Under the pieces are notes generated by a model. The model worked only from the letters and a program-made list of their open reading frames with translations. It made no database searches and was not told the origin of the DNA. DNA of 64,000 nucleotides from Ideonella sp. (GTDB lineage Bacteria; Pseudomonadota; Gammaproteobacteria; Burkholderiales; Burkholderiaceae_C), in NCBI GenBank assembly GCA_015075545.1, contig JABTUC010000003.1, positions 1-64,000 on the forward strand. Reading direction: 5' to 3'. This document shows positions 1 to 64,000 of this stretch, in pieces. Positions within the stretch are counted from its first letter, which is position 1; every line of letters begins with the position of its first letter. Both the position numbers and the translations under genes were made by a program.

Positions 1-1718
1 TGCAGCCCGCTGCCGGGCTTGCCGATCTGGCCGGTGATCGACACCAGCGCGATCAGGCAGCGCGCGTTGTCGGTGCCGTGCACGTGCTGGCTGACGCCCA
101 TGCCCCAGAGGATCATCGCCGCCTTGGCGGTAGCGAAGGCGCGCGCCACCTCGCGGATGACGGGCGCCGCGATGCCGCAGATCGGCGCCATCGCCTCGGC
201 GCTGTAGCCCTCGACGTTGCGCTTCAGCGCCTCGAACTCGTTGACCCGCCGGGCAACGAAGTCGCGGTCGACGAGGCCTTCGTCGATCACGGTGTGGATC
301 ATCGCGTTGAGCAGCGCAACGTCGCTGCCGGGGTGGAACTGCAGCGTACGCCACGCATGGCGCCCGAGGCCGGTGACGCGCGGTTCGGCCAGCACGATCT
401 TGGTGCCGCGCTGGGCGGCGTTCTTCATCCAGGTGGCGGCCACCGGGTGGTTGGCGGTGGGGTTCGAGCCGATCACGATGATCAGCTCGGCGCGCTCGAC
501 GTCGCGCACCGGGTTGCTCACCGCGCCGGAGCCCACGCCTTCGAGCAGCGCGGCGACGCTCGATGCGTGGCACAGCCGCGTGCAGTGGTCGACGTTGTTG
601 CTGCGAAAGCCGGTGCGCACCAGTTTCTGGAACAGGTAGGCCTCTTCGTTGCTGCCCTTGGCCGAGCCGAAGCCGGCCAGTGCCTTCGGGCCGTGCGCAT
701 CGCGCAGCGCGCGCAGCTTGCCGGCGGCGAGGTCGAGCGCTTCGTCCCAGCTCGCCTCGCGGAAGACATCGCGCCAGTTCGCGGGGTCGGCATACACCGC
801 ACCGGGATCCTTCGGCACGCCGGGCTTGCGCACGAGCGGCTTGGTCAGACGATGCGGATGGTGCGCGTAGTCGAAACCGAAGCGGCCCTTGACGCACAGC
901 CGGCTGCGGTTGGCCGGGCCGTCGCGGCCGTCGACGCGGACGATGCGCTCGTTCTTGATCTGGTAGGTGATCAGGCAGCCGACGCCGCAGAACGGGCACA
1001 CCGAGTCGACGCTGCGGTCGACCGTCTGCGCACCGATCAGCGTCTTGGCGCTGAGCGCGCCGGTGGGGCATGCCTGCACGCACTCGCCGCAGCCGACGCA
1101 GGTGCTGTCGCCCATCGGGTCGTGCAGGTCGAACACGATCGAGCTGTCGGCACCGCGGTAGGCGTAGCCGATCACGTCGTTGACCTGCTCTTCGCGGCAC
1201 GCGCGCACGCAGCGCGTGCACTGGATGCAGGCGTCGAGGTTGACCGCCATCGCGGGGTGCGACACATCGGGCCGCGGCTGCGCGCGCGCTATTCGCGCCA
1301 GCTCGGGGCGCACGCGAACGCCCATGCGCGAGGCCCAGTCGCTCAGCTCGCCGTGCGGGCGCGAGGCATCGTCGCCGAGCCACTTGTAGCCACCCTGCGG
1401 CAGGTCGGCCAGCAGCATCTCGAGCACCATGTTCTGGCTCTTGCGCGCGCGCTCGCTCGCCGCCCTCACCTTCATGCCCGGCGTCGGCGCACGGCAGCAG
1501 CTCGGCGCCAGCACGCGCTCGCCGTCGATCTCGACCACGCACGAGCGGCAGTTGCCGTCGGGCCGGTAGCCCGGCATGTGGCACAGCCGCGGAATCGCCA
1601 CGCCTTCGCGATCGGCCACGTCGAGGATGCTCTCACCCTCGGCCGCCCGAACGGCCTTGCCGTCGAGCTCGAACTCGATCGTCGCGGCGGCTTGGAGCGG
1701 ACGGTCGGGGGCGTTCAT
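1..1718 (-). CDS. Formate dehydrogenase alpha subunit (molybdopterin), 3' end outside window
   Basis: Partial gene; about 572 codons are visible and the C-terminal part lies beyond the window. The N-terminus reads as a NuoG/FdsA-type domain: a [2Fe-2S] module (CHMPGYRPDGNC then CRSC), a His/Cys region, then two ferredoxin-like [4Fe-4S] motifs (CIQCTRCVRAC and CVGCGECVQAC). The molybdopterin domain opens with its own cluster motif (CPFCGVGC) and continues to CTRLCHASSV, where the Cys-His pair matches the metal-ligand position of formate dehydrogenases. In this family the enzyme oxidises formate to CO2 and passes electrons through the clusters to NAD or another acceptor. It is the last gene of a minus-strand string with an ABC importer and a second molybdoenzyme, separated from the latter by a 664-bp gap filled by repeat copy A. 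Start ATG at 1718. The family is clear; the electron acceptor cannot be told without the missing part and partner subunits. Confidence 0.85.
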   Translation of the reverse strand, partial: MNAPDRPLQAAATIEFELDGKAVRAAEGESILDVADREGVAIPRLCHMPGYRPDGNCRSCVVEIDGERVLAPSCCRAPTPGMKVRAASERARKSQNMVLEMLLADLPQGGYKWLGDDASRPHGELSDWASRMGVRVRPELARIARAQPRPDVSHPAMAVNLDACIQCTRCVRACREEQVNDVIGYAYRGADSSIVFDLHDPMGDSTCVGCGECVQACPTGALSAKTLIGAQTVDRSVDSVCPFCGVGCLITYQIKNERIVRVDGRDGPANRSRLCVKGRFGFDYAHHPHRLTKPLVRKPGVPKDPGAVYADPANWRDVFREASWDEALDLAAGKLRALRDAHGPKALAGFGSAKGSNEEAYLFQKLVRTGFRSNNVDHCTRLCHASSVAALLEGVGSGAVSNPVRDVERAELIIVIGSNPTANHPVAATWMKNAAQRGTKIVLAEPRVTGLGRHAWRTLQFHPGSDVALLNAMIHTVIDEGLVDRDFVARRVNEFEALKRNVEGYSAEAMAPICGIAAPVIREVARAFATAKAAMILWGMGVSQHVHGTDNARCLIALVSITGQIGKPGSGL

Positions 1719-1777
1719 TCCTGTGGCCCTGACTCTTTGGTTGTCGTCGTGAATCTCATCATGCTCTGACCAAGCAA

Positions 1778-2354
1778 GGCAAAGCCGCGGCCGGGTATGC
1801 GCCGGCGCTCGTGCACGGCGGTCGGCCCTGCGGGCCGACTCCCTTGCGGTGCTCGATCCGAGGCGGCGCCGCGAAACTCGCTACGCTCACTTCGTTCGCT
1901 GCGCTCGGACAATCGCGGCGAGTCAGAAGTGGATGCGCGCGCTGCGCGCGCGCCCGCCTCGGCCCTGCGCTCCTCAGCACCGCGCAATGTCGCTGCCGGC
2001 GCACACCCGACCACGGCTTTGCCGGCACCATCGCGGCATGCGTCGTCGAACACCACGAGCGTCTCTGCGCGGTGGGCGGTGCCCGGTGGGGGCGACTTGT
2101 GGGGCGGCGAGAAGCGCAGCGACGCGAGGGGGAGTCCGGCGCCGCAGGCGACGGACCGGCGAGGACGCCGTGAGGTTCGCGGCGCGTTCAGCGCCGCGGA
2201 CGGCGGTACCGCAGCCGCCCTCGTGGCGCGAGCATCGCAGCGAAGTCGGCCCGCAGGGCCGACCGCCACAGTAGGAGCCCCCACCGGGCACCGCCCACCG
2301 CGCCGCGCAGAACCCCAGCTGAGTTCCGCCGTCGGGCCGTGCTCGCTCGCGATG
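1778..2354. repeat. Structured long intergenic repeat, copy A
   Basis: This stretch fills the 664-bp gap between the PadB-like molybdoenzyme and the formate dehydrogenase gene. It is highly similar along its length to 6679-7341 (copy B). It contains palindromic hairpins at 1821-1839, 2175-2201 and 2245-2263, each with a counterpart in copy B in which most base changes are compensated on the other arm. Open frames exist on both strands, but none has a ribosome site or a recognisable protein, so I treat it as non-coding. Function unknown. Confidence 0.8.
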
Positions 2355-2382
2355 GGAGACCAGATGAAGAGCGAAGGAGCTC

Positions 2383-5127
2383 TCATGCGCCCGCCCCCGC
2401 AACCCTGCTCAACTTCACGCGCACGATGTCGGCGCTCGACCCCGTGGCGTCGGTGAGATCCATCGACATCGTGGCCAGCGCGTTGAGGCTCGGCACGCCG
2501 AAGTCCTTGGCCAGCGGCGTGGCCCAGTGGTTGAACTGGCCGATCAACAGCAGCGTGTCGGGGCGGATGCCCTGGCGCACGACCGCGCGGCCCTGCACGC
2601 TACGCTTGGGTGTGGCGATCTCGATGGTGTCGCCGTCGGCGATGCCGAGCTTCTCGGCCGCGGCGGTGTTGATGATCACGCCGCGGTGGCCGGCGACGTT
2701 CTGCGCCACCTCGCGGATCATCTGCAGGCCGACGTTGCCGCCCCAGGCGTACTGCATGCTGCGCGCGGTGAGCAGCCAGAACGGATAGTCGCTGCCCTTG
2801 GCGCCGCTGGCGGTGACGATGCCCTCCCACAGCGCCGGGAAGTCCTTCCACTTCGGCAGTGCCTGGTACTCGTGCAGCTGCTGGTCCCACCAGCGCATGT
2901 CGTGCTCGTGCAGGCGGCGCTCGAGCTGCGCGCCCACGCGCAGCAGCCGCTCCTGGTACGGCATCTCGAAGCGCAGGCCGCGCTCGACCATGGTCGGGTA
3001 CAGGTACCACTGCAGCCGCGGGAACGGCTTGGTGGCGAGACCCTGCTCCTTCCACCAGTCGAGCCCGTGCTCTTCGCGGCCCTCGGTCAGCTCGACGCTG
3101 GCGGCGCGGCAGACCGCATCCCAGATCTGCTCGCGGCTGTACGCCACGTCGGGGGCGAGCGAGAAGTCGCGCTGCGCCTGCTTCAGCGCCACGCCGCCGG
3201 CGCCCTTGTTGATGGCGGCGTTGTACTTGTCGAGGATGCCGCAGCGGCGCGCCAGCTCGGTGGAGATGTCGGTGAAGTCGCGCGCCTCGCCGCGCATCGG
3301 CACCGCCGGCTGCCGCAGCGCGAAGCCCTGCTGGTCCCAGAACTGCTCGACGTACTTGGTGCCGCCGATGCGAATGAGCTGCAGCCCCTCGAGATCGGTG
3401 GCGTCGGGCAGCAGGACGTCGGCGAAGTGGTTGGTTTCGTCGCGCGTATAGGCCATCGCCACCACGAACGGGAAGCGCGCGATCTTCTCGCCCAACGCCT
3501 TGGTGTCCCAGAACGAGATCGCCGGGTTGGTGCGATAGACGAACCAAACGTCGGGCAGCGTCACCGGCGGCAGGCCCTCGGGCGTGCGGTCGAGGAACAT
3601 CCACGAGAAGTGCGTCGGCCCGAGCGCCTGCGCCCACGCGCCGTTGCCCACCAGCGGCACCATCGTCTTGTAGGCGTTGCGGATGTTGGGCCGCGGCGCC
3701 CAGGCGCCCTTCTCGGTCGGGTTGAGCGGGTAGGCCATGAAGCCGTCGGGCCCCGGCGTCACGCTGTCGTGGCGCTCGGACATCGGCCGCACCAGCCGCA
3801 CCGTGGTGCCGATGGTGCCGCCCGGCACGTCGAGCGCGCCCACCAGGCACGCCAGCAGCGTGCGCGCCCAGCAGCACTCGTAGCCGCCCCAGCCGTTGTT
3901 GACCGTCTTGCCCAGCGTCACCGCCACCGGGCGGTACGGCAGCGTGCGGCCTTCGATCTGAACAGTCTGGCCGACGCAGGCGTGCTCGATGTACTCGTGC
4001 GCGATCTTGCGCATCGTGCCGGCCGGCACGTCGCACACGGCTTGAGCCCACTCGGGCGAGTACTCGCGCATGTGCTCGACCAGGCAATCGAAGCCGGTGC
4101 GGCCGGCCAGCATGCCGTCGCCCAGCACCTCGTCGTCGGCGCCGATCTCGACGGCGTCGACAGTCACCGACGCCTCGAGCGCTTCGTCGAGGCCGGGGGT
4201 GTCGTGTGGCTTCGCGCTGGCGGTCGCGAGGTCCCACACCAGCGGCTTGCGCGTGGCGCGGTCGCGCAGATAGTAGCCGTGCGGGCCCACCAGGTACGGC
4301 GATGCCGTGCGCTGGCGCAGATACGGCAGGTCGAGCCGCTCGCGCGGCATCTCGTGCAGCATCACGTGGATCAGCGCGTACAGGAACGCGGGGTCGGTCT
4401 TGGGCTTGATCGGCACCCACTGCGCCGAGCACGCGCCGGTCACCGACAGGTGCGGCTCGACCTGCACGCGCTTCATGCCGCGCACGCGCGCGTTCGAGTG
4501 TCGCCAGACGCCGACCACACCGCCCGAGGCCTCGATGTTCGAGCCGCACGAGATCAGGTAGCGCGTGCTCGGCGTGTCGGCCGCGACGATGAACGCGCGG
4601 TGCCAGAACTCGCCGTACAGGTGCTCGGAGTGGTCGCACTTGACGCCCTGCCCCGAGCCGAAGCCCATGTCGACCGGCCCCCACGCGGCCAGCAGCGCCG
4701 GGAAGGTGCCCATGTAGAACTGCGGCGTGCCGCCGCCGCCGAAGCTGGCCGCCAGCCGCGGGTAGCCCGAGGCGTCGAGCAGGCCCTCGGCGCGGATCTT
4801 GTTGAGCCGCTCGGCGATGATCTCGAACGCCTCGTCCCACGAGATCGGCACGAAGCCCGGGTCCTGGTCGCGGCCCTTGACCGGGTTGGTGCGCTTCATC
4901 GGCGTCAGCACCCGGTTGGGGTTGTAGGTCTTCTGGATCAGGCCGTAGGCCTTGACGCAGACCTTGCCGCCGCCGGGGTGCACCTTTTCGGCGCAGAAGT
5001 TGGGCTCGACCTCGGTGGCCACGCCGTCCTTGACCTTGACGGTGAGCAGGTCGGGTCCGGCGACGCACTGGTAGCAGTACGTCGGCACGCGGCGCACGGT
5101 GCTGTCGGTGGCGGCGGGTGTGCTCAT
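2383..5127 (-). CDS. DMSO-reductase-family molybdopterin oxidoreductase, PadB-like
   Basis: A 914-residue catalytic subunit of the complex iron-sulfur molybdoenzyme superfamily. Residues about 15-80 form the N-terminal Fe-S region (TYCYQC at 16-21, KVC at 55-57). The usual CxxCxxxC is incomplete: the third position is Pro25, with Asp26 beside it. The molybdenum ligand is probably Cys164 in GVKCDHSEH. The C-terminal dinucleotide-binding domain starts near YPFWLLTARS. There is no twin-arginine signal, so it should be cytoplasmic. The overall look recalls the large subunit of phenylacetyl-CoA:acceptor oxidoreductase (PadB), a resemblance from memory rather than a search. It starts 20 bp after livF, so it is likely co-transcribed with the transporter. 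No Fe-S or membrane partner (PadC/PadD) lies beside it. Substrate not assignable from sequence. Confidence 0.7.
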   Translation of the reverse strand: MSTPAATDSTVRRVPTYCYQCVAGPDLLTVKVKDGVATEVEPNFCAEKVHPGGGKVCVKAYGLIQKTYNPNRVLTPMKRTNPVKGRDQDPGFVPISWDEAFEIIAERLNKIRAEGLLDASGYPRLAASFGGGGTPQFYMGTFPALLAAWGPVDMGFGSGQGVKCDHSEHLYGEFWHRAFIVAADTPSTRYLISCGSNIEASGGVVGVWRHSNARVRGMKRVQVEPHLSVTGACSAQWVPIKPKTDPAFLYALIHVMLHEMPRERLDLPYLRQRTASPYLVGPHGYYLRDRATRKPLVWDLATASAKPHDTPGLDEALEASVTVDAVEIGADDEVLGDGMLAGRTGFDCLVEHMREYSPEWAQAVCDVPAGTMRKIAHEYIEHACVGQTVQIEGRTLPYRPVAVTLGKTVNNGWGGYECCWARTLLACLVGALDVPGGTIGTTVRLVRPMSERHDSVTPGPDGFMAYPLNPTEKGAWAPRPNIRNAYKTMVPLVGNGAWAQALGPTHFSWMFLDRTPEGLPPVTLPDVWFVYRTNPAISFWDTKALGEKIARFPFVVAMAYTRDETNHFADVLLPDATDLEGLQLIRIGGTKYVEQFWDQQGFALRQPAVPMRGEARDFTDISTELARRCGILDKYNAAINKGAGGVALKQAQRDFSLAPDVAYSREQIWDAVCRAASVELTEGREEHGLDWWKEQGLATKPFPRLQWYLYPTMVERGLRFEMPYQERLLRVGAQLERRLHEHDMRWWDQQLHEYQALPKWKDFPALWEGIVTASGAKGSDYPFWLLTARSMQYAWGGNVGLQMIREVAQNVAGHRGVIINTAAAEKLGIADGDTIEIATPKRSVQGRAVVRQGIRPDTLLLIGQFNHWATPLAKDFGVPSLNALATMSMDLTDATGSSADIVRVKLSRVAGAGA

Positions 5128-5147
5128 GGCAGTCTCGCGAAGGGGGT

Positions 5148-5840
5148 CTACAGGCCCAGGTAGGCGCGCTGCACCTGTGGGTCGCGCAGCAGGTCGGCCG
5201 CGACGCCTTGCAGCGCGATGCGGCCGGCCTCCATCACGTAGCCGCGGTCGGCCACCGCGAGCGCGGCGCGCGCGTTCTGGTCGACCAGCAGCACCGTGGT
5301 GCCGCGCGCGCGCAGCGCCGCGATGTGCGCGAAGATCTCGGCCACCAGCCGCGGCGCCAGCCCCATGCTCGGCTCGTCGAGCAGCAGCAGGCGCGGCTGC
5401 GCCATCAGCGCGCGCGCGATCGCCAGCATCTGCTGCTGGCCCCCCGACAGCAGACCCGCGGGCTGGCGGCGCTTCTCGCGCAGCGCCGGGAAGAAGGCGA
5501 TCACCTCGTCGAGCGCGTCGGCGCGGCCGCGCGCGAACGCGCCCAGCCGCAGGTTGTCTTCGACGCTCATCGGCGCGAACACCTGCCGCCCTTCGGGCAC
5601 CTGCACGATGCCCAGTTTCACGCGCGCGCGCGCCGACAGCGCGGTGACCTCGCGGCCCTCGAAGCCGATCGCTCCGCCGCTGGCCGGCTGCACGCCCGAG
5701 ATCGTGCGCAGCAACGTCGTCTTGCCCGCGCCGTTGGCGCCGACCAGCGCCACCAGCTCGCCCGCGCCGACGCGCAGGTCGATGCCGTGCAGCGCCGGGA
5801 TGCGCCCGTAGCGGCTGCCCAGTGCGCGCACTTCAAGCAT
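5148..5840 (-). CDS. livF: Branched-chain/aromatic-acid-type ABC transporter ATPase LivF
   Basis: A 230-residue ATPase of the hydrophobic amino-acid uptake family, one of the two cytoplasmic subunits that power import. Walker A is GANGAGKTT, the ABC signature LSGGQQQM, and Walker B LLLLDEPSMGL. I choose the ATG at 5840 because GGAGG stands 7 nt upstream; it overlaps the livG stop by 8 nt, indicating translational coupling. A longer form from 5855 is possible. In anaerobic aromatic degraders, LivKHMGF-type importers often take up aromatic acids, which fits this neighbourhood (inference). Confidence 0.9.
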   Translation of the reverse strand: MLEVRALGSRYGRIPALHGIDLRVGAGELVALVGANGAGKTTLLRTISGVQPASGGAIGFEGREVTALSARARVKLGIVQVPEGRQVFAPMSVEDNLRLGAFARGRADALDEVIAFFPALREKRRQPAGLLSGGQQQMLAIARALMAQPRLLLLDEPSMGLAPRLVAEIFAHIAALRARGTTVLLVDQNARAALAVADRGYVMEAGRIALQGVAADLLRDPQVQRAYLGL

Positions 5841-6612
5841 GCGCTGCCTCCGCATCGGCGGCGCCGAGGTAGGCCTCGATCACCGCCGGGTTGGCCTGGA
5901 TCTGCTGCGGCGTGCCCTCGGCGAGCACGCGCCCCTGGTCGAGCACCAGCAGGTGATCGGACACGCCCATCACCAGCTTCATGTTGTGTTCGACCAGGAT
6001 CACGGTGGTGCCTTCGGCGGCCAGCCGCTTGATCAGCACGTCGATCGCCTGCGCCTCGGTGGCGTTGAGCCCGGCAGCCGGCTCGTCGAGCAGCAGCAGC
6101 TTCGGCTCGGCGGCCAGCGCGCGCGCGATCTCGAGGCGCTTGAGCGCGCCGTAAGGCATGGCGTCGGCGCTGGCGTCGGCGAAGTCGGCCAGGCCCACGT
6201 GAGCCAGCAGCTGCAGCGCGCGCTCGCGCGTGGCCGCCTCGCTGCGCGCCAGCGACGGCAGCCGCAGCATCGCGGCCCACAACGCATCGCGCTCGCGCAG
6301 GTGGCGCCCGACCATCACGTTCTCGAGCGCCGTCATGTTGAAGAACACCTGCAGGTTCTGGAACGTGCGCCCCAGCCCCGCCGCGGCCAGCCGGTGCGGC
6401 GGCGCACCGGTGACATCGACGCCGTCGAGCGTGACGCGCCCGGCATCGGGCGCGTTCAGGCCGCTCAGCAGGTTGAGCAGCGTCGTCTTGCCCGCGCCGT
6501 TGGGCCCGATGATCGAATGCACCGCCCCGCGCTGGATCGCGAACGACACCCCCTCGACCGCCCGCACCCCGCCGAACGACTTGCCGACGTTGTCGACTTG
6601 CAGCAGCGTCAT
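5833..6612 (-). CDS. livG: Branched-chain/aromatic-acid-type ABC transporter ATPase LivG
   Basis: A 259-residue ATPase, partner of LivF. Walker A is GPNGAGKTT, the signature is weak (AMPYGALKRLEIARAL, where LSGGQ would lie), and Walker B is LLLLDEPAAGLN; the ending is typical of LivG. The ATG at 6612 follows a GGAG ribosome site. It is separated from livM by about 750 bp holding repeat copy B, an unusual break in an otherwise compact transporter operon. The repeat could affect the ratio of permease to ATPase messages if all are on one transcript (inference). Confidence 0.9.
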   Translation of the reverse strand: MTLLQVDNVGKSFGGVRAVEGVSFAIQRGAVHSIIGPNGAGKTTLLNLLSGLNAPDAGRVTLDGVDVTGAPPHRLAAAGLGRTFQNLQVFFNMTALENVMVGRHLRERDALWAAMLRLPSLARSEAATRERALQLLAHVGLADFADASADAMPYGALKRLEIARALAAEPKLLLLDEPAAGLNATEAQAIDVLIKRLAAEGTTVILVEHNMKLVMGVSDHLLVLDQGRVLAEGTPQQIQANPAVIEAYLGAADAEAAHA

Positions 6613-6678
6613 GCCAGGCGCTCCAAGACCCGCCCCACGCTAAGCGCTGTGGCCGACTTCGTGCAAAGGCTGAGCGGG

Positions 6679-7341
6679 GCAAAGCCGCGGCCGGGTATGC
6701 GCCGGCGCTCATGCACGGCGGCCAGCCCTGCGGGCTGGCTCCCTTCCGGTGCTCGGTCTCGTGGCCCGCGGCGAACTCGCTTCGCTCACTTCGTTCGCTA
6801 CGCTCGAACAATCGCCGCGAGTCAGTGGAGGATGCGCGCGCTGCGGCCGCGCGCCACGAGCCCTGCGCTCCACGGCCCGGCCTGCAGGCCGGGCCGGCTC
6901 GTGAACGAGCGAGAGTCCGCAGGACTCTCGCTCGTCCACTCGCCCTCAGCGCCGCGCAATGTCGCTGCCGGCGCACCCCGACCACGGCGCCAGCACCACC
7001 GTGGCATGCGTCGGCAACACCACCGAGCGTCTCTGCGCGGTGGGCGGTCGCCGGCGGGGAAGGCGACGGCAACGTAGTGGACGGCGCAGGCGCCAGCGCG
7101 CCTGCAAGCCAGCGACGCGGGAGTCCGGCGCCGCAGGCGACGGACCGGCGAGGCCGTGAAGTCCGCGGCGCGTTCAGCGCCGCGGACAGCGGTACCGCAG
7201 CCGCCCTTGCGATGCGAGCATCGCAGCGGAGTCGGCGCGCAGCGCCGACCGCCACAGTAGGAGCCCCTACCGGGCACCGCCCACCGCGTCGCGCAGAACT
7301 CGCAAGGGGTACCGCCCTCGGGCCACGCTCCCTCGCCATGC
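6679..7341. repeat. Structured long intergenic repeat, copy B
   Basis: Occupies the 747-bp gap between livM and livG. It aligns with copy A (1778-2354) from GGCAAAGCCGCGG at the left to the GGGCCACGCTC region at the right. Relative to A it carries roughly 80 extra bases near 6873-6950 with two more hairpins, one centred on CGGCCTGCAGGCCG and one with arms GAGCGAGAGTCC and GGACTCTCGCTC around GCA. Hairpins at 6721-6739, 7161-7187 and 7231-7249 correspond to those of copy A with compensated changes. No convincing coding sequence. Confidence 0.8.
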
Positions 7342-7359
7342 TGACAAAGCGCTCGAACA

Positions 7360-8334
7360 TCACTTCCGCCACCGTGCAGCCCAGCGCGCCAGCGTCGGCA
7401 CGATGCCTTGCGGCAGGAACACCATGGTGGCCATCAGCACGGCGCCGAAGACCATCATCTCGTAGTCCTTCAGCACGGTGAGCAACTGCGGCAGCGTGGT
7501 CAGCACCGCGGCGCCGACCACCGCGCCGTAGACCGACGCCATGCCGCCGAACACCACCATGATCACCAGCTCGATCGAGTGCATGAAGGTCGCCTTCGCC
7601 GGCGTGATGAAGCCGCCGTAGTGCGCGGTGAGCGCACCGGCCACCGCGGCGAACAGCGCCGAGATCACGAACACACGCAGCTTGTGGCGCGCGGCATCGA
7701 TGCCCAGCGTCTGCGCCGCGATCTCCGAGCCGTGCAGCGCGCGCAGTGCGCGGCCGGCCGGCGACTCGATCAGGTTGCCCGCCAGCCACACCGCGACGAG
7801 CAGCGCGGCGCCGACCACCCAGTACCACACGCGCTCGCCCTGCAGCGCCCAGCCTGCCAGCGCCAGCGGCGGCACGGCCATGCCGTCGGGCCCGCCGGTG
7901 ATGCGGTCTTCGGTGGTCAGCACGATCGACACGATCACGCCCAGGCCGAGCGTGGCCATCGCCAGGTAGTGGCCTTTCAGCCGCAGCGTCGGCCGCCCGA
8001 CCACGTAGGCCAGCACGCCGACCACCGCCACCGCCACCGGCAGCGACAGCGCGGTGGGCCAGCCGTACTTGCCCGCCAGGATCGCCGAGCCGTAGCCGCC
8101 GAGCGCGAAGAAGCCGGCGTGGCCGAGGCTGATCTGGCCGGCGTAGCCGACGAGCAGGTTCAGGCCGACGCAGACGATGGCGTTGAGCGCGACGAGGATC
8201 GCCACGTCGTAGAAGTAGTCGTTGACCAGCGCCAGCGGCAGCACCGCGATCACGCCGGCCAGCACCAGCAGGCCGCGCCGATGCAGCGTCGCCCGCGCAA
8301 CGGTCGCCCGCGCCGGCGCACGCAACTCAGACAC
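7360..8334 (-). CDS. livM: Branched-chain/aromatic-acid-type ABC transporter permease LivM
   Basis: A 324-residue inner-membrane permease with about nine hydrophobic segments. The family loop GLNLLVGYAGQISLGHAGFF and the later GGMASVYGAVVGAA are visible. I prefer the GTG at 8334, which overlaps the livH stop by 8 nt; a GTG at 8352 gives six more residues. With LivH it forms the transmembrane channel of the importer. The family is certain; the exact start is not. Confidence 0.88.
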   Translation of the reverse strand: MSELRAPARATVARATLHRRGLLVLAGVIAVLPLALVNDYFYDVAILVALNAIVCVGLNLLVGYAGQISLGHAGFFALGGYGSAILAGKYGWPTALSLPVAVAVVGVLAYVVGRPTLRLKGHYLAMATLGLGVIVSIVLTTEDRITGGPDGMAVPPLALAGWALQGERVWYWVVGAALLVAVWLAGNLIESPAGRALRALHGSEIAAQTLGIDAARHKLRVFVISALFAAVAGALTAHYGGFITPAKATFMHSIELVIMVVFGGMASVYGAVVGAAVLTTLPQLLTVLKDYEMMVFGAVLMATMVFLPQGIVPTLARWAARWRK

Positions 8335-9202
8335 GCTCGATCCGGCGCGCACCGAGCAAGCCTCCGGGCAACAGGAACAACACCAGCAGGATCACGACGA
8401 ACGCGATCGCATCCTTGTAGGCCGAAGACACGAAGCCGGCGCTCAGCGCCTCGAGCAGGCCGAGCACCAGGCCGCCGAGCACCGCGCCGGGAAAACTGCC
8501 GAGGCCGCCCAGCATGGCGGCCGAGAACCCCTTGAGTCCGAGCATCACGCCGCTGTCGTACGAGGTGAGCGTGATCGGCGCGGTCAGCACGCCGCCGAGC
8601 GCCCCGAGCAATGCAGCGAGGCCGAAGCTGGCCAGCATCACGGTGCGCGTCTGGATGCCCATCAGCCGCGCGGCCAGCGGGTTGTACGAGGTGGCGAGCA
8701 TCGCCTTGCCGAACAGCGTGCGGCCGAAGAACCACGACAGCAGCAGCACCGCCAGCGCGGTGACGCCGAGCACCCACAGGCTCTGCGGCAGCACGGTGGC
8801 GCCGGCGATCACGATCGGCTGGTCGCCCGAGAACGCCGGCAGCGCGTGGATTCGCTTGTCCCACACCAGGTGCGCCAGCCCGCGCAGGAAGAGCGACGCG
8901 CCGATGGTGATGATGATCAGCGTCACCGTGCCGGCGCCGCGCGCCGGCTCGATCGCCAGCTTCTCGAGCAGCAGCCCGACGAACACCGCAGCGACCAGCG
9001 CCAGCAGCACCGCCAGCGGCAGCGGCAGCCCCAGCGCCAGCAGCGACACCGCGCTCATGCCGCCGATCATCACGAACTCGCCCTGGGCGAAGTTGATCGC
9101 GCCGCTGGCGTTGAAGACGATCGAGAAGCCGAGCGCGACCAGCGCGTAGATCGCGCCGGCGGTCAGCCCGCCGGCGACGAACTGCAGCCAGGTGCTGCCC
9201 AT
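8327..9202 (-). CDS. livH: Branched-chain/aromatic-acid-type ABC transporter permease LivH
   Basis: A 291-residue integral membrane permease with eight or more hydrophobic segments. The N-terminus (GLTAGAIYALVALGFSIVFN) and NFAQGEFVMIGG are characteristic of LivH. The ATG at 9202 follows GGAG at a good distance. It lies 25 bp after the binding-protein gene and overlaps livM, so the transporter genes form one operon. Substrate specificity is set by the binding protein and cannot be read from the permease. Confidence 0.9.
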   Translation of the reverse strand: MGSTWLQFVAGGLTAGAIYALVALGFSIVFNASGAINFAQGEFVMIGGMSAVSLLALGLPLPLAVLLALVAAVFVGLLLEKLAIEPARGAGTVTLIIITIGASLFLRGLAHLVWDKRIHALPAFSGDQPIVIAGATVLPQSLWVLGVTALAVLLLSWFFGRTLFGKAMLATSYNPLAARLMGIQTRTVMLASFGLAALLGALGGVLTAPITLTSYDSGVMLGLKGFSAAMLGGLGSFPGAVLGGLVLGLLEALSAGFVSSAYKDAIAFVVILLVLFLLPGGLLGARRIERV

Positions 9203-9227
9203 GCCACGCTCCGCTGCCGGGGGTGCA

Positions 9228-10388
9228 TCAGTTGACGAGCGACCAGGTGCCGTTCTTGACCTCGAGCATGCGGAACGCGCTCAGGTCCAGCCCCATGTGG
9301 TCGGTGGCCGACATGTTGACCACGCCGCCGGTGCCGATGTAGCCCTTGGTGGCTTCGATCGCATCGCGCACCTTGGCCTTGTCGGTGGAGCCGGCGCGCT
9401 TGATGGCGTCGACCACCAGCATCAGGCCGTCGTAGGCATGGCCACCGAAGGTCGAGACGTCGCTCTTGTACTTGGCCTGGTAGGCGTCGCGGTAGGCGGT
9501 GACCACCGGCTTCTGCGGGTCGTTAGCGGCCAGCAGGTCGGCCACCAGCAGCGCCGCGGCCGGCAGGCGCACTCCCTCGGCCGCCGGGCCGGAGAGCTTG
9601 ATGTACTCCTTGGAGGCCACGCCGTGCGACTGGTACAGCGGCTGCGTCAGGCCCACCTGGCGGTAGTTGCGCGTGACGATCGCCGGCCCCTGGCCGAAGC
9701 CCGCGTTGAGCACCGCCTGCGCGCCGCTGCCGCGGATCTTGGTGAGCTGCGCGGTCATGTCGGTGTCGGCCGCGCCGTAGGTTTCGTCGGCGACGATCTC
9801 GATGCCGCGCTGGCCGGCGACCTTCAGGCACTCGGCGCGCATCGACTTGTCGAAGCCGCCGGCGCCGGAGATCAGCGCCGCCTTGGAGAAGCCGCGCGCC
9901 TTCATGTCGACGAAGACCTTCTCGCACGCCATGCGGTCGGTGTGCGGCGTCTTGAAGACCCACTTCTTCACCGGTTCGACGATCACCACCGCACCGGCCA
10001 GCGAGACGAATGGGATCTGCGCGCCCTCGGCCAGCGGCACCGCGGCCATCGTTTCGCCGGTGCTCGAGCCCCCGACGATGGCGTCGACCTTGTCCTGGTC
10101 GATCAGGCGCTTGGTGAAGGTGCGCGCCTTCTCGGCGTCGCCCGCGGAGTCGTAGGAGACCAGTTGCAGCTTGCGGCCGATCACGCCGCCCGCGGCGTTG
10201 ATGCGATCGATGTACAGCTCGAGGGTCTTCTGCTCGGGGTCGCCGAGGAAAGACGCCGGCCCGGTGACCGCGAGGAAGGCGCCGATGCGGATCGGCTCCT
10301 GCGCGCTGGCGCCGCCAGCGAGCAGCAGCGACGTCAGCGCAGCGAAGATCCCACGGCGAGCCGCCGCGAAACGGGAACGATGACCCAT
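9228..10388 (-). CDS. Periplasmic substrate-binding protein of LivK type
   Basis: A 386-residue type-I periplasmic binding protein. The start at 10388 is supported by GGAG 9 nt upstream and by the Arg-rich then hydrophobic signal peptide ending near GGASAQ. The mature part begins EPIRIGAFLAVTGPASFLGD, typical of the LivK/AmiC-like family, with the ligand segment VDAIVGGSSTGETMAA. It delivers substrate to LivHMGF. The setting suggests an aromatic or alicyclic acid, but that is context only. It heads the operon and is divergent from the badL-like gene; the shared 193-bp promoter region holds a 16-bp palindrome. Confidence 0.88.
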   Translation of the reverse strand: MGHRSRFAAARRGIFAALTSLLLAGGASAQEPIRIGAFLAVTGPASFLGDPEQKTLELYIDRINAAGGVIGRKLQLVSYDSAGDAEKARTFTKRLIDQDKVDAIVGGSSTGETMAAVPLAEGAQIPFVSLAGAVVIVEPVKKWVFKTPHTDRMACEKVFVDMKARGFSKAALISGAGGFDKSMRAECLKVAGQRGIEIVADETYGAADTDMTAQLTKIRGSGAQAVLNAGFGQGPAIVTRNYRQVGLTQPLYQSHGVASKEYIKLSGPAAEGVRLPAAALLVADLLAANDPQKPVVTAYRDAYQAKYKSDVSTFGGHAYDGLMLVVDAIKRAGSTDKAKVRDAIEATKGYIGTGGVVNMSATDHMGLDLSAFRMLEVKNGTWSLVN

Positions 10389-10508
10389 GACTATGTCTCC
10401 GACTTTGTTGGCCTGCATGCACCCGTCGCGCCGGTGGCTCACGACGGCCCTGTCGCCGTGGCGGCCACCTGCAGGCGGACGGCCCGGCTAGAATCTCGGC
10501 ACTGCCAC

Positions 10509-10524
10509 ATTCTGGTACCGGAAT
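10509..10524. promoter_or_regulatory. GGTACC-centred palindrome in the liv/badL divergent promoter
   Basis: ATTCTGGTACCGGAAT is an almost perfect inverted repeat (one mismatched pair) midway between the divergent binding-protein gene and the BadL-like gene. A close relative, ATTGCGGTACCGGTTT, sits in the korA/oah divergent promoter at 15371. Because a BadM-like Rrf2 repressor is encoded 600 bp away, this is a candidate BadM operator (inference). Confidence 0.45.
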
Positions 10525-10581
10525 GCGCCTTTGCCTTGATCTGGTTCATACTTTAGCCATCGCAGCGACGCAGGCAAAGAC

Positions 10582-11088
10582 GTGAGAACACCCTCCCCGC
10601 GCCCCGCCCCCGCGAGGCCGGATCGCCGCGGCGCGCAGGCCGACGGCGACGCGGTGGCCGTGCGCCCGGTGCGCCGCGGCGATCTCGACCAGGTGATCGC
10701 GCTCGACGCCACCGTCACCGGGCTCGAGAAGCAGAGCTACTGGCGCTCGGTGTACCGGCGCTACGGCGCGGGCACCAACCCGCAGCGGCACTTCCTGGTG
10801 GCGGTGGCGGGCCGACGCATCGTCGGCTTCCTGATCGGCGAGGTGCGCGACTGGGAGTTCGGCTCGCCGCCGTGCGGCTGGGTGTTCGCCATCGACGTCG
10901 CGCCCGACAGCCGCCAGGCCGGCGTCGGCACGCAGCTGCTGCAGGCGGTGTGCACGCTGTTTCGCCGCGTCGGGGTGCGCACGGTGCGCACCATGCTGTC
11001 GAGCGACAACACGCTGATCCTGTCGTTCTTCCGCAGCCAGGGCATGATGGCCGGCCCGCTGATTCCGCTGGAGATGGATCTTGACTGA
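10582..11088 (+). CDS. GNAT acetyltransferase, BadL-like
   Basis: A 168-residue protein with one GNAT fold. The acetyl-CoA loop is in the segment APDSRQAGVGTQLLQAV, and a conserved C-terminal strand includes FFRSQGMM. It starts with GTG at 10582. It lies 18 bp before a BadM-like Rrf2 regulator, the same pairing seen for badL and badM in Rhodopseudomonas palustris benzoate clusters, so a role in making or modifying a regulatory effector is plausible (inference from context). It is clearly related to the second half of the double-GNAT protein at 36615-37643: both share the VTG-E-Y and IVGFL patterns. Its substrate cannot be read from sequence. Confidence 0.75.
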   Translation: MRTPSPRPAPARPDRRGAQADGDAVAVRPVRRGDLDQVIALDATVTGLEKQSYWRSVYRRYGAGTNPQRHFLVAVAGRRIVGFLIGEVRDWEFGSPPCGWVFAIDVAPDSRQAGVGTQLLQAVCTLFRRVGVRTVRTMLSSDNTLILSFFRSQGMMAGPLIPLEMDLD

Positions 11089-11106
11089 GCGCCGACGGCC
11101 GAGCCG

Positions 11107-11553
11107 ATGAAGCTGCAGAAGAACACGCAGCTCGCGCTGTACAGCGTGCTGGAGTTCGCCGCCGACCCGACGCGGCACATCGCGGCGGCGGCGATCGCCG
11201 AGAAGTACGGCGTGTCGCAGCATCACCTGGCCAAGGTGCTGTCGGAGCTGGCGCACGCGGGCGTCGTCGAATCGGTGCGTGGCGTCGGCGGCGGCTACCG
11301 CTTCGCCGGCAACCTGCGGCGGCTGACGCTGATGGACATCATCCGACTGTTCGAACCCGACGGCGTGGGCACCGACACCGAGCCCGCGCCCAGCGGTGCG
11401 ACGCCGGTCGATCGCGCGCTCGACGCGGTGCTCTCGGAGATCGACCAGTTCGCACGCGCCACCTTCGCCTCGATCACGCTGGCCACGATGCTGCGCCTGA
11501 TGCAAAGACAGCGCAGCGCGCGGCGGCCGCGCCCCGCAGTGGCGCGGGGCTGA
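11107..11553 (+). CDS. badM: Rrf2-family transcriptional regulator, BadM-like
   Basis: A 148-residue Rrf2 protein with a winged-helix DNA-binding N-terminus: MKLQKNTQLALYSVLEFAA, then IAEKYGVSQHHLAKVL as the recognition region and the wing VRGVGGGYRFAG. The protein has no cysteine, so it cannot hold the Fe-S cluster of IscR/NsrR members. It follows the BadL-like acetyltransferase by 18 bp and lies between the transporter and the kor/bcr operons. BadM of R. palustris represses the benzoyl-CoA reductase operon, so this protein is the obvious candidate to control bcr and kor here. The family call is firm; the regulon is inferred. Confidence 0.75.
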   Translation: MKLQKNTQLALYSVLEFAADPTRHIAAAAIAEKYGVSQHHLAKVLSELAHAGVVESVRGVGGGYRFAGNLRRLTLMDIIRLFEPDGVGTDTEPAPSGATPVDRALDAVLSEIDQFARATFASITLATMLRLMQRQRSARRPRPAVARG

Positions 11554-11619
11554 GGCGCACGCCCGAGGCACCGGCCGCGCGCCAGCCATCGCGCCGCTCG
11601 CTGCGCGAGCGTTTCGACC

Positions 11620-12018
11620 TCAGGGCACGACGGCGGTGGCCTCGAGCTCGATCTTGCCCGGGTTGTCGAGCAGATCGGACACGAAGATCATGCTCATCGC
11701 GGGGAAGTGCTTGCCCATCAGGCGGCGCCAGATGGCGCCGAGCTCCTTGCGCGCCGCCAGGTACGCCGGCTTGTCGCAGCAGAACGCGGTGATGCGGCAG
11801 ATGTGCTCGGGCTTGCCGCCGGCCTCGGCCAGCACCGCCAGCACGTTGCGCAGCGCCTGCTCGAACTGCGGCGCGATCTGCTCGCTGTGGAACTTCTGCT
11901 GGGCATCCCAGCCGACCTGGCCGGCGACGAAAACGATGCGGCCGCGGTCGACCGCGATGCCGTTGCTGTAGCCGATCGGCGGTGCCCAGCCTTCGGGCAG
12001 GAGGGTGGTGGCAGTCAT
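11620..12018 (-). CDS. RidA (YjgF/YER057c/UK114) family protein
   Basis: A 132-residue single-domain RidA protein with the family core IVFVAGQVGWDAQQ and CRITAFCCDKPAYL. RidA proteins hydrolyse reactive enamine/imine intermediates or act in ring-cleavage pathways, usually as trimers. The usual catalytic Arg position near the C-terminus is not obvious (it reads GKIELEATAVV), so enamine deamination is uncertain. It is last in a korA-korB-rubrerythrin-ridA string with 44 bp before its ATG, which suggests a supporting role in anaerobic benzoyl-CoA metabolism (inference). Confidence 0.8.
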   Translation of the reverse strand: MTATTLLPEGWAPPIGYSNGIAVDRGRIVFVAGQVGWDAQQKFHSEQIAPQFEQALRNVLAVLAEAGGKPEHICRITAFCCDKPAYLAARKELGAIWRRLMGKHFPAMSMIFVSDLLDNPGKIELEATAVVP

Positions 12019-12062
12019 GTCGGTGCGTTCGTGGAGTGGCGGGGGTTGAACGGGCGGCGGCG

Positions 12063-12575
12063 CTACTCGGTGTAGCGCGGCGGGTCGGGGTCGTCGGCCC
12101 AGTCGGCGTCGGGCTTGGGGTAGCGCGACATCCACTTGCGCACCATCGCCACGTGCTCGGTCTCTTCGTCGCGCAGCTCGATCGCCGCGCGCCGCACCGA
12201 ATCGTCGCTGGTGGTGCGAGCCAGCTCGTCGAAGAACGCCTCGGCGCGCTGCTCGGCGGCCAGCGCCAGCTCGAGCGCGTGCCACGGCTGCATCAGGTAG
12301 TGCACCTCGTCGTTGGGCACCACCTCGGGGGCCTCGGCGGTCGACCAGGCATGCGCCGGCACCGGCGGGTCGACGGTCCACTTCATCTGCTCCATGATGG
12401 CCTGCGCGTGCTTGGCCTCGTAGCCGGCCATGGTGCGGAACGCCTTGGCCACGTCGCGGTTGTTGGCCATTTCCATCGCGTCGGCCAGCTCCTCGTAGCG
12501 CTGCACGGCGTCGCGCTCCATCGCCAGCGCCTGGGCCATGAACTCCTCGATCGTCTGCGGCTTGCTGGTCGTCAT
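12063..12575 (-). CDS. Rubrerythrin-like ferritin-fold protein
   Basis: A 170-residue four-helix-bundle protein. Di-iron ligands are visible as Glu in ALAMERDAVQRYEEL, the ExxH of YEAKHAQAIM, Glu in AAEQRAEAFF and the EExxH of RDEETEHVAM. There is no C-terminal rubredoxin domain. Its ATG overlaps the korB stop by 4 nt, so it is translated with the ferredoxin oxidoreductase. A job in peroxide or oxygen removal, protecting KorAB, ferredoxin and benzoyl-CoA reductase, is likely from family and context. Confidence 0.8.
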   Translation of the reverse strand: MTTSKPQTIEEFMAQALAMERDAVQRYEELADAMEMANNRDVAKAFRTMAGYEAKHAQAIMEQMKWTVDPPVPAHAWSTAEAPEVVPNDEVHYLMQPWHALELALAAEQRAEAFFDELARTTSDDSVRRAAIELRDEETEHVAMVRKWMSRYPKPDADWADDPDPPRYTE

Positions 12576-13408
12576 AGTGCGAACTCCGCCTCCAGCGCCG
12601 AGGTCGGCTCGGCGCTGCGCTCGCGGCCCAGCGGATAGGGCGTGCGCTTGCCGGCGTACAGCACGCCGATGTTGAAGCCGTCGTCGGTCATGATGCGGCG
12701 CGCCGCGCGCGCCGGGTCGTCGGTGACCTCGACCGACGCCGGGTGCACCTGCGACTTCCACTCGCGCTGCTCGGGCCGGAAGGTGACGCACGGGCTGAGG
12801 ATCTCGACGAACGAGAAGCCCGGATGGCGGATGCCCTCGGCGAGGATCTGCGCCAGGCCGTTGGGGTCACTCGACGACGCGCGGGCGACGAAGTTGGCAC
12901 CGGCAGCCAGCGCGATCACCAGCGGGTGGAAGGCGCGGATCTTGGTGCCGCCGGGGGCGAGCTTGTTGTCCCAGTCGGGCTCGGTGGTGGGCGACGCCTG
13001 ACCCTTGGTCATGCCGTAGACGTGGTTGTCCATCACGATGTAGGTGAGATCGACATTGCGCCGGCAGGCGTGCAGGAAGTGGTTGCCGCCGATCGAGTAG
13101 CCGTCGCCGTCGCCGCCGGCCACCAGCACCGTGAGGTCGGGGCGCGCCACCTTCAGGCCGGTGGCCGCCGCCAGCGAGCGGCCGTGCACGCCGTGGAAAC
13201 CGTAGCACGAGGTGTACGCCGGGATGCGCGAACTGCAGCCGATGCCCGACACCACCGCCACCTGGTGCGGCGGCAGTTGCAGCAGCGCGAACGCCTTGGT
13301 CACCGCGTTGAGCACCGAGAAATCGCCGCAGCCCGGGCACCACACCGGCTTGGTGCCCGACTTGTAGTCCGCGGCGCTGAACGCCGCAGGCACTGTCATG
13401 TCATTCAT
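12572..13408 (-). CDS. korB: 2-oxoglutarate:ferredoxin oxidoreductase beta subunit
   Basis: A 278-residue thiamine-pyrophosphate subunit. CPGCGDFSVLN near the N-terminus and the TPP motif GGDGDGYSIGGNH are diagnostic of the beta subunit of 2-oxoacid:ferredoxin oxidoreductases. With KorA it oxidises 2-oxoglutarate to succinyl-CoA and CO2 and reduces ferredoxin, the electron donor for benzoyl-CoA reductase in the Thauera pathway. The ATG at 13408 lies 49 bp after korA; an ATG three codons later is possible. Confidence 0.9.
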   Translation of the reverse strand: MNDMTVPAAFSAADYKSGTKPVWCPGCGDFSVLNAVTKAFALLQLPPHQVAVVSGIGCSSRIPAYTSCYGFHGVHGRSLAAATGLKVARPDLTVLVAGGDGDGYSIGGNHFLHACRRNVDLTYIVMDNHVYGMTKGQASPTTEPDWDNKLAPGGTKIRAFHPLVIALAAGANFVARASSSDPNGLAQILAEGIRHPGFSFVEILSPCVTFRPEQREWKSQVHPASVEVTDDPARAARRIMTDDGFNIGVLYAGKRTPYPLGRERSAEPTSALEAEFAL

Positions 13409-13457
13409 TGCCTCAACTCCGAAAACGCGCCGCCCGCGGCGCACGCCGGGCCACCGC

Positions 13458-15245
13458 TCATGCCGCGACCTCCTCGTCGCGATGCGAGTGCGCCCACGCC
13501 GTGATGGCGCTGGCCAGTTCGCCGGGCCGTAGCGGCAGCGGTCCCGGCTGGTGGAAACTCGCCGGCCGCCCCGGCAGGTCGATCATGCCGCGCAGGTAGC
13601 GGAACAGCTGCGCGCCGTGGTTCTGCTCGATCACCATCACCTCGTGCACGCCCTCGAGCGCCTGCACCATGCGGTGCGGCTGCAGCGGCGCCAGCAGGCG
13701 CAGCGCGATCAGGCGCACCGGCACGCCCGCGGCGGCCGCGCGCTGCAGCGCCTCGCGCACCGGCGCGGTGGCCGAGCCGAAGGTGATGACCGCCAGCTCG
13801 CTGTGGCCTTCGACGTCGGCCCAGCGCTCGCCGTAGTCGTGCTGCGCCAGCTTGCGCTCGCGCTTGTCGAGCTGCAGCCGGTGGTCGCGCGCCTGGCTGC
13901 TGGGCACGCCGACCTCGGTGTGCTCGAGGCCGTCGGCGGTGTAGGTGACGCCCGGCGTGCCCGGCACCGCCATCGGCGAGACGCCGGTGGCGGTGTCGCG
14001 GTAGCGCTTGTAGTCGGGCGTGTTCGCCGCCGCCACCAGGCGCACGCCTTGGCCCGCCGCCGGCTCGGGCAGCCGGTCGATGATGGCGCGCGACTGGCCC
14101 ATGAACTGATCCGACAGCACGATTGCCGGCGCCTGCAGCGCCTCGGCCAGTTGCACCGCCCACTGCGTGGTGGCCACGCAGTCGGCGATCGAGGTCGGCG
14201 CCAGTACCAGCCGCGGCGCGTCGCCGTGCAGGCCGGCCACCGCGAACGAGAGATCGCTCTGCTCGCTCTTGGCCGGGATGCCGGTGGAAGGCCCGCCGCG
14301 CATCACGTCGACGATCACGATCGGCACCTCGGCGGCCACCGCCAGGCCGATACCCTCGGCCATCAGCGCCAGGCCCGGGCCCGCGGTGGCGGTGAGCGAG
14401 GGCACGCCGCCGAACGACGCGCCGATGATCATGTTGACCGAGGCCAGCTCGTCCTCGGCCTGCAGCAGCGTGCCGCCCACGCGCGTCAGCGCGGGCGACA
14501 TCCACTCCAGCAGCTCGGTGGCCGGCGTGATCGGGTAGGCGGCGACGAAACGCACGCCACCGCGGATCGCGCCGTAGCCCGCGGCCTCGTTGCCGCTGAG
14601 CTGCCAGCGACCCGCCGGCGGCGCACTCGCCACGGGCAACGGTGACGGGCGCGGCATGTCGGCCGCCGCGGCGGCGCCCCAGCGCAGCGCGGCCAGGTTG
14701 GCCTCGAGCGCCTCGGCACCGCGCTTCCACGAGGCGCGCAGCGCCGCCTCGAGCGCCTGCAGCGGCACGCCGGCCCAGCCGCCGGTGATGCCCAGCGCGA
14801 GCATGTTGATCCAGCTTCCCGGGTGCGCCTTGGCCGTCTTCTTCAGCGGCAGCGTGACGACGCGCGCGCCGCTGGCGGTGAACACCGCGGGCGCCACGCC
14901 TTCGTCGACGTCGCCGACCACGACGCTGCTGCGGGTGAGCGGGATCTCGTCGGCGAAGCGGTTGACGTTGCCCCAGTCGAGCGCGAGCAGCAGATCGAAG
15001 GTGTCGTCGAGCGATTGCACCGGGCTGGCTGCCAGGCGCAGCAGCGCCGCCGCCTCGCCGCCGCGGATCTGCGGCCCGCTGGTGCGCACCATCAGGCCGT
15101 ACAAACCGGCGCGCGCCGCGGCGTCGAGCAGCATCGTGCCCGCCGTCATCACGCCGCTGCCGCCGCTGCCGGCGATGGCGATCGACAGGCTGCCGTGGGC
15201 GCCCGGCGGTGCCGGAACTTCGGTGTCGGATCGGTGCAGCGCCAT
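13458..15245 (-). CDS. korA: 2-oxoglutarate:ferredoxin oxidoreductase alpha subunit (gamma-alpha fusion)
   Basis: A 595-residue fusion. Residues about 20-190 are the gamma domain (IAIAGSGGSGVMTAG, RTSGPQIRGGEAAALL); residues about 215-595 are the alpha part (FVAAYPITPATELLEWM, TATAGPGLALMAEG). The length and domain order fit KorA of Thauera aromatica, which supplies reduced ferredoxin for benzoyl-CoA reduction. It is first in the kor operon and divergent from oah. The 194-bp shared promoter carries a perfect FNR-type box 60 bp from the korA ATG and a GGTACC palindrome, so oxygen-responsive and BadM-type control is probable. Confidence 0.92.
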   Translation of the reverse strand: MALHRSDTEVPAPPGAHGSLSIAIAGSGGSGVMTAGTMLLDAAARAGLYGLMVRTSGPQIRGGEAAALLRLAASPVQSLDDTFDLLLALDWGNVNRFADEIPLTRSSVVVGDVDEGVAPAVFTASGARVVTLPLKKTAKAHPGSWINMLALGITGGWAGVPLQALEAALRASWKRGAEALEANLAALRWGAAAAADMPRPSPLPVASAPPAGRWQLSGNEAAGYGAIRGGVRFVAAYPITPATELLEWMSPALTRVGGTLLQAEDELASVNMIIGASFGGVPSLTATAGPGLALMAEGIGLAVAAEVPIVIVDVMRGGPSTGIPAKSEQSDLSFAVAGLHGDAPRLVLAPTSIADCVATTQWAVQLAEALQAPAIVLSDQFMGQSRAIIDRLPEPAAGQGVRLVAAANTPDYKRYRDTATGVSPMAVPGTPGVTYTADGLEHTEVGVPSSQARDHRLQLDKRERKLAQHDYGERWADVEGHSELAVITFGSATAPVREALQRAAAAGVPVRLIALRLLAPLQPHRMVQALEGVHEVMVIEQNHGAQLFRYLRGMIDLPGRPASFHQPGPLPLRPGELASAITAWAHSHRDEEVAA

Positions 15246-15304
15246 CGCTCGAAACCCCTGTCTTTTGATGCCTCTCAGTGGAGCTTCGGAAAATGTCCGC
15301 GTAA

Positions 15305-15318
15305 TTGATACGGATCAA
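15305..15318. promoter_or_regulatory. FNR/AadR-type box in the korA/oah divergent promoter
   Basis: TTGATACGGATCAA matches the FNR-family consensus TTGAT-N4-ATCAA exactly. It lies 60 bp upstream of the korA ATG and 121 bp upstream of the oah ATG, well placed to switch on both operons without oxygen. FNR-family factors (AadR, AcpK) activate benzoate genes in other anaerobic degraders. Confidence 0.75.
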
Positions 15319-15370
15319 GGAAAACGCGCGCCAGCGGCCGAAAACTGCCCGCCATCAGCCCCAAATACGC

Positions 15371-15386
15371 ATTGCGGTACCGGTTT
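15371..15386. promoter_or_regulatory. GGTACC-centred motif in the korA/oah promoter
   Basis: ATTGCGGTACCGGTTT shares 12 of 16 bases with the palindrome at 10509-10524 in the liv/badL promoter. It lies 54 bp upstream of the oah ATG and downstream of the FNR box, a place suited to a repressor. Candidate BadM operator; inference only. Confidence 0.4.
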
Positions 15387-15439
15387 ACGTCAATTCCGGT
15401 CGTCGCCACCGCCGAACACTGCCCGAAGAGGATCCACCG

Positions 15440-16567
15440 ATGAACGCTCCCGAACCCCTGGCCGCGCTGCGCGAGTTCAAGAACCACGACATCACGCCCG
15501 ACGTCGCGCGCCCCGGCGTGCGCTACGAGCGGCGCCCCGCGCGCCGCCCCGACGGCAGCACCGTCGCGGGGCTCTACAACGCCTGGATCTGGCTCGACAA
15601 CCCGGGCCAGTACAACAGCTACACCACCGACATGGTCAAGGGCGTGATCCTGGCCATGCGCGCGGCCAGCAACGACCGCGCGGTCTCGTGCGTGGTGTTC
15701 ACCGGCGCCGGCGACAAGGCCTTCTGCACCGGTGGCAACACCAAGGAGTACGCCGAGTACTACGCCGGCCACCCGCAGGAGTACCGCCAGTACATGCGGC
15801 TGTTCAACGACATGGTGAGCGCGATCCTGGCGTGCGACAAGCCGGTGATCTGCCGCGTCAACGGCATGCGCATCGGCGGCGGCCAGGAGATCGGCATGGC
15901 GTGCGACTTCTCGGTGTCGAGCGACCTCGCGCGCTACGGCCAGGCCGGCCCCAAGCACGGCTCGGCGCCGATCGGCGGCGCCACCGATTTCCTGCCGGTG
16001 ATCGTCGGCGCCGAGCGGGCGATGGCCGCCTGCGTGCTGTGCGAGCCGTTCTCGGCGCACAAGGCCTACCAGATGGGCATGCTCACCGACATCGTGCCGG
16101 CGCTCAAGGTCGACGGCCAGTTCGTCGCCAACCCGCTGGTCGAAACGCAGCGCATGGTCGACGAGTTCGGCCGCAACGTCTACGGCGAGCCCAAGACCGG
16201 CGAGGCGCTCAAGCAGGCCAAGGCGCTGATGGCGCGCGGCACGGTCGACCTGTCGCGGCTCGACGCCAAGGTCGAGGAGCTGTGCGCCAAGATCCTGCTG
16301 ACCTTCCCCGACTGCACCACCAAGACGCTCGAGGAGCTGCGCAAACCCAAGCTCGACGCCTGGAACCGCAACAAGGAGAACTCGCGCGCCTGGCTGGCGC
16401 TCAACATGGTGACCGAGGCGCGCTCGGGCTTCACCGCGTTCAACGACGGCCCGAAGGACGACCGCGAGGTCGACTTCGTCGCGCTGCGCCAGAAGCTCGC
16501 CGCCGGCCAGAGCTGGGTCGGCTCGCTGCACGACGAGATCCAGCCCAAGGGCGGGCAGCATGGTTGA
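15440..16567 (+). CDS. oah: 6-oxocyclohex-1-ene-1-carbonyl-CoA hydrolase
   Basis: A 375-residue crotonase-superfamily enzyme, the usual length for Oah. Signature segments are FCTGGNTKEYAEYYAGHP and MRIGGGQEIGMACDFS. It adds water and opens the ring of 6-oxocyclohex-1-ene-1-carbonyl-CoA to give 3-hydroxypimelyl-CoA in the Thauera-type pathway. The ATG at 15440 is chosen for the purine-rich GAAGAGGA upstream and because the protein begins just before conserved sequence. It overlaps dch by 8 nt and heads the bcr operon. Had, which makes its substrate, is not encoded nearby. Confidence 0.93.
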   Translation: MNAPEPLAALREFKNHDITPDVARPGVRYERRPARRPDGSTVAGLYNAWIWLDNPGQYNSYTTDMVKGVILAMRAASNDRAVSCVVFTGAGDKAFCTGGNTKEYAEYYAGHPQEYRQYMRLFNDMVSAILACDKPVICRVNGMRIGGGQEIGMACDFSVSSDLARYGQAGPKHGSAPIGGATDFLPVIVGAERAMAACVLCEPFSAHKAYQMGMLTDIVPALKVDGQFVANPLVETQRMVDEFGRNVYGEPKTGEALKQAKALMARGTVDLSRLDAKVEELCAKILLTFPDCTTKTLEELRKPKLDAWNRNKENSRAWLALNMVTEARSGFTAFNDGPKDDREVDFVALRQKLAAGQSWVGSLHDEIQPKGGQHG

Positions 16568-17354
16568 GCGCGGCAACGCCGCGACGGCCGCGTCGCCGCT
16601 GACAGTCTGGCTCGACGCCGACGGCGCGCTGCTGCGGCTGCGCCTGGCGCGGCCGAAAGCCAACATCGTCGACGCGCAGATGATCGCCGCGCTGCACGGC
16701 GCGCTGGTCGCCCACGGCGGCAACCGCCACCTGCGCGGCGTGCTGCTCGACGCCGAAGGCCCGCACTTCAGCTTCGGCGCCAGCGTCGAGGAGCATCTGC
16801 CCGCGCGCTGCGCGCAGATGCTCGCATCGCTGCACGAGCTGATCATCGCGATGGTCGAGTTTCCGGTGCCGATCCTGGTGGCGGTGCGCGGCCAGTGCCT
16901 CGGCGGCGGGCTCGAAGTCGCGCTGGCGGGCCACTGGATCTACGCCGCTCCCGACGCGCTGTTCGGCCAGCCCGAGATGAAGCTCGGCGTGTTCGCCCCC
17001 GCCGCGTCGGTGCTGCTGCCGTACCGCATGCACCTGCCGATGGCCGAAGACCTGCTGTACTCCGGGCGCTCGATCGGTGCCGCCGCCGCGCACGCCTGTG
17101 GCCTGGTGCACACCGTGGCCGACGACCCGCAGGCCGCGGCGCTCGGCTGGTTCCACGAACACCTGCTCGGCAAGAGCGCGGCCGCACTGGCCTGCGCCAC
17201 CGCGGCGGCACGCGGCGCGATGCAGCGCGACGTGCGCCAGCGGCTGGCCGAAGTGGAGCGTCTTTACCTCGATCAACTGATGGCCACACGCGACGCCAAC
17301 GAAGGCCTGGCCGCGTTCCTGGCCAAGCGCAAACCGCAATGGGAGCATCGCTGA
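16560..17354 (+). CDS. dch: Cyclohexa-1,5-diene-1-carbonyl-CoA hydratase
   Basis: A 264-residue crotonase-fold enzyme. The oxyanion region FSFGASVEEHLPARC and the second loop RGQCLGGGLEVALAGHW fit Dch. It hydrates the cyclic diene produced by benzoyl-CoA reductase to 6-hydroxycyclohex-1-ene-1-carbonyl-CoA. It starts inside the end of oah and its stop shares one base with the bcrC start, so translation is tightly coupled. Confidence 0.93.
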   Translation: MVERGNAATAASPLTVWLDADGALLRLRLARPKANIVDAQMIAALHGALVAHGGNRHLRGVLLDAEGPHFSFGASVEEHLPARCAQMLASLHELIIAMVEFPVPILVAVRGQCLGGGLEVALAGHWIYAAPDALFGQPEMKLGVFAPAASVLLPYRMHLPMAEDLLYSGRSIGAAAAHACGLVHTVADDPQAAALGWFHEHLLGKSAAALACATAAARGAMQRDVRQRLAEVERLYLDQLMATRDANEGLAAFLAKRKPQWEHR

Positions 17355-18535
17355 TGGCCGCCACGAAACCCCCCGTGATCCAGATCGTCGAGCGCTGCGA
17401 GGCGCTGTTCGAGGATCTGCATTTCAACGCCGTCAAGGAGTGGAAAGCCAAGGCGCCCGGCCGCAAGGCCATCGGCTACATGCCGGTGTACGTGCCGCGC
17501 GAGCTGATCCACGCCGCGGGCATGCTGTCGGTGGGCATCCTCGGCGGCGGCGACCAGCTCGAGGTGATCCAGGGCGACGCCTACTACCAGAGCTACATCT
17601 GTCGCATCCCGCGCTCGACCATCGAGCTGGGCCTCACCGGCCGGCTCGACTGCCTCGACGGCATGCTGTTCCCGAGCATCTGCGACGTGATCCGCAACCT
17701 GTCGGGCATGTGGCAACTGCTGTTCAAGGACAAGTACGTGCGCTACGTCGACGTGCCGCAGAACTACCAGGACGAGGTCGGCGGCCGCTTCTACGTGCAC
17801 GAGATGCAGCACATCCGCGACGACCTCGGCAAGCTGCGCGGCAAGCCCATCACCGACGCCGAGCTGAACGCCTCGATCGCCGTCTTCAACGAGAACCGGC
17901 GCGCGATCCGCGACCTCTACGCCTACCGTGCCGCCAAGCCGTGGCAGGCGCCGACCTCCGAGGTCTACCTGCTGCTGCGCGCGGGCATGGTGCTGCCCGT
18001 CGAGGAGCACACGACGCTGGTGCGCGAGTACCTCGCCGCGGTCGAGCAACTGCCGCGCCCGAAGCGCGACAACGCGCGCGTGGTGATCAACGGCTCGTTC
18101 TGCGAGCAGCCGCCACTGGCGCTGATCAAGTCGATCGAGATGTCGGGCTGCTACATCGTCGACGACGACTTCATGCTCGTCACGCGCTGGCTGCTCGACG
18201 ACGTGCCCGAGAACGGCAACCCGCTCGACGAGCTGAGCAAGGCCTTCCTGCACCGCTCGGCGGCCACCGCCGCCAAGTACGACGCCACGCGCGAAGAGAA
18301 GGGCGTCTTCCTGATGAAGCAGGTCAAGACGCGCGGCGCCGAGGGCGTAATCTTCGCGGCGCCGTCGTTCTGCGACCCGGCGCTGCTCGAGCGGCCGATG
18401 CTGCAGGACGTGCTGGCCAAGCAGAAGATCCCCTACACCGCCTTCAAGTACGCGGAGAACACCGGCCAGATGGCCCCCATCCGCGAGCAGGCCGGCACCT
18501 TCGCCGATTCCATCAAGCTCTGGAGCGCCGCATGA
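17354..18535 (+). CDS. bcrC: Benzoyl-CoA reductase subunit C
   Basis: A 393-residue subunit of the HgdB/BcrB-BcrC family, forming the substrate-reducing half of the ATP-dependent benzoyl-CoA reductase with BcrB. The conserved start PGRKAIGYMPVYVPRELIHA and LFPSICDVIRNLSGMW (with a cluster-ligand Cys) are visible. The ATG at 17354 follows GGGAG by 8 nt. The complex reduces benzoyl-CoA to the 1,5-diene using two electrons from ferredoxin and ATP hydrolysis in BcrA/BcrD. Confidence 0.95.
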   Translation: MAATKPPVIQIVERCEALFEDLHFNAVKEWKAKAPGRKAIGYMPVYVPRELIHAAGMLSVGILGGGDQLEVIQGDAYYQSYICRIPRSTIELGLTGRLDCLDGMLFPSICDVIRNLSGMWQLLFKDKYVRYVDVPQNYQDEVGGRFYVHEMQHIRDDLGKLRGKPITDAELNASIAVFNENRRAIRDLYAYRAAKPWQAPTSEVYLLLRAGMVLPVEEHTTLVREYLAAVEQLPRPKRDNARVVINGSFCEQPPLALIKSIEMSGCYIVDDDFMLVTRWLLDDVPENGNPLDELSKAFLHRSAATAAKYDATREEKGVFLMKQVKTRGAEGVIFAAPSFCDPALLERPMLQDVLAKQKIPYTAFKYAENTGQMAPIREQAGTFADSIKLWSAA

Positions 18536-19902
18536 ACACGCCCATCTCCATGCCCAGCCCGACCGGCACGGCCAAGAAGCCGAAAGAGGTCATCAAAGAA
18601 GACGCGATGTGGATGCAGAAGGAGCTGATCAACAGCAACTACAAGGAGCTGGCCAGCGCCCGTGCCAACAACCGCAAGGTGGCGGCCACCTTCGTTCCGG
18701 GCAACCTGAACGAGCTGCTGATGTGCTTCGACTTCGCGCGCAGCCTGCCCGAGACCAACGCGCTGCAGAACGGCATGCGCAAGAAGAGCGGCAAGTTCAT
18801 CATGGACGCCGAGCGCGACGGCCAGAGCGAGGACGTCTGCACCTACGTCAAGGCCGACCTCGGCATGATGCAGGGCGGCGAGATCGGCCCCACCGGCGAA
18901 GCGCTGCCGGTGCCCGACATCCTGCTGCTCAGCTACACCGGCTGCTTCACCTTCATGAAGTGGTTCGAGCTGATCCGCCACAAGTACGGCTGCGAGACCG
19001 TGATGCTGCACGTGCCCTACCAGGGCGACGGCAAGATCACGCCGGCGATGAAGGACTACGTCGTCAAGCAGCTCAAGGAGACGGTGATCCCGACGCTCGA
19101 GCGCGTCTCGGGAGTCAAGTTCGACATCGACCGCCTGCGCCAGTACATGCGCGAATCGGTCAAGGCCGAAGACAACCTGGTGCACGTGCTGCAGTCGGCC
19201 AAGAACCGGCCGAGCCCGATCGACGGCTACTTCGGCGCCGTGTACTACATCGGCCCGATCTTCACCGCCTTCCGCGGCACCAAGGAAGCCACCGAGTACT
19301 ACCGCGTGCTGCGCGGCGAGATCGACGAGCGCGTGCGCCTGGGCAAGGGCCCGGTCACGCCCGACGGCGACATGGGCGAGGAGAAGTACCGCCTGATCGT
19401 CGAGGGCCCGCCCAACTGGACGAGCTTCCGCGACTTCTGGAAGATGTTCTACGAAGAAGGCGCGGTGGTGGTGTCGTCCACCTACGCCAAGGTCGGCGGC
19501 CTGTACGACTTCGGTTTCCGCCACGACCCCGAGAACCCGCTGGAGTCGCTGGCCGAGTACTGCCTGGGCTGCTACACCAACCACAGCCTGCCCGGTCGAG
19601 TGGACATCATCTGCAACTACATGGAGCAGTACCAGGCCGACGGCCTGCTGATCAACTCGATCAAGAGCTGCAACAGCTTCTCGGCCGGCCAGCTGCTGCT
19701 GCTGCGCGAGGTGGAGAAGCGCACCGGCAAGCCCGCCGCGTTCATCGAGACCGACCTGGTGGATCCGCGCTACTTCTCGGCCGCCAACGTGAAGAACCGG
19801 CTCGAGAGCTACTTCCAGATGATCAAGCAGAAGCGCACCTACGGCCACGCGGCACCCACCGGCCCCGGCGGCAACCCGATCATCCCGATCGCCGCCAACT
19901 GA
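18532..19902 (+). CDS. bcrB: Benzoyl-CoA reductase subunit B
   Basis: A 456-residue partner of BcrC. Motifs include [18 protein letters not shown] and the cysteine-bearing [18 protein letters not shown]. It starts with an ATGA overlap on bcrC. With BcrC it binds the active-site iron-sulfur cluster and benzoyl-CoA. Sequence and gene order (C-B-A-D) are those of the class I Thauera-type enzyme. Nothing looks broken. Confidence 0.95.
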
Positions 19903-19924
19903 CCCATCGAGGAGCACAACGACC

Positions 19925-21265
19925 ATGCGTTGCTTCATCGGCATCGACCTCGGCTCGACCACCACGAAAGCGGTGGTGGTCGACGAGCACCAGAACGTGC
20001 TCGGCCGCGGCATCACCAACTCGCGCTCCAACTACGACACCGCCGCGGCGGTGGCCAAGCAGGAGGCGCTGCTGGCCGGCCGCTTCCAGCTCTTCCGCCA
20101 GGCGCTCGCCAAGAGCCAGGCGCTCAACGGCCACCTCGAGGGCTTCATCGGCCAGCTCGAGCGCGACTTCCGCGCCGAGCAGTACCTCGAGCAGCTCGAC
20201 GACCTCGAGGCCACTTGCCACCGCAACCTCGAGAAGACCAACTTCGGCGACGCGGGCCCCGCGATCGCCGAGGCGCTGGGCGTGGTGTTCAAGCAGCTCA
20301 AGCACGAGGCACCCGAGCTGTTCGCCCCCGGCGCCAAGCGCAAGAGCGACTTCTTCCGCGACATCGCCGGCAGCCAGTACCTGGCCGCGGGCGAGGCGGT
20401 GGCCAAGTCGATGAACCTGCGCTACGACTTCCTGCTCAACCTGTTCGACCGCTCGATCATCGAGGTCGAGAACCGCGTCTACGGCGACTCGATGCGCCGC
20501 CACCTGCTGTCGGCGCTCGAGCGCACCTTCATCGCGCTGCCCGACACCGCGTCGCGGCGCGCGCAGGTCGAGGCGCCGATCAAGGGCGTGCTCGACACCG
20601 TGATGGAGGAGACCTACGTCGTCGGCACCGGCTACGGCCGCGCGCGGCTGCCGTTCAGCAAGGAGCACATCCGCAGCGAGATCCTGTGCCACGGCCTGGG
20701 CGCGCACGTGATGTACCCGAACACCGCCACCGTGCTCGACATCGGCGGCCAGGACACCAAGGCGATCCAGGTCGACCCAGCCGGCATCGTCGAGAGCTTC
20801 CAGATGAACGACCGCTGCGCCGCCGGCTGCGGGCGCTACCTGGGCTACATCGCCGACGAGATGAACATGGGCCTGCACGAGCTGGGCCCGCTGGCGATGA
20901 AGTCGACCAAGAACATCCGCATCAACTCCACCTGCACCGTGTTCGCCGGCGCCGAGCTGCGCGACCGCCTGTCGCTCGGCGACAAGCGCGAGGACATCAT
21001 GGCCGGCCTGCACCGCGCGATCATCCTGCGCGCGATGTCGATCCTGGCGCGCTCGGGCGGCATCCGCAACGAGTTCACCTTCACCGGCGGCGTGGCCAAG
21101 AACGAGGCCGCGGTCAAGGCGCTGAAGGAGCTGGTGACCGAGAACTACGGCGAGCTCAAGCTCAACATCGACCCCGACTCGATCTACACCGGCGCGTTGG
21201 GCGGCGCCACGTTCGCGTGGCGCGCGGTCGTGGAAGAAGGCAAGACTGCGGAGGCAAAGGAATGA
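19925..21265 (+). CDS. bcrA: Benzoyl-CoA reductase ATPase subunit A
   Basis: A 446-residue ASKHA-fold ATPase. The phosphate-binding loop [16 protein letters not shown] is at the N-terminus. [12 protein letters not shown] is the second nucleotide motif, and the bridging [4Fe-4S] cysteines are in [13 protein letters not shown] and [12 protein letters not shown]. It is larger than BcrD because of an insertion at about 45-190, as in Thauera BcrA. With BcrD it couples ATP hydrolysis to electron transfer into BcrBC. A 148-bp repeat-rich gap follows before bcrD. Confidence 0.95.
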
Positions 21266-21413
21266 TCCACCCCCGTAACGGCCTTCGGCCGCCCCCCCTC
21301 GAGGGGGCGTCGCCAGCGGACCGGCAAAGCCGGATCCGCGGCGACCGCTTGGTTACAGCGGCCGGTGCGCAGCCACTCGCAGCAAACATCAACCGTAGCG
21401 TTAGGGTGCAAGC
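21266..21413. repeat. Palindrome-rich intergenic element between bcrA and bcrD
   Basis: This 148-bp spacer breaks an otherwise overlapping operon. It holds three inverted repeats: CGGCCTTCGGCCG, CCCCCCTCGAGGGGGC and GGACCGGCAAAGCCGGATCC. Such modular GC-rich palindromes are common between genes in Comamonadaceae-like genomes. It may alter the bcrD message level or be neutral; no coding sequence is seen. Confidence 0.6.
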
Positions 21414-22256
21414 ATGACTGTCCACACCATCGGCATCGACATCGGTTCGGGCGCCGTCAAGTCTGTGCTGTTCTCGTTCGACGAAAAGGGCAACCCCAAG
21501 TGGCTGGCCAAGCGCTGCGAGCGCATCCGCCGGCGCGACCCGATGACGCTGGCCGCCGAAGGCCGCGACGGCGTGCTCGCCGATGCCGGCATGGCGGTCA
21601 ACGACGTCGACTACATCGCCACCACCGGCGAGGGCGAGAACGTCAAGTTCGCCACCGGCCACTTCTACTCGATGACCACGCACGCGCGCGGCGGCGTGTT
21701 CCTCCAGCCCGAGGCGCGCGCGGTGGTCGACATCGGCGCGCTCAACGGCCGCGCGATCTCGGTCGACGATCGCGGCAAGGTGCTGTCGTACAAGATGACG
21801 AGCCAGTGCGCGTCGGGGTCGGGGCAGTTCCTCGAGAACATAGCGCGCTACCTCGGCGTCGCGGTCGAGGAGATCGGCCCGCTGTCGAAGACCTCGAAGG
21901 ATCCCGAGAAGGTCAGCTCGATCTGCGCCGTGCTCGCCGAGACCGATGTCATCAACATGGTCAGCCGCGGCATCGCCACGCCCGACATCCTGAAGGGCAT
22001 CCACCTGTCGATGGCCTCGCGCATCGTCAAGCTGCTCAAGGTCACCGGCGTCAAGAGCGGCGCCGCACTGCTCACCGGCGGGCTGGCGCTCGACACCGGC
22101 CTGCTGGCCGCGATCCAGGAGGAGATGGTCAACGAGAAGGTGCAGGTCAAGGCGATGTCGCACGCCGACTCGATCTACGCCGGCGCGATCGGCGCGGCGA
22201 TCTGGGGCGCGTACCGCCACGCCAAGCTCAAGGAGCTGGAAGCGGCCGCCGCCTGA
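21414..22256 (+). CDS. bcrD: Benzoyl-CoA reductase ATPase subunit D
   Basis: A 280-residue ASKHA ATPase, second half of the electron-activating dimer with BcrA. GIDIGSGAVKSVLFSF is the phosphate loop; cluster cysteines sit in TSQCASGSGQFLENIA and SSICAVLAETDVIN. The usual Thauera BcrD length is about 280. The ATG at 21414 follows AGGGTG. The gene is intact despite the repeat-rich spacer in front. Confidence 0.95.
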   Translation: MTVHTIGIDIGSGAVKSVLFSFDEKGNPKWLAKRCERIRRRDPMTLAAEGRDGVLADAGMAVNDVDYIATTGEGENVKFATGHFYSMTTHARGGVFLQPEARAVVDIGALNGRAISVDDRGKVLSYKMTSQCASGSGQFLENIARYLGVAVEEIGPLSKTSKDPEKVSSICAVLAETDVINMVSRGIATPDILKGIHLSMASRIVKLLKVTGVKSGAALLTGGLALDTGLLAAIQEEMVNEKVQVKAMSHADSIYAGAIGAAIWGAYRHAKLKELEAAAA

Positions 22257-22291
22257 GCAACCCGTTTGCAGCGCGCGCTGCGGGAGAGAAA

Positions 22292-24265
22292 ATGAAGCCG
22301 GGCGAAACCAGACTCCCGCACCTGTTCGCACCGGGGCGGTTCGGTCGCTTCGAGGTGAAGAACCGCGTCAAGTACGGCGCGTGCTGCGTCTCGAACTACA
22401 ACACGCGCGACGGCTTCGTCACCGAGCGCGAGATCGCGCGCATGCAGGTGATCGCGCGCACCGGCTGCGGCATCATCACCAACCAGGGCGCCTACCCCGA
22501 CCCGCTCGGCGAGGGCAAGGGCTACTTCCGCCAGGTGGCGCTGTTCGACGACAAGTTCCTGCCGCAGTTCGAGCGCATCGCCGCCGACATCAAGGCCCAC
22601 GGCGCGATGGCGATCCAGCAGATTCTGCACGCCGGGCGCTACGGCGGCATCGACCTGGGCTACTGCATCCAGCCCTCCGACGTGCCGCAGACGCTGCCGC
22701 ACTTCCGCCCGGCCAAGGTGATGACCAAGGAGGAGATCCGCCACTGCATCGGCCAGCACGCGCAGGCCGCGCAGCGCGCGATCCGCGCCGGCTTCGACGG
22801 CACCGAGGTCACCAGCTTCATGGGCTACCTGCTGGCCAACTTCAACTCGCGCTTCACCAACCAGCGCAGCGACGAGTACGGCGGCTCCATCCTCAACCGC
22901 GGCCGCTTCATGCGCGAGCTGATCGACGCCATCAAGCAGGCCACCCCCGGCAACCCGCTGGTGGTGCGGCTCAACGGCGCCGAGCTGATGGACAAGTGGG
23001 GCGGCAACACCGAGGACGAGTGCTTCGAGCTGATGCAGCAGGCGGTCGACGTCGGCGTCGACATGATCAGCGTCACCGTCGGCTGGCAGGAGGCGCCCGA
23101 GTCGTCGATCGGCCGCGACATCGAACCCGGCCACTGGAACTACCTCTCCGAGCGCGCCAAGAAGCTGTTCCCGAACACGCTGATCACCTTCGGCAACCGC
23201 CTGCCCGACCCGCGCATGGCCGACACCTGCCTGCGCGACGGCGTGTTCGACTATTGGGAGGTGTGCCGCCCGCTGCTGGCCGACCCCGAGCTGATCCACA
23301 AGGCCGCCGAAGACCGGCTCGACGAGGTGCGCCGCTGCATCGGCTCGCTCAACTGCCTGTCGCGGCTGTTTCGCGACCTGCCCTACACCTGCACGATGAA
23401 CCCCGCGCTCGGCCACGAGGTCGAGCCCGAGTACCACGTGAAGCCGGCGGCGGTGAAGAAGAAGATCATGGTGATCGGCGCCGGCCCGGCCGGCATGGAG
23501 TGCGCGATCACCGCCAAGAAGCGCGGCCACGACGTCACCGTGTTCGACAAGGCCGATCGCATCGGCGGCAACCTGCGCGCCTTCGCCGGCAACGACCTGG
23601 CGCGCCCCGACGACCTGCTGTCGGTGGTGTCGCACTACGAGGTGATGGCGCGCAAGCTCGGTATCGAGCTGCGGCTGAACACCGAGGTGCACGCCAAGTT
23701 CATGCGCAGCGTGCTGCACCAGTACGACGTCTGCGTGGTCGCCGCCGGCGCACGCATCGACCGCGGGCGCTTCGCGCACCTCGAAGGCGCCGATCGCCTG
23801 CTCGACGCGATGGCGGTCGCCCACGGCCGCGTGCAGGCCAATGGGCCGCGCATCGTCGTCGTCGGCGGCGGCAAGATCGGCCTCACGCTGGCCGAGTCGC
23901 TGCGCAAGCACCGCGGCGCCGATGTCACCGTGATCGAGGCCGACAAGCGCATCGCCGGCGACGTGAAACCGTCGTTCAAGTGGCGCCACGCCTCGTGGGT
24001 CGAGGAGCTGGGCATCGCCTGCCTGACGTCGACGCGGCTGGTCAAGGTCGACGCGCGCGGCGCCACCGTGCGCGACGCCAAGGGCGCCGAGCGGCTGATC
24101 GAGGCCGACAGCGTGATCCTGGCGGCCGGCACCACGCCCGCGCACGACCTGCTGCACGAGTTCGAATGGATGGTCGACGAGCTGCACGGCGTCGGCGACG
24201 CACTGGTGCCGCGCGGGCTCGAACAGGCGATCGCCGACGGCTTCCGGCTGGGGGTGCGGCTGTGA
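22292..24265 (+). CDS. 2,4-dienoyl-CoA reductase-like Fe-S flavoprotein (old yellow enzyme family)
   Basis: A 657-residue fusion. Residues about 5-345 form the FMN TIM barrel (GYLLANFNSRFTNQRSDEYG), about 345-370 the Fe-S linker, and about 388-657 the FAD/NAD(P) domain (KIMVIGAGPAGMECAITAKK, RIVVVGGGKIGLTLAES). The architecture matches 2,4-dienoyl-CoA reductase and trimethylamine dehydrogenase. The cluster motif is odd: Cys349, Ser352, Cys355, Cys367 instead of four cysteines. The ATG at 22292 follows GGGAGAG, 35 bp after bcrD. It may act on a cyclic enoyl-CoA of this pathway, or pass electrons; both are inference. No had gene is present, so a replacement role is worth testing. Confidence 0.8.
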   Translation: MKPGETRLPHLFAPGRFGRFEVKNRVKYGACCVSNYNTRDGFVTEREIARMQVIARTGCGIITNQGAYPDPLGEGKGYFRQVALFDDKFLPQFERIAADIKAHGAMAIQQILHAGRYGGIDLGYCIQPSDVPQTLPHFRPAKVMTKEEIRHCIGQHAQAAQRAIRAGFDGTEVTSFMGYLLANFNSRFTNQRSDEYGGSILNRGRFMRELIDAIKQATPGNPLVVRLNGAELMDKWGGNTEDECFELMQQAVDVGVDMISVTVGWQEAPESSIGRDIEPGHWNYLSERAKKLFPNTLITFGNRLPDPRMADTCLRDGVFDYWEVCRPLLADPELIHKAAEDRLDEVRRCIGSLNCLSRLFRDLPYTCTMNPALGHEVEPEYHVKPAAVKKKIMVIGAGPAGMECAITAKKRGHDVTVFDKADRIGGNLRAFAGNDLARPDDLLSVVSHYEVMARKLGIELRLNTEVHAKFMRSVLHQYDVCVVAAGARIDRGRFAHLEGADRLLDAMAVAHGRVQANGPRIVVVGGGKIGLTLAESLRKHRGADVTVIEADKRIAGDVKPSFKWRHASWVEELGIACLTSTRLVKVDARGATVRDAKGAERLIEADSVILAAGTTPAHDLLHEFEWMVDELHGVGDALVPRGLEQAIADGFRLGVRL

Positions 24266-24708
24266 ACGCTGCTGCGGCCTGCGCCGCCGGCGTGCCGCGC
24301 GAGGCGGCCGCGCTGCTGCCGCCGGCCGCCGCCTGGCAGGCCGCGGCCGAGCGCCACGCCGAGCTGTTCGATGCGCTCGACCCCGGCGCGTCGATCGCGC
24401 TGGTCGCGCGCAGCGCGCCGCAGACGATGCTGCTGTGGGAGGCCGGCGAGCGCGGCGTCAGCGCGCGCGCGCAGCCGTTTCCCGGCTACACGGCCAGCGG
24501 CGCCGACATCGCCCTGGCCGCCGACGACGAGGCGCTCGATGCGATCCGCGCCAGCAGCGACGCGACGCTGTTCGCGGTGCTGCGCGAGCACATCCGCAGC
24601 GGCCGCATCGTCTGCTACATGCTGCGCCGGCGCTGCCAGCTCGAGGAGCGCGGTTTCGACGAGCTGCTCGACGCGCTCGGGTTCGCGTTCATGGGGGCGT
24701 GCCGGTGA
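24262..24708 (+). CDS. Unknown 148-residue protein of the bcr operon
   Basis: Begins with a GTG that overlaps the preceding stop by 4 nt and ends overlapping the next gene by 4 nt, so it is a genuine operon member. The protein is Ala-rich at the N-terminus; the C-terminal half has a compact charged segment (IRSGRIVCYMLRRRCQLEER) ending in FAFMGAC. No signal peptide or membrane segment. I do not recognise the family. Position between an Fe-S flavoprotein and ferredoxin hints at a redox or assembly partner, nothing firmer. Confidence 0.7.
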   Translation: MNAAAACAAGVPREAAALLPPAAAWQAAAERHAELFDALDPGASIALVARSAPQTMLLWEAGERGVSARAQPFPGYTASGADIALAADDEALDAIRASSDATLFAVLREHIRSGRIVCYMLRRRCQLEERGFDELLDALGFAFMGACR

Positions 24709-24953
24709 TCTTCTACAACCCCGCCGGTGCCCCCGAGCTGGCGTGCGACGCCTGCGGCTGCCGCTGGTTCGACCGCATGAGCGGCGCGTGCTACGAATGC
24801 GGCGCGCCGGTGAGCGCCGAGGCCCAGGCGCAGTACCGCGACGCCATCGTGGCGTTTCGCGGCGCGCTGGCCAACCCGCAAGTCAACCGGGCATCATCGG
24901 AAGTGCCCGCTGAAGTCGAAGCGAACGAAAGGAGACCCCGATGGCCCTCTTGA
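24705..24953 (+). CDS. Small zinc-ribbon-like protein
   Basis: An 82-residue protein starting with GTG (GTGA overlap with the previous stop). Two CxxC knuckles, CDACGCRWF and CYECGAPVS, are spaced like a zinc ribbon or rubredoxin-like knuckle. The tail is acidic and polar. It overlaps the ferredoxin gene start by 13 nt. It could be a metal-binding partner of the reductase or flavoprotein; no function is known to me. Confidence 0.65.
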   Translation: MIFYNPAGAPELACDACGCRWFDRMSGACYECGAPVSAEAQAQYRDAIVAFRGALANPQVNRASSEVPAEVEANERRPRWPS

Positions 24954-25183
24954 TCAACGAAGACTGCACCGCCTGCGACGCCTGCCGGCCGGTGTGCCCG
25001 AACGAGGCGATCGCGGTGGGCGACCCGATCTACGTGATCGACCCGCTGAAGTGCACCGAGTGCGTCGGCGCCGAGGACGAGCCGCAGTGCAAGCTGGTGT
25101 GCCCGAGCGACTGCATCGTGCAGCACCCCGACTTCGTCGAGTCGCGCGAAGAGCTGATGGCCAAGTACGAGTCGATGCACTGA
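24941..25183 (+). CDS. fdx: 2[4Fe-4S] ferredoxin, electron donor to benzoyl-CoA reductase
   Basis: An 80-residue ferredoxin. The first cluster motif is Cys9-x2-Cys12-x2-Cys15-x3-Cys19; the second is Cys38-x2-Cys41-x8-Cys50-x3-Cys54, with the eight-residue insertion typical of Allochromatium/Thauera ferredoxins. These have very low potentials suited to benzoyl-CoA reduction. AAGGAG precedes the ATG. Last gene of the bcr operon; KorAB, divergently encoded, should reduce it. Confidence 0.93.
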   Translation: MALLINEDCTACDACRPVCPNEAIAVGDPIYVIDPLKCTECVGAEDEPQCKLVCPSDCIVQHPDFVESREELMAKYESMH

Positions 25184-25190
25184 GGCCGAA

Positions 25191-25303
25191 CCGAGCGAGC
25201 CCACTGCGGGCTCGCGAGTGCCTGCCGAAGGACCGGCCGCATCTAGGGCGGCCGGGCTCTGAGCCCGGACCGAGCGAGCCCACTGCGGGCTCGTGAGTGC
25301 CTG
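25191..25303. repeat. Two 34-bp direct repeats flanking a hairpin after ferredoxin
   Basis: CCGAGCGAGCCCACTGCGGG begins both units (25191-25224 and 25270-25303), which differ at one base. Each contains a short hairpin of GAGCCC and GGGCTC. Between them lies the perfect inverted repeat CCGGGCTCTGAGCCCGG at 25252-25268. Located between convergent genes, the element could serve as a bidirectional terminator, but no T-run follows. Not a CRISPR: only two units. Confidence 0.65.
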
Positions 25304-25305
25304 GT

Positions 25306-25773
25306 TCAGGCGTTCGGCAGCTCCACCTGCTCGCGGTGCCCGAAGCCGCGGCTGTTGTCGATGAAGTACAGCCGCTGCGCCTCGATGCGGTACCAGCGCA
25401 CCTTGGCCAGCGCCTGCAAGATCGGCGCCGGCGCCGACGCCGCCCTGGCGATCAGCGGAAACTTCTCGCCGTAGCGCTGCCGCGCGAGGCGCGCCTCGTC
25501 GCCTTGCAGTTCGCGCGCGCGCCCTTCGAGCTGCACGCCCTTGATCCGCGACCACTCGCCGGTGTCGTCGTGGATTGTCGCGGCGCAGCGGGCGTCGTGC
25601 GCCAGGTTGCGGCAGTGGCGGGTGGCGGGCGACGACAGGAAGGTCAGCGCGCTGCCGTCGTGCACGTAGAACACCGCGGCGGCCCACGGCCCTTCGGGGC
25701 CGCAGGTGGCCAGCGTCAGCACGTGGTGGCGCGCGAGGTAGTCGGCCACCTCGTGGGCAAGCCCGGGGGTCAT
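25306..25773 (-). CDS. Pyridoxamine-5'-phosphate-oxidase-fold (FMN-binding) protein
   Basis: A 155-residue split-barrel protein. The start LARHHVLTLATCGPEGPWAA and the strand ALTFLSSPATRHCRNLA are typical of PPOX-family FMN or F420-type proteins of unknown substrate. Its start overlaps the stop of the sigma-54 activator by 4 nt, so the two are co-translated. A link to phenol sensing is only positional. Confidence 0.75.
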   Translation of the reverse strand: MTPGLAHEVADYLARHHVLTLATCGPEGPWAAAVFYVHDGSALTFLSSPATRHCRNLAHDARCAATIHDDTGEWSRIKGVQLEGRARELQGDEARLARQRYGEKFPLIARAASAPAPILQALAKVRWYRIEAQRLYFIDNSRGFGHREQVELPNA

Positions 25774-27503
25774 CCGGCCCGCCCGGCAGAGGCGCCCGCC
25801 GGCGCATCGGCCGCCGGGTCGCCCTCGTGCAGGCGCTTGAGCCGGTACGCGAGCTGCGGCCGGGTCAACCCGAGCATGCGCGCCGCGGCCGACAGGTTGC
25901 CGTGCGCCTTGTCGACCGCCGCCTCGAGCAGCGACACCTCGAGCTGCTCGAGCGTCATCGCACCGCTCAGCACGGCGTCGTAGAGGCTGCCCGCGCCGGC
26001 GCAGACGCTGCGGTCGAGGCCACCGCTGCGGCCCAGGCCGTACTCCGGCGGCTGCGGCTCGGCGCTCGGCGGGAACAGGTGGTTGACCTCGATGTAGCCG
26101 CCGTGCGGCGCCAGGATCACCCCGCGCTCGACCATGTTCTGCAGCTCGCGGATGTTGCCCGGCCAGGCGTGGCCGAGCAGCGCGCGCTTGGCCTTGTCGG
26201 TGAAGCCGCGCAGCTTCTTGCCGTGCACCGCGTTGTAGCGACCCAGGAAGTGCTTGGCCAGCGGCGAGATGTCGTCGCGGCGCTCGCGCAGCGGCGGAAT
26301 CTGCACCTGGTAGGCGTTGAGGCGGTAGAAGAGATCGGAGCGGAAGCGCCCTTCCTTGACGCGCTGCTGCAGGTCGCAGTTGGTCGCCGCGATCACCCGC
26401 ACGTCGACCTTGCGCAGCTTCTGCGCGCCCAGGCGCTCGATCTCGCCCTCCTGCAGCGCGCGCAGCAGCTTGCTCTGCGCCGGCAGCGGCAGCTCGGCGA
26501 TCTCGTCGAGGAACAGGCTGCCGCCGTCGGCGCGCTCGAAGCGGCCGGGACGCGAGCACTGCGCGCCGGTGTAGGCGCCCTTCTCGACGCCGAACAGCTC
26601 GGACTCGACCAGCTCGTTGGGGATGGCGCCGCAGTTCACCGCGACGAACTCGCGCGAGCGGCGCGGCCCCAGCTCGTGCAGCGCGCGTGCGAACAGCTCC
26701 TTGCCGACACCGGTCTCGCCCAGCAGCAGTACACCGATCTGGTTGCCCGCCGCGCGCTGGATCAGCTCGCACGCGGCGCGGAACCCGCGCGATTGCCCGA
26801 TCAGGTCGGCTGGCAGCTTCTCCTGCTCGCCGATCGTCGAGCGAAGCTGCACCACCTCGGTCTGCAGCTCGATCAGTTGCTCGGCGATCGATTGCGGCTC
26901 GAGGAAGCGCATGCACTCCTGCGCGTCGTCCCACTCCTCGACCGGCTTGCCCACGATGCGGCAGTTGGGGTCGCCCATGCCGGCGCACTCGACCTCCTTG
27001 TAGAGGATGGGCCGCCCCATGAACGCCGAGGTGTAGCCGCAGGCGTAGCCGATCTGCGTCCAGCACACCGGCTCGTTGTGCACGCCGTAGTGGTGGCGGT
27101 GCCACTGGCCCTCCCACGAGTTGTGCCACAGGAACTCGCCGTAGAAGGTGGCGGCGGCGCGGTTGAACTCCAGCCGCACCGGCGTCACCTGCACGATGCC
27201 CTCCAGCGTGTGCAGCTGCGGGCCGGTCATGAAGGCCTCGATGTCGCTGCAGTGCTCGGCGCGGGTGCGCGCCAGCTCGGCGTCGCGCAGCCCCGAGGCG
27301 TAGCCCATGCGCATCAGCAGGCCCTGCGCGCGCGGCATGCCCAGCGAGTCGATCAGCTCCTTGCGCAACAACGCCTGCGCCTCGGCGTGCACCAGCAGCA
27401 TGCGGTGCTCGTGCAGCCAGATCTGCCCGGTGTCGGGGCAGAAGTGCACGCGCGAACGGAGATCGTCGCTGACGCGGCGCGCCAGCTCGGGCAGGTTGGA
27501 CAA
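25770..27503 (-). CDS. XylR/DmpR-class sigma-54 activator, likely phenol sensor
   Basis: 577 residues. Domains: XylR-N/V4R sensor (about 20-190), linker, AAA+ (about 235-470; Walker [15 protein letters not shown] loop, a conservative change from GAFTGA) and a Fis-type helix-turn-helix ([18 protein letters not shown]). The sensor keeps the residues known from MopR/DmpR: His98 and Trp126 at the phenol-binding positions, and Cys147, Glu170, Cys173, Cys181 with the spacing of the MopR zinc site. It is divergent from ppsA, whose promoter has a matching sigma-54 element. Phenol-triggered activation of the pps operon is strongly suggested. Equivalent in role to PdeR-type regulators. Confidence 0.9.
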
Positions 27504-27627
27504 CTGGAGCGCCCTCGTCCTGAAGCGTTGCTTTTAGCTCGCTGCGCAGCACCCGGCATTGACCTAGGCCAAGGTCTCGCCGCGGGTGTTCACCGAGGCC
27601 CGCCGCCGGCGGTGCGGGGCGCGGCGC

Positions 27628-27683
27628 TTGATCAAAAGATCAGATCGCCGCCACCCCTCGCCCCGATTGAATCAAATGATCAA
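27628..27683 (+). promoter_or_regulatory. Pair of XylR/DmpR-type upstream activating sequences
   Basis: Site 1 is TTGATCAAAAGATCAG (27628-27643); site 2 is TTGAATCAAATGATCAA (27667-27683). Both resemble the TTGATCAATTGATCAA class of palindromes bound by XylR and DmpR. Their centres are about 39 bp apart, close to four helical turns, and site 2 is about 160 bp upstream of the -24 element, within the usual range. Confidence 0.7.
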
Positions 27684-27843
27684 GACCCGCCGGCACGGCG
27701 CCCGCTGCACGCCGCGCCGCGCGAGCGTCCGGCGCAGCGCCGATGCAGGCGCCGCGAAGCCGCGCGCTGCCTCGTGCGCGGGGCGTCGCGGCGCGCTTCG
27801 ACTGCTCCGATGCAGCGATGTATCGCAGCGCACAAACGCCGCC

Positions 27844-27859
27844 TGGCACGACTCGTGCA
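27844..27859 (+). promoter_or_regulatory. Sigma-54 (-24/-12) promoter for the pps operon
   Basis: TGGCACGACTCGTGCA: GG at 27845-27846 and GC at 27857-27858 separated by exactly 10 bp, with TGGCACG matching the -24 consensus. It lies 70 bp upstream of the ppsA ATG, downstream of two activator sites, and divergent from a gene for a sigma-54 activator. Confidence 0.8.
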
Positions 27860-27929
27860 AGTGAGAGCGCACCGACCGCCCGGTGCATCGGCCACCGGCG
27901 GCGCCGTCAACGACCGAGGAGACAAGCGC

Positions 27930-29765
27930 ATGAAGTTTCCAGTTCCGCACGACGTCAAGGCCCAGACGATTCCCGGCACCGAAGGCTGGGAGCGCATGTA
28001 CCCGTACCAGTACCAGTTCGTCACCGACGACCCGGCGCGCAACGCCTACGAGAAGGAGACCTTCTGGTTCTACGACGGCCTGCACTACCCCGAGCCGTTG
28101 TACCCGTTCGACACCATCTGGGACGAGGCGTGGTACCTCGCGCTGTCGCAGTTCAACAACCGCATCTTCATGGTGCCGCCGGTGCGCGGCGTCGACCACC
28201 GCATCATCAACGGCTACGTCTACATCTCGCCGGTGCCGGTGAAGGACCCCGAGGAGATCGGCAAGCGCGTGCCCAACTTCATGGAGCGCGCCGGCTACTA
28301 CTACAAGAACTGGGATTCGCTCGAGGCGAAGTGGAAGGTCAAGATGGAGGCGACCATCCGCGAGCTCGAGGCGCTGAAGATCCCGCGCCTGGCCGAGATG
28401 GAAGACCTGTCGGTGGTCACCGACGCGGTCGGCGAGTCCAAGGGCTACCACCTGCTGAAGAACTACGACGACCTGATCAACCTCGGCATCAAGTGCTGGC
28501 AGTACCACTTCGAGTTCCTGAACCTGGGCTACGCGGCCTACGTGTTCTTCCTCGACTTCGTGCAGAAGCAGTTCCCGAGCATCCCGGCGCAGCGCGTGAC
28601 GCAGATGATCTCGGGCATCGACGTCATCATGTACGAGCCCGACGAGCAGCTCAAGAAGCTCGCGCGCAAGGCGATCGAACTGGGCGTCGATTCGGCGGTC
28701 ACCTTCAGCCCCGAGTGGACGGTGGTCGAAGACGCGCTGAAGAAGACGCCCAAGGGCGTCGAGTGGCTGACCTCGCTGAACCTGGCGCGCGAGCCGTGGT
28801 TCAACATCTCCACCGGCACCGGCTGGTTCCACCACGACCGCTCGTGGAACGACCAGATGAACGTGCCGCTGTCGGGCATCGCCACCTACATCGGCAAGCT
28901 CAAGCAGGGTGCGTCGATCGACCGGCCCACCGAGAAGGTGCGCGCCGAGCGTGACCGCATCACCAAGGAGTACCGCGACCTGATCCAGAAGGAGGAGGAC
29001 CGCAAGCAGTTCGACGAGTTGCTCGGCTGCGCCAAGACGGTGTTCCCGTACGTCGAGAACCACCTGTTCTACGTCGAGCACTGGTTCCACTCGGTGTTCT
29101 GGAACAAGATGCGCGAAGTCGCCGCCATCATGAAGGAGCACGGCGTCATCGCCGACGTCGAGGACGTGTGGCTGCTCAAGCGCGACGAGATCAAGTCGGC
29201 GCTGTGGGACATCGTCACCGCCTGGGCCACCGGCGTGTCGCCGCGCGGCGCGCAGACCTGGCCCAAGGAGATCGCCTGGCGCAAGAGCGTCATGCAGAAG
29301 TTCAAGGAGTGGAAGGCGCCGCCGGCGATCGGCACAGCCCCCGAGGTGATCCAGGAGCCGTTCACGATCGTGCTCTGGGGCGTCACCAACAAGTCGCTGC
29401 AGGACTGGGCCTCGGTGCAGGAGGTCAAGGACCCCGAGAAGATCACCGAGCTGAAGGGCTTCGCCGGCAGCCCCGGCATCATCGAAGGCAAGGCGCGCGT
29501 CTGCCGCACGGTCAGCGAGGTCGGCCAGTTGCAGGAAGGCGAGATCCTGGTGGCGCCGACCACCAGCCCGTCGTGGGCACCGGCGTTTGCCAAGATCGGC
29601 GCGTGCATCACCGACGTCGGCGGCGTGATGAGCCACGCCGCGATCGTCTGCCGCGAGTACGGCATGCCGGCGGTGGTGGGCACCGGGCACGCGACCAAGA
29701 TCATCCGCACCGGCATGAAGCTGCGGGTCGACGGGTCGACGGGCACGGTGGCGATCGCGCGCTAG
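27930..29765 (+). CDS. ppsA: Phenylphosphate synthase subunit A (phosphohistidine subunit)
   Basis: A 611-residue protein related to the central part of PEP synthase. The C-terminal swivelling domain carries the phosphorylatable histidine, His569, in GGVMSHAAIVCREYG. The N-terminal 450 residues (start MKFPVPHDVKAQTIPGTEGW) form the phenol-handling part seen only in phenylphosphate synthases. With PpsB it transfers a phosphoryl group from ATP to phenol, the first step of anaerobic phenol degradation. GAGGAG lies 9 nt before the ATG at 27930. First gene of the operon under the sigma-54 promoter. Confidence 0.92.
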   Translation: MKFPVPHDVKAQTIPGTEGWERMYPYQYQFVTDDPARNAYEKETFWFYDGLHYPEPLYPFDTIWDEAWYLALSQFNNRIFMVPPVRGVDHRIINGYVYISPVPVKDPEEIGKRVPNFMERAGYYYKNWDSLEAKWKVKMEATIRELEALKIPRLAEMEDLSVVTDAVGESKGYHLLKNYDDLINLGIKCWQYHFEFLNLGYAAYVFFLDFVQKQFPSIPAQRVTQMISGIDVIMYEPDEQLKKLARKAIELGVDSAVTFSPEWTVVEDALKKTPKGVEWLTSLNLAREPWFNISTGTGWFHHDRSWNDQMNVPLSGIATYIGKLKQGASIDRPTEKVRAERDRITKEYRDLIQKEEDRKQFDELLGCAKTVFPYVENHLFYVEHWFHSVFWNKMREVAAIMKEHGVIADVEDVWLLKRDEIKSALWDIVTAWATGVSPRGAQTWPKEIAWRKSVMQKFKEWKAPPAIGTAPEVIQEPFTIVLWGVTNKSLQDWASVQEVKDPEKITELKGFAGSPGIIEGKARVCRTVSEVGQLQEGEILVAPTTSPSWAPAFAKIGACITDVGGVMSHAAIVCREYGMPAVVGTGHATKIIRTGMKLRVDGSTGTVAIAR

Positions 29766-29769
29766 CGAG

Positions 29770-30897
29770 GTGGTCGTGCACACTGCCGTGCAAAGAGCCG
29801 AGCGGCGGGGCGCGCCCTTCGGGGCGCGCCCGCCGCTGGTGTGCTGGTTCGACGAGTGCCTGAAGGAGTCGGTCCCGCTGGTGGGCGGCAAGAACGCCTC
29901 GCTCGGCGAGCTGATCAACGCCCAGGTGCGCGTGCCGCCGGGCTTCGCGCTCACCACCGAAGGCTACCGGCGCTTCATGGCCGAGGCCGGGCTCGAGCTC
30001 GAGGTCGCGGCACGCCTCGCGTGCGCCGACACCGAGGACCTCGAAGCGCTCGAGCGCATCAGCGCGTCGATCCGCTCGCTGATCGAAGATCACCCGTTCC
30101 CGCAGGAGATCGAGGACCTGGTGGCCGAGTGCTACCGCAAGCTCTCGCTGCGTTCGTGCCTGCCCGCGGTGCCGGTGGCGGTGCGATCGAGCGCCACCGC
30201 CGAGGACACCGCCGGCGCCAGCTTCGCCGGCCAGCAGGACACCTACCTGTGGATCCGCGGCGTCGACGAGGTGCTGCACCACGTGCGCCGCTGCATCTCC
30301 AGCCTCTACACCGCGCGCGCCATCGCGTACCGCGCGCGCCAGGGCTGGAGCGACGACACGCTGGCCATCAGCGTGGGCGTGCAGAAGATGGCCAACGCCT
30401 ACACCGCCGGCGTGATGTTCACGCTGCACCCGGCCAACGGCGACCGCTCGGTCATCGTGATCGATTCCAACTTCGGCTTCGGCGAGTCGGTGGTCTCGGG
30501 CGAGGTGACGCCCGACCACTTCGTGGTCAACAAGGTGACGCTCGACATCATCGACCGCACGATCGCGCACAAGGAGCTGTGCTACACGGTCGACGCCAAG
30601 AACCAGGTCTCGCGCGCCATCGAGGTGCCCGCCGAGCGCCAGAACGTGCAGTCGCTGATCGACGACGAGATCACCGAGCTGGCCTGGATCGGCAAGCAGA
30701 TCGAGAAGCACTACGGCGCGCCGATGGACATCGAATGGGCGGTCGACAAGGACCTCCCCTCGGGCGGCAACATCTTCATCCTCCAGGCCCGCCCCGAAAC
30801 CGTGTGGAGCCGGCGGCGCGAGAGCGCCACCGCCGGCGCCAGCTCGGCCATGGACTACATCGTGCGCGGCATGCTCACCGGCAAGCGCGTGAGCTGA
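29770..30897 (+). CDS. ppsB: Phenylphosphate synthase subunit B (ATP-binding subunit)
   Basis: A 375-residue protein homologous to the N-terminal ATP-grasp domain of PEP synthase: VPLVGGKNASLGELI, VAVRSSATAEDTAGASFAGQ and FILQARPETVWSRR. It phosphorylates the histidine of PpsA. Only GTG starts are available at the 5' end (29770, 29776); the second has GAGG at a better distance. It lies 4-10 bp after ppsA. PpsC is not adjacent: two other genes intervene, unlike the A-B-C order I recall from Thauera. Confidence 0.92.
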   Translation: MVVHTAVQRAERRGAPFGARPPLVCWFDECLKESVPLVGGKNASLGELINAQVRVPPGFALTTEGYRRFMAEAGLELEVAARLACADTEDLEALERISASIRSLIEDHPFPQEIEDLVAECYRKLSLRSCLPAVPVAVRSSATAEDTAGASFAGQQDTYLWIRGVDEVLHHVRRCISSLYTARAIAYRARQGWSDDTLAISVGVQKMANAYTAGVMFTLHPANGDRSVIVIDSNFGFGESVVSGEVTPDHFVVNKVTLDIIDRTIAHKELCYTVDAKNQVSRAIEVPAERQNVQSLIDDEITELAWIGKQIEKHYGAPMDIEWAVDKDLPSGGNIFILQARPETVWSRRRESATAGASSAMDYIVRGMLTGKRVS

Positions 30898-30953
30898 GCC
30901 CGCAACCCAAGACCCGTTCACCCCGACTCATCCGTTCCACCCAAGGAGACGAA

Positions 30954-32477
30954 ATGGATACCCGCACCGAGGTCAAGCCGATCAACGACCTGCGCAGCTA
31001 CATCGCCGCGCTCGAGGCGCACGGCCAACTGCACCGCGTGAAGGCCGAGGTCGACTGGAAGTACGAGCTGTGCCACGTGTCGAAGGTCAACGAGGAGAAG
31101 CAGGGCCCGGCGCTGCTGTACGAGAACGTCAAGGGCCACTCGATCCCGGTGTTCACCAGCGCCTTCACGACTCCCGAGCGCATCGCGATCGCGCTCGAGC
31201 AGAACCCCGGGCTGACGATGTGCCAGCTCTCGCGCAAGTGGATGGAGCTGACCACCAAGCAGTTGATCAAGCCGAGCTACGTCGACAAGCCGCCGGTGAT
31301 GGAGAACGTGGTCGAGGGCGACGCGGTCGACCTCGAGAAGTTTCCGGTGCCGTGGTTCTACCCCGACGACGGCGGCCGCTTCTTCGTCACCGCCGGCTAC
31401 CTGGTGACGAAGGACCCGGACACCGGCTGGACCAACCTCGGCACCTACCGCTCGCAGGTGCTCGGCAAGAACATCCTGGGCTCGCAGATCATCAAGGGCA
31501 AGCATGGCGACATGCACATGAAGAAGTACCAGGAGCGCGGCGAGCTGATGCCGGCGGCCGCGGTGGTGGGCTGCGACCCGGTGCTGTTCCTCGCCGGCTC
31601 GACGCTGGTGAGCGCGCAGACCGACGAGTACGACATCGCCGGCGCGCTGCGCGGCCGCCCGGTGCCGGTGTTCAAGTCCGACCTCACCGGGCTCACGCTG
31701 CCGGCCAACGCCGAGATCATCGCCGAGGGCTGGATCGACCCCAACGAGCTGATGGACGAAGGCCCGTTCGGCGAGTACACCGGCTACTACTCGGGCAACA
31801 AGGGCAAGGACTATCCGAAGCCCGTGCTGCGCGTCAAGCGCATCCTGCACCGCAACAAGCCGATCTTCTGGTCGACGACGGTGGGCAAGCCGATCAACGA
31901 CATCCACATGATCCAGTCGCTCAACCGCACCGGCGCGATGTGGTACGACCTCGAGACGATGAAGGTGCCGGGCATCCAGAGCGTCTACCTGCCGGCGGCG
32001 GCCACCGGCCGCTTCTGGGCCATCGTGTCGGTCAAGCAGATGTACCCGGGGCACTCCAATCACGTCGGCAACGCGGTGATCGCCAGCACCACCGGCCACT
32101 ACGGCCTGAAGGGCGTGATCGTGGTCGACCACGACATCGAGGCCGACGACATGGACCGCGTCTGGTGGGCGCTGGCCACGCGCTTCGACCCCAAGCGCTC
32201 GGCGCAGATCATCGACCGCGGCCGCTCGACGCCGCTCGACCCGGGGCTGCCGATCGAGGCGCGCGAGATCACCAGCCGCATCATCCTCGACGCCTGCACG
32301 CCGTACGAGTGGAAGAACAAGCCCAACGAGATCTTCATGGACCGGGCGATGCTGCAGAAGGTGTCGAGCCGCTGGAACGAGTACGGCTTCGAGGGCACCA
32401 GCCCGGTGGCCGAGATGATCAACCGCCTGACGCGGCCCGAAGCACCGGCCAAGAAGGCCAAGACCCACGAGATGTAA
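30954..32477 (+). CDS. ppcA: UbiD-family phenylphosphate carboxylase subunit
   Basis: A 507-residue UbiD-family (de)carboxylase. Family hallmarks: NLGTYRSQVLGKN, ELMPAAAVVGCDP and the acidic active-site stretch ELMDEGPFGEYTGYY, which carries the prenyl-FMN catalytic Glu positions. In the phenol pathway it carboxylates phenylphosphate to 4-hydroxybenzoate. Thauera uses two UbiD-like subunits plus an 18-kDa phosphatase-like and a 10-kDa subunit; here I find only this one. AAGGAG stands 6 nt before the ATG. It may work alone or with the neighbouring Tm-1-like protein (inference). The symbol is by analogy; it could correspond to either UbiD-like subunit. Confidence 0.85.
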   Translation: MDTRTEVKPINDLRSYIAALEAHGQLHRVKAEVDWKYELCHVSKVNEEKQGPALLYENVKGHSIPVFTSAFTTPERIAIALEQNPGLTMCQLSRKWMELTTKQLIKPSYVDKPPVMENVVEGDAVDLEKFPVPWFYPDDGGRFFVTAGYLVTKDPDTGWTNLGTYRSQVLGKNILGSQIIKGKHGDMHMKKYQERGELMPAAAVVGCDPVLFLAGSTLVSAQTDEYDIAGALRGRPVPVFKSDLTGLTLPANAEIIAEGWIDPNELMDEGPFGEYTGYYSGNKGKDYPKPVLRVKRILHRNKPIFWSTTVGKPINDIHMIQSLNRTGAMWYDLETMKVPGIQSVYLPAAATGRFWAIVSVKQMYPGHSNHVGNAVIASTTGHYGLKGVIVVDHDIEADDMDRVWWALATRFDPKRSAQIIDRGRSTPLDPGLPIEAREITSRIILDACTPYEWKNKPNEIFMDRAMLQKVSSRWNEYGFEGTSPVAEMINRLTRPEAPAKKAKTHEM

Positions 32478-32486
32478 GCCGCAGCC

Positions 32487-33752
32487 ATGACTCGAAAGGG
32501 CATCGTCGTCATCTGCAACCTCGACACCCGCGGCGAGGACATCGTCTTCGTCAAGGGGCTGATCGCCGGGCGCGGCCACGAGCCGATCCTGCTCGACTTC
32601 AGCATGGAGGAGCCGCCGCCCTTCCCCGGCGACATCCGCACCGAGGAGGTGGCACAGCGCGGCGGTCTGCCGATCGAGGTGGTGCGCGAGAAGTACCGCA
32701 GCGACCGCGACGCCGCCACGCAGAACCAGATCCGCGGCGCCTCGCGGATCGTCGACGACCTGATGAAGCAGGGCCGCGTGCACGGCATCATCGGCATCGG
32801 CGGCGGCACCGCGACGCTGGTGTCGACCTCGGTGATGAAGCGGCTGCCGTTCGGCTTCCCGAAGCTGATGGCCTCGCCGATGGCCGCGCACCCGGCGTAC
32901 ATCGACCAGTACGTCGGCACGCGCGACATCACGATGCACCACACGGTGCTCGACATCGTGAAGATGAACCCGCTGCTGAAGGCGCAGATCACCAACGCGG
33001 TGGGCGCCATCTGCGGCATGGTCGAGATGACGCAGGGCACGAACATCACGTTCGACAAGCCCTGCGTCGCGGTGTCGTCGTTCGGCTTCGGCGAGATGGC
33101 GGTGCAGACCGCGCTGGGCATGCTCGAGCAGGCGGGCTTCACGCCGATCGTCTGCCACGCGCAGGGCAAGGGCGACCGCGCGATGGAGGAGATGATCCGC
33201 GACGGCGCCTTCCACGGCGTGCTCGACATCTGCACCGGCGGCATCGTCGAGCACCTGTTCAAGGGCAACCGCGACCCGGGCCCCGAGCGGCTGATGGCCG
33301 CGGTGAAGACGGGCATCCCGATGGTGCTGGCGCCGTGCGGTCTCGACATCCTCTCGTACGGCGGCCGCGCCGACATGCTCGAGAAGACGAAAGACCGCGC
33401 GCAGGTGGTGCAGGACGCCTTGCGCGTGCAGGTGCGCACCACGGCCGACGAGCTGCGCCAGGCCGCCGACGTGATCGCCGAACGGCTCAATCAGGCGAAG
33501 GGGCGCTGGACGTTCCTGGTGCCGCTGAAGGGCTGGTCGTCGCTCGACCGCGAGGGCCGGCCGATCTACGACCCGGCCGCCGACGCCGCCTTCGTGGCGC
33601 GCTTGAAGCAGAAGCTGAACCAGCCCGAGCGCGTGAAGGAGGTCGACCTGCACCTGTACACGAGCGAGTTCGCGCGCGTGGCGGTCGATGAATTTCTCCG
33701 GCTCTTCGAGGGCGCGCGCGCGCCGCAGCGGGCCGCGGAGGTGCAGTCATGA
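32487..33752 (+). CDS. Tm-1-like ATP-binding domain protein (UPF0261)
   Basis: A 421-residue protein of the UPF0261/Tm-1 family. N-terminal Rossmann-like half: GIVVICNLDTRGEDIVFVKG, then the Gly-rich HGIIGIGGGTATLVST; C-terminal half around DICTGGIVEHLFKG. The plant Tm-1 protein binds ATP; the role of bacterial members is unknown. It follows the UbiD gene by 9 bp and overlaps ppsC by 4 nt, so it belongs to the phenol operon. It may stand in for the missing carboxylase subunits or assist phosphoryl transfer; both are conjecture. Confidence 0.8.
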   Translation: MTRKGIVVICNLDTRGEDIVFVKGLIAGRGHEPILLDFSMEEPPPFPGDIRTEEVAQRGGLPIEVVREKYRSDRDAATQNQIRGASRIVDDLMKQGRVHGIIGIGGGTATLVSTSVMKRLPFGFPKLMASPMAAHPAYIDQYVGTRDITMHHTVLDIVKMNPLLKAQITNAVGAICGMVEMTQGTNITFDKPCVAVSSFGFGEMAVQTALGMLEQAGFTPIVCHAQGKGDRAMEEMIRDGAFHGVLDICTGGIVEHLFKGNRDPGPERLMAAVKTGIPMVLAPCGLDILSYGGRADMLEKTKDRAQVVQDALRVQVRTTADELRQAADVIAERLNQAKGRWTFLVPLKGWSSLDREGRPIYDPAADAAFVARLKQKLNQPERVKEVDLHLYTSEFARVAVDEFLRLFEGARAPQRAAEVQS

Positions 33753-34438
33753 TCGTGCGCAACTGGATGCAGGTCGACCCGGCCGTGGTGCCGAGCGACA
33801 TGCTGGTCTCGGAAGCCAACCGGATCCTCAGCGAAGGCAACCTGCACGCGCTGCCGGTGGTCGACAACGGCCGCCTGCGCGGCCTGATCACGCGCGCCAA
33901 CCTGCTGCGCGTGGGGCACTACGTGGCGCGCGCGCAGAACGCCGACGAGCTCGACTTCTTCGTCACCCGGCTCAAGGTGCGCGACATCATGGTGCGCAAC
34001 CCCGCCACCGTGCAGGCCACCGACACCATGCAGCAGTGCATGCTCAAGGGCCGCCAGCTCGGGGTGGCGCAGTTCCCGGTGCTCGACGGCGAGCGGGTGG
34101 TCGGCGTGATCTCGGCCAACGAGATCTTCCAGCTCGCCGCGCACTGCCTGGGCGTGCTCGAACAGCGCAGCAGCGTCACGCTGGCGCCGCTGAGCATGGG
34201 GCCCGGCGTGCTCGGTCACATCGCCGACGTCGCCGAGGGGGCCGGCGCCGTGCTGCAGGCGCTGTACCCGATCGCCGGCGGACGCCAGCGGCCGGAGTAC
34301 GATGCGGCCGAATCCGGGACCCGGGTCGTGATCCGCTTTCACGCGCCGGCCGGCGCCGACGTGGTGTCGGCGCTCGAGGCGGCGGGGTTCCCGGTGCTCG
34401 AATCCGCAGACACTCCCCGCCAGAGCGTGGCGGCATGA
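33749..34438 (+). CDS. ppsC: Phenylphosphate synthase subunit C (CBS domains)
   Basis: A 229-residue AcuB-like protein: CBS motif 1 at about 1-55 (MIVRNWMQVDPAVVPSDML), CBS motif 2 at about 80-135 (VRDIMVRNPATVQATDTM), then an ACT-like C-terminal domain (GTRVVIRFHAPAGADVVSAL). In Thauera the third protein of phenylphosphate synthase stimulates PpsAB several-fold and has CBS domains, so this is the PpsC counterpart. It starts by ATGA overlap with the Tm-1-like gene. Confidence 0.85.
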   Translation: MIVRNWMQVDPAVVPSDMLVSEANRILSEGNLHALPVVDNGRLRGLITRANLLRVGHYVARAQNADELDFFVTRLKVRDIMVRNPATVQATDTMQQCMLKGRQLGVAQFPVLDGERVVGVISANEIFQLAAHCLGVLEQRSSVTLAPLSMGPGVLGHIADVAEGAGAVLQALYPIAGGRQRPEYDAAESGTRVVIRFHAPAGADVVSALEAAGFPVLESADTPRQSVAA

Positions 34439-34519
34439 CACGATGAGCCCCCGCCCGGCCGCTCCGAAGGGGGCGAATCCCGCTTGGCGGGAAGCGGCCG
34501 AAGGCCCAAGGGTGCACCA
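34439..34519. repeat. Palindrome-rich spacer between ppsC and the ubiX-like gene
   Basis: An 81-bp spacer with the hairpin TCCCGCTTGGCGGGA and a wider inverted repeat of CGGCCGCT and AGCGGCCG around it. As in the bcrA-bcrD gap, a GC-rich element splits closely packed genes. AAGGG lies before the next ATG. Confidence 0.5.
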
Positions 34520-35122
34520 ATGAGCCATCCCCTGATCGTTGCGATCACCGGCGCCACCGGCGTGATCTACGGCGTCGAGCTGCTGCGCGTGCTGAAGAAC
34601 CTCGGCCAGCCCGCGCACCTGATCCTCAGCGAAGCCGCCGGCATGAACCTGGCCATCGAGACCGAGTACTCGCTCGACGACGTGCGCTCGCTCGCCGCGG
34701 TGGTCTACAACAACAAGGACGTCGGCGCCGCGGTGGCCAGCGGGTCGTTTCGCACGCGCGGCATGATCGTTGCGCCGTGCACCGTGAAGACGCTGTCGGC
34801 GATCGCCAACTCGTTCACCTACAACCTGGTGGTGCGCGCCGCCGACGTGCAGCTCAAGGAGGGCCGCAAGCTGGTGCTGGTGGTGCGCGAGACGCCGCTG
34901 CACAAGGGGCACCTCGAGCTGATGACGCGCGCGGCCGACTGCGGTGCCGTGCTGCTGCCGCCGATGCCGGCGTTCTACCACCGCCCGCAGACCATCATGG
35001 ATCTGGTGCACCAGACGATCGGCAAGACGCTCGACCAGTTCGGCATCGAGCACAACCTGTTCCAGCGCTGGTCGGGCCACGGGCCCAACGCGGCCAAGCA
35101 GCCGGTGCGCGAAGCGGGCTGA
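34520..35122 (+). CDS. UbiX-like flavin prenyltransferase
   Basis: A 200-residue protein of the UbiX/Pad1 family: nucleotide loop VAITGATGVIYGVELL, APCTVKTLSAIANS, and the conserved LVVRETPLHKGHLELM and LLPPMPAFYHRP. UbiX makes prenylated FMN, the cofactor of UbiD enzymes; a dedicated copy in the phenol operon would serve the PpcA-like carboxylase. Last gene of the operon; it meets the convergent NnrS-like gene 9 bp later. Confidence 0.9.
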   Translation: MSHPLIVAITGATGVIYGVELLRVLKNLGQPAHLILSEAAGMNLAIETEYSLDDVRSLAAVVYNNKDVGAAVASGSFRTRGMIVAPCTVKTLSAIANSFTYNLVVRAADVQLKEGRKLVLVVRETPLHKGHLELMTRAADCGAVLLPPMPAFYHRPQTIMDLVHQTIGKTLDQFGIEHNLFQRWSGHGPNAAKQPVREAG

Positions 35123-35131
35123 AGCCCGCGA

Positions 35132-36253
35132 TCAGACCTTCGCGGTCAAGCGGCCCCGGATCACCGCCGCGGCGGTACCCACCACAAAGGCGAGCAGCGC
35201 CAGCGCGGCCACCAGGCCGCCGCTGCGCGTGAGCGCGAAGCCCGCGCCGGCGTCGCCCGCCAGCCGCAGCAGCAGCCCCGCGTGCAGCAGCACGAGCGGC
35301 AGGTAGAACGCCGGGTGGTACGGCACCGACACCCGCAGCACAGCCGGGAAGATGATCGGCGCGTGGCCGAACACCATCGCGAACACGAAGCCGAGCAGCA
35401 CCGCGTGCAGCGCGGCATCGTAGGCCGGCGCGCCCGGCTGCAACGCACCCGCGGCGACCATCACCGCGCCGGCCACCGCCAGCCACGCGTACCCCGACAG
35501 CAGGCACACCGCGATGAAGCGCGTCAGCCCGTGCTGGCGCACCGTGCGGCGCGCCACGTCGTGCCTGAACAGCCACAGCGCCAGCGCCAGCAGCCCGAGG
35601 CCGAAGCCGCGGATGCCCCAGTCCCAGCGTATCGCCGCCAGCATCGACAGCACGATCAGCGCCAGCACGAGGCCGAACACGCGCTGCGCGCGCGGCGACG
35701 GCGGCATGAAGCGCGAGAGTTCGAGCCGCTCGCCGGCGATGGTCACGATCAGGAACGCCAGCCACCACGGCACCACCGCGTGCACCGACGCCCCCGCGGC
35801 CCACGCGGCCACGCCCACCGCCAGGAATGCCGCGGCCAGCGCGAGCGTATAGATGAACAGCGCGCGCTGCCGCCGCAGCACGTCGAGCGAGGCGGCCAGC
35901 AGCACCGCCGCGCCACCGCAATACAGCCAGGCCGCGAGCGACGCGTCACCGATGAGCACGAACACCGTGCCCACGCCGGCGAGCGCGGGCGCGGCATAGG
36001 CCCACGCGTGGCCGACCGCCACCGCGCGCTCGAGCGCGATCACGACGCCGAAGAAGCCGCACACCATCAGCGGGCCGTGCAACCCTGCCAGCGCGGCCAC
36101 CGGGCCCGGCATCGCGTAGCCCAGCCGCGCCAGCCCGGCGCCGATGCCGACAAACAGCGCCACGAAGCCCAGCACCAGGAACGGCACGCGCCACCACGCG
36201 GGGCGGCGCTCGGCGGAGGTGCGCGCAGTGCCAGGGGCTAGCGCGGCGCCCAT
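35132..36253 (-). CDS. NnrS-like multi-pass membrane protein
   Basis: A 373-residue protein with about twelve hydrophobic segments. The family region ALHAVLLGFVFAMVFGHAPI with its histidines and LMVCGFFGVVIALERAVAVG point to NnrS, a haem/copper membrane protein tied to nitric-oxide tolerance in denitrifiers. I choose the ATG at 36253, which overlaps the preceding stop by 16 nt; a start at 36310 adds 19 residues. It ends the hemerythrin-GNAT-PaaD-like gene string. Confidence 0.75.
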   Translation of the reverse strand: MGAALAPGTARTSAERRPAWWRVPFLVLGFVALFVGIGAGLARLGYAMPGPVAALAGLHGPLMVCGFFGVVIALERAVAVGHAWAYAAPALAGVGTVFVLIGDASLAAWLYCGGAAVLLAASLDVLRRQRALFIYTLALAAAFLAVGVAAWAAGASVHAVVPWWLAFLIVTIAGERLELSRFMPPSPRAQRVFGLVLALIVLSMLAAIRWDWGIRGFGLGLLALALWLFRHDVARRTVRQHGLTRFIAVCLLSGYAWLAVAGAVMVAAGALQPGAPAYDAALHAVLLGFVFAMVFGHAPIIFPAVLRVSVPYHPAFYLPLVLLHAGLLLRLAGDAGAGFALTRSGGLVAALALLAFVVGTAAAVIRGRLTAKV

Positions 36254-36555
36254 CCGAAATGCTCGCGCGCCAGGTCGCTCATCAGCTCGGGCGTCCACGG
36301 CGGCTCCCACACCAGCTCGATGTCGATCTGCGTGCCCACCGGCACCACGCTGCCGATCGCGCCGCTGGCGTCGGCGATGATCATGTCGGCCATCGGGCAG
36401 GCGGCACTGGTCATCGTGAGGTCGATGTGCACCAGCTTGTCGCCCACCTCGACGCCGTAGATCAGGCCGAGGTCGACGATGTTCATCCCCGCCTCGGGGT
36501 CGATCACCTGGCGCAGCGCGTCGCGCACCTCGGATTCGTCGGGCATCGTGCTCAT
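36238..36555 (-). CDS. MIP18/PaaD-like (DUF59) metal-sulfur cluster protein
   Basis: A 105-residue DUF59 domain protein. VIDPEAGMNIVDLGLIYGVEV and the cysteine motif MTSAACPMADMI are the family landmarks. Members such as PaaD and SufT help assemble Fe-S clusters. It sits between the double-GNAT and NnrS-like genes and probably serves an Fe-S target of the denitrification machinery (inference). Confidence 0.85.
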   Translation of the reverse strand: MSTMPDESEVRDALRQVIDPEAGMNIVDLGLIYGVEVGDKLVHIDLTMTSAACPMADMIIADASGAIGSVVPVGTQIDIELVWEPPWTPELMSDLAREHFGWAPR

Positions 36556-36614
36556 GTTCGCAGTCTAGAACCTGTCGGCGCCGATGGCGCCAGTGTCCGC
36601 AGTGGCAGCAGGCC

Positions 36615-37643
36615 CTACTGCGGCGGCAGCCGCCGCACGAACGCCAGCCGCTGCGACGGCTCGAAGCCGTTGCCGACGAAGAAGCCCGCGGTGCGTCGGT
36701 CGTGGTGCGAGATCAGCGTCTCGACGCGCTCGACGCGCAGCGCCTCGAGGTTGGCGAACAATTGCAGCAGCATCGCGCGCCCCACGCCGCGCCGCCCGTA
36801 CTCGGGCTCGACGCCGAGCGTGTCGATCACCGCCACCGGCTCGGTGCGCCCGAAGTCGCCCCAGTCGGCGCGCGCCATCAGGAAGCCGACGATCGCGCCA
36901 TCGAGCCGCGCGGTGAGCGACACGCGGATCGCCGAATCGCTCATCGTCTCCATCAGGCGCCGGCCGATGTAGCCGCTGCGCTCGCGCCCGGTGACCGCGC
37001 GGTCGATGCGCACGATCTCGGCCAGGTCGCCCGGCTGCATCGCGCGCACCTCGGCGTGGCCGCGCCCCTGGCGCTCGAAGTCGTTGGCCTCGCGCGAGCC
37101 GAAGTCGATCTCGTGGCCCGGGCCGTGGCCGGGCTCGAGCGCCACCGCCTGACGCTCGGGCAGCACCCCTTTGCCCTCGGCCGCGCTGCCGACCGCGCGC
37201 TCGACGACTGTGAGCGGCGCCAGCTCGAAGCCCATCTCGGCCATCCAGCGCAGCAGGCGGGTGTCGCGCCACGACGCCGCGGTGTGCACCGCGCGCACGC
37301 CGTGGCGCTGCGCCCAGGCGAGCAGCGCCTCGAACATCTGGCGGCCGACGCCGCGGCCGCGCACGTCGGCGCGCGCGCCGAGCAGCTCGAGCCGCAGGCC
37401 GGTGTCGGCGCGGCCGAACTCGCCCTCGAGCACGCGCCCGAGCATGAAGCCGGCGAGCCCCTGCTCGTCGACCGCGGCGAGCTGCGCGTGCAGCGCCGGC
37501 TCGCGCAGCGCGGCCTGCAGCCGCCGCTCGGCGTAGACGCGCCGCGAGCGGCCCTGCTGGGCGGCATCGATGGCGACCACGGCGTCGAGGTCGGCGGCAC
37601 CGAGCCCGCGGATCACGAGCGGCGCGGCGGTGGCGGTTTCCAT
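36615..37643 (-). CDS. Tandem GNAT acetyltransferase
   Basis: A 342-residue protein with two GNAT folds, about 8-150 (ADVRGRGVGRQMFEALLAWA as acetyl-CoA loop) and about 195-340 (PEYGRRGVGRAMLLQLFA). The second half shares the VTG-E-Y, IVGFL and DW-FG patterns with the BadL-like protein at 10582-11088, indicating paralogy. Substrate unknown. GGAGGAG precedes the ATG at 37643. It lies 24 bp after the hemerythrin gene. Confidence 0.8.
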   Translation of the reverse strand: METATAAPLVIRGLGAADLDAVVAIDAAQQGRSRRVYAERRLQAALREPALHAQLAAVDEQGLAGFMLGRVLEGEFGRADTGLRLELLGARADVRGRGVGRQMFEALLAWAQRHGVRAVHTAASWRDTRLLRWMAEMGFELAPLTVVERAVGSAAEGKGVLPERQAVALEPGHGPGHEIDFGSREANDFERQGRGHAEVRAMQPGDLAEIVRIDRAVTGRERSGYIGRRLMETMSDSAIRVSLTARLDGAIVGFLMARADWGDFGRTEPVAVIDTLGVEPEYGRRGVGRAMLLQLFANLEALRVERVETLISHHDRRTAGFFVGNGFEPSQRLAFVRRLPPQ

Positions 37644-37667
37644 AGCTCCTCCTCCAAAAAAGTTCGC

Positions 37668-38162
37668 TCAGTCGCTGGCGTAGGCGAAGGCCAGTTGCTG
37701 GTCGGTCTCGTCGTCGAGCAGGTCGTCGAGCAGCGGCAGCAGCGCCATGCCTTCCTTCTGGATGTGGGCCACCTGGCGCTCGACCATCTCGAGCGTCGCA
37801 CGCTTCAGGTTCTGCCAGCCCTCGCCGTCGAGCGTGCCGCCCACCGCCGCTTCGGCCAGCGGCAGCAGCTCGGCAGCCAGCTCGCGGATCGCCTCGTGCT
37901 CCTCGCGCAGCAGCAGCGCCATGTCGCCGTCGCCCGAATCGGCCATGCGGGTGAACAGCTCGGCCTCCTCGAAATCGAAGTGGCGGCCGGTGTCGTGCTG
38001 CAGGTTGCGCACCAGGTGGCCGAGCATGGTCTGCAGCTCGCCGTCGGCCGGCCCCGCGGCCCGCGGCCAGCGCGGCATGCGCTGCTCGAGCCGCCCCAGC
38101 AGGTCGAGGTTGGCGCGGTGCTCGTCTTCGAGCAGGCGGCTGACCTGGCGTTGTCCGTTCAT
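37668..38162 (-). CDS. Hemerythrin-like (HHE) protein
   Basis: A 164-residue four-helix protein. Metal-ligand histidines and acids are in DEHRAN, HDTGRHFDFEEAELF, EEHEAI and HIQKEG, the HHE pattern. Such proteins bind O2 or NO, or act in Fe-S repair. It is first in the string with double GNAT, DUF59 and NnrS-like genes. The promoter has the 14-bp palindrome GGTATCCCGATACC 18 bp upstream of the ATG. Confidence 0.85.
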   Translation of the reverse strand: MNGQRQVSRLLEDEHRANLDLLGRLEQRMPRWPRAAGPADGELQTMLGHLVRNLQHDTGRHFDFEEAELFTRMADSGDGDMALLLREEHEAIRELAAELLPLAEAAVGGTLDGEGWQNLKRATLEMVERQVAHIQKEGMALLPLLDDLLDDETDQQLAFAYASD

Positions 38163-38179
38163 CTGGCCCGCTCCAATCC

Positions 38180-38193
38180 GGTATCCCGATACC
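38180..38193. promoter_or_regulatory. Palindrome upstream of the hemerythrin operon
   Basis: GGTATCCCGATACC, perfect 6-bp arms around CC. Reading outward (minus strand) the flanks extend it to ATTCTGGTATC...GATACCGGATT, reminiscent of the arms of the 10509 palindrome but with a longer centre. Candidate operator; protein unknown. Confidence 0.4.
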
Positions 38194-38304
38194 AGAATAA
38201 CGGGCCGGTCGGCCCGCCTTCCTTGATGCAGATCACGGGCGCGGCAGACCGCGCTCCGGCCGAGGCGCCGTGTACCCGCGCCCACCTGCAGCTCCACGCG
38301 CACC

Positions 38305-40641
38305 TCAGCGCGACGGCAATCGCTCGCGCTGCGCCCGCACACCGGCTTCGATCCGCTGCGCCAGCTCGGCCAGCGCGGCCGCGGCCGGCGCGGCGCCGCG
38401 CAGCCCGCTAAAGGCCGGATCGATCGCCAGCCACCAGCCGCGACGAAAGCCTCGCATCACGGCGCGTTCGAGCTGCGCGATCGCAGCGGCAGAGTCGCCT
38501 CGCAAGGCTGCGATGCGCGCTTGCAGATAGGCCAGGCTGTGCCAGGTGACGCGGTTGCGCTCGAGCCGGTCGAGCTCGGCCCAGACATCGGCCAGCAACG
38601 CTTCGGCCTTCTCGTGGCGGCCCGCGGCGACAGCGATCGCGGCCAGATCGATGTGAATCGATTGGCCGAGAAAGGTCTCCCACGGACCGGCCAGCGTCAG
38701 CGGGTCGGCGACGATGCGGCCCGCGACTTCGTCGGCGAGCCGGAACGCGGAGTTCGCGTCACCGCGCAGCAGGTGCAGCCAGCCGAGCGAAGCCTGCGCG
38801 CCGGTGGGCAGCGGCCTGGGTTCGAACTGCCCGAGCCGGTGCATCGTCTGCCGCAGCGCCGCATCGTCGCCGGTGGCCACCGCGACCAGGCCGCCCTCGG
38901 CGATGAGAAACGGCAGCGTCGGCGCGTTGCCGATCGCGCGCTCGAAGGCTTGCGCCGCCTCGGCGTGCAGCCCGAGGTCGAGGCACAGCCACGCCAGTTC
39001 GCGCTGGATGTCGTAGCGCTTCGGGTCGAGCTGCGACGCCTCGCGGTAGTGCCTTACCGCCTCGGACAGATCGCCCTCGGCATACGCCAGCGCACCGAGG
39101 CTGCGCGCGCCGTTCGGGTGCCTGGGTGCCAGTTCGCGCGCGCGGTCGATGCCGGCCCGCGCAACCTGGTACTGGCCGACGTCGAGATGGGCGTGCCCCA
39201 TCAGCAGGTGCACGAGGAAGTTGATCGGGTCGAGCTGGCCGGCGATGCTGTAAAGCGGGATCGCATCGAGCGGCCGGCCGTCGAAGGCCGCCGCCATGCC
39301 GCGCCAGAACTGCGCCGAGGCGTAGTTGGGGTTGAGCGCCAATGCGCGCTGCAGGTGCGTCTCGGCGTCGGCCAGCCGCAGTGTCGAGACGAAGATGTAG
39401 CCCTGCACCGCGTGCGCCACGGCGGAATCGGCGTCGAGCGCAAGTGCCTTGTCGATCACCGGCTGCGCATAGCGCACCACCGAGCGCAGCGGCAGGCCTT
39501 CGAAGTCGGCGCCGGCCATCCAGGCCAGCGCGAGCCCGGCATACGCGCGGGCGAAGTTCGGGTCGAGCTCGGTGGCGCGGATGAAGTGGTCGCGCGCGCT
39601 GCGCACCGATTCGGCGCTCGCCATGCGCAGTTGCTGCATGCCTGAGAAGTAGGCCTCGAGCGCAGCGAACTCGCGCGTCGACGGCAGCGCCGCCACCTGC
39701 GCTGCCGGCGCGAACTGCAACGCCTGGACGATCTTGCGCGCCACAGCAGGCGGCAGTGCGGCGACCTCGCCCTCGGTGCGCTCGAACGAGCCGTTCCATA
39801 CCGACCGGCCGCTGTCGGCGGCAACGAGTTCGGCAGCGACGCTCAACCGCCCCGCCGTTCGGCGCACCGTACCGCGCACGAAGTGCGAGGCGCCGAGCCG
39901 CTCGGCGATCGCTGCCGCATGCTGGCCCTGCGCGGTGAGGATCAGCGACGACGAGCGCGCCGAGACCCGCAGCCCAGCCACGCGCTCGAGCGTGGCCTGC
40001 AGCTCGTCGGTGATCCCGGCGGCGAGCGCCGCCTGCGGCGGCTCGCTGAGGTCGCCGAACGGCAGCACGGCAAGCCGCACCGGCGCGGTTGGCGCGCGCA
40101 CGCTGTCGCGCCACCACATCACGCCGACCGCCGCTGCCGCCGCGCCGCTGGCGGCGGCGGCTGCAACCCAGGCGCGGCGCGACCAGGTCATGGCCCGTTG
40201 CTCGACCGCGGCCAGCGGCATCGGCGCGATCGGGTCGGCCGGCGCGGCAGCGGCAACCGGCTCGGCGACGGCGGCCGGCCGCAGCACCGACACCGGCGCG
40301 ATCAATCGGTAACCCTTGCGCGGCACCGTCGCGATGTAGCTCGGGCGCTCGCTGTCGTCGCCCAGCGTCTTGCGCAGCGCGGCGATCGACTGGTAGACCG
40401 AACTCTGCGTGACGACCATGTCCTTCCAGACGGTCTCGAACAACTCCTCGGTCGTCACCAGCTCGCCCGGGCGCTGCGCCAACGCCATCAGGAGCTGCAT
40501 CTTGCGCGGCTCGAGCTTGACCACCTCGTTGCCGGCGCGCACCTCGTCGAGTTGCGGATCGACGCTCCAGCGGCCGATCTGCAGGCGCACACCGCCCGAC
40601 GGCGCGCTGGCGCGGGTCGACGCGGTGTCACGCGGCGTCAT
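38305..40641 (-). CDS. CadC-like winged-helix regulator with periplasmic TPR domain
   Basis: About 778 residues. N-terminal OmpR/ToxR-type winged helix (LEPRKMQLLMALAQRPGELV, then YIATVPRKGYRLIAP), one membrane segment (WVAAAAASGAAAAAVGVMWW), a FlgO/adenylate-cyclase-type segment (AVLPFGDLSEPPQAALAAGI) and TPR repeats from about 360 to the end. This is a membrane-bound one-component regulator whose signal domain would be periplasmic. It is divergent from four genes for exported or membrane proteins, its likely targets. The ATG at 40641 is chosen; a TTG at 40689 gives 16 more residues and neither has a strong ribosome site. Confidence 0.8.
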   Translation of the reverse strand: MTPRDTASTRASAPSGGVRLQIGRWSVDPQLDEVRAGNEVVKLEPRKMQLLMALAQRPGELVTTEELFETVWKDMVVTQSSVYQSIAALRKTLGDDSERPSYIATVPRKGYRLIAPVSVLRPAAVAEPVAAAAPADPIAPMPLAAVEQRAMTWSRRAWVAAAAASGAAAAAVGVMWWRDSVRAPTAPVRLAVLPFGDLSEPPQAALAAGITDELQATLERVAGLRVSARSSSLILTAQGQHAAAIAERLGASHFVRGTVRRTAGRLSVAAELVAADSGRSVWNGSFERTEGEVAALPPAVARKIVQALQFAPAAQVAALPSTREFAALEAYFSGMQQLRMASAESVRSARDHFIRATELDPNFARAYAGLALAWMAGADFEGLPLRSVVRYAQPVIDKALALDADSAVAHAVQGYIFVSTLRLADAETHLQRALALNPNYASAQFWRGMAAAFDGRPLDAIPLYSIAGQLDPINFLVHLLMGHAHLDVGQYQVARAGIDRARELAPRHPNGARSLGALAYAEGDLSEAVRHYREASQLDPKRYDIQRELAWLCLDLGLHAEAAQAFERAIGNAPTLPFLIAEGGLVAVATGDDAALRQTMHRLGQFEPRPLPTGAQASLGWLHLLRGDANSAFRLADEVAGRIVADPLTLAGPWETFLGQSIHIDLAAIAVAAGRHEKAEALLADVWAELDRLERNRVTWHSLAYLQARIAALRGDSAAAIAQLERAVMRGFRRGWWLAIDPAFSGLRGAAPAAAALAELAQRIEAGVRAQRERLPSR

Positions 40642-40786
40642 GGCTCGGCGTGCAAGTCGTTGATTCTTTTCATCGTCAGAGAAAGGCAAGAAATCCGCAA
40701 GGGATCCATCAGGACTTTCTGACCGGCATCAAGCACAACCCCCGGACCACGGCGTGCACTTCGCGCGCCGCGCTGACGGGGACGCG

Positions 40787-41095
40787 ATGCGGCGATGGTT
40801 GAGCGACTGGCTGATAGCGGCGGGACTGGGTGCACTGGCCGGCCTGGCAGCGGTCGCGCTGTCGTGGCCGTCGCCCGACCGCGCGCCCAACGGGGCCGGC
40901 AATGCGCGGCCAGGCGAGACGCGGCGCTCACCGCGAGCCACCGACGAGCTGCCGTGCGCCGACCCCGTTCATCGGCTCACCACCGCGGTCGAGCGCACAG
41001 CGGCGAGCGCAGTGCGTACCAGCACCCGACGCGGTGCCCGCAACGCTGCGGCCTGCGGCCGGGCATTCGACAACCGGGAGAACGCGAATGAGTGA
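40787..41095 (+). CDS. Small protein with one N-terminal membrane segment
   Basis: A possible 102-residue protein: membrane anchor WLIAAGLGALAGLAAVALSW then a polar Arg/Thr-rich tail with two cysteines. It overlaps the next gene's start by 8 nt, which supports it, but there is no clear ribosome site and the tail has low complexity. Unknown function. Confidence 0.4.
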   Translation: MRRWLSDWLIAAGLGALAGLAAVALSWPSPDRAPNGAGNARPGETRRSPRATDELPCADPVHRLTTAVERTAASAVRTSTRRGARNAAACGRAFDNRENANE

Positions 41096-41678
41096 TTGGC
41101 GGCCATGGCGATGCGGACGGCTGGTCGGTTGGATCGCCGCCGCTGCGCTGCTGCACGTCGTGCCGGCAGCGCCGGCTCCGATCGAACCGGACCTCGTCGT
41201 CAACTCCATGCCGCTCGGCAAGGCCGAGCGCCAGGCGCTGCAGCGCCTGGGCGTTCGCGCGCAGCCCGGCCGCTATTGGTACGACGCCGTCTCGGGCGCG
41301 TGGGGCATCGAGCGCGGTCCGACCGCAGGCTTCATCGCCGCCGGGTTGCGCCTCGGCGGAGCGCTGCGGCCCGATGCCTCCGGCGGCGGCACCGGCGTGT
41401 TCATCAACGGGCGCGAGCTGCACCCGCTCGACGTCGCCGGTCTGTCGCAGATCGTGCAGGTGATCCCCGGCCGCTGGTGGGTCAACGCGCAAGGCTTCTT
41501 CGGCCCCGAAGGCGGGCCCGTCTGGGGCAACTTGTGGCTGCTGGCGCGGCAGCGCCAGGGCAGCCGCTCGCCGTGGAGCGGCTATTCGGCCGACGGCAAG
41601 CAGTTCCTCGGATTCGACGGCAGCGGCAACGGCTACTTCCAGGGCAGCAATCCGGTGGGCGGGCCGACGACATGGTGA
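41088..41678 (+). CDS. Exported protein of unknown function
   Basis: A 196-residue protein with a signal peptide (LVGWIAAAALLHVVPAAPAP). The mature part has YWYDAVSGAWGIERGPTAGF, FINGRELHPLDVAGL and GRWWVNAQGFFGPEGGP, a compact Gly/Trp-rich domain I have seen in hypothetical exported proteins but cannot name. GGGAG precedes the ATG. Lies upstream of the RCC1-repeat lipoprotein and probably under the same control. Confidence 0.75.
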   Translation: MSDWRPWRCGRLVGWIAAAALLHVVPAAPAPIEPDLVVNSMPLGKAERQALQRLGVRAQPGRYWYDAVSGAWGIERGPTAGFIAAGLRLGGALRPDASGGGTGVFINGRELHPLDVAGLSQIVQVIPGRWWVNAQGFFGPEGGPVWGNLWLLARQRQGSRSPWSGYSADGKQFLGFDGSGNGYFQGSNPVGGPTTW

Positions 41679-41772
41679 GCGCCGTCCACGCGCTTTGCGC
41701 AACCGGTTCGGCGCGCGGGCCCGTCGTCGGTCCATTGCTTCGAGCACATGCCTCTGTTGATTGGAGAAAGCC

Positions 41773-43983
41773 ATGACACGCAGGACTCTCGCTGCACTGC
41801 TCTGCGCCTGGGCGTTGGCGCTGCTCTCGGCTTGCGGCGGTGGCGGCGACGAGGCATCGCAGCCACCGCCGCAGGGTATCGGTCCTGCGGGCGGCACGGT
41901 GACCAGCCCTGCGGGAGCGCAGGTGGTCGTGCCGGCCAACGCGCTGGCGCAGACGGTCGACATCCAGATCGCGCAGTCGAGCGCGGGTGCGCCGGCGTTG
42001 CCGGTCGACCTGTCGCCGGCAGGCCCGGTGTTCGCCTTCACGCCGCACGGCACCGCCTTCGGCGCGCCGGTCACCGTGACGGTTCCGTTCGACCCGGCAC
42101 TGGTTCCCGCGGGCGCCACGCCAAGCCTGCTGAAGACCAACGCCCAAGGCCAGTGGGAAGCGGTTGCCGGCGCGACGCCGAGTGGCGCGACGCTCACTGG
42201 CGAAGCCACGAGCTTCTCGTGGTGGGCCGCGGCCATGCAGGGCCCATCGCTGCAGGTGGTGAGTTCGAACCCGGCCGACGCCCAAGGCCGTCTCAGCTTC
42301 AGCAGCGTGACGGCGAGCGAATCCGTCGTCAACGGCGTGACCACGGTCCGCGTGACCGCGATCGGCACGACGGCCTCGGGGCTGCCGGCACGCCTCGAGA
42401 TCGACTTCGAGCAATCAACCGGCGCCAACCCGACCGTCGTCTTCACCTGGGGCGCGGGGTCGTCGAACGTCGTCTACTGCACGGCCGCCACCAATCCGTG
42501 CGCCGGCACGACCGTCGTTGTCGCCAACTCGACCTCCGGCCGCATCGACTTCAGCGGCCAGCAGCTCAACGTCGGCGGCAGCCCGGTCGGCGGCGCGGCG
42601 CAGCTCAGCGGTTCGATCGCCTACGGCGGAGCGAACGTCGGCCCCACGATCGTCACTCAGCCGCAGAACCAGACGGTGCAGGCCGGGTCGACGGCCACCT
42701 TCACCGTCGCCGCGACCGGCACGCCACCGCCGGTCTTCCAGTGGCGCAAGAACGGTGTCAACGTCGGCACGAACAGCAGCACGCTGAGTTTCGTTGCCGC
42801 GACGGCCGATCACGGCGCCCAGATCGATGTCGTCGTGTCCAACAGCGTCGGCTCGGTTACCAGCGCGGTCGCTGTGCTGACGGTCAACTCGCTGACAACG
42901 CCACCGCTGAACGCGGTTCGCATCGCCGCCGGCAACCGGGTCTCGTACGCGCGCGCCAACGGCGGCGCGCTGCTGTCGTGGGGCTCGGACTCGGGCGAAG
43001 CGCTCGGCAACGACGCCGGGGGCGCGCGCAACGCGCCGGGGCCGGTGTTGGACGTCACCGATGCGGTGGCGCTGGCTCAGGGCTACGGCGGCGCCAGCCA
43101 CGGCCTGACGATCCGCGCCAACGGCGAGGTCTGGGGCTGGGGCTTCAACGGCCAGGGCCAGCTCGGCAATCAAGGCACGGCGAACGCGCCGCGGCCGATG
43201 TCGATGAAGGATGCCGGCGGCAACGTCGTCACCGGCGCGGTCGCCACTAGCACGGGCACGACGAACTCGCTCGTGCTGCTGGCCGATGGCAACGTGCTCA
43301 GCGCCGGCGCGAACAAGGGCGACGGCACCACCGGCTCGCGTTCATTCGCGGCGCCGGTGCCGGGCCTGTCGAACGTTGTCGCGATCGCGGCCGCGGCGAA
43401 TGTCTCCTACGCCGTTCGTGCCGACGGCACCGTCTGGGCCTGGGGCGACAACACCAACGGCGCGCTCGGCGACGGCACCGAGACGCTGCGCCTCGCGCCA
43501 GTGCAGGTGAGCGGCTTGACCGGCATCGTCGCGATCGCAGCCGGCTTTCAGTTCGCGGTCGCCCTCGACGCCAACGGCGAGGTCTGGTCATGGGGCGCGA
43601 ACGCCCGCGGCCAGCTCGGCGACGGCTCGGCGGCGGCGAATCGCCTGACGCCGGCCAAGCTCGCGCTGAGCGGCGTCACGGCGGTGGCGGTCGGCATCGA
43701 GCACGCGTTTGCGCTGATGAGCGACGGCACGGTTCGCGCCTGGGGCTCCAACGTCAACGGCCGGCTCGGCATCGGCGACACCAGCGACCGTCGGTCGCCG
43801 GTCGCGATCCCGAACTTGACCGGCGTCGCTGCGATCGCCGGCGGCAACGGGCACTCGCTCGCCGTGCGCTCGGACGGCAGCGTGTGGGCGTGGGGCGAGA
43901 ACGTTTCGGGCGAGCTGGGCCTCGGGTCCACCGCCACGCGGTTCCTGACGCCGCAGCAGCTGTCGGGCATCAACCTGAACTGA
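41773..43983 (+). CDS. RCC1-repeat lipoprotein
   Basis: A 736-residue lipoprotein: signal peptide with lipobox LLSAC. Residues about 30-150 form a ZU5-like beta domain (AGGTVTSPAGAQVVVPANAL), about 290-375 an Ig-like domain (PTIVTQPQNQTVQAGSTATF), and about 385-736 RCC1 repeats with units such as DGTVWAWGDNTNGALGDGT and GEVWSWGANARGQLGDGS, enough for a seven-bladed propeller. GGAGAAAG precedes the ATG at 41773. RCC1 propellers bind proteins or lipids; a surface or envelope binding role is likely. Possible target of the CadC-like regulator. Confidence 0.85.
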   Translation: MTRRTLAALLCAWALALLSACGGGGDEASQPPPQGIGPAGGTVTSPAGAQVVVPANALAQTVDIQIAQSSAGAPALPVDLSPAGPVFAFTPHGTAFGAPVTVTVPFDPALVPAGATPSLLKTNAQGQWEAVAGATPSGATLTGEATSFSWWAAAMQGPSLQVVSSNPADAQGRLSFSSVTASESVVNGVTTVRVTAIGTTASGLPARLEIDFEQSTGANPTVVFTWGAGSSNVVYCTAATNPCAGTTVVVANSTSGRIDFSGQQLNVGGSPVGGAAQLSGSIAYGGANVGPTIVTQPQNQTVQAGSTATFTVAATGTPPPVFQWRKNGVNVGTNSSTLSFVAATADHGAQIDVVVSNSVGSVTSAVAVLTVNSLTTPPLNAVRIAAGNRVSYARANGGALLSWGSDSGEALGNDAGGARNAPGPVLDVTDAVALAQGYGGASHGLTIRANGEVWGWGFNGQGQLGNQGTANAPRPMSMKDAGGNVVTGAVATSTGTTNSLVLLADGNVLSAGANKGDGTTGSRSFAAPVPGLSNVVAIAAAANVSYAVRADGTVWAWGDNTNGALGDGTETLRLAPVQVSGLTGIVAIAAGFQFAVALDANGEVWSWGANARGQLGDGSAAANRLTPAKLALSGVTAVAVGIEHAFALMSDGTVRAWGSNVNGRLGIGDTSDRRSPVAIPNLTGVAAIAGGNGHSLAVRSDGSVWAWGENVSGELGLGSTATRFLTPQQLSGINLN

Positions 43984-44013
43984 CGGCTGCAGACGATCAA
44001 CAGGAGAGCCCCG

Positions 44014-45771
44014 ATGCGAAGCAACTTGTTGACGCGAACGGTCCGCTTCTGGAATCGCGAGTGGTTGGCATTGCTCGCCCGAGTTCTTGCCAGCTTCGCT
44101 ACGCTGGCCCTGGCCGCAGGCTGCGGTCCGGGGACGGGCGACGAAACCCCGTTCCCGCAGTACGAAGTCGAGCGGCACCCCCAGAGCCTGACGGTCACCG
44201 AAGGCAGCAGTGCGAGCTTCGACGTCGTGGTGTGGTCGTACAACCCCGGACTCATGGTCTTCTATCACTGGCAGCGCTCGAACAACTCGGGTGCGACGTG
44301 GGTGGAGATCCCGGGGGCGAACAGTTTTCGCTACACACTGGACAGCGCCCGCTTGGGCGATGCCGCGCTCGGCGGCGACAACGGCGCGCTCTTTCGAGTC
44401 TCGATCTACGACGGGGACTTCTACACTTACAGCGAGGCGGCGAAGTTGACCGTCACCGCCTTGCCGCCATCCGCGCCGACCTTCGGCCTAGCCCCAGTGG
44501 CGCCGGCGATGTCGGTGATGCAAGGCTCGAGCGGCGAAGTCGCCGTCGACATCGCGCGCAACGCGGGGTTCGCCGGAGTCCCGATCACGCTCGGCGCGGA
44601 GTCTGCCAACTCCGGTATCCAGGTCGGGTTCGCACCGAACCCTGCCTCCGCCGACTCGGCGCTGGCCACCGTTTCGGTGGCGCTGACCACGCCGCCGGGC
44701 ACCTACGACGTTCGTATTCTCGGCACTGGTACGCCCGCCGGCGGCAGCGAAGTCTTGCGTGGCACCCATCTGCTGGTGACCGTGACCGGGCTGCCTCCAC
44801 CGCCGCCGCCTCCGGCCGGCGACTTCTCGATCACGCCTCGCAGCGCGTCGCTCACGTTGCCCCAAGGCGAGATCACCGCCGTCGATATCGACATCAATCG
44901 CACGCTGGGCTTCAGCGACCTGGTGAGCTTCAGCGCCTCGGCAGTTCCGCGTGGCACCAACGCCCGGTTCGACCCGCCGGGTCCGACGGGGGGCAATGCG
45001 AAGCGTCTGATCCTGGTTGCCGGCCCGACGGCCGAACTGGGAACATCGGCGATGACCGTGACCGCAACGAGCAGCAGCGGCCTGTCGCGCACCGCGCAAG
45101 TCAGCGTCACAGTCATGCCAGGCCAGGCGTCCTGCCAGAACGAACCTATCGCAGACGCATACATCGGCCCGTCGATCACCAACGGTGCAGGCGGCATCAG
45201 CCAGGTTCTTCGGGTCGGCACCGGGCTCTTCGAGCAGGCCGCCAAGACTTACCTGGCGTTCGACGTACGGGCTGCGACCGATGCGGCTTTCGACAAGGTC
45301 GAGTTCGTCATCAGCCTGTACTCGAATCCCTGGGCGGTGGCCCAGCCTGACTCGACGCGGACCGTCTATGTATGGGGAGTGACGGACAACGATGACTGGA
45401 AGCCCGTCATCCTCTCCGAGGTCGGCATCGACTGGGGCAACGCGCCGAAGAACGACACCACCAGCCAGTACGATTTCCTCGGCGAGGGAACCACGAGCTC
45501 CGATGCGACCCGGTTCGTCGGAAGCCTCGTGGTCTGGTCTGCCGACGTGACCCGCAAGCGTTACCGAGTCGACGTCACGCAATACGTGCGCTGGGCACTC
45601 GACCCCAACACGGGGTACAGCAGTCTGGCAGCGATCGATGCGGACGGGATACTGACGTTCATGCTCGGCAATAACCTTCTGTTCGGCGGGAAACTCGACA
45701 ACTACACGGAGTTCTTCTCCCGCGAGGCGCCCGACGCTTGCGATCGACCACACCTCGAAGTGTTCCGATGA
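44014..45771 (+). CDS. Lipoprotein with Ig-like domain and C-terminal DNRLRE/CBM-like domain
   Basis: 585 residues. Signal peptide ends at a lipobox (LALAAGC). An Ig-like domain follows (RHPQSLTVTEGSSASFDVVV), then two bacterial beta-sandwich domains split by a Pro-run, and a C-terminal module beginning ADAYIGPSITNGAGG, which resembles the CBM96/DNRLRE domain (carbohydrate binding, beta-sandwich). 30 bp after the RCC1 gene, with CAGGAGAG before the ATG, so probably co-transcribed. Cell-surface binding of a polysaccharide is a reasonable guess. Confidence 0.75.
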   Translation: MRSNLLTRTVRFWNREWLALLARVLASFATLALAAGCGPGTGDETPFPQYEVERHPQSLTVTEGSSASFDVVVWSYNPGLMVFYHWQRSNNSGATWVEIPGANSFRYTLDSARLGDAALGGDNGALFRVSIYDGDFYTYSEAAKLTVTALPPSAPTFGLAPVAPAMSVMQGSSGEVAVDIARNAGFAGVPITLGAESANSGIQVGFAPNPASADSALATVSVALTTPPGTYDVRILGTGTPAGGSEVLRGTHLLVTVTGLPPPPPPPAGDFSITPRSASLTLPQGEITAVDIDINRTLGFSDLVSFSASAVPRGTNARFDPPGPTGGNAKRLILVAGPTAELGTSAMTVTATSSSGLSRTAQVSVTVMPGQASCQNEPIADAYIGPSITNGAGGISQVLRVGTGLFEQAAKTYLAFDVRAATDAAFDKVEFVISLYSNPWAVAQPDSTRTVYVWGVTDNDDWKPVILSEVGIDWGNAPKNDTTSQYDFLGEGTTSSDATRFVGSLVVWSADVTRKRYRVDVTQYVRWALDPNTGYSSLAAIDADGILTFMLGNNLLFGGKLDNYTEFFSREAPDACDRPHLEVFR

Positions 45772-45883
45772 ATCCCTGCCACGCGAAGATCGCTCGACTC
45801 CAGGCCGATGATCCACCCGGACGCGGCCGTTGGCACGCAACGGTCCGCACGCGCGGCCGCCGCCCGCGCCGCAGCCCGCGACT

Positions 45884-46399
45884 TCAGCGCCGCTGCGCTC
45901 TGCGCAGCCAGTCGTCGGGCGGCGGCGCCTGCTCGGGCGCGCGCAGCAGGCACATCATGCGGATCGCCGACTCGCGCTGCTCGTAGTAGCCCGCCAGCAC
46001 CAGCGTCTGCACGAAGCCGAGCGCGCGGTAGAAGTGCAGCGCCGCGCGGTTGCTGGCGCGCAGTTCCAGGTGGATCGACACCACGCCGGCCACCCGCGCC
46101 GACTGCAGCAGCCATTGCAGCATCTGGCGCGCCACGCCCTGGCGCTGGTGCGACGGCCGCACCGCCAGCAGCGTGAGGTGCGCGTGTTCGTCGTCGAACT
46201 GCATCACCGCGAAGCCGACGGTGCCGTGGCGGTCGCAGGCGACGATCACCGAGGTGTCGCGCCGCACGATCAGGCGCCGCACGCGGTCGGCGCGGTAGCG
46301 CCAGCCGAGGCCCGATTCGATCAGGTCGCGCGACATCTGCGCGATGGTGTCGGCATCGCCGACACCGGCCAGGCGCAAGGTCACGGCGGCGGTGTTCAC
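45884..46399 (-). CDS. GNAT N-acetyltransferase, RimI-like
   Basis: A 171-residue single GNAT fold. LLAVRPSHQRQGVARQMLQW is the acetyl-CoA loop; HLELRASNRAALHFYRALGF is the typical RimI-type ending with the catalytic Tyr region. GTG start at 46399. Substrate unknown. Stands alone on the minus strand, divergent from the thioesterase. Confidence 0.8.
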   Translation of the reverse strand: MNTAAVTLRLAGVGDADTIAQMSRDLIESGLGWRYRADRVRRLIVRRDTSVIVACDRHGTVGFAVMQFDDEHAHLTLLAVRPSHQRQGVARQMLQWLLQSARVAGVVSIHLELRASNRAALHFYRALGFVQTLVLAGYYEQRESAIRMMCLLRAPEQAPPPDDWLRRAQRR

Positions 46400-46505
46400 A
46401 CGGCCATTCTGCCAAAGGCGGCTCCGGCGTCGCCGCCCCCCGAACCGGGCAGCGCGCGGCGGCGCGGCGACAATGGCTTCACGATCAACCTGCTTTCGCT
46501 TCGAG

Positions 46506-47315
46506 ATGGAACCGCACCCCTTCGACGACGCCGTCGCGCTGACCCGCCAGGCCGATGGCCGCTACGCCGGCACCGTGCCGCCGCCGTACTGGAACATGGT
46601 GGGCCCGTTCGGCGGCACCACCGCGGCGGTGCTGCTGCGCGCGGCACTGGCCGAGCAGCCCGCGGGCATCGAGCCGGTCGCGTTCACCGTCAACTACTGC
46701 GCCGCGCTGGCGCGCGGCGACTTCACGATCGACGCTCGCACGGTGCACGCCGGCAGGTCGGTGCGCCACGTCAACGTCGAGATGCAGCAGGGCAACGGCA
46801 CCGTCAGCACCGCCAGCGCGGTGCTCGCGCTGCGTCGGCCCACCTGGGCGCACCAGCCGGCCAAGCCGCCCGCGGTGCCGCCGCCCGAGGCGGTGAGCGC
46901 GATGCCGACCGACGGCGCGCCGAACTGGCTGCAGCGCTACGACTTCCGCTTCGTGCACGGCGCGTGGCAGTGGCAGGCGCAGCCGTACGACACGCTGCGC
47001 AGCGCGCACTCCACGCTGTGGGTGGCCGACAAGCCGCCGCGCGCGCTCGACTTCCTGTCGCTCACCGCGCTGGCCGACGTGTTCTTCGTGCGCGCCTTCC
47101 ACGTGCGCGGCACCACGGTGCCCGCGGGCACGGTGTCGATGACGGTGCACTACCACGCCAGCGCCGAAGAGCTCGCCGCGCACGGCGACGCGCCAGTGCT
47201 GTGCACCGTCGACGCGCACACCTTCGCACGCAACTTCGGCGACCAGATCGCGCAACTGTGGTCGGGCGACAAGCTGCTGGCCACCACGACGCAGATGACG
47301 TGGTTCAAGCAGTGA
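46506..47315 (+). CDS. TesB-like acyl-CoA thioesterase
   Basis: A 269-residue double-hotdog protein. The N-terminal hotdog shows NMVGPFGGTTAAVLLRAAL; the second hotdog has LDFLSLTALADVFFVRAF and ends SGDKLLATTTQMTWFKQ, typical of TesB/FadM-like thioesterases. It probably hydrolyses an acyl-CoA, possibly from the aromatic pathways. The ATG at 46506 is chosen; an in-frame ATG at 46473 is possible and neither has a strong ribosome site. Confidence 0.8.
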   Translation: MEPHPFDDAVALTRQADGRYAGTVPPPYWNMVGPFGGTTAAVLLRAALAEQPAGIEPVAFTVNYCAALARGDFTIDARTVHAGRSVRHVNVEMQQGNGTVSTASAVLALRRPTWAHQPAKPPAVPPPEAVSAMPTDGAPNWLQRYDFRFVHGAWQWQAQPYDTLRSAHSTLWVADKPPRALDFLSLTALADVFFVRAFHVRGTTVPAGTVSMTVHYHASAEELAAHGDAPVLCTVDAHTFARNFGDQIAQLWSGDKLLATTTQMTWFKQ

Positions 47316-47450
47316 CTCCGCCGGAAGCCACGCTTCCGTGCGATTGACTGCAGGCGAGCCTCGCGCGCGATGCCGCGCCGATGAACCCGGCACGCCGGCC
47401 GGTGCCACGATCGATTCGACCCGGGCTTCACGCCAGGACGAACCGCGGCT

Positions 47451-47825
47451 TCAGCTCCTGTGGTCACCGGTCTGTGGAAAGCGGTAGATCGTGTCGTTGA
47501 GGTGACGAGTCACCTCGATCACGTCGGGCTCGTCCCAGTTCAGCAGCACGCGCGCCTGCCAGTGGCGCACCTGCGCCTTCAGCGTGCCCCAGTCGGTCGC
47601 CTGTCGGCGCTCGCGCCAGTGCAACTGCGTGTTGTGACAGGCGACGCAGTGCGTCGTGTAGAGCAATTCGCCGCGGCTCGGGGCGCTCTGCGCCGACGCC
47701 GTCGCGCAGGCCGCTGCGGACACCGCCGCCCACAGCACCGCTACGGCTGGCTTGCTACGCACGGATCCTCGCGCCAATCTGCCACCTTCGCATCGTAGGG
47801 CCCGCGACGGCAAGTTCATTCTCAT
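47451..47825 (-). CDS. Small periplasmic c-type cytochrome
   Basis: A 124-residue protein with a signal sequence (AVAVLWAAVSAAACATASAQ) and a single haem site Cys60-x2-Cys63-His64 in THCVACHNT. The rest is short, ending YRFPQTGDHRS. No obvious Met sixth ligand. Electron carrier or haem sensor; redox partner unknown. GGGGTGA precedes the ATG at 47825. Confidence 0.8.
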   Translation of the reverse strand: MRMNLPSRALRCEGGRLARGSVRSKPAVAVLWAAVSAAACATASAQSAPSRGELLYTTHCVACHNTQLHWRERRQATDWGTLKAQVRHWQARVLLNWDEPDVIEVTRHLNDTIYRFPQTGDHRS

Positions 47826-47933
47826 TTCACCCCGGTGCAGGTGCGCGCATTTGCGCAGACTCAAGGAATCCAACCGAGCATCGGGGTCCAATTGCACTGA
47901 GGGCGCGCAGGCAGTAGCGCGCGCCGATTCGTC

Positions 47934-48572
47934 GTGTTGATTCATCAGCAAGTTCTGGTCGGCCCCCATGCACTGGCGGGCGACCTCGTGGTACCGAGAG
48001 CGGCGCACGGGCTCGTGGTGTTCGCGCACGGCAGTGGGCGGCTCAGCCCGCGCGACCGGTCCGTGGCCGAAATGCTGCAGGCACGCCGACTCGGCACCCT
48101 GCTGTTCGACCTGCTGAGCGAAACCGAAGGCCGCGACCGCGCCAATGTGTTCGACATCGGCTTGCTGGCCAACCGGCTGCTGCAGGCGATGTCGTGGCTG
48201 CGCGAGCGGCGCGACCTGAACGGCCTGCGGGTCGGCCTGTTCGGCGCCAGCACCGGCGCCGCCGCGGCGCTGGTGGCAGCGGCCGAGCGGCCGCACGAGG
48301 TGTCGGCGATCGTCTCGCGCGGCGGGCGCCCCGATCTGGCCGGCCCCGCGCTGGCGCAGGTGCGTGCGCCCACGCTGCTGCTCGTGGGTGCGCTCGACGC
48401 CGAGGTGCTGGCGCTGAACCGCGAGGCGGCGCGCCAGCTCACCTGCGAAAAGCGCCTCGAGGTGGTGCCGCGCGCGACGCACCTGTTCGAAGAGGCCGGC
48501 GCGCTGAAGCGCGTCGCCAACTCGGCTGGCGATTGGCTGCTGCAGCACCTGTCGGCGAGCGGCGCCCGATGA
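47934..48572 (+). CDS. Alpha/beta hydrolase (dienelactone-hydrolase type)
   Basis: A 212-residue hydrolase. Oxyanion segment VVFAHGSGR, nucleophile elbow FGASTGAAA, Asp in LLVGALDAEV and the catalytic His in PRATHLFEE complete the triad. GTG start at 47934. Its stop overlaps the phosphoribosyltransferase start by 4 nt; this pairing recurs in stress-response loci. A degenerate paralogue lies at 52394-53023. Confidence 0.8.
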   Translation: MLIHQQVLVGPHALAGDLVVPRAAHGLVVFAHGSGRLSPRDRSVAEMLQARRLGTLLFDLLSETEGRDRANVFDIGLLANRLLQAMSWLRERRDLNGLRVGLFGASTGAAAALVAAAERPHEVSAIVSRGGRPDLAGPALAQVRAPTLLLVGALDAEVLALNREAARQLTCEKRLEVVPRATHLFEEAGALKRVANSAGDWLLQHLSASGAR

Positions 48573-49234
48573 TCCGGTTCGACGACCGCAGCGATGCCGG
48601 CCGGCAGTTGGCCGACGCGCTGCTGGCCCTGAACATCGACGACGCGGTGGTGCTGGCGCTGCCGCGCGGCGGCGTGCCGGTGGCGATCGAAGTGGCGCGC
48701 GCGCTGCGTGCGCCGCTCGACGTGCTGCTGGTGCGCAAGATCGGCGCGCCCGGTCAGCGCGAACTGGCGGTGGCCGCAGTCGCCGAAGGCGCCGGCGACG
48801 ACCTCGTGCTCGACGCCGAGACGATGGCGATCGCCGGCGCGTCGCGCCGCTACGTCGAGCGCGAGGCCGTTTACGAGCGTGCCGAGATCGCCCGCCGACG
48901 CGACGCCTACCGCGGCGGCCGCGCGCCGCTGCCGGTCGAAGGCAAGACCGCGGTGGTGGTCGACGACGGCATCGCCACGGGCACCACCGTGCGGGCCGCG
49001 CTGCAGGCGCTGCGCCGCCGCCACCCGGCCCGCCTGGTGCTCGCGGTGCCGGTGGCGCCGCCCGTTACGGTGGCGCTGCTGAGGCCGCTGGTCGACGACC
49101 TGGTGTGCCTGCGCGCACCGCCGGAGTTCCACGCGGTGGGCCAGCACTACGCGGACTTCGGCCAGGTGTCCGACGAGGAGGTGATCGCTGCCCTGCAGCG
49201 TGTGGCGTCTGCGACGCGCACGCCGGCGGTTTGA
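48569..49234 (+). CDS. Phosphoribosyltransferase-family protein
   Basis: A 221-residue type-I phosphoribosyltransferase. The PRPP loop is VVVDDGIATGTTVRAAL, and the N-terminal strand is VVLALPRGGVPVAIEVA. Such proteins next to alpha/beta hydrolases are common in hypoxia or stress loci; the base they act on is not known. Begins by ATGA overlap with the hydrolase. Confidence 0.85.
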   Translation: MIRFDDRSDAGRQLADALLALNIDDAVVLALPRGGVPVAIEVARALRAPLDVLLVRKIGAPGQRELAVAAVAEGAGDDLVLDAETMAIAGASRRYVEREAVYERAEIARRRDAYRGGRAPLPVEGKTAVVVDDGIATGTTVRAALQALRRRHPARLVLAVPVAPPVTVALLRPLVDDLVCLRAPPEFHAVGQHYADFGQVSDEEVIAALQRVASATRTPAV

Positions 49235-49358
49235 GCGCCGAACCGGGCCGACACCTCGATCGCGAGCGGCCGGCGCGCGGCGGCCCGACACGTTGCGTCG
49301 GCTCAACCCGGCGGATGCGGCCGCGGCCGAAGATGCGGCTGCGCCAAGGGAAACGCCG

Positions 49359-49829
49359 ATGTCATCGTCCAGCCGCCGCATGACCGCCGCCGAGCTGTGC
49401 ACCCGCACGGTGATCGTGACCTCGCCCGACGCGCCCTTGGCCCAGGCCGCGCGCGCGATGCGCGAGCAGCACGTCGGCTGCCTGGTCGTGGTGCGCGAGA
49501 CCGACGAGGGGCGCCAGGTGCTCGGTGTACTGACCGACCGCGACATCGTCACCACCGTGATGGCGCGCGAAGCCGATGCGGCGAAGCTGCGCGTCGAGGA
49601 CGTGATGATCAGCGACGTGGTCTGCGTCGACGAGAGCGATTCGCTGCACGACGTGCTGGCCATCATGCGGCGCCATCGCGTGCGCCGCCTGCCGGTGGTC
49701 GGACCGCAGCGGCGCCTGGTGGGCATGATCGCCGCCGACGACGTGCTGCGCGCGCTGACCGAAGAGCTGCTGACGCTGACCGAGGTGCTGAGCGAGCAGA
49801 TCAAGGCCGAGCGCGTGCTGCGGCCCTGA
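49359..49829 (+). CDS. CBS-domain protein
   Basis: A 156-residue protein made of two CBS motifs: LCTRTVIVTSPDAPLAQAAR with LGVLTDRDIVTTVM, and VEDVMISDVVCVDESDSL with RLPVVGPQRRLVGMI. A Bateman pair binds adenosyl compounds. AAGGGA precedes the ATG. The end overlaps the convergent histidine-kinase gene by 29 bp. Probably an energy-state sensor. Confidence 0.85.
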   Translation: MSSSSRRMTAAELCTRTVIVTSPDAPLAQAARAMREQHVGCLVVVRETDEGRQVLGVLTDRDIVTTVMAREADAAKLRVEDVMISDVVCVDESDSLHDVLAIMRRHRVRRLPVVGPQRRLVGMIAADDVLRALTEELLTLTEVLSEQIKAERVLRP

Positions 49830-52224
49830 GGTCGGCCTCGCCCGACAGCGGCACCTCGACCTCGACCACCGTGCCGGCTCCGGGCGCGGTGTCGATGCGG
49901 ATCGTGCCCCCGAGTGCGCGCACGCGCTCGCTCATCCCCACCAGCCCCAGCGCCTGCGGCTTGCGGCGCGCCGACGGCCGCATGCCCTGACCGTCGTCGC
50001 CCACGCGCAGCCGCAGGCGACCCGGGCCGGAATCGGCCAGCTCGATCCACGCGCGGCTGGCGTGGGCGTGCTTGCTCACGTTGTTGAGCCCCTCCTGCGC
50101 CACGCGGTACAGGCAGGTGCCCACCGATGGCGCGGCCACACCGGCGCCCGCTGCGGTCGCGCCGTCGAAGCGGCAGCCGATGCCGCTGTGCTCCTCGAAG
50201 CGGCGCGCCAGCGCCTGCAGCGCCGGCACCAGGCCAAGCTCCTCGAGCATCCGCGGCCGCAGGTCGGAGACGATGCGACGCGTCGAGGCGATCGCCGCGC
50301 CGGCCAGATCGTCGATGCGCTGCAACGGCGCACGCGCGGCCTCGGCGTCGGCCTGCAGCGCCTGGCACGCTGCGCCGCCTTCGATCAGGATCGCCGCCAA
50401 CGTCTGCTGCAGATCGTCGTGCAGTTCGCGGGCGATGCGCTTGCGCTCGGCCTCCTGCACCCGATCCTGCATCGCCACCAGGCGGCGCAGATCGGCGTGC
50501 GAGGTTGCCAGCTCGTCGTGCATGCGCTTGAGCTGGGTGACGTCGCGCGCGGTCACCACCACGCCGACGATGCGGCCGTCGGCGCTGCGCACCGGCGCGA
50601 AGTTGTGGCTGCCGATCCAGCTCTCGCCGGTGGCCTTGCGCTCCAGATGGAACTCGACCGCGCTGCCGGATTCGCCGCGCAACCCCCGCTGCACCAGCCG
50701 TTGGTCGAAGGGCACCGGGTTGCCGTCGGCTTCGCGCACGTGGAGCAGTTCGTCGAACTCGGTCATCGTGCGCGGACAGCTCGCCCTGTCGGCCAGGCGC
50801 AGGAACCCGGCACAGGCGTCGTTCAGCTCGACGATCTGCCCGCGTGCGTCGAAGACGAAAACCGCATCGGACATGCTGGCCAGCGCGGCGCGCAGCATGT
50901 TGCGGCTCGCGGTGGCCTCGGCCTGCGCCTTGCGCTGCTCGGTGACGTCGCGCACCATCACCGTGAACAGTCCGCGCCCGTCGACGGTCGCGTGCGAGAC
51001 CGACGCCTCGACCGCGAACTCGCTGCCGTCGGCGCGCAGCGCCTTGACCTCGACGGCGCTGCCCACCGGGCGGGCGGTCGCCCCGTCGGTGCCGACGCCA
51101 TTCGGCGGCTGGCCGTGCTGCCCATCGAAGCGCTCCGGGATCAGCATCTGCAGCGGCCGGCCGAGCAGCTCGGGCACCGAGTAGCCGAAGATGCGCGCGG
51201 CGGCGGGGTTGGCGAGCACGATCGTCTGCGAATCGTCGACGGTGACGATGCCGTCGCTGGCGCCTTCGACGATGCCGCGCAGCTGGCGGTCGCGCACCTC
51301 GAGGTCGACCGCGGCACGCTCGGCGCGGCCGCGCATCGACTGCTCCGACAACGCGCGCTCGTCGAGCAGCTTGCGCACCTCGCCGAATTCGACGATCCGC
51401 GCCGCCGTCTCGGGCGCGGGCGCCGGCGCGGTGACCGCGCCCATCGCCGACTGCAGGCGACGGCTGCCGCCGGCGGCGATCGCCCACGAGAGCGCCGCGG
51501 CCGCGAGCGCGGCCAGCGCGATCCAGCCCGAGGCCTGCCAGGCGGCGCGCCGGTGCTCCGACAACGGGCGCTCGAGCAACACCGTCCACTGCGCAAGGTT
51601 GGCGCGCGCGCCGACGCGCGCCACGTCGTCGCCCGCGTGGCGCGCGCCGATGCGCGCGACCTCGGCACCACGGTTGTCGTGCACGATCAGCGACCAATCG
51701 CGCGGGATCACCACGCTGCGCAGCGCAGCGACCACCGGCTCGATCGGCATCGTCGTACGCACGACCCGGTTGGCGAGCCCGTCGGCGCCCACCGGGACGG
51801 CGATCGCCAGCGACGGCGATGGCGACTCCGGCGTCGCCGCAACGAGCGCGACGGCCGGCCGCTTCGACTCGGCAGCGGTGCGCACCACATCGGCCGTCGC
51901 ATCGCGCCGCGCGCGCAACGCCGGCGCGTCGGCATCGACCAGCGCCAGCTCGCCGCCGAACGCCGAGCGGAAGTTCCGCGCCCGCCTGGCGAACCGTGGC
52001 TCGTCGTCGACCACGTCGGGAAACGCGATCAGTTGCATCGCGCCGATGTGACCCGCCAGTTCGCGCTCGAGCGCATCGGCCGCGCTGCGCGCCGACAGCC
52101 ACGCGTTGCGCTCGGCCGCCACCTGTTCCTTGCGCACGTTCTCCACGGCCACCGCGAGCGCCAGCAGCAGCAGCGGCAGCGCGCACAGCCAGACCAGGCC
52201 GACGATGAAGGTCTTCAGCCTCAA
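49801..52224 (-). CDS. Membrane histidine kinase, NarX/DegS-type with two PAS domains
   Basis: 807 residues. Two membrane helices (about 7-27 and 233-255) enclose a periplasmic Cache-like sensor of about 200 residues. PAS domains lie at about 315-440 and 445-570 (the first contains LANPAAARIFGYSVPEL, the second ELNDACAGFLRLADR). The HisKA_3 phospho-acceptor is ERKRIARELHDDLQQ. The HATPase shows LYRVAQEGLNNVSKHA and GDDGQGM. Start is TTG at 52224, backed by GGAGG 7 nt upstream. No adjacent response regulator; the NarL-type gene at 54193 is the nearest partner. Confidence 0.88.
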   Translation of the reverse strand: MRLKTFIVGLVWLCALPLLLLALAVAVENVRKEQVAAERNAWLSARSAADALERELAGHIGAMQLIAFPDVVDDEPRFARRARNFRSAFGGELALVDADAPALRARRDATADVVRTAAESKRPAVALVAATPESPSPSLAIAVPVGADGLANRVVRTTMPIEPVVAALRSVVIPRDWSLIVHDNRGAEVARIGARHAGDDVARVGARANLAQWTVLLERPLSEHRRAAWQASGWIALAALAAAALSWAIAAGGSRRLQSAMGAVTAPAPAPETAARIVEFGEVRKLLDERALSEQSMRGRAERAAVDLEVRDRQLRGIVEGASDGIVTVDDSQTIVLANPAAARIFGYSVPELLGRPLQMLIPERFDGQHGQPPNGVGTDGATARPVGSAVEVKALRADGSEFAVEASVSHATVDGRGLFTVMVRDVTEQRKAQAEATASRNMLRAALASMSDAVFVFDARGQIVELNDACAGFLRLADRASCPRTMTEFDELLHVREADGNPVPFDQRLVQRGLRGESGSAVEFHLERKATGESWIGSHNFAPVRSADGRIVGVVVTARDVTQLKRMHDELATSHADLRRLVAMQDRVQEAERKRIARELHDDLQQTLAAILIEGGAACQALQADAEAARAPLQRIDDLAGAAIASTRRIVSDLRPRMLEELGLVPALQALARRFEEHSGIGCRFDGATAAGAGVAAPSVGTCLYRVAQEGLNNVSKHAHASRAWIELADSGPGRLRLRVGDDGQGMRPSARRKPQALGLVGMSERVRALGGTIRIDTAPGAGTVVEVEVPLSGEADLRAAARARP

Positions 52225-52393
52225 CCGATGCCCTCCTGGCCCGAGGAGCGGCCGTCAGCCGCAGCACTGCGCCGATGGGCTCGTCGCTTTGCGCCGATCG
52301 TCGATCGCGACATCGTCGGCAGCCTCCGGTCGATCGCCCACGGCGCATTGTGGCCAGTGCGCTGCGCGCCCGCCTTGCGATCGCTCAAGCCGA

Positions 52394-53023
52394 TCAGGCC
52401 GCTGCCGCGCCGTCGGCATGGTCGACGAACCAGCGTGCGGCCATCTGGGTCATCGCGTCGAGCGCCCCGGGTTCCTCGAAACGGCGGCCAGCACCGGGCA
52501 CCAGCTCCAGGCGCTTCTCGCCCTGAAGCTGGCGCAGCAGCTCACGATTGCGCGGCAGCAGCTCGTCGTCGCGCCCACCCACGATCAGCAGCGTCGGCGC
52601 GCGCACGCGCAGCGCCCGCACGGCGGCAGGCTCGACGTCGGCCGCGCCGATCACGATGGCGTTGGCGCACGCCGGCCGCAGCGCCACCGCCCGCAGCACC
52701 GCATGCGCGTCGGAGCCGCCCGTCAGCAGCCCCATGCGCTCCCAGCGCTCGTGCCGCTGCAGCCACTCCAGGGCCTCGGGCAGCCGATCGGGCGCGGCGT
52801 GCCGGCGATCGGGTGCATCGGCCCGCTGCACGAAACGCAGCGTCGCCAGGCCATGCCGATGCAACACCCCCAGGACGAACCGCTGCGATGCCCGCGCATC
52901 GGCCACGCCGTCACCCGGAGCGATGACCACCACCCCCTTGGCCGCAGCAGGGATCGCCAGCTCGACCGCGATGCGATCGCCGCCGATCTGCAGGTGGGAC
53001 AACTGGGTTGCGGTGAGATTCAT
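52394..53023 (-). CDS. Degenerate alpha/beta-hydrolase-like protein
   Basis: 209 residues, a diverged paralogue of the hydrolase at 47934-48572 (KRLELVPGAGRRFEEPGAL against KRLEVVPRATHLFEEAGAL). The catalytic His is Arg here, the oxyanion segment is IAPGDG instead of AHGSG, and the nucleophile elbow reads TGGSDAH. Catalysis is doubtful; it may be a binding protein or a decaying copy. ATG at 53023 chosen. Confidence 0.7.
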   Translation of the reverse strand: MNLTATQLSHLQIGGDRIAVELAIPAAAKGVVVIAPGDGVADARASQRFVLGVLHRHGLATLRFVQRADAPDRRHAAPDRLPEALEWLQRHERWERMGLLTGGSDAHAVLRAVALRPACANAIVIGAADVEPAAVRALRVRAPTLLIVGGRDDELLPRNRELLRQLQGEKRLELVPGAGRRFEEPGALDAMTQMAARWFVDHADGAAAA

Positions 53024-53148
53024 GCGAAACGCCGGAACGGGCAGCTCGGGGATCTGTCGAGACCCTACAAGCACGATCGCGCAGCGCGTTGACCCGGCTC
53101 ATGGCGCGCGCCGCCAGCGCACGCCGGGGCGGCCGCAACCGTCGCCTC

Positions 53149-53832
53149 TCAGGCAACCCTGGCCCAGTGCGGCGGCCCTGCGGCGGCGGTTTCGTCGCCG
53201 AAGGCCCGCGTGCTGCGCGCGAGCTGCTTGAGCGCGTCGAAGTCGACGATCTCGACCTCGCGCTGCGTCACCCGCACGCAGCCGCGTCGCACCAGCACGC
53301 CGAACGAGCGGCTGATCGTCTCGTGCGCCAGCCCGAGATACTTGGCGATGTCGCGCCGCGTCATGCGCAGCAGGATGCGCCGGGGAGACAGGCCGCGCTC
53401 GGCCATGCGCATCGATAGCTGCAGCACGAAGCGCGCCAGTCGCGTGTCGGCCGACAGCGCCGCCATCACTTCGGCCAGCTCGCCCACGCGCACCAGTTGG
53501 TGCGCGACCCGCGTGTGCAGCGCCGAGTCGAGCGCCGGCACGCGGCGCCGCAACTCGGCCAGCTCGCGCAGCGGCAGCACCACCGCGCGGCTGTCTTCCA
53601 GCGCCACCGCCGAGAAGGCGTAGCAGCCAGTGCCCAGCGCCTCGAGGCCGATGACGTCGCGCTTCCAGGCAAAGCCGACCACGTTCTCGTAGCCGTCTTC
53701 CGACGACCTGAAGCACTTCAGGCTGCCTGCCTGCACGACGTAGACGAACGCCGCGCGGCCGCCTTCGTGGGTCAGCGTCGTGCCGCGCGGCAACCGGTGC
53801 ACCGACAGCGCGTCGGGCATCGACAGCGACAC
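53149..53832 (-). CDS. Crp/Fnr-family regulator, possibly lacking its N-terminus
   Basis: 227 residues: cyclic-nucleotide-type beta-roll (RLPRGTTLTHEGGRAAFVYV), dimer helix and a C-terminal helix-turn-helix (MTRRDIAKYLGLAHETISRS). It has no N-terminal Cys cluster, so it is not a classical oxygen-sensing FNR. The GTG at 53832 has no ribosome site. Immediately upstream and in the same frame a TAG separates it from a 48-codon ORF with an excellent ribosome site, so the gene may be interrupted by one nonsense codon, or re-started after it. Confidence 0.7.
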   Translation of the reverse strand: MSLSMPDALSVHRLPRGTTLTHEGGRAAFVYVVQAGSLKCFRSSEDGYENVVGFAWKRDVIGLEALGTGCYAFSAVALEDSRAVVLPLRELAELRRRVPALDSALHTRVAHQLVRVGELAEVMAALSADTRLARFVLQLSMRMAERGLSPRRILLRMTRRDIAKYLGLAHETISRSFGVLVRRGCVRVTQREVEIVDFDALKQLARSTRAFGDETAAAGPPHWARVA

Positions 53833-53841
53833 CGCATCGGG

Positions 53842-53988
53842 CTAGCCGCCCAGCAGTTCGACCAGCGAGGCCAGTGTCATCCTCGCGGCCGGCTGCAAGC
53901 CCGTGCCCTGCTCGCGCAACGCAACGACCTGCTGCGCCGCAGGCCAGTGTGCCGCACGGAGCACGACCGATTCGACGACGCTGCTCAT
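53842..53988 (-). pseudogene. 48-codon ORF in frame with the Crp/Fnr gene, ended by TAG
   Basis: ATG at 53988 follows GGGAGCAATCC, the best ribosome site around. It encodes MSSVVESVVLRAAHWPAAQQ and ends SLVELLGG then TAG; three codons later, in the same frame, the Crp/Fnr ORF begins at its GTG. It probably is the displaced N-terminus of that regulator (nonsense mutation or sequencing error), or a leader peptide for coupled translation. Confidence 0.5.
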
Positions 53989-54095
53989 GGATTGCTCCCA
54001 CACCAGCCGTGATGGCGAAGAGCATTGCGCTGCGTCGGCCGCAGCGCAATCGGCGACCCGGACGACGCGGGGTCGGAGCTTGCCGCGACACGCAC

Positions 54096-54109
54096 TCGGA
54101 ATAATCCGA
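54096..54109. promoter_or_regulatory. Palindrome in the Crp/Fnr-response regulator divergent promoter
   Basis: TCGGAATAATCCGA, 5-bp arms around ATAA, placed midway in the 204-bp gap between the two divergent regulators. Candidate operator for one of them. Confidence 0.4.
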
Positions 54110-54192
54110 ACGCCCGGCGGCTCGCGCGGACGCGGCCGGGCTCCTCGAGCCGGAGCCATTGAGCGCGGGCGCGCCGGCGCTCAGAATGCTGC

Positions 54193-54843
54193 ATGGAGGC
54201 GCCGCGCCGCACGATCCTGATCGTCGACGACCACACGGTCGTGCGCGAAGGCCTCGTGCGCGTGCTCGGCGGCGCCGGCTGGAGCGTCGGCGAGGCCTCG
54301 AGCGGCATGCAGGCGATCGAGTGGCTGCGCCGCCATCCGGTCGACGTGCTGATCGCCGACCTGTCGATGCCCGGCATCTCGGGGCTCGAGCTGATCCGGC
54401 GCGTGCGCGCGGAGTTTCCGCAGGTGCGGGTGCTGGTGCTTTCGATGCACGCCGAGGAGCAGTACGCCTTGCGCGCCTTCCAGGCTGGCGCACTCGGCTA
54501 TGTCACCAAGGACCGTGCCGCCTCCGAGCTGGTGCAGGCGGTCGACCGCGTCGCCGAAGGCGGGGTCTACGTCACCCCCAGCCTGGCCGAGTACGTCGTG
54601 CAGCAGTTCAGAGGCTCGCGGCCCGCACCGCGACACGACCAGTTGTCGGACCGCGAGCTCGACGTGCTGCGCCGGCTGGTCGCCGGCCACCGCGTGTCCG
54701 ACATCGCCGAAGCGCTGCACTTGTCGATCAAGACCGTCAGCAGCCACAAGCGTCGGATCCAGGACAAGCTCGGGCTCGGCTCGACCGCGGCGTTGATCCG
54801 CTACGGAATCGAGCAGGGGTTGCTGGAAACGCCGGGGCCGTAG
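54193..54843 (+). CDS. NarL/FixJ-family response regulator
   Basis: 216 residues. Receiver domain with acidic pocket (LIVDDHTVVREGL), phospho-acceptor Asp in VLIADLSMPGISG and Lys in GYVTKDRA; LuxR-type helix-turn-helix from LSDRELDVLRRLVAG to TVSSHKRRIQDKLGLGS. Likely partner of the HisKA_3 kinase encoded at 49801-52224, since both belong to the NarX-NarL class and neither has a closer mate (inference). Confidence 0.88.
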   Translation: MEAPRRTILIVDDHTVVREGLVRVLGGAGWSVGEASSGMQAIEWLRRHPVDVLIADLSMPGISGLELIRRVRAEFPQVRVLVLSMHAEEQYALRAFQAGALGYVTKDRAASELVQAVDRVAEGGVYVTPSLAEYVVQQFRGSRPAPRHDQLSDRELDVLRRLVAGHRVSDIAEALHLSIKTVSSHKRRIQDKLGLGSTAALIRYGIEQGLLETPGP

Positions 54844-54941
54844 CGCGCCGACCTTGCCGCCGGCGTTGAGTGGGGTCAATCGCAGCGCGGCAATCGCTGC
54901 AGAGAATGAACGCGAACAAGCCGCGGCCGAAAGGAGACATC

Positions 54942-55256
54942 ATGAACCGACGCAGCAACCCGCCCAGTCAGCCGGCGACCGTGGAGGCCGAAGACCTCGA
55001 CTTCGGGGCCGTGCTGGCGCGCCAGCAGCGCGCCGCCTTCGAGAGTGCCGGCGAGATGACCGAGCAGGGGCTGCGTTTCCTCAGCGACTGCATCAGCGCG
55101 ACGGCCGACTACCTCGGCTCGCTGCGCCGCTGCGAGACGGCGCCCGATGCGATGTCGTTGAGCACGCAGTACATGTCCGACGCGATCAACGGCTTCGTGC
55201 AGCGCGCGCAAGAGGCGGCCGAGCGCTTCGCGCCGCCGACCGGGCGCGCCTCCTGA
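54942..55256 (+). CDS. Phasin-like small protein
   Basis: A 104-residue helical protein with AAGGAG 6 nt before its ATG. Helical segment FGAVLARQQRAAFESAGEMT and a C-terminal Ala/Glu-rich helix resemble short phasins that coat PHA granules. Sits tail-to-tail with PHA synthase, 10 bp away, which strengthens the call. Confidence 0.6.
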   Translation: MNRRSNPPSQPATVEAEDLDFGAVLARQQRAAFESAGEMTEQGLRFLSDCISATADYLGSLRRCETAPDAMSLSTQYMSDAINGFVQRAQEAAERFAPPTGRAS

Positions 55257-55266
55257 GAGTCCGCGC

Positions 55267-57144
55267 TCAGCGCCGCATCACGTATTGCCCGGGCGCGGCA
55301 CCGAGCTTCGGGGCCGGCGACGGCGGCGCCACCAGCGCACCGCTGCGCTCGCGCAGCCAGTGCTGCCAGGCGGGCCACCATGAGCCATCGGTGGACGGCG
55401 CGGCCGCCAGCCATTGCTCGGCCGTCGACCCCGGCGTATCGGGCGGCCGCCTCAGCATGCGGTAGCTGCGGCCGCTGTGCCCCGGCGGGCTGACCACGCC
55501 CACGTTGTGCCCGCCGCTGGCCAGCACGAAAGTGAGCTCGGCGTTGCACAGCTGGTGCAGCCTGAACACCGAGCGCCACGGCGCGACGTGGTCGCGCTCG
55601 GTGCCCACCACGAACAGCGGCAGCCGCAGCGCGGCCAGCGCGATCGGCCGGCCGTCGACGAGGTAGCGGCCCTCGGCGAGGTCGTTGTGCAGGAACATCC
55701 GGCGCAGGTACTGCGAGTGCATGCGCGCTGGCATGCGGGTGGCATCGGCGTTCCAGGCCATCAGCGCGTCGATCTGCCGGCGCTGGCCGAGCAGGTACTC
55801 GTTGACCATGCGCGACCACAGCAGATCGTACGAACGCATCATCTGGAAGGTGGCCACCATCTGGCGCGCCGTGAGGTAGCCCGTGCGGGCCATCTGCGCC
55901 TCGAGCAGGCCGACCTGCGCCTCGTCGATGAACAGCGACAGCTCGCCGGGCTCGGTGAAGTCGGTCTGCGCCGCGAACAGCGTCATGCTCGCCAGCCGGG
56001 CATCGGCGTCGCGCGCCATCGCCGCCGCCGCGATGGCCAGCAGCGTGCCGCCGAGGCAGTAGCCCGCCGCGTGCACGCGCGCGCCGGGCGCGATCGCGCC
56101 GATCGCGTCGAGCGCGGCCATCGGGCCGAGCTGCAGGTAGTCGTCGAGCCCGAGGTCACGGTCGGACTCCAGCGGATTGAGCCACGACAGGCAGAACACG
56201 GTGTGCCCGCGATCGACCAGGTACTCGACCAGCGACGCGCCGGGCTGCAGATCGAGGATGTAGTACTTCATGATCCAGGCCGGCACGATCAGCACCGGCT
56301 CGGCATGCACGCGCTTCGTGCGCGGCGCGTACTGGATCAGCTCGGCGAGCCGGTTGCGCATCACCACCGTCCCCGCGGTGGTGGCCAGGTTGCGGCCGAC
56401 CGCGAAGCGCTCGGTGCCGGCCGGCGGCGCGCCGGCGAGCTCGCGCTGAAGGTCTTCGAGCGCATAGGCCGCACCGCGCAGCAGGTTCATGCCGTTTTCT
56501 TCGGTCGTGCGCTCGATCACCACTGGGTTGGTGAGCAGGTGGTTGCCCGGCGACAGCATGTCGAGCCACTGGCGCGCCGAGAACGCCACCTTCTGCAGAT
56601 GGTGCGGCTCCACCGCCCAGACGTCGCGCGTGGCCGCGGCCCACCACGACTCGCCGCTGAGGAACGCCTGGTGCCACAGGTTGAAGGGCCAGCCCTGCCA
56701 CTGCGGCGCGGCGAACCGCCGGTCGTGCGGCGCGGGCTCGACGCAGCGCGGCTGGGCTGCGCCGGATGCGGCGCAGCGCAGCGCGTAGCCGCCGAGTTGC
56801 TGCCATTGCTGCCACGCCAGGCGTGCCAGATCCAGCCGCTTGCCGGGGGAGGCCGCGAGATGCATGGACCAATCGGTGAAGGCCAGGATCGACGACGCGA
56901 GCGAGGTCGAACCGAGCAGGCGGGCCTGTGCCGCATGCGCGAGCGGGTCGAGCAGCGCCGCGGCGCTCGTCGCCTGCGGCCGGGCCGGCGCCACCTGCGG
57001 CTGGCCCGACGCCGCGGGCGCAACGGTCACCGGCACGCGCCGCGCCGGCCGCGCGCGGCGCGACGCCCGGACTGGCGGCCGCGCGGCGCGGCGACGTTCG
57101 TCGAGATCGACGACGGTGGCGGTGGTGGAGCTTGCTGCGTTCAT
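55267..57144 (-). CDS. phaC: Class I polyhydroxyalkanoate synthase
   Basis: 625 residues, class I length. PhaC N-terminal domain with GWPFNLWHQAFLSGESWW; the lipase-like box is GYCLGG with the catalytic Cys; Asp and His are in VVGTERDHVAPW and ASGGHNVGVVSPPGH. The first 60 residues are basic and low-complexity. It polymerises hydroxyacyl-CoA to storage polyester, a sink for acetyl-CoA from aromatic breakdown. A GTATCGATAC palindrome lies 29 bp upstream of the ATG. Confidence 0.93.
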   Translation of the reverse strand: MNAASSTTATVVDLDERRRAARPPVRASRRARPARRVPVTVAPAASGQPQVAPARPQATSAAALLDPLAHAAQARLLGSTSLASSILAFTDWSMHLAASPGKRLDLARLAWQQWQQLGGYALRCAASGAAQPRCVEPAPHDRRFAAPQWQGWPFNLWHQAFLSGESWWAAATRDVWAVEPHHLQKVAFSARQWLDMLSPGNHLLTNPVVIERTTEENGMNLLRGAAYALEDLQRELAGAPPAGTERFAVGRNLATTAGTVVMRNRLAELIQYAPRTKRVHAEPVLIVPAWIMKYYILDLQPGASLVEYLVDRGHTVFCLSWLNPLESDRDLGLDDYLQLGPMAALDAIGAIAPGARVHAAGYCLGGTLLAIAAAAMARDADARLASMTLFAAQTDFTEPGELSLFIDEAQVGLLEAQMARTGYLTARQMVATFQMMRSYDLLWSRMVNEYLLGQRRQIDALMAWNADATRMPARMHSQYLRRMFLHNDLAEGRYLVDGRPIALAALRLPLFVVGTERDHVAPWRSVFRLHQLCNAELTFVLASGGHNVGVVSPPGHSGRSYRMLRRPPDTPGSTAEQWLAAAPSTDGSWWPAWQHWLRERSGALVAPPSPAPKLGAAPGQYVMRR

Positions 57145-57172
57145 GCGTGCGCACCGAGTGGGCGGGGCATCG

Positions 57173-57182
57173 GTATCGATAC
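57173..57182. promoter_or_regulatory. Palindrome upstream of phaC
   Basis: GTATCGATAC, a perfect 10-bp palindrome 29 bp before the phaC ATG. Shares the GTATC half with the element at 38180. Weak candidate operator. Confidence 0.3.
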
Positions 57183-57345
57183 TAGCTTCGAAGCAACACG
57201 CGCAGGGTGTGCTTGCGCAATGCCAACGCAGGGGTCATGCCGCGTGGCCAGGCGGCGCCGGCCGTCTGCCTCGACAATCGAAAGCACAGGCGCGCGCAAT
57301 AGGCGAGACGGCTTGGCTTCTCACGAAGCCAAGCCGTCGATTCTC

Positions 57346-57422
57346 TGGCGGAGTGGACGGGACTCGAACCCGCGACCCCCGGCGTGACAGGCCGGTATTC
57401 TAACCGACTGAACTACCACTCC
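57346..57422 (-). tRNA. tRNA-Asp (GTC)
   Basis: Minus-strand cloverleaf of 77 nt with encoded CCA. Acceptor GGAGTGG pairs with CCACTCC, D-loop AGTTCAGTCGGTTAGAA, anticodon GTC within CCTGTCACG, T-arm GGGTTCGAGTCCC. All positions fit tRNA-Asp. Confidence 0.96.
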
Positions 57423-57555
57423 CCTGCTTGCTCAGCGAGCCGCGCAGTATAGCAAAGGGGCACGCACTCACTCGCCATCGACGGCGTCGACGGCACTGCG
57501 CTTGGCGCCGCGCGTCACCTTCGCGACGCCGTTCGATCGGCCAGCCGGCGGCGGT

Positions 57556-59415
57556 TCATCGCAACCTCGCCCGGATGATGAACGGGTCGGACTCGCGCCC
57601 CTCGTACAGCGCGTCGACCAGCGCCGCGCGCTGCTGCAACACGGCGCGCTGGTTGATCGAGTTCTTGTCGGTGAGCTCGCCGCGGTCGATCGACGGCGGC
57701 TCGGCGAGCAGGTGGATGCGCTCCAGCCGGGTCGCACTGCCGGTGGCCTGGGCGGCCAGGCGCTCGAGCATGGCCTGGAAGTGCGCGCGCACGGCCGGGT
57801 GGTGCAGCACCTCGGGCACCGGCGTGTCGTTGCCGCAGCCGGCGATGGCTCGGCAGGAGTCGAGCCGCGGGAAGATCAGCGCACCGACGGTGTCGCGGTT
57901 GAGCCCGGTGATCACCGCGTCCTGCACGCACGGGTCGCCTGCCTCGATGATGCGCGCGCGCAGCGGCCCCACGCTGACGAAGGTGCCGGTGGACAGTTTG
58001 AAGTCCTCGGCGGTGCGGCCGTCGAAAAGCAGGCCGCGCTGCGGGTCGGCGGCGTCGATCCAGCGCACCGCGTCGCCGGTGCGGTAGAAGCCCTCGTCGT
58101 CGAACGCCTCGCGCGTGGCCTCGGGTGCGCGCCAGTAGCCGGGCATCACGTTGGGGCCGCGAAAGCGGATCTCGGTCTTGTCGCCCTCGCGCACCAGCTT
58201 GACCTCGACGCCGGGCACCGGCAGCCCGATGTGGCCCGAGCGGTTGTCGGTGCCAACCGCGAAGGTGCACGACGGCGCGGTTTCGGTCATGCCCAGGCCG
58301 GTGATGATGCGCAGGCGCTCGCCGATGGCGGCCGCGCCGTGCGCGTCGAGCTGATCCCACACCGCCTGGCTGAGCGCGGCGCCGGCGAACATGAATGCCT
58401 GGCAGCGCGCGAACAGCGTGCGCCGCAGTTGCGCGTCGCTGTCCATCGCGCGCGCGATCTCCTCGAAGCCCTTGGGCACGTTGAAGTACACGGTGGGCGA
58501 GATCTCGCGCAGGTTGCGCAGCGTCTCGCCGATGCCCGCCGGCGTCGGCTTGCCGTCGTCGATGTACAGCGTGCCGCCGTTGGCCAGCGCGATGCCCACG
58601 TTGTGGTTGCCGCCGAAGGTGTGGTTCCACGGCAGCCAGTCGACCAGCACCGGCGGCGCTTCCGACAAGAAGCGCATGCACTGGCGCAGCATCTGCTGGT
58701 TGGCGCACCACATGCGGTGCGTGTTGATCACGCCCTTGGGCGCCTTGGTCGAGCCCGACGTGAACAGGAACTTGGCGATCGTGTCGGGGCCCACCCGGGC
58801 GTGCGCGGCGGCAACCGAGGCGCCGGGCACCGCGCGCAGCAACTCGGCATAGCGACGCACCGGCCGCTCGGCGAGCTCGCCGGCGGCCAGCACCACCGGC
58901 GTGTCGGCCGGCACCGCGGCGGCGATCGCCTTGTCGTAGGCCGGGTCGCCGGCGAACACCAGGCCCGGCGTGACCGTGCCGAGGATGTGCCTGAGCTTGG
59001 CGTGGTCGTTCGACAGCAGCGAGTACGCCGGCGACACCGGGACGAACGGCACGCCGACCCACAGCGCGCCCATCGCCAGCGTGAGGTGCTCGAGGCTGTT
59101 CTCCGACAGGATCGCCAGCGGCCGCTCGGGCGAGAGCCCGGCATCGAGCAGCGCCTGGCCGACCGCGTGCGCGTGCTGCAGCATCTGCGCATAGGTGATC
59201 GGCTGCCAGCGGCCGGTGCCGTCGCGCCGCGCGACGAAGGCGCGGTCGGGCGCCTCGCGCGCCCAGCGCTCGAGATGGTCGGTCAGCCGCGGCGGGTAGG
59301 CGCCCAACGGCTCGGTCGAGCGCAGCACCGTGCTGCCGTCGGCGCGCTGCTCGATCGCCGCCTGCAGGCAGCCGCCCACCGATGCGTCGCGTGCCGGCAC
59401 GGCAGCCATCGGCAT
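57556..59415 (-). CDS. Feruloyl-CoA synthase-like AMP-forming ligase
   Basis: 619 residues of the acyl-adenylate family. The AMP-binding P-loop is FTSGSTKAPKGVINTH; VDWLPWNHTFGGNHNVGIAL and the long N-terminal extension (LRSTEPLGAYPPRLTDHLER) are typical of feruloyl-CoA synthases. Activates a hydroxycinnamate or similar acid with CoA and ATP. One base separates it from the crotonase gene, so the two form an operon. Confidence 0.85.
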   Translation of the reverse strand: MPMAAVPARDASVGGCLQAAIEQRADGSTVLRSTEPLGAYPPRLTDHLERWAREAPDRAFVARRDGTGRWQPITYAQMLQHAHAVGQALLDAGLSPERPLAILSENSLEHLTLAMGALWVGVPFVPVSPAYSLLSNDHAKLRHILGTVTPGLVFAGDPAYDKAIAAAVPADTPVVLAAGELAERPVRRYAELLRAVPGASVAAAHARVGPDTIAKFLFTSGSTKAPKGVINTHRMWCANQQMLRQCMRFLSEAPPVLVDWLPWNHTFGGNHNVGIALANGGTLYIDDGKPTPAGIGETLRNLREISPTVYFNVPKGFEEIARAMDSDAQLRRTLFARCQAFMFAGAALSQAVWDQLDAHGAAAIGERLRIITGLGMTETAPSCTFAVGTDNRSGHIGLPVPGVEVKLVREGDKTEIRFRGPNVMPGYWRAPEATREAFDDEGFYRTGDAVRWIDAADPQRGLLFDGRTAEDFKLSTGTFVSVGPLRARIIEAGDPCVQDAVITGLNRDTVGALIFPRLDSCRAIAGCGNDTPVPEVLHHPAVRAHFQAMLERLAAQATGSATRLERIHLLAEPPSIDRGELTDKNSINQRAVLQQRAALVDALYEGRESDPFIIRARLR

Positions 59416-59416
59416 C

Positions 59417-60223
59417 TCAGCGCTTGCCGACCTTGGCCGCGCGCTTGTCGAGAAAGGCGCGCAGCCGCTGCTTGGCCTCGGGGGTGCCTTCGGCCACCGC
59501 CGCCATCAGCGACTCGGTGAGCAGTCCCTCGGTCATCGACTGGTCGGCGATGCGTGGCAGCGCGTGCATCACCGCGAAGTTGGACACCGGCGCGTTGCTC
59601 GCCGCGCGTTCGGCCAGCTCGATGCCGCGGGCCAGGCCTTCGCCCGCGGGCACCACGTACTGCGACAGGCCGGCGGCCAGGCCTTCGGCGGCGTCGTAGA
59701 CGCGGCCGGTCATCATCAGGTCGGTGACGCGCGCCACGCCGATCAGCCGCGTGATTCGCACCGAGCCGCCGCCGCCGAGAAAGAGGCCGCGCTGGCCTTC
59801 GGGCAGGCCGAAGTAGGTGGAGGCTTCGGCGACGCGGATGTGGCACGACGAGGCGAGCTCGAGCCCGCCGCCGACCACCGCACCGTGCAGCACCGCCACC
59901 ACCGGCACGCGGCCGAACTGGATGGCGTCGAACGCCGCGTGCCACATGCGCGAGTGCAGCACGCCCGCCGCGGTGTCGGCCTCCACCAGCTCCGACAGAT
60001 CGAGCCCGGCGCAGAAGTGCTCGCCCTCGCCGCTGAGCACGACGGCGCGCGTGGTCTCGGGCAGGTTGACGAAGCAGGTGTGGAGTTGCTGGATCAGCGC
60101 ATCGCTGAGCGCGTTGCGCTTGGCCGGGCGGTGCAGCCGCACGTGCGTGACGGCACCGCGGTGCGACGCGCGCAGCAGATCGAGCTGCGCCAGCACGCCG
60201 CCGGCCGGGGTGAACGAAGGCAT
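59417..60223 (-). CDS. Enoyl-CoA hydratase/isomerase (crotonase) family
   Basis: 268 residues. Oxyanion regions FCAGLDLSEL and GAVVGGGLELASSCH are intact; a single acidic residue in FGLPEGQRG occupies the catalytic loop. Probably hydrates the CoA ester made by the ligase. Whether it also cleaves (hydratase-lyase) cannot be told. Divergent from the amidohydrolase; the 72-bp promoter has an inverted repeat. Confidence 0.8.
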   Translation of the reverse strand: MPSFTPAGGVLAQLDLLRASHRGAVTHVRLHRPAKRNALSDALIQQLHTCFVNLPETTRAVVLSGEGEHFCAGLDLSELVEADTAAGVLHSRMWHAAFDAIQFGRVPVVAVLHGAVVGGGLELASSCHIRVAEASTYFGLPEGQRGLFLGGGGSVRITRLIGVARVTDLMMTGRVYDAAEGLAAGLSQYVVPAGEGLARGIELAERAASNAPVSNFAVMHALPRIADQSMTEGLLTESLMAAVAEGTPEAKQRLRAFLDKRAAKVGKR

Positions 60224-60256
60224 CTGCCGTTTCCTCGGGAAAAGCCCGTGAGATAG

Positions 60257-60280
60257 TTCGGTAGCTTAACAAGCCGAACC
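60257..60280. promoter_or_regulatory. Inverted repeat in the crotonase-amidohydrolase promoter
   Basis: GTTCGG and CCGAAC arms separated by 12 bp (TAGCTTAACAAG), in the 72-bp gap between divergent genes. The layout suits a MarR- or TetR-type repressor of hydroxycinnamate genes; no such regulator is in the window. Confidence 0.45.
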
Positions 60281-60295
60281 CTAGAGAGTGCCGCC

Positions 60296-61159
60296 ATGGA
60301 CACCGCCTCGCTGGTCGCGATCGACACCCACACGCACGCCGAGGTGTCGTGCTGGAACCCGTTCGACCACTACGGCGAAGAGTACGACCGTGCCGCCGAC
60401 AAGTACTTCGGCTCGAGCCGGCGGCCGACGATCGACGAGACGGTGGCCTACTACCGCGAGAAGCGGATCGGCTTCGTGATGTTCACGGTCGACTCCGAGT
60501 CGCAGCTCGGGCGGCGCCGCGTGCCCAACGAGGAGATCGCCGAGGCGGCGCAGAAGAACGCCGACATCATGATCGCGTTCGGCTCGATCGACCCGCACAA
60601 GGGCAAGCTCGGCGCGCGCGAGGCGCGCAGGCTGATCGAAGAGCACGGCGTCAGGGGCTTCAAGTTCCACCCCACCGTGCAGGGCTTCCTGCCGGCCGAC
60701 AAGATGGCGTGGCCGATCTACGAGGTGATCGCCGAACACAAGCTGCCGGCGGTGTTCCACAGTGGCCACTCGGGCATCGGCAGCGGCATGCGCTGCGGCG
60801 GCGGCCTGCGGTTGCAGAACTCCAACCCGATGCTGCTCGAGGACGTGGCGATGGCCTTCCCCGACATGCAGATCATCGTCGCGCACCCGAGCTGGCCGTG
60901 GCAGGACGAGGCGCTCAGCCTGGCGCTGCACAAGCCCAACATCTGGATCGATCTGTCTGGCTGGAGCCCGAAGTACTTCGCGCCGCAACTGGTGCAGTAC
61001 GCCAACACGCTGCTGAAGGACCGCATCCTGTTCGGCAGCGACTTCCCGCTGATCACGCCCGAGCGCTGGCTGGCCGACTTCGAGGACGCCGGCTTCAAGG
61101 ACAAGGTGAAGCCGCTGATCCTGAAGGAGAACGCCAAGCGGCTGCTCGGGCTGCAGTAG
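60296..61159 (+). CDS. Amidohydrolase-2 family protein
   Basis: 287 residues, TIM-barrel metal hydrolase. The HxH motif is DTHTHAEVS, further ligands are HSGHSG, HPSWPW and Asp in FGSDFPLITPERW. Relatives include decarboxylases (ACMSD-like) and the beta-ketoacyl-CoA hydrolase CouO of the non-lyase p-coumarate pathway. Next to a cinnamate-type CoA ligase and a crotonase, a CouO-like role is plausible (inference). Confidence 0.8.
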   Translation: MDTASLVAIDTHTHAEVSCWNPFDHYGEEYDRAADKYFGSSRRPTIDETVAYYREKRIGFVMFTVDSESQLGRRRVPNEEIAEAAQKNADIMIAFGSIDPHKGKLGAREARRLIEEHGVRGFKFHPTVQGFLPADKMAWPIYEVIAEHKLPAVFHSGHSGIGSGMRCGGGLRLQNSNPMLLEDVAMAFPDMQIIVAHPSWPWQDEALSLALHKPNIWIDLSGWSPKYFAPQLVQYANTLLKDRILFGSDFPLITPERWLADFEDAGFKDKVKPLILKENAKRLLGLQ

Positions 61160-61346
61160 GAGCGATAGGCCGCAGGCCCGAGACCGCCGGCCCGAGATTC
61201 GCAGGGCCGAATCACCGCCACCGGTAATCGATCGAAATCCGGGCGATCAGTTCACTCTGGTCGACCAGCGGCAGCGCCACCGCACGGCCGCGCCATGACG
61301 ATCACCGCCTTGCGCGGAGCTGCGATGGCGGGCCGCCGCCCGCGCC

Positions 61347-63005
61347 TCAGCGAGCGTCGGCGGCGACGATCGGCAGCACCTTGCCCTCGGAAGTCGCCGG
61401 CGGCGCGATCTTCAGCATGCTGGCCAGCGTCGGCGCGACGCCCGAGGTCTCGACGCGCTCGCTCACCATGCCCGGCTTCACCCAGTGCGGGCCGTAGAAC
61501 AGGATCGGCACGTTGGTGTCGTACGGGTGCGGTGAGCCGTGGGTGGTGGTCGAACTGCTGGAGGTGAACATCCAGTACGGCTTCAGCGCCACCTGCAGAT
61601 CGCCCGAGCGCTGCGCGTTCCACGACTTGCGCATCTGGTCGAACAGCGGCGCGCCGGCGCGCGTGTTGCCCGCCAGTTCGTCGCGCGTGTAGACCATCGC
61701 GATGCCCTCCTCCTTCAGCAGCAGCGCGCGAGCCTCCTCCTGCACGGCCAGCCGGTCGACCTTGCGCTCGTCGATCAGCCTGTGGTCGAGCACGAGCGCC
61801 GACGCCGAGAAGAACTTGGCCCAGGTACCGGCGCCGAACTTCTGCGCCAGAGCGGCGTTGACGCGCGCCAGCGTCTGGCTGGCGCTCTGCCGGCCAGCGT
61901 TGCGCCCCGCCGCGAGGCTGGTTTCGGGCGCTGGCATGAAGCCGTGGTCGGCGGTGAGCACCGCGACGTAGTTGTCCTTGCCGACCATGGCATCGAGGTC
62001 CTCGAAGAACGCCTGGAACAGCCGGTCGAGGTGCAGCAGGTGGTCGTGCGACAGGCGCGATTCGGCGCTGAACGCGTGGTTCACGTAGTCGTGGCCCGAC
62101 AGGCTCACGGTGAGGATGTCGGGCGCATCGTCCTGACCCAGCGCCTCGCCCTTGATGGCGGCGCGCGCGAACTGCAGCGCCATCTCGTCGACGAACGGGC
62201 TGCGCAGCAGCGCGCCGTAGTAGGCGCCGTCGGGCTTGTCCTGCGCGGCGCCCATCGTCATCGGCAGCCTGGCGCCCTTGATCAGGAACCACGGCTGCTC
62301 GTCGGGCAGCGACTGCGCGTAGGCCGCGTCGGCCAGCACCGGCTGCCACGACTGCTTGAAGTAGCGGTCGGCCGGCCTGGCGGCGTTAAACGCGTCGACC
62401 CACGCGGGGTGCTCCTTCATGTAGAAGGTGCTCGACGCGAACTGCCCCGACTTCGACATGTACATGTAGGCCGTGCAGGTCTTGCCGGCAGGCAGGATCG
62501 CACCGCGGTCCTTGCCCGAGATGCCGATCACCTTCGAGCGCGGGTTGCTGCGCTTGAGCACGTCGCCGACGGTTTCGACCAGCAGGTTGTTCGGGCTGGT
62601 GCCGTCGAGCTTGCCCGTGGGGTTGCCGATGTAGTGGTAGCGCGCGTCGCCGGTGCAGTACTGCACCTCGCCGGTCTCGAGGTTGCGCCAGTCGTTGCCG
62701 ATGATGCCGTGCCGGTAGGCATAGGTGCCGGTGAGCATGCTGGCGTGCCCGGCGGCGGTGACGGTGTACGCGTAGCCGTAGTGCGCATTCGCGAACCACG
62801 CGCCGCGATCGAGGAAGCGCGCCAGGCCGTCGGGCGCGAGCTGCTGCCGATAGTCGACCACCTGGCGCTGCGGCAGGCCGTCGACCGCCATGAACACCAC
62901 CAGCTTGGGCGGCGCGCTCTGGCCGATGGGCGCGTGGCCGCAGGCGGCGAGCGCGCCTGCGAGCAGCAGCGCAGAAAGGAAGCGGAACCGGTGCATCGAT
63001 CTCAT
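61347..63005 (-). CDS. PafA-like alkaline phosphatase/phosphodiesterase lipoprotein
   Basis: 552 residues, lipoprotein signal with lipobox ALAAC. Alkaline-phosphatase superfamily: Asp in VFMAVDGLPQ, nucleophile Thr in YTVTAAGHASMLTG, Asn in IIGNDW, then SLSGHDYVNHAFS and VLTADHGFMPAP. Matches PafA-type phosphomonoesterases, which release phosphate from organic esters in the periplasm. Confidence 0.85.
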   Translation of the reverse strand: MRSMHRFRFLSALLLAGALAACGHAPIGQSAPPKLVVFMAVDGLPQRQVVDYRQQLAPDGLARFLDRGAWFANAHYGYAYTVTAAGHASMLTGTYAYRHGIIGNDWRNLETGEVQYCTGDARYHYIGNPTGKLDGTSPNNLLVETVGDVLKRSNPRSKVIGISGKDRGAILPAGKTCTAYMYMSKSGQFASSTFYMKEHPAWVDAFNAARPADRYFKQSWQPVLADAAYAQSLPDEQPWFLIKGARLPMTMGAAQDKPDGAYYGALLRSPFVDEMALQFARAAIKGEALGQDDAPDILTVSLSGHDYVNHAFSAESRLSHDHLLHLDRLFQAFFEDLDAMVGKDNYVAVLTADHGFMPAPETSLAAGRNAGRQSASQTLARVNAALAQKFGAGTWAKFFSASALVLDHRLIDERKVDRLAVQEEARALLLKEEGIAMVYTRDELAGNTRAGAPLFDQMRKSWNAQRSGDLQVALKPYWMFTSSSSTTTHGSPHPYDTNVPILFYGPHWVKPGMVSERVETSGVAPTLASMLKIAPPATSEGKVLPIVAADAR

Positions 63006-63080
63006 CGGATCAGCTTAGCGCCGCCGCCTCGGCCCGCTGCGTAGTGGGAACCCTGGTCGGCGGGGCGCCCCCGCGGCCTG

Positions 63081-63875
63081 TCAGGCAGGCGCTGGTTCGG
63101 CGCCGACGCGCTGCGCCTGGTCGTCCCACGTCAGCCGATGCGGATCGAAGTCGGGCTGCAGCATCGGCTTGACCACTTCGAAGTACGGCGACACGTCGAA
63201 GTCGCGCGGCGCGAACAGGCTGTGATCGCGGATGTGCAGCAGCTCGCTGTGGCAGCGCCGCCCGGCCGCGTCGATCGCATCGCGGTACGTCACCTCGGGC
63301 AGGATGGGGTAGCGCACCTCCTGGAATGCCTGCGCGATCAGCGTCGAGCAGATCGCGCGCGTCGGGTCGCCGCTGCCGAAGGCGATCAGGCGGCGCCGCA
63401 GATGAAACGGCACCGGCGGCACCGGCAGCAGGTAGCGACCCAGGTCGAACAGGTTCTTCAGGTCGTAGCGGTGCCCGATCTGGCCGATCGCGAAATCGAC
63501 CACGCGGTCGATCTCGGCCACAGCCAAGCCATGCGGGCGGCAGATGCGGGTGTGCATGTGGCTGTAGGCTCGCAGCGGCACCGCGCGCACGCCGGCGCGC
63601 AGGTCGGCCTCGATCAGCATCGGCGTATCGGGCCCGCTGCCGCCGATGCGTCGCGCCGAGCCAACGAACAGCGTGGCGTGCGACCAGCTCGACTGCGTCA
63701 GGAACTTGATCGGCATGCTGATGCGCGACTCGCCTTCGACCAGCAGCACGTCGCCCGGGCGCAGCGTGGCCGCCAGCAGATCGGGCGGCACGATCGCCAC
63801 CATCGCGCCGTGCGGCCTGGACGCGCTCAGGTAAGCCGCGATGCGGTCGCCGAGGGTTTCGAGCAGCCGGTTCAC
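63081..63875 (-). CDS. YiiX/YebB-like permuted NlpC/P60 hydrolase
   Basis: 264 residues. Permuted papain-like fold: GDVLLVEG, catalytic His in SSWSHATLFVG and catalytic Cys in RAICSTLIAQAFQ. No signal peptide visible. Such proteins cleave amide bonds in cell-wall or lipid-linked substrates; target unknown. Confidence 0.8.
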   Translation of the reverse strand: MNRLLETLGDRIAAYLSASRPHGAMVAIVPPDLLAATLRPGDVLLVEGESRISMPIKFLTQSSWSHATLFVGSARRIGGSGPDTPMLIEADLRAGVRAVPLRAYSHMHTRICRPHGLAVAEIDRVVDFAIGQIGHRYDLKNLFDLGRYLLPVPPVPFHLRRRLIAFGSGDPTRAICSTLIAQAFQEVRYPILPEVTYRDAIDAAGRRCHSELLHIRDHSLFAPRDFDVSPYFEVVKPMLQPDFDPHRLTWDDQAQRVGAEPAPA

Positions 63876-63911
63876 AGCAGTCCGACCTCCTGCGCCCGCA
63901 CGGGGCGCGCC

Positions 63912-64000
63912 TCAGCCGACTTCGACGATGAGATCGGGGTCGAAGGCGGCGTTCTCGTTGACGCCGTTGCGAGCATAGCCGCGCGCATTGCAGACGACGC
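63912..64000 (-). CDS. Metallophosphoesterase, C-terminal fragment (gene continues outside window)
   Basis: The last 29 codons of a minus-strand gene: VVCNARGYARNGVNENAAFD then PDLIVEVG and TGA at 63912. The CN-RGY...EN--FDPDL pattern is typical of the C-terminus of calcineurin-like phosphoesterases. Too short for more. Confidence 0.55.
   Translation of the reverse strand, partial: VVCNARGYARNGVNENAAFDPDLIVEVG

Follow-up and report, generated by a model that had tools for sequence, protein, structure and literature searches.

A single phenylphosphate carboxylase subunit of the UbiD family, PpcB, and a UPF0261/Tm-1-like protein form a module that is well supported by sequence comparison across phenol operons. 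Phenol-degrading anaerobes seem to draw on two carboxylase kits that can replace each other, and this module is the leaner one. We infer that the two proteins are physical partners, and that UPF0261 handles a phosphoryl group in one direction or the other. The specific proposal that UPF0261 acts on the phosphoryl group of phenylphosphate as the partner of PpcB, in place of PpcA, PpcC and PpcD, seems to us to have an even chance of being correct.

The chemistry of PpsAB and of UbiD/UbiX is established. In the proposed scheme PpsA and PpsB (with PpsC) would convert phenol and ATP to phenylphosphate, and UPF0261, as the functional partner of PpcB, would bind phenylphosphate, remove or transfer its phosphoryl group and pass phenolate to PpcB, a task that in Thauera belongs to the HAD-type delta subunit. 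Using prenylated flavin (prFMN) from UbiX, PpcB would then carboxylate at the para position to give 4-hydroxybenzoate, which would proceed through 4-hydroxybenzoyl-CoA reductase (HcrA, encoded elsewhere in the same genome) to the benzoyl-CoA reductase pathway, whose gene cluster lies close to the phenol operon.

A phenol operon with one UbiD gene

The operon lies in a window of 64,000 nucleotides (the whole stretch of Ideonella sp. DNA that was analysed), and matches to Pfam and NCBIfam profiles bore out the gene layout given in a preliminary description, with every named gene present, in frame and in the order described. A divergent PheR/MobR-like regulator of the XylR_N-V4R-sigma54 type (25770..27503, minus strand; Pfam XylR_N, V4R and Sigma54_activat; 619 bits against the MobR model NF041906, under its cut-off of 999) precedes six genes on the plus strand. 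These are ppsA (27930..29765; NF006152, 1239 bits, cut-off 723), a phenylphosphate synthase subunit with the swivel (PEP-utilisers mobile) domain and the phospho-acceptor His569 within SHAAIV; ppsB (29770..30897), the ATP-grasp subunit (PPDK_N, PF01326, 385 bits); ppcB (30954..32477); the UPF0261/Tm-1-like gene (32487..33752; PF06792 and PF23189); ppsC (33749..34438), with two CBS domains (PF00571, two stretches) and a 4-base overlap with the end of the UPF0261 gene; and finally a ubiX-like flavin prenyltransferase gene (34520..35122; NF004685, 247 bits, cut-off 188). The expected features of PpsA, PpsB and PpsC were all found.

A predicted sigma54 (-24/-12) promoter, TGGCAC-N6-TGCA (27844..27859, plus strand), lies 70 bp upstream of ppsA and is the sole match in the window, against 0.19 expected. 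A looser form of this motif occurred in 58 of 72 regulator–ppsA intergenic stretches, compared with 35 of 1440 random control stretches. Further upstream, TTGATCAAAAGATCA (27628..27642, plus strand) is a candidate upstream activator site with a second copy, carrying two mismatches, at 27668-27682 (two matches seen, 0.03 expected); a looser site of this type was present in only 6 of the 72 related stretches, and a role in activation is possible.

The lone UbiD protein belongs to the beta clade (TIGR02724, 571 bits, cut-off 469) and did not reach the cut-off of the alpha model (TIGR02723, 188 bits, cut-off 565). It carries the UbiD N-terminal, core and C-terminal domains (PF20695, PF01977 and PF20696), and its R166, E269 and E274, which we take to be the R/E/E triad of prFMN-dependent UbiD enzymes, fall in conserved motifs when aligned to solved UbiDs. 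The reported absence of a second UbiD-like subunit, an 18-kDa HAD subunit and a 10-kDa subunit held in the 3.69-Mb, 85.4%-complete assembly of the same genome, where a search for other ubiD-, HAD- and ppcC-like genes found no complete second ppc set. PpcA is missing from the operon, and its best matches among the genome's genes, which include three UbiD genes, were only 27–32% identical; PpcC (TIGR02725) had no match in the assembly at E<=1; and PpcD, also missing from the operon, had a sole match in the assembly, 35% identical and on another contig, which is probably a widespread KdsC-type HAD protein.

Two carboxylase architectures

The order ppsA-ppsB-ppcB-UPF0261-ppsC is not a chance arrangement, since a synteny comparison across genomes found it in 34 of the 80 named loci centred on ppsA, and in 28 of those 34 a ubiX match follows. 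These 80 loci, 80–93% identical in ppsA, are a subset of 274 relatives, and a further search took in 68 of 79 PpsA places. Because loci were located via ppsA, UPF0261 copies distant from ppsA are under-sampled. Many of the genomes are metagenome-assembled, and the locus counts are not fully independent because some loci share one genome (L065/L129, L045/L057, L077/L123 and L054/L122, with G132, G355 and G356 matching L072, L021 and L073).

Assigning PpcB to a class by best match at 113 loci split it cleanly by partner: all 67 loci with the UPF0261 group to which the window's protein belongs (group B) had window-type PpcB, all 35 with PpcA and PpcD had Aromatoleum-type PpcB, none had both partner types and 11 had neither. 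Among the 79 loci with full flanks (at least 4.5 kb behind and 3 kb before ppcB), 51 combined PpcB with group-B UPF0261, 24 combined it with PpcA and PpcD, 4 had neither and 0 had both. Whole-genome searches agreed, in that close UPF0261 was found in 0 of 25 alpha-type genomes and PpcA at 50% identity or more in 0 of the 34 UPF0261-type genomes from among the 80 loci; in Desulfobacterota, the phylum of G437, PpcA at E<=1e-110 occurred in 0 of 30 UPF0261-type genomes, compared with 23 of all 72 searched. Within Burkholderiales, close UPF0261 (E<=1e-60) was present in 4 of 399 genomes, each time inside a pps operon. The exclusivity is claimed solely for group B, because a second group, A, occurs in the PpcA genomes G804, G881 and G991, and pooling all UPF0261 genes was dropped for that reason; one locus, L171, holds PpcA, PpcC and PpcD plus a group-A UPF0261.

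On the PpcB tree (64 versus 35 rows) partner type changed once. On the PpsA tree it did so 7 times when group B was scored (79 rows) and 11 times when any UPF0261 was counted (108 rows). PpcB has thus stayed with its partner while the carboxylase cassette was swapped; both trees come from quick searches and carry SH-aLRT support values only. A first independent-pairs test was set aside as partly circular, as it omitted loci with neither partner. Repeated on full-flank loci, the test gave 7 pairs: none went the same way, and on average 5.8 went in opposite directions, with a median p of 0.031 and values up to 0.0625. At 64 loci, the divergence of UPF0261 followed that of PpcB (r 0.81, or 0.61 as a partial correlation given PpsA) more closely than that of PpsA (r 0.73; partial 0.38), and about as tightly as PpsA and PpsB follow each other (0.81). 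Operon neighbours co-diverge anyway.

These results give good support to one part of the preliminary description, which had suggested that the carboxylase is leaner and that the Tm-1-like protein may be its unrecognised partner: PpcB is split by partner, the cassette swaps relative to PpsA, and PpcA was absent from the searched genomes with this layout. The other part, that UPF0261 deals with phosphate release, is plausible.

What UPF0261 might do

Both UPF0261 domains are present, and the AF2 model (pLDDT 94) has the family fold, its nearest solved structures being tomato Tm-1 (3wrx, 3wrw and 3wry) and Saro_1862 (9mpy; E 1.6e-32, TM 0.60). The title of entry 9mpy names bound acetovanillone, and the organism it comes from is described as beginning acetovanillone catabolism with the single-component kinase MarK. 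Saro_1862 is probably MarK, and the family very probably holds a kinase of phenolic hydroxyls. The predicted fold being that of a phenol-bound UPF0261 protein and probable kinase, phosphoryl transfer would fit in either direction. Residues of canonical members are retained at G105, G106, K126, R268 and R304 and changed at 152, 230, 252, 255, 262, 310 and 313: relative to 9mpy (whose residue is given first), group B carries G230D, E252G, D255E and A262R, and both pps-linked groups carry N152H, N310D and L313R. In the predicted model the changed positions fall at the ends of strands, where helices begin and in one hairpin. A second UPF0261 copy in the same genome (28%) has neighbours that read as aminotransferase and HAD genes; a canonical role was dropped, given its place among non-phenol genes.

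Kinship with the probable MarK raises the possibility, which we consider rather unlikely, that UPF0261 provides a second phenol kinase of the MarK kind (phenol + ATP -> phenylphosphate + ADP) that aids or spares the costly PpsAB dikinase, with PpcB carboxylating alone. At L126, a UPF0261 gene (64%) adjoins ppsA/ppsB-like genes with no UbiD on the 16-kb contig, which points to the phosphorylation step, and group-A UPF0261 adjoins ppsB in 6 of 19 rows. However, UPF0261 tracks PpcB rather than PpsA in both trees and co-divergence, it is missing from 25 of 25 alpha-type genomes, where a kinase would serve too, and positions conserved among canonical members are altered. Moreover, ppsB is retained in all 34 UPF0261 loci of one set and in 29 of the 30 of the other (the presence of ppsA is uninformative, as loci were located via ppsA).

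We think it unlikely that UPF0261 instead supports PpcB structurally or activates it, standing in for PpcA/PpcC or helping to load prFMN, with no phosphate chemistry. An LpdD-like gene (PF21758), which we take to encode a prFMN chaperone, coexists with UPF0261 in 12 of 30 desulfobacterotal loci, so that role would already be filled there, and the family's chemistry suggests phenols and phosphate. In favour of such a partner, two of the three subunits that UPF0261 replaces, alpha and gamma, are not phosphatases, and elsewhere UPF0261 proteins are paired with another protein, the TBST barrel, UPF0261 being reported in 491 of 504 TBST genomes (PMC5028733).

Five loci, L025, L026, L036, L037 and L039, form a single PpcB-tree clade with PpcB and an acyl-CoA ligase at the UPF0261 position, and whole-genome searches found no close UPF0261 and no PpcA in their genomes. 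This clade counts against an essential role and would suit a self-sufficient PpcB with UPF0261 as a hitch-hiker whose accessory role might lie, for instance, in tolerance or regulation, a reading that is quite unlikely given that group B excludes PpcA, PpcC and PpcD and that the orthogroup is retained beside PpcB in Burkholderiales, Rhodocyclaceae, Xanthobacteraceae, Myxococcales, Deltaproteobacteria and another phylum. In addition, G442 (L077, L123) carries a full alpha-type operon and, at the end of a contig, part of a window-type PpcB, with no UPF0261 at E<=1e-20, and PpcD-like HAD proteins were found in the UPF0261-type genome of L019 (60%, other contig) and in the genome of L054/L122 (48%). 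Two refolded UbiD proteins of Desulfatiglans anilini are also described as carboxylating phenylphosphoamidate in the absence of UPF0261 and of the gamma and delta subunits (PMC7500099).

Two candidate substitutes for UPF0261 did not hold up. The metallophosphatase gene after ubiX in type-3 loci, which lack UPF0261, is not specific, because all three locus types have it, 19 loci in total; and the acyl-CoA ligase coexists with UPF0261 in 23 of 30 desulfobacterotal loci. A Nudix-like gene between UPF0261 and ppsC was set aside too, as it occurs in only some loci.

Relation to known systems and implications

The window's operon shares the divergent regulator, sigma54 promoter, PpsA, PpsB, PpsC, PpcB family and UbiX with the Thauera/Aromatoleum PpsABC-PpcABCD system (compared from DNA for Aromatoleum and through papers for Thauera) but lacks PpcA, PpcC, PpcD and the extra UbiD gene, having UPF0261 instead, and places ppsC after the carboxylase genes; its PpcB is ~53% identical to theirs. 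The phenol clusters of Geobacter metallireducens (known to us through the literature) and D. anilini (phe) are described as having a single PpcB and no gamma subunit (PMC6114531). The locus of D. anilini, a cultured organism, is L180, which we identified by protein masses; it too combines PpcB with UPF0261 but has a different gene order (ppcB-CoA ligase-UPF0261-ubiX-CO-dehydrogenase-type genes-ppsA-ppsB), and its UPF0261 gene (02057) has 0 occurrences in the main texts of the published work, which names only PpcB. The single-UbiD cluster is thus already known; the link to UPF0261 we did not find in print. Tm-1 (N-terminal domain) and Saro_1862 share the predicted whole-chain fold at 25–29% identity, whereas the window's protein differs in its group-B residue changes and in having a UbiD rather than the usual TBST barrel as operon partner. 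The Hpe/Acv hydroxyphenylethanone pathway, as far as the consulted text describes it, likewise phosphorylates the phenol before carboxylation, either through MarK or through a two-component dikinase resembling PpsAB, and then dephosphorylates, but it uses a biotin carboxylase and a NagD-type phosphatase and no UbiD (PMC12167813, PMC9618137, PMC13101465).

In strict anaerobes a different carboxylation mechanism has been suspected, and cell-free carboxylase activity reportedly could not be demonstrated in D. anilini (PMC6114531); an overlooked UPF0261 partner may account for the failed assays. More speculatively, UPF0261 might run the kinase backwards, moving the phosphoryl group of phenylphosphate to ADP, releasing phenolate to the UbiD protein and recovering one ATP. 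We regard this as improbable; if true, it would save the ATP that denitrifiers, through their HAD subunit, lose as phosphate, and could account for the kit being common in the genomes of energy-poor anaerobes. For strict anaerobes, whose phenol carboxylation proceeds without the Thauera gamma subunit (and, in clusters with PpcB alone, without alpha and delta), the finding supplies a conserved operon partner from a phenol-binding, probably kinase family. It would be the first proposed metabolic role for this UPF0261 orthogroup and the second aryl-phosphate pathway to feature the family.

The operon and its pathway context

The operon occupies 27930–35122 on the plus strand and comprises, in order, ppsA, ppsB, a single UbiD gene, a UPF0261 gene, the CBS gene (ppsC) and ubiX, in agreement with the preliminary description, which had placed one UbiD and a Tm-1-like gene between ppsB and ppsC, with UbiX last. 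Its further statement that the second UbiD-like, HAD-type and 10-kDa subunits are absent also held for the 85%-complete assembly, which yielded no PpcA, no PpcC and no convincing PpcD (the alpha, gamma and HAD-type delta subunits of phenylphosphate carboxylase). A divergent XylR_N/V4R/sigma54 regulator (25770–27503, minus strand) faces ppsA, and a match to the −24/−12 promoter motif lies at 27844–27859. A looser form of this motif occurred in 58 of 72 regulator/ppsA intergenic stretches (from the window and the 80 loci described below) versus 35 of 1440 random controls, with 29/33 for operons of the window's UPF0261 type, 19/24 for the Aromatoleum-like alpha type, and 10/15 for others.

Upstream of the operon lie oah, dch, bcrC, bcrB, bcrA and bcrD of the benzoyl-CoA pathway (15440–22256), each above its NCBIfam cut-off, and an HcrA gene elsewhere in the genome scored 1152 bits (cut-off 995). 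Together with the operon, these genes therefore provide genetic support for a predicted route from phenol through phenylphosphate and 4-hydroxybenzoate to benzoyl-CoA, 4-hydroxybenzoate-CoA ligase aside. An OYE-type oxidoreductase and a YfhL-type ferredoxin follow the bcr cluster.

PpcB and its partner types

The linkage of UPF0261 to ppsAB was not peculiar to the window. Scanning named genomes for PpsA, we kept 80 loci of 274 relatives and searched them with subunit queries from Aromatoleum diolicum (L086). The window's order, ppsA-ppsB-ppcB-UPF0261-ppsC, recurred in 34 of the 80 (with a ubiX match in 28 of these), and ppsA-ppsB-ppsC-ppcB-ppcD-ppcA-ppcC in 24, one more locus ending after ppcB. 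Another (L065) was rearranged, five had an acyl-CoA ligase in the UPF0261 position (type 3), and the remaining 15 were incomplete, including L059, which shows the first UPF0261 codons. None of the 80 combined UPF0261 with a PpcA/C/D set. In six loci (L022, L038, L055, L057, L062 and L073) a gene that we label Nudix-like from its sequence lies between UPF0261 and ppsC.

We also drew 395 genomes from the phylum of genome G437, inferred to be Desulfobacterota; 70 had a PpsA relative, at 79 places, of which we fetched 68 (L132–L199) along with three loci of G437's class (L116–L118). Both kits recurred there. The UPF0261 tree separated the proteins linked to pps genes into two groups: group B (66 rows, SH-aLRT 100), which includes the window protein and adjoins ppcB or a CoA ligase in 62 rows, and group A (19 rows, SH-aLRT 94), whose neighbours are mixed, chiefly ppsB, LpdD or ubiX. 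Group-B proteins of G437's phylum were 35–57% identical to the window's, and the 30 loci there with PpcB and group B had an acyl-CoA ligase in 23 cases and an LpdD-like gene in 12. A group-A paralogue shares the locus with a group-B copy in L116–L118, L132, L133, L137–L139, L165, L173, L176, L178, L189 and L194.

Counting group B alone, we found that 67 of 113 loci with PpcB paired a window-type PpcB with UPF0261, none of them with PpcA, and that 35 paired an Aromatoleum-type PpcB with PpcA and PpcD, none of them with group-B UPF0261; 11 had neither partner, seven of these on short contigs. Among loci with full flanks (at least 4.5 kb behind and 3 kb before ppcB), 51 had UPF0261, 24 PpcA/PpcD, none both, and four neither (three type-3 loci and L181). 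The exclusion extended to genomes: a close UPF0261 was found in none of 25 alpha-type genomes (nine held distant copies alone, at 26–32%), and PpcA at 50% or more in none of the 34 named genomes of the UPF0261 type, three of which held a 39–41% homologue. Of 72 genomes searched in G437's phylum, 23 yielded PpcA; the 30 from which we had fetched a locus combining PpcB and group-B UPF0261 yielded none.

The PpcB tree required a single change of partner label (64 versus 35 rows), compared with seven changes on the PpsA tree for 79 full-flank loci, or 11 for 108 loci with any UPF0261 as the label. An independent-pairs test on full-flank loci gave seven pairs, none in the same direction (median p 0.031). 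Across 64 loci, UPF0261 distances correlated with those of PpcB at r 0.81 (partial 0.61 given PpsA) and with those of PpsA at 0.73 (partial 0.38); PpsA and PpsB, also at r 0.81, are equally tight. From the tree changes, the exclusion and the co-divergence we therefore conclude that the carboxylase cassette has been swapped repeatedly behind a conserved synthase, PpcB moving with its partner type. The same evidence favours the earlier proposal of a leaner carboxylase with the Tm-1-like protein as partner, and we hold a PpcB–UPF0261 module to be probable.

Several observations count against such a module. The ligase lies in the UPF0261 position throughout one clade of five loci (type 3: L025, L026, L036, L037 and L039), whose genomes contained neither PpcA nor a close UPF0261. 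In one genome (G442), which yielded no UPF0261, an alpha-type operon seems to coexist with a window-type PpcB, and one UPF0261-type genome has an off-operon PpcD-like HAD protein (60%). At L126:8149–12899, too, a UPF0261 gene (64% to the window's) stands beside divergent ppsA/ppsB-like genes, with no UbiD on the 16.3-kb contig.

Three side observations concern related loci. L125:1706–5192 resembles L126 in having a UPF0261 gene (71% to the window's) beside divergent ppsA/ppsB-like genes, with no UbiD on its incomplete 5.2-kb contig; the two are possibly another phenol-phosphorylating pathway. In the four type-3 loci that extend far enough, a calcineurin-like phosphatase lies 3′ of ubiX. At L128:9648–11297, in the UPF0261-type genome of L062, a gene for a PpcA-like UbiD (40%) has a small PpcC-like gene (30%) immediately behind it, with no pps genes in that 19-kb stretch.

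A counterpart in Desulfatiglans anilini

Genome G810 (L180, L200 and L181) links this operon type to a cultured phenol degrader. Its protein masses of 50.501, 39.928 (from the second Met) and 52.240 kDa in L180 and L200, and 51.922 kDa in L181, equal the values printed for D. anilini 02049, 02051, 02059 and 03563 (PMC6114531), and gene order agrees throughout. The PpsA mass differed (70.380 versus 70.027 kDa), none of the starts that we tried yielding a match. Flanked by ubiX (02056) and 2,3-dihydroxybenzoate-AMP ligase (02058), the UPF0261 gene corresponds in position to 02057, which goes unnamed in the main text of both D. anilini papers. The enzymes of cluster 02049–02059 are reported, for the cluster as a whole, to reach much higher levels with phenol than with benzoate, and the same account describes the gamma subunit as nonexistent and extracts as giving no demonstrable carboxylase activity (PMC6114531). 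Protein 03563 (L181:4606–6147, by mass) was published as alpha (PpcA), whereas we place this UbiD on the beta side because it matches the window PpcB best (55%). As a further point against a need for UPF0261, two D. anilini UbiDs are reported to have carboxylated phenylphosphoamidate in vitro without it (PMC7500099).

A possible role for UPF0261

In the open-access literature, to which our search was confined, we found no paper linking UPF0261 or Tm-1-like proteins to phenylphosphate or phenol carboxylation. The AF2 model of the window protein (pLDDT 94) had good matches to family members only, Tm-1 and 9mpy, the latter titled as Saro_1862, a UPF0261 domain protein of Novosphingobium aromaticivorans with acetovanillone bound. 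Acetovanillone catabolism in that organism is reported to start with the single-component kinase MarK, whose counterpart in relatives is a two-component dikinase homologous to PpsAB (2026 paper; PMC13101465, PMC12167813). We infer that Saro_1862 is MarK, and the family thus contains a phenol-binding protein that is probably a phenolic kinase. Much of the shared core is retained in group B, which differs from 9mpy at 230, 252, 255 and 262; at 152, 310 and 313 both groups linked to pps genes depart from it, a new arginine being among the changes. On a Sphingobium plasmid (L091:2820–10321), a Tm-1-like gene lies amid genes for a biotin carboxylase, a HAD hydrolase and beta-keto cleavage; the set resembles a hydroxyphenylethanone pathway in which UPF0261 stands in for the two-component kinase.

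Thauera is reported to require the HAD subunit for phenylphosphate use (PMC6114531). Because UPF0261 tracks PpcB, is mutually exclusive with that subunit and probably has a kinase among its relatives, our best reading, which we put forward tentatively, is that UPF0261 would handle the phosphoryl group at the carboxylation step, with water or ADP as the acceptor.
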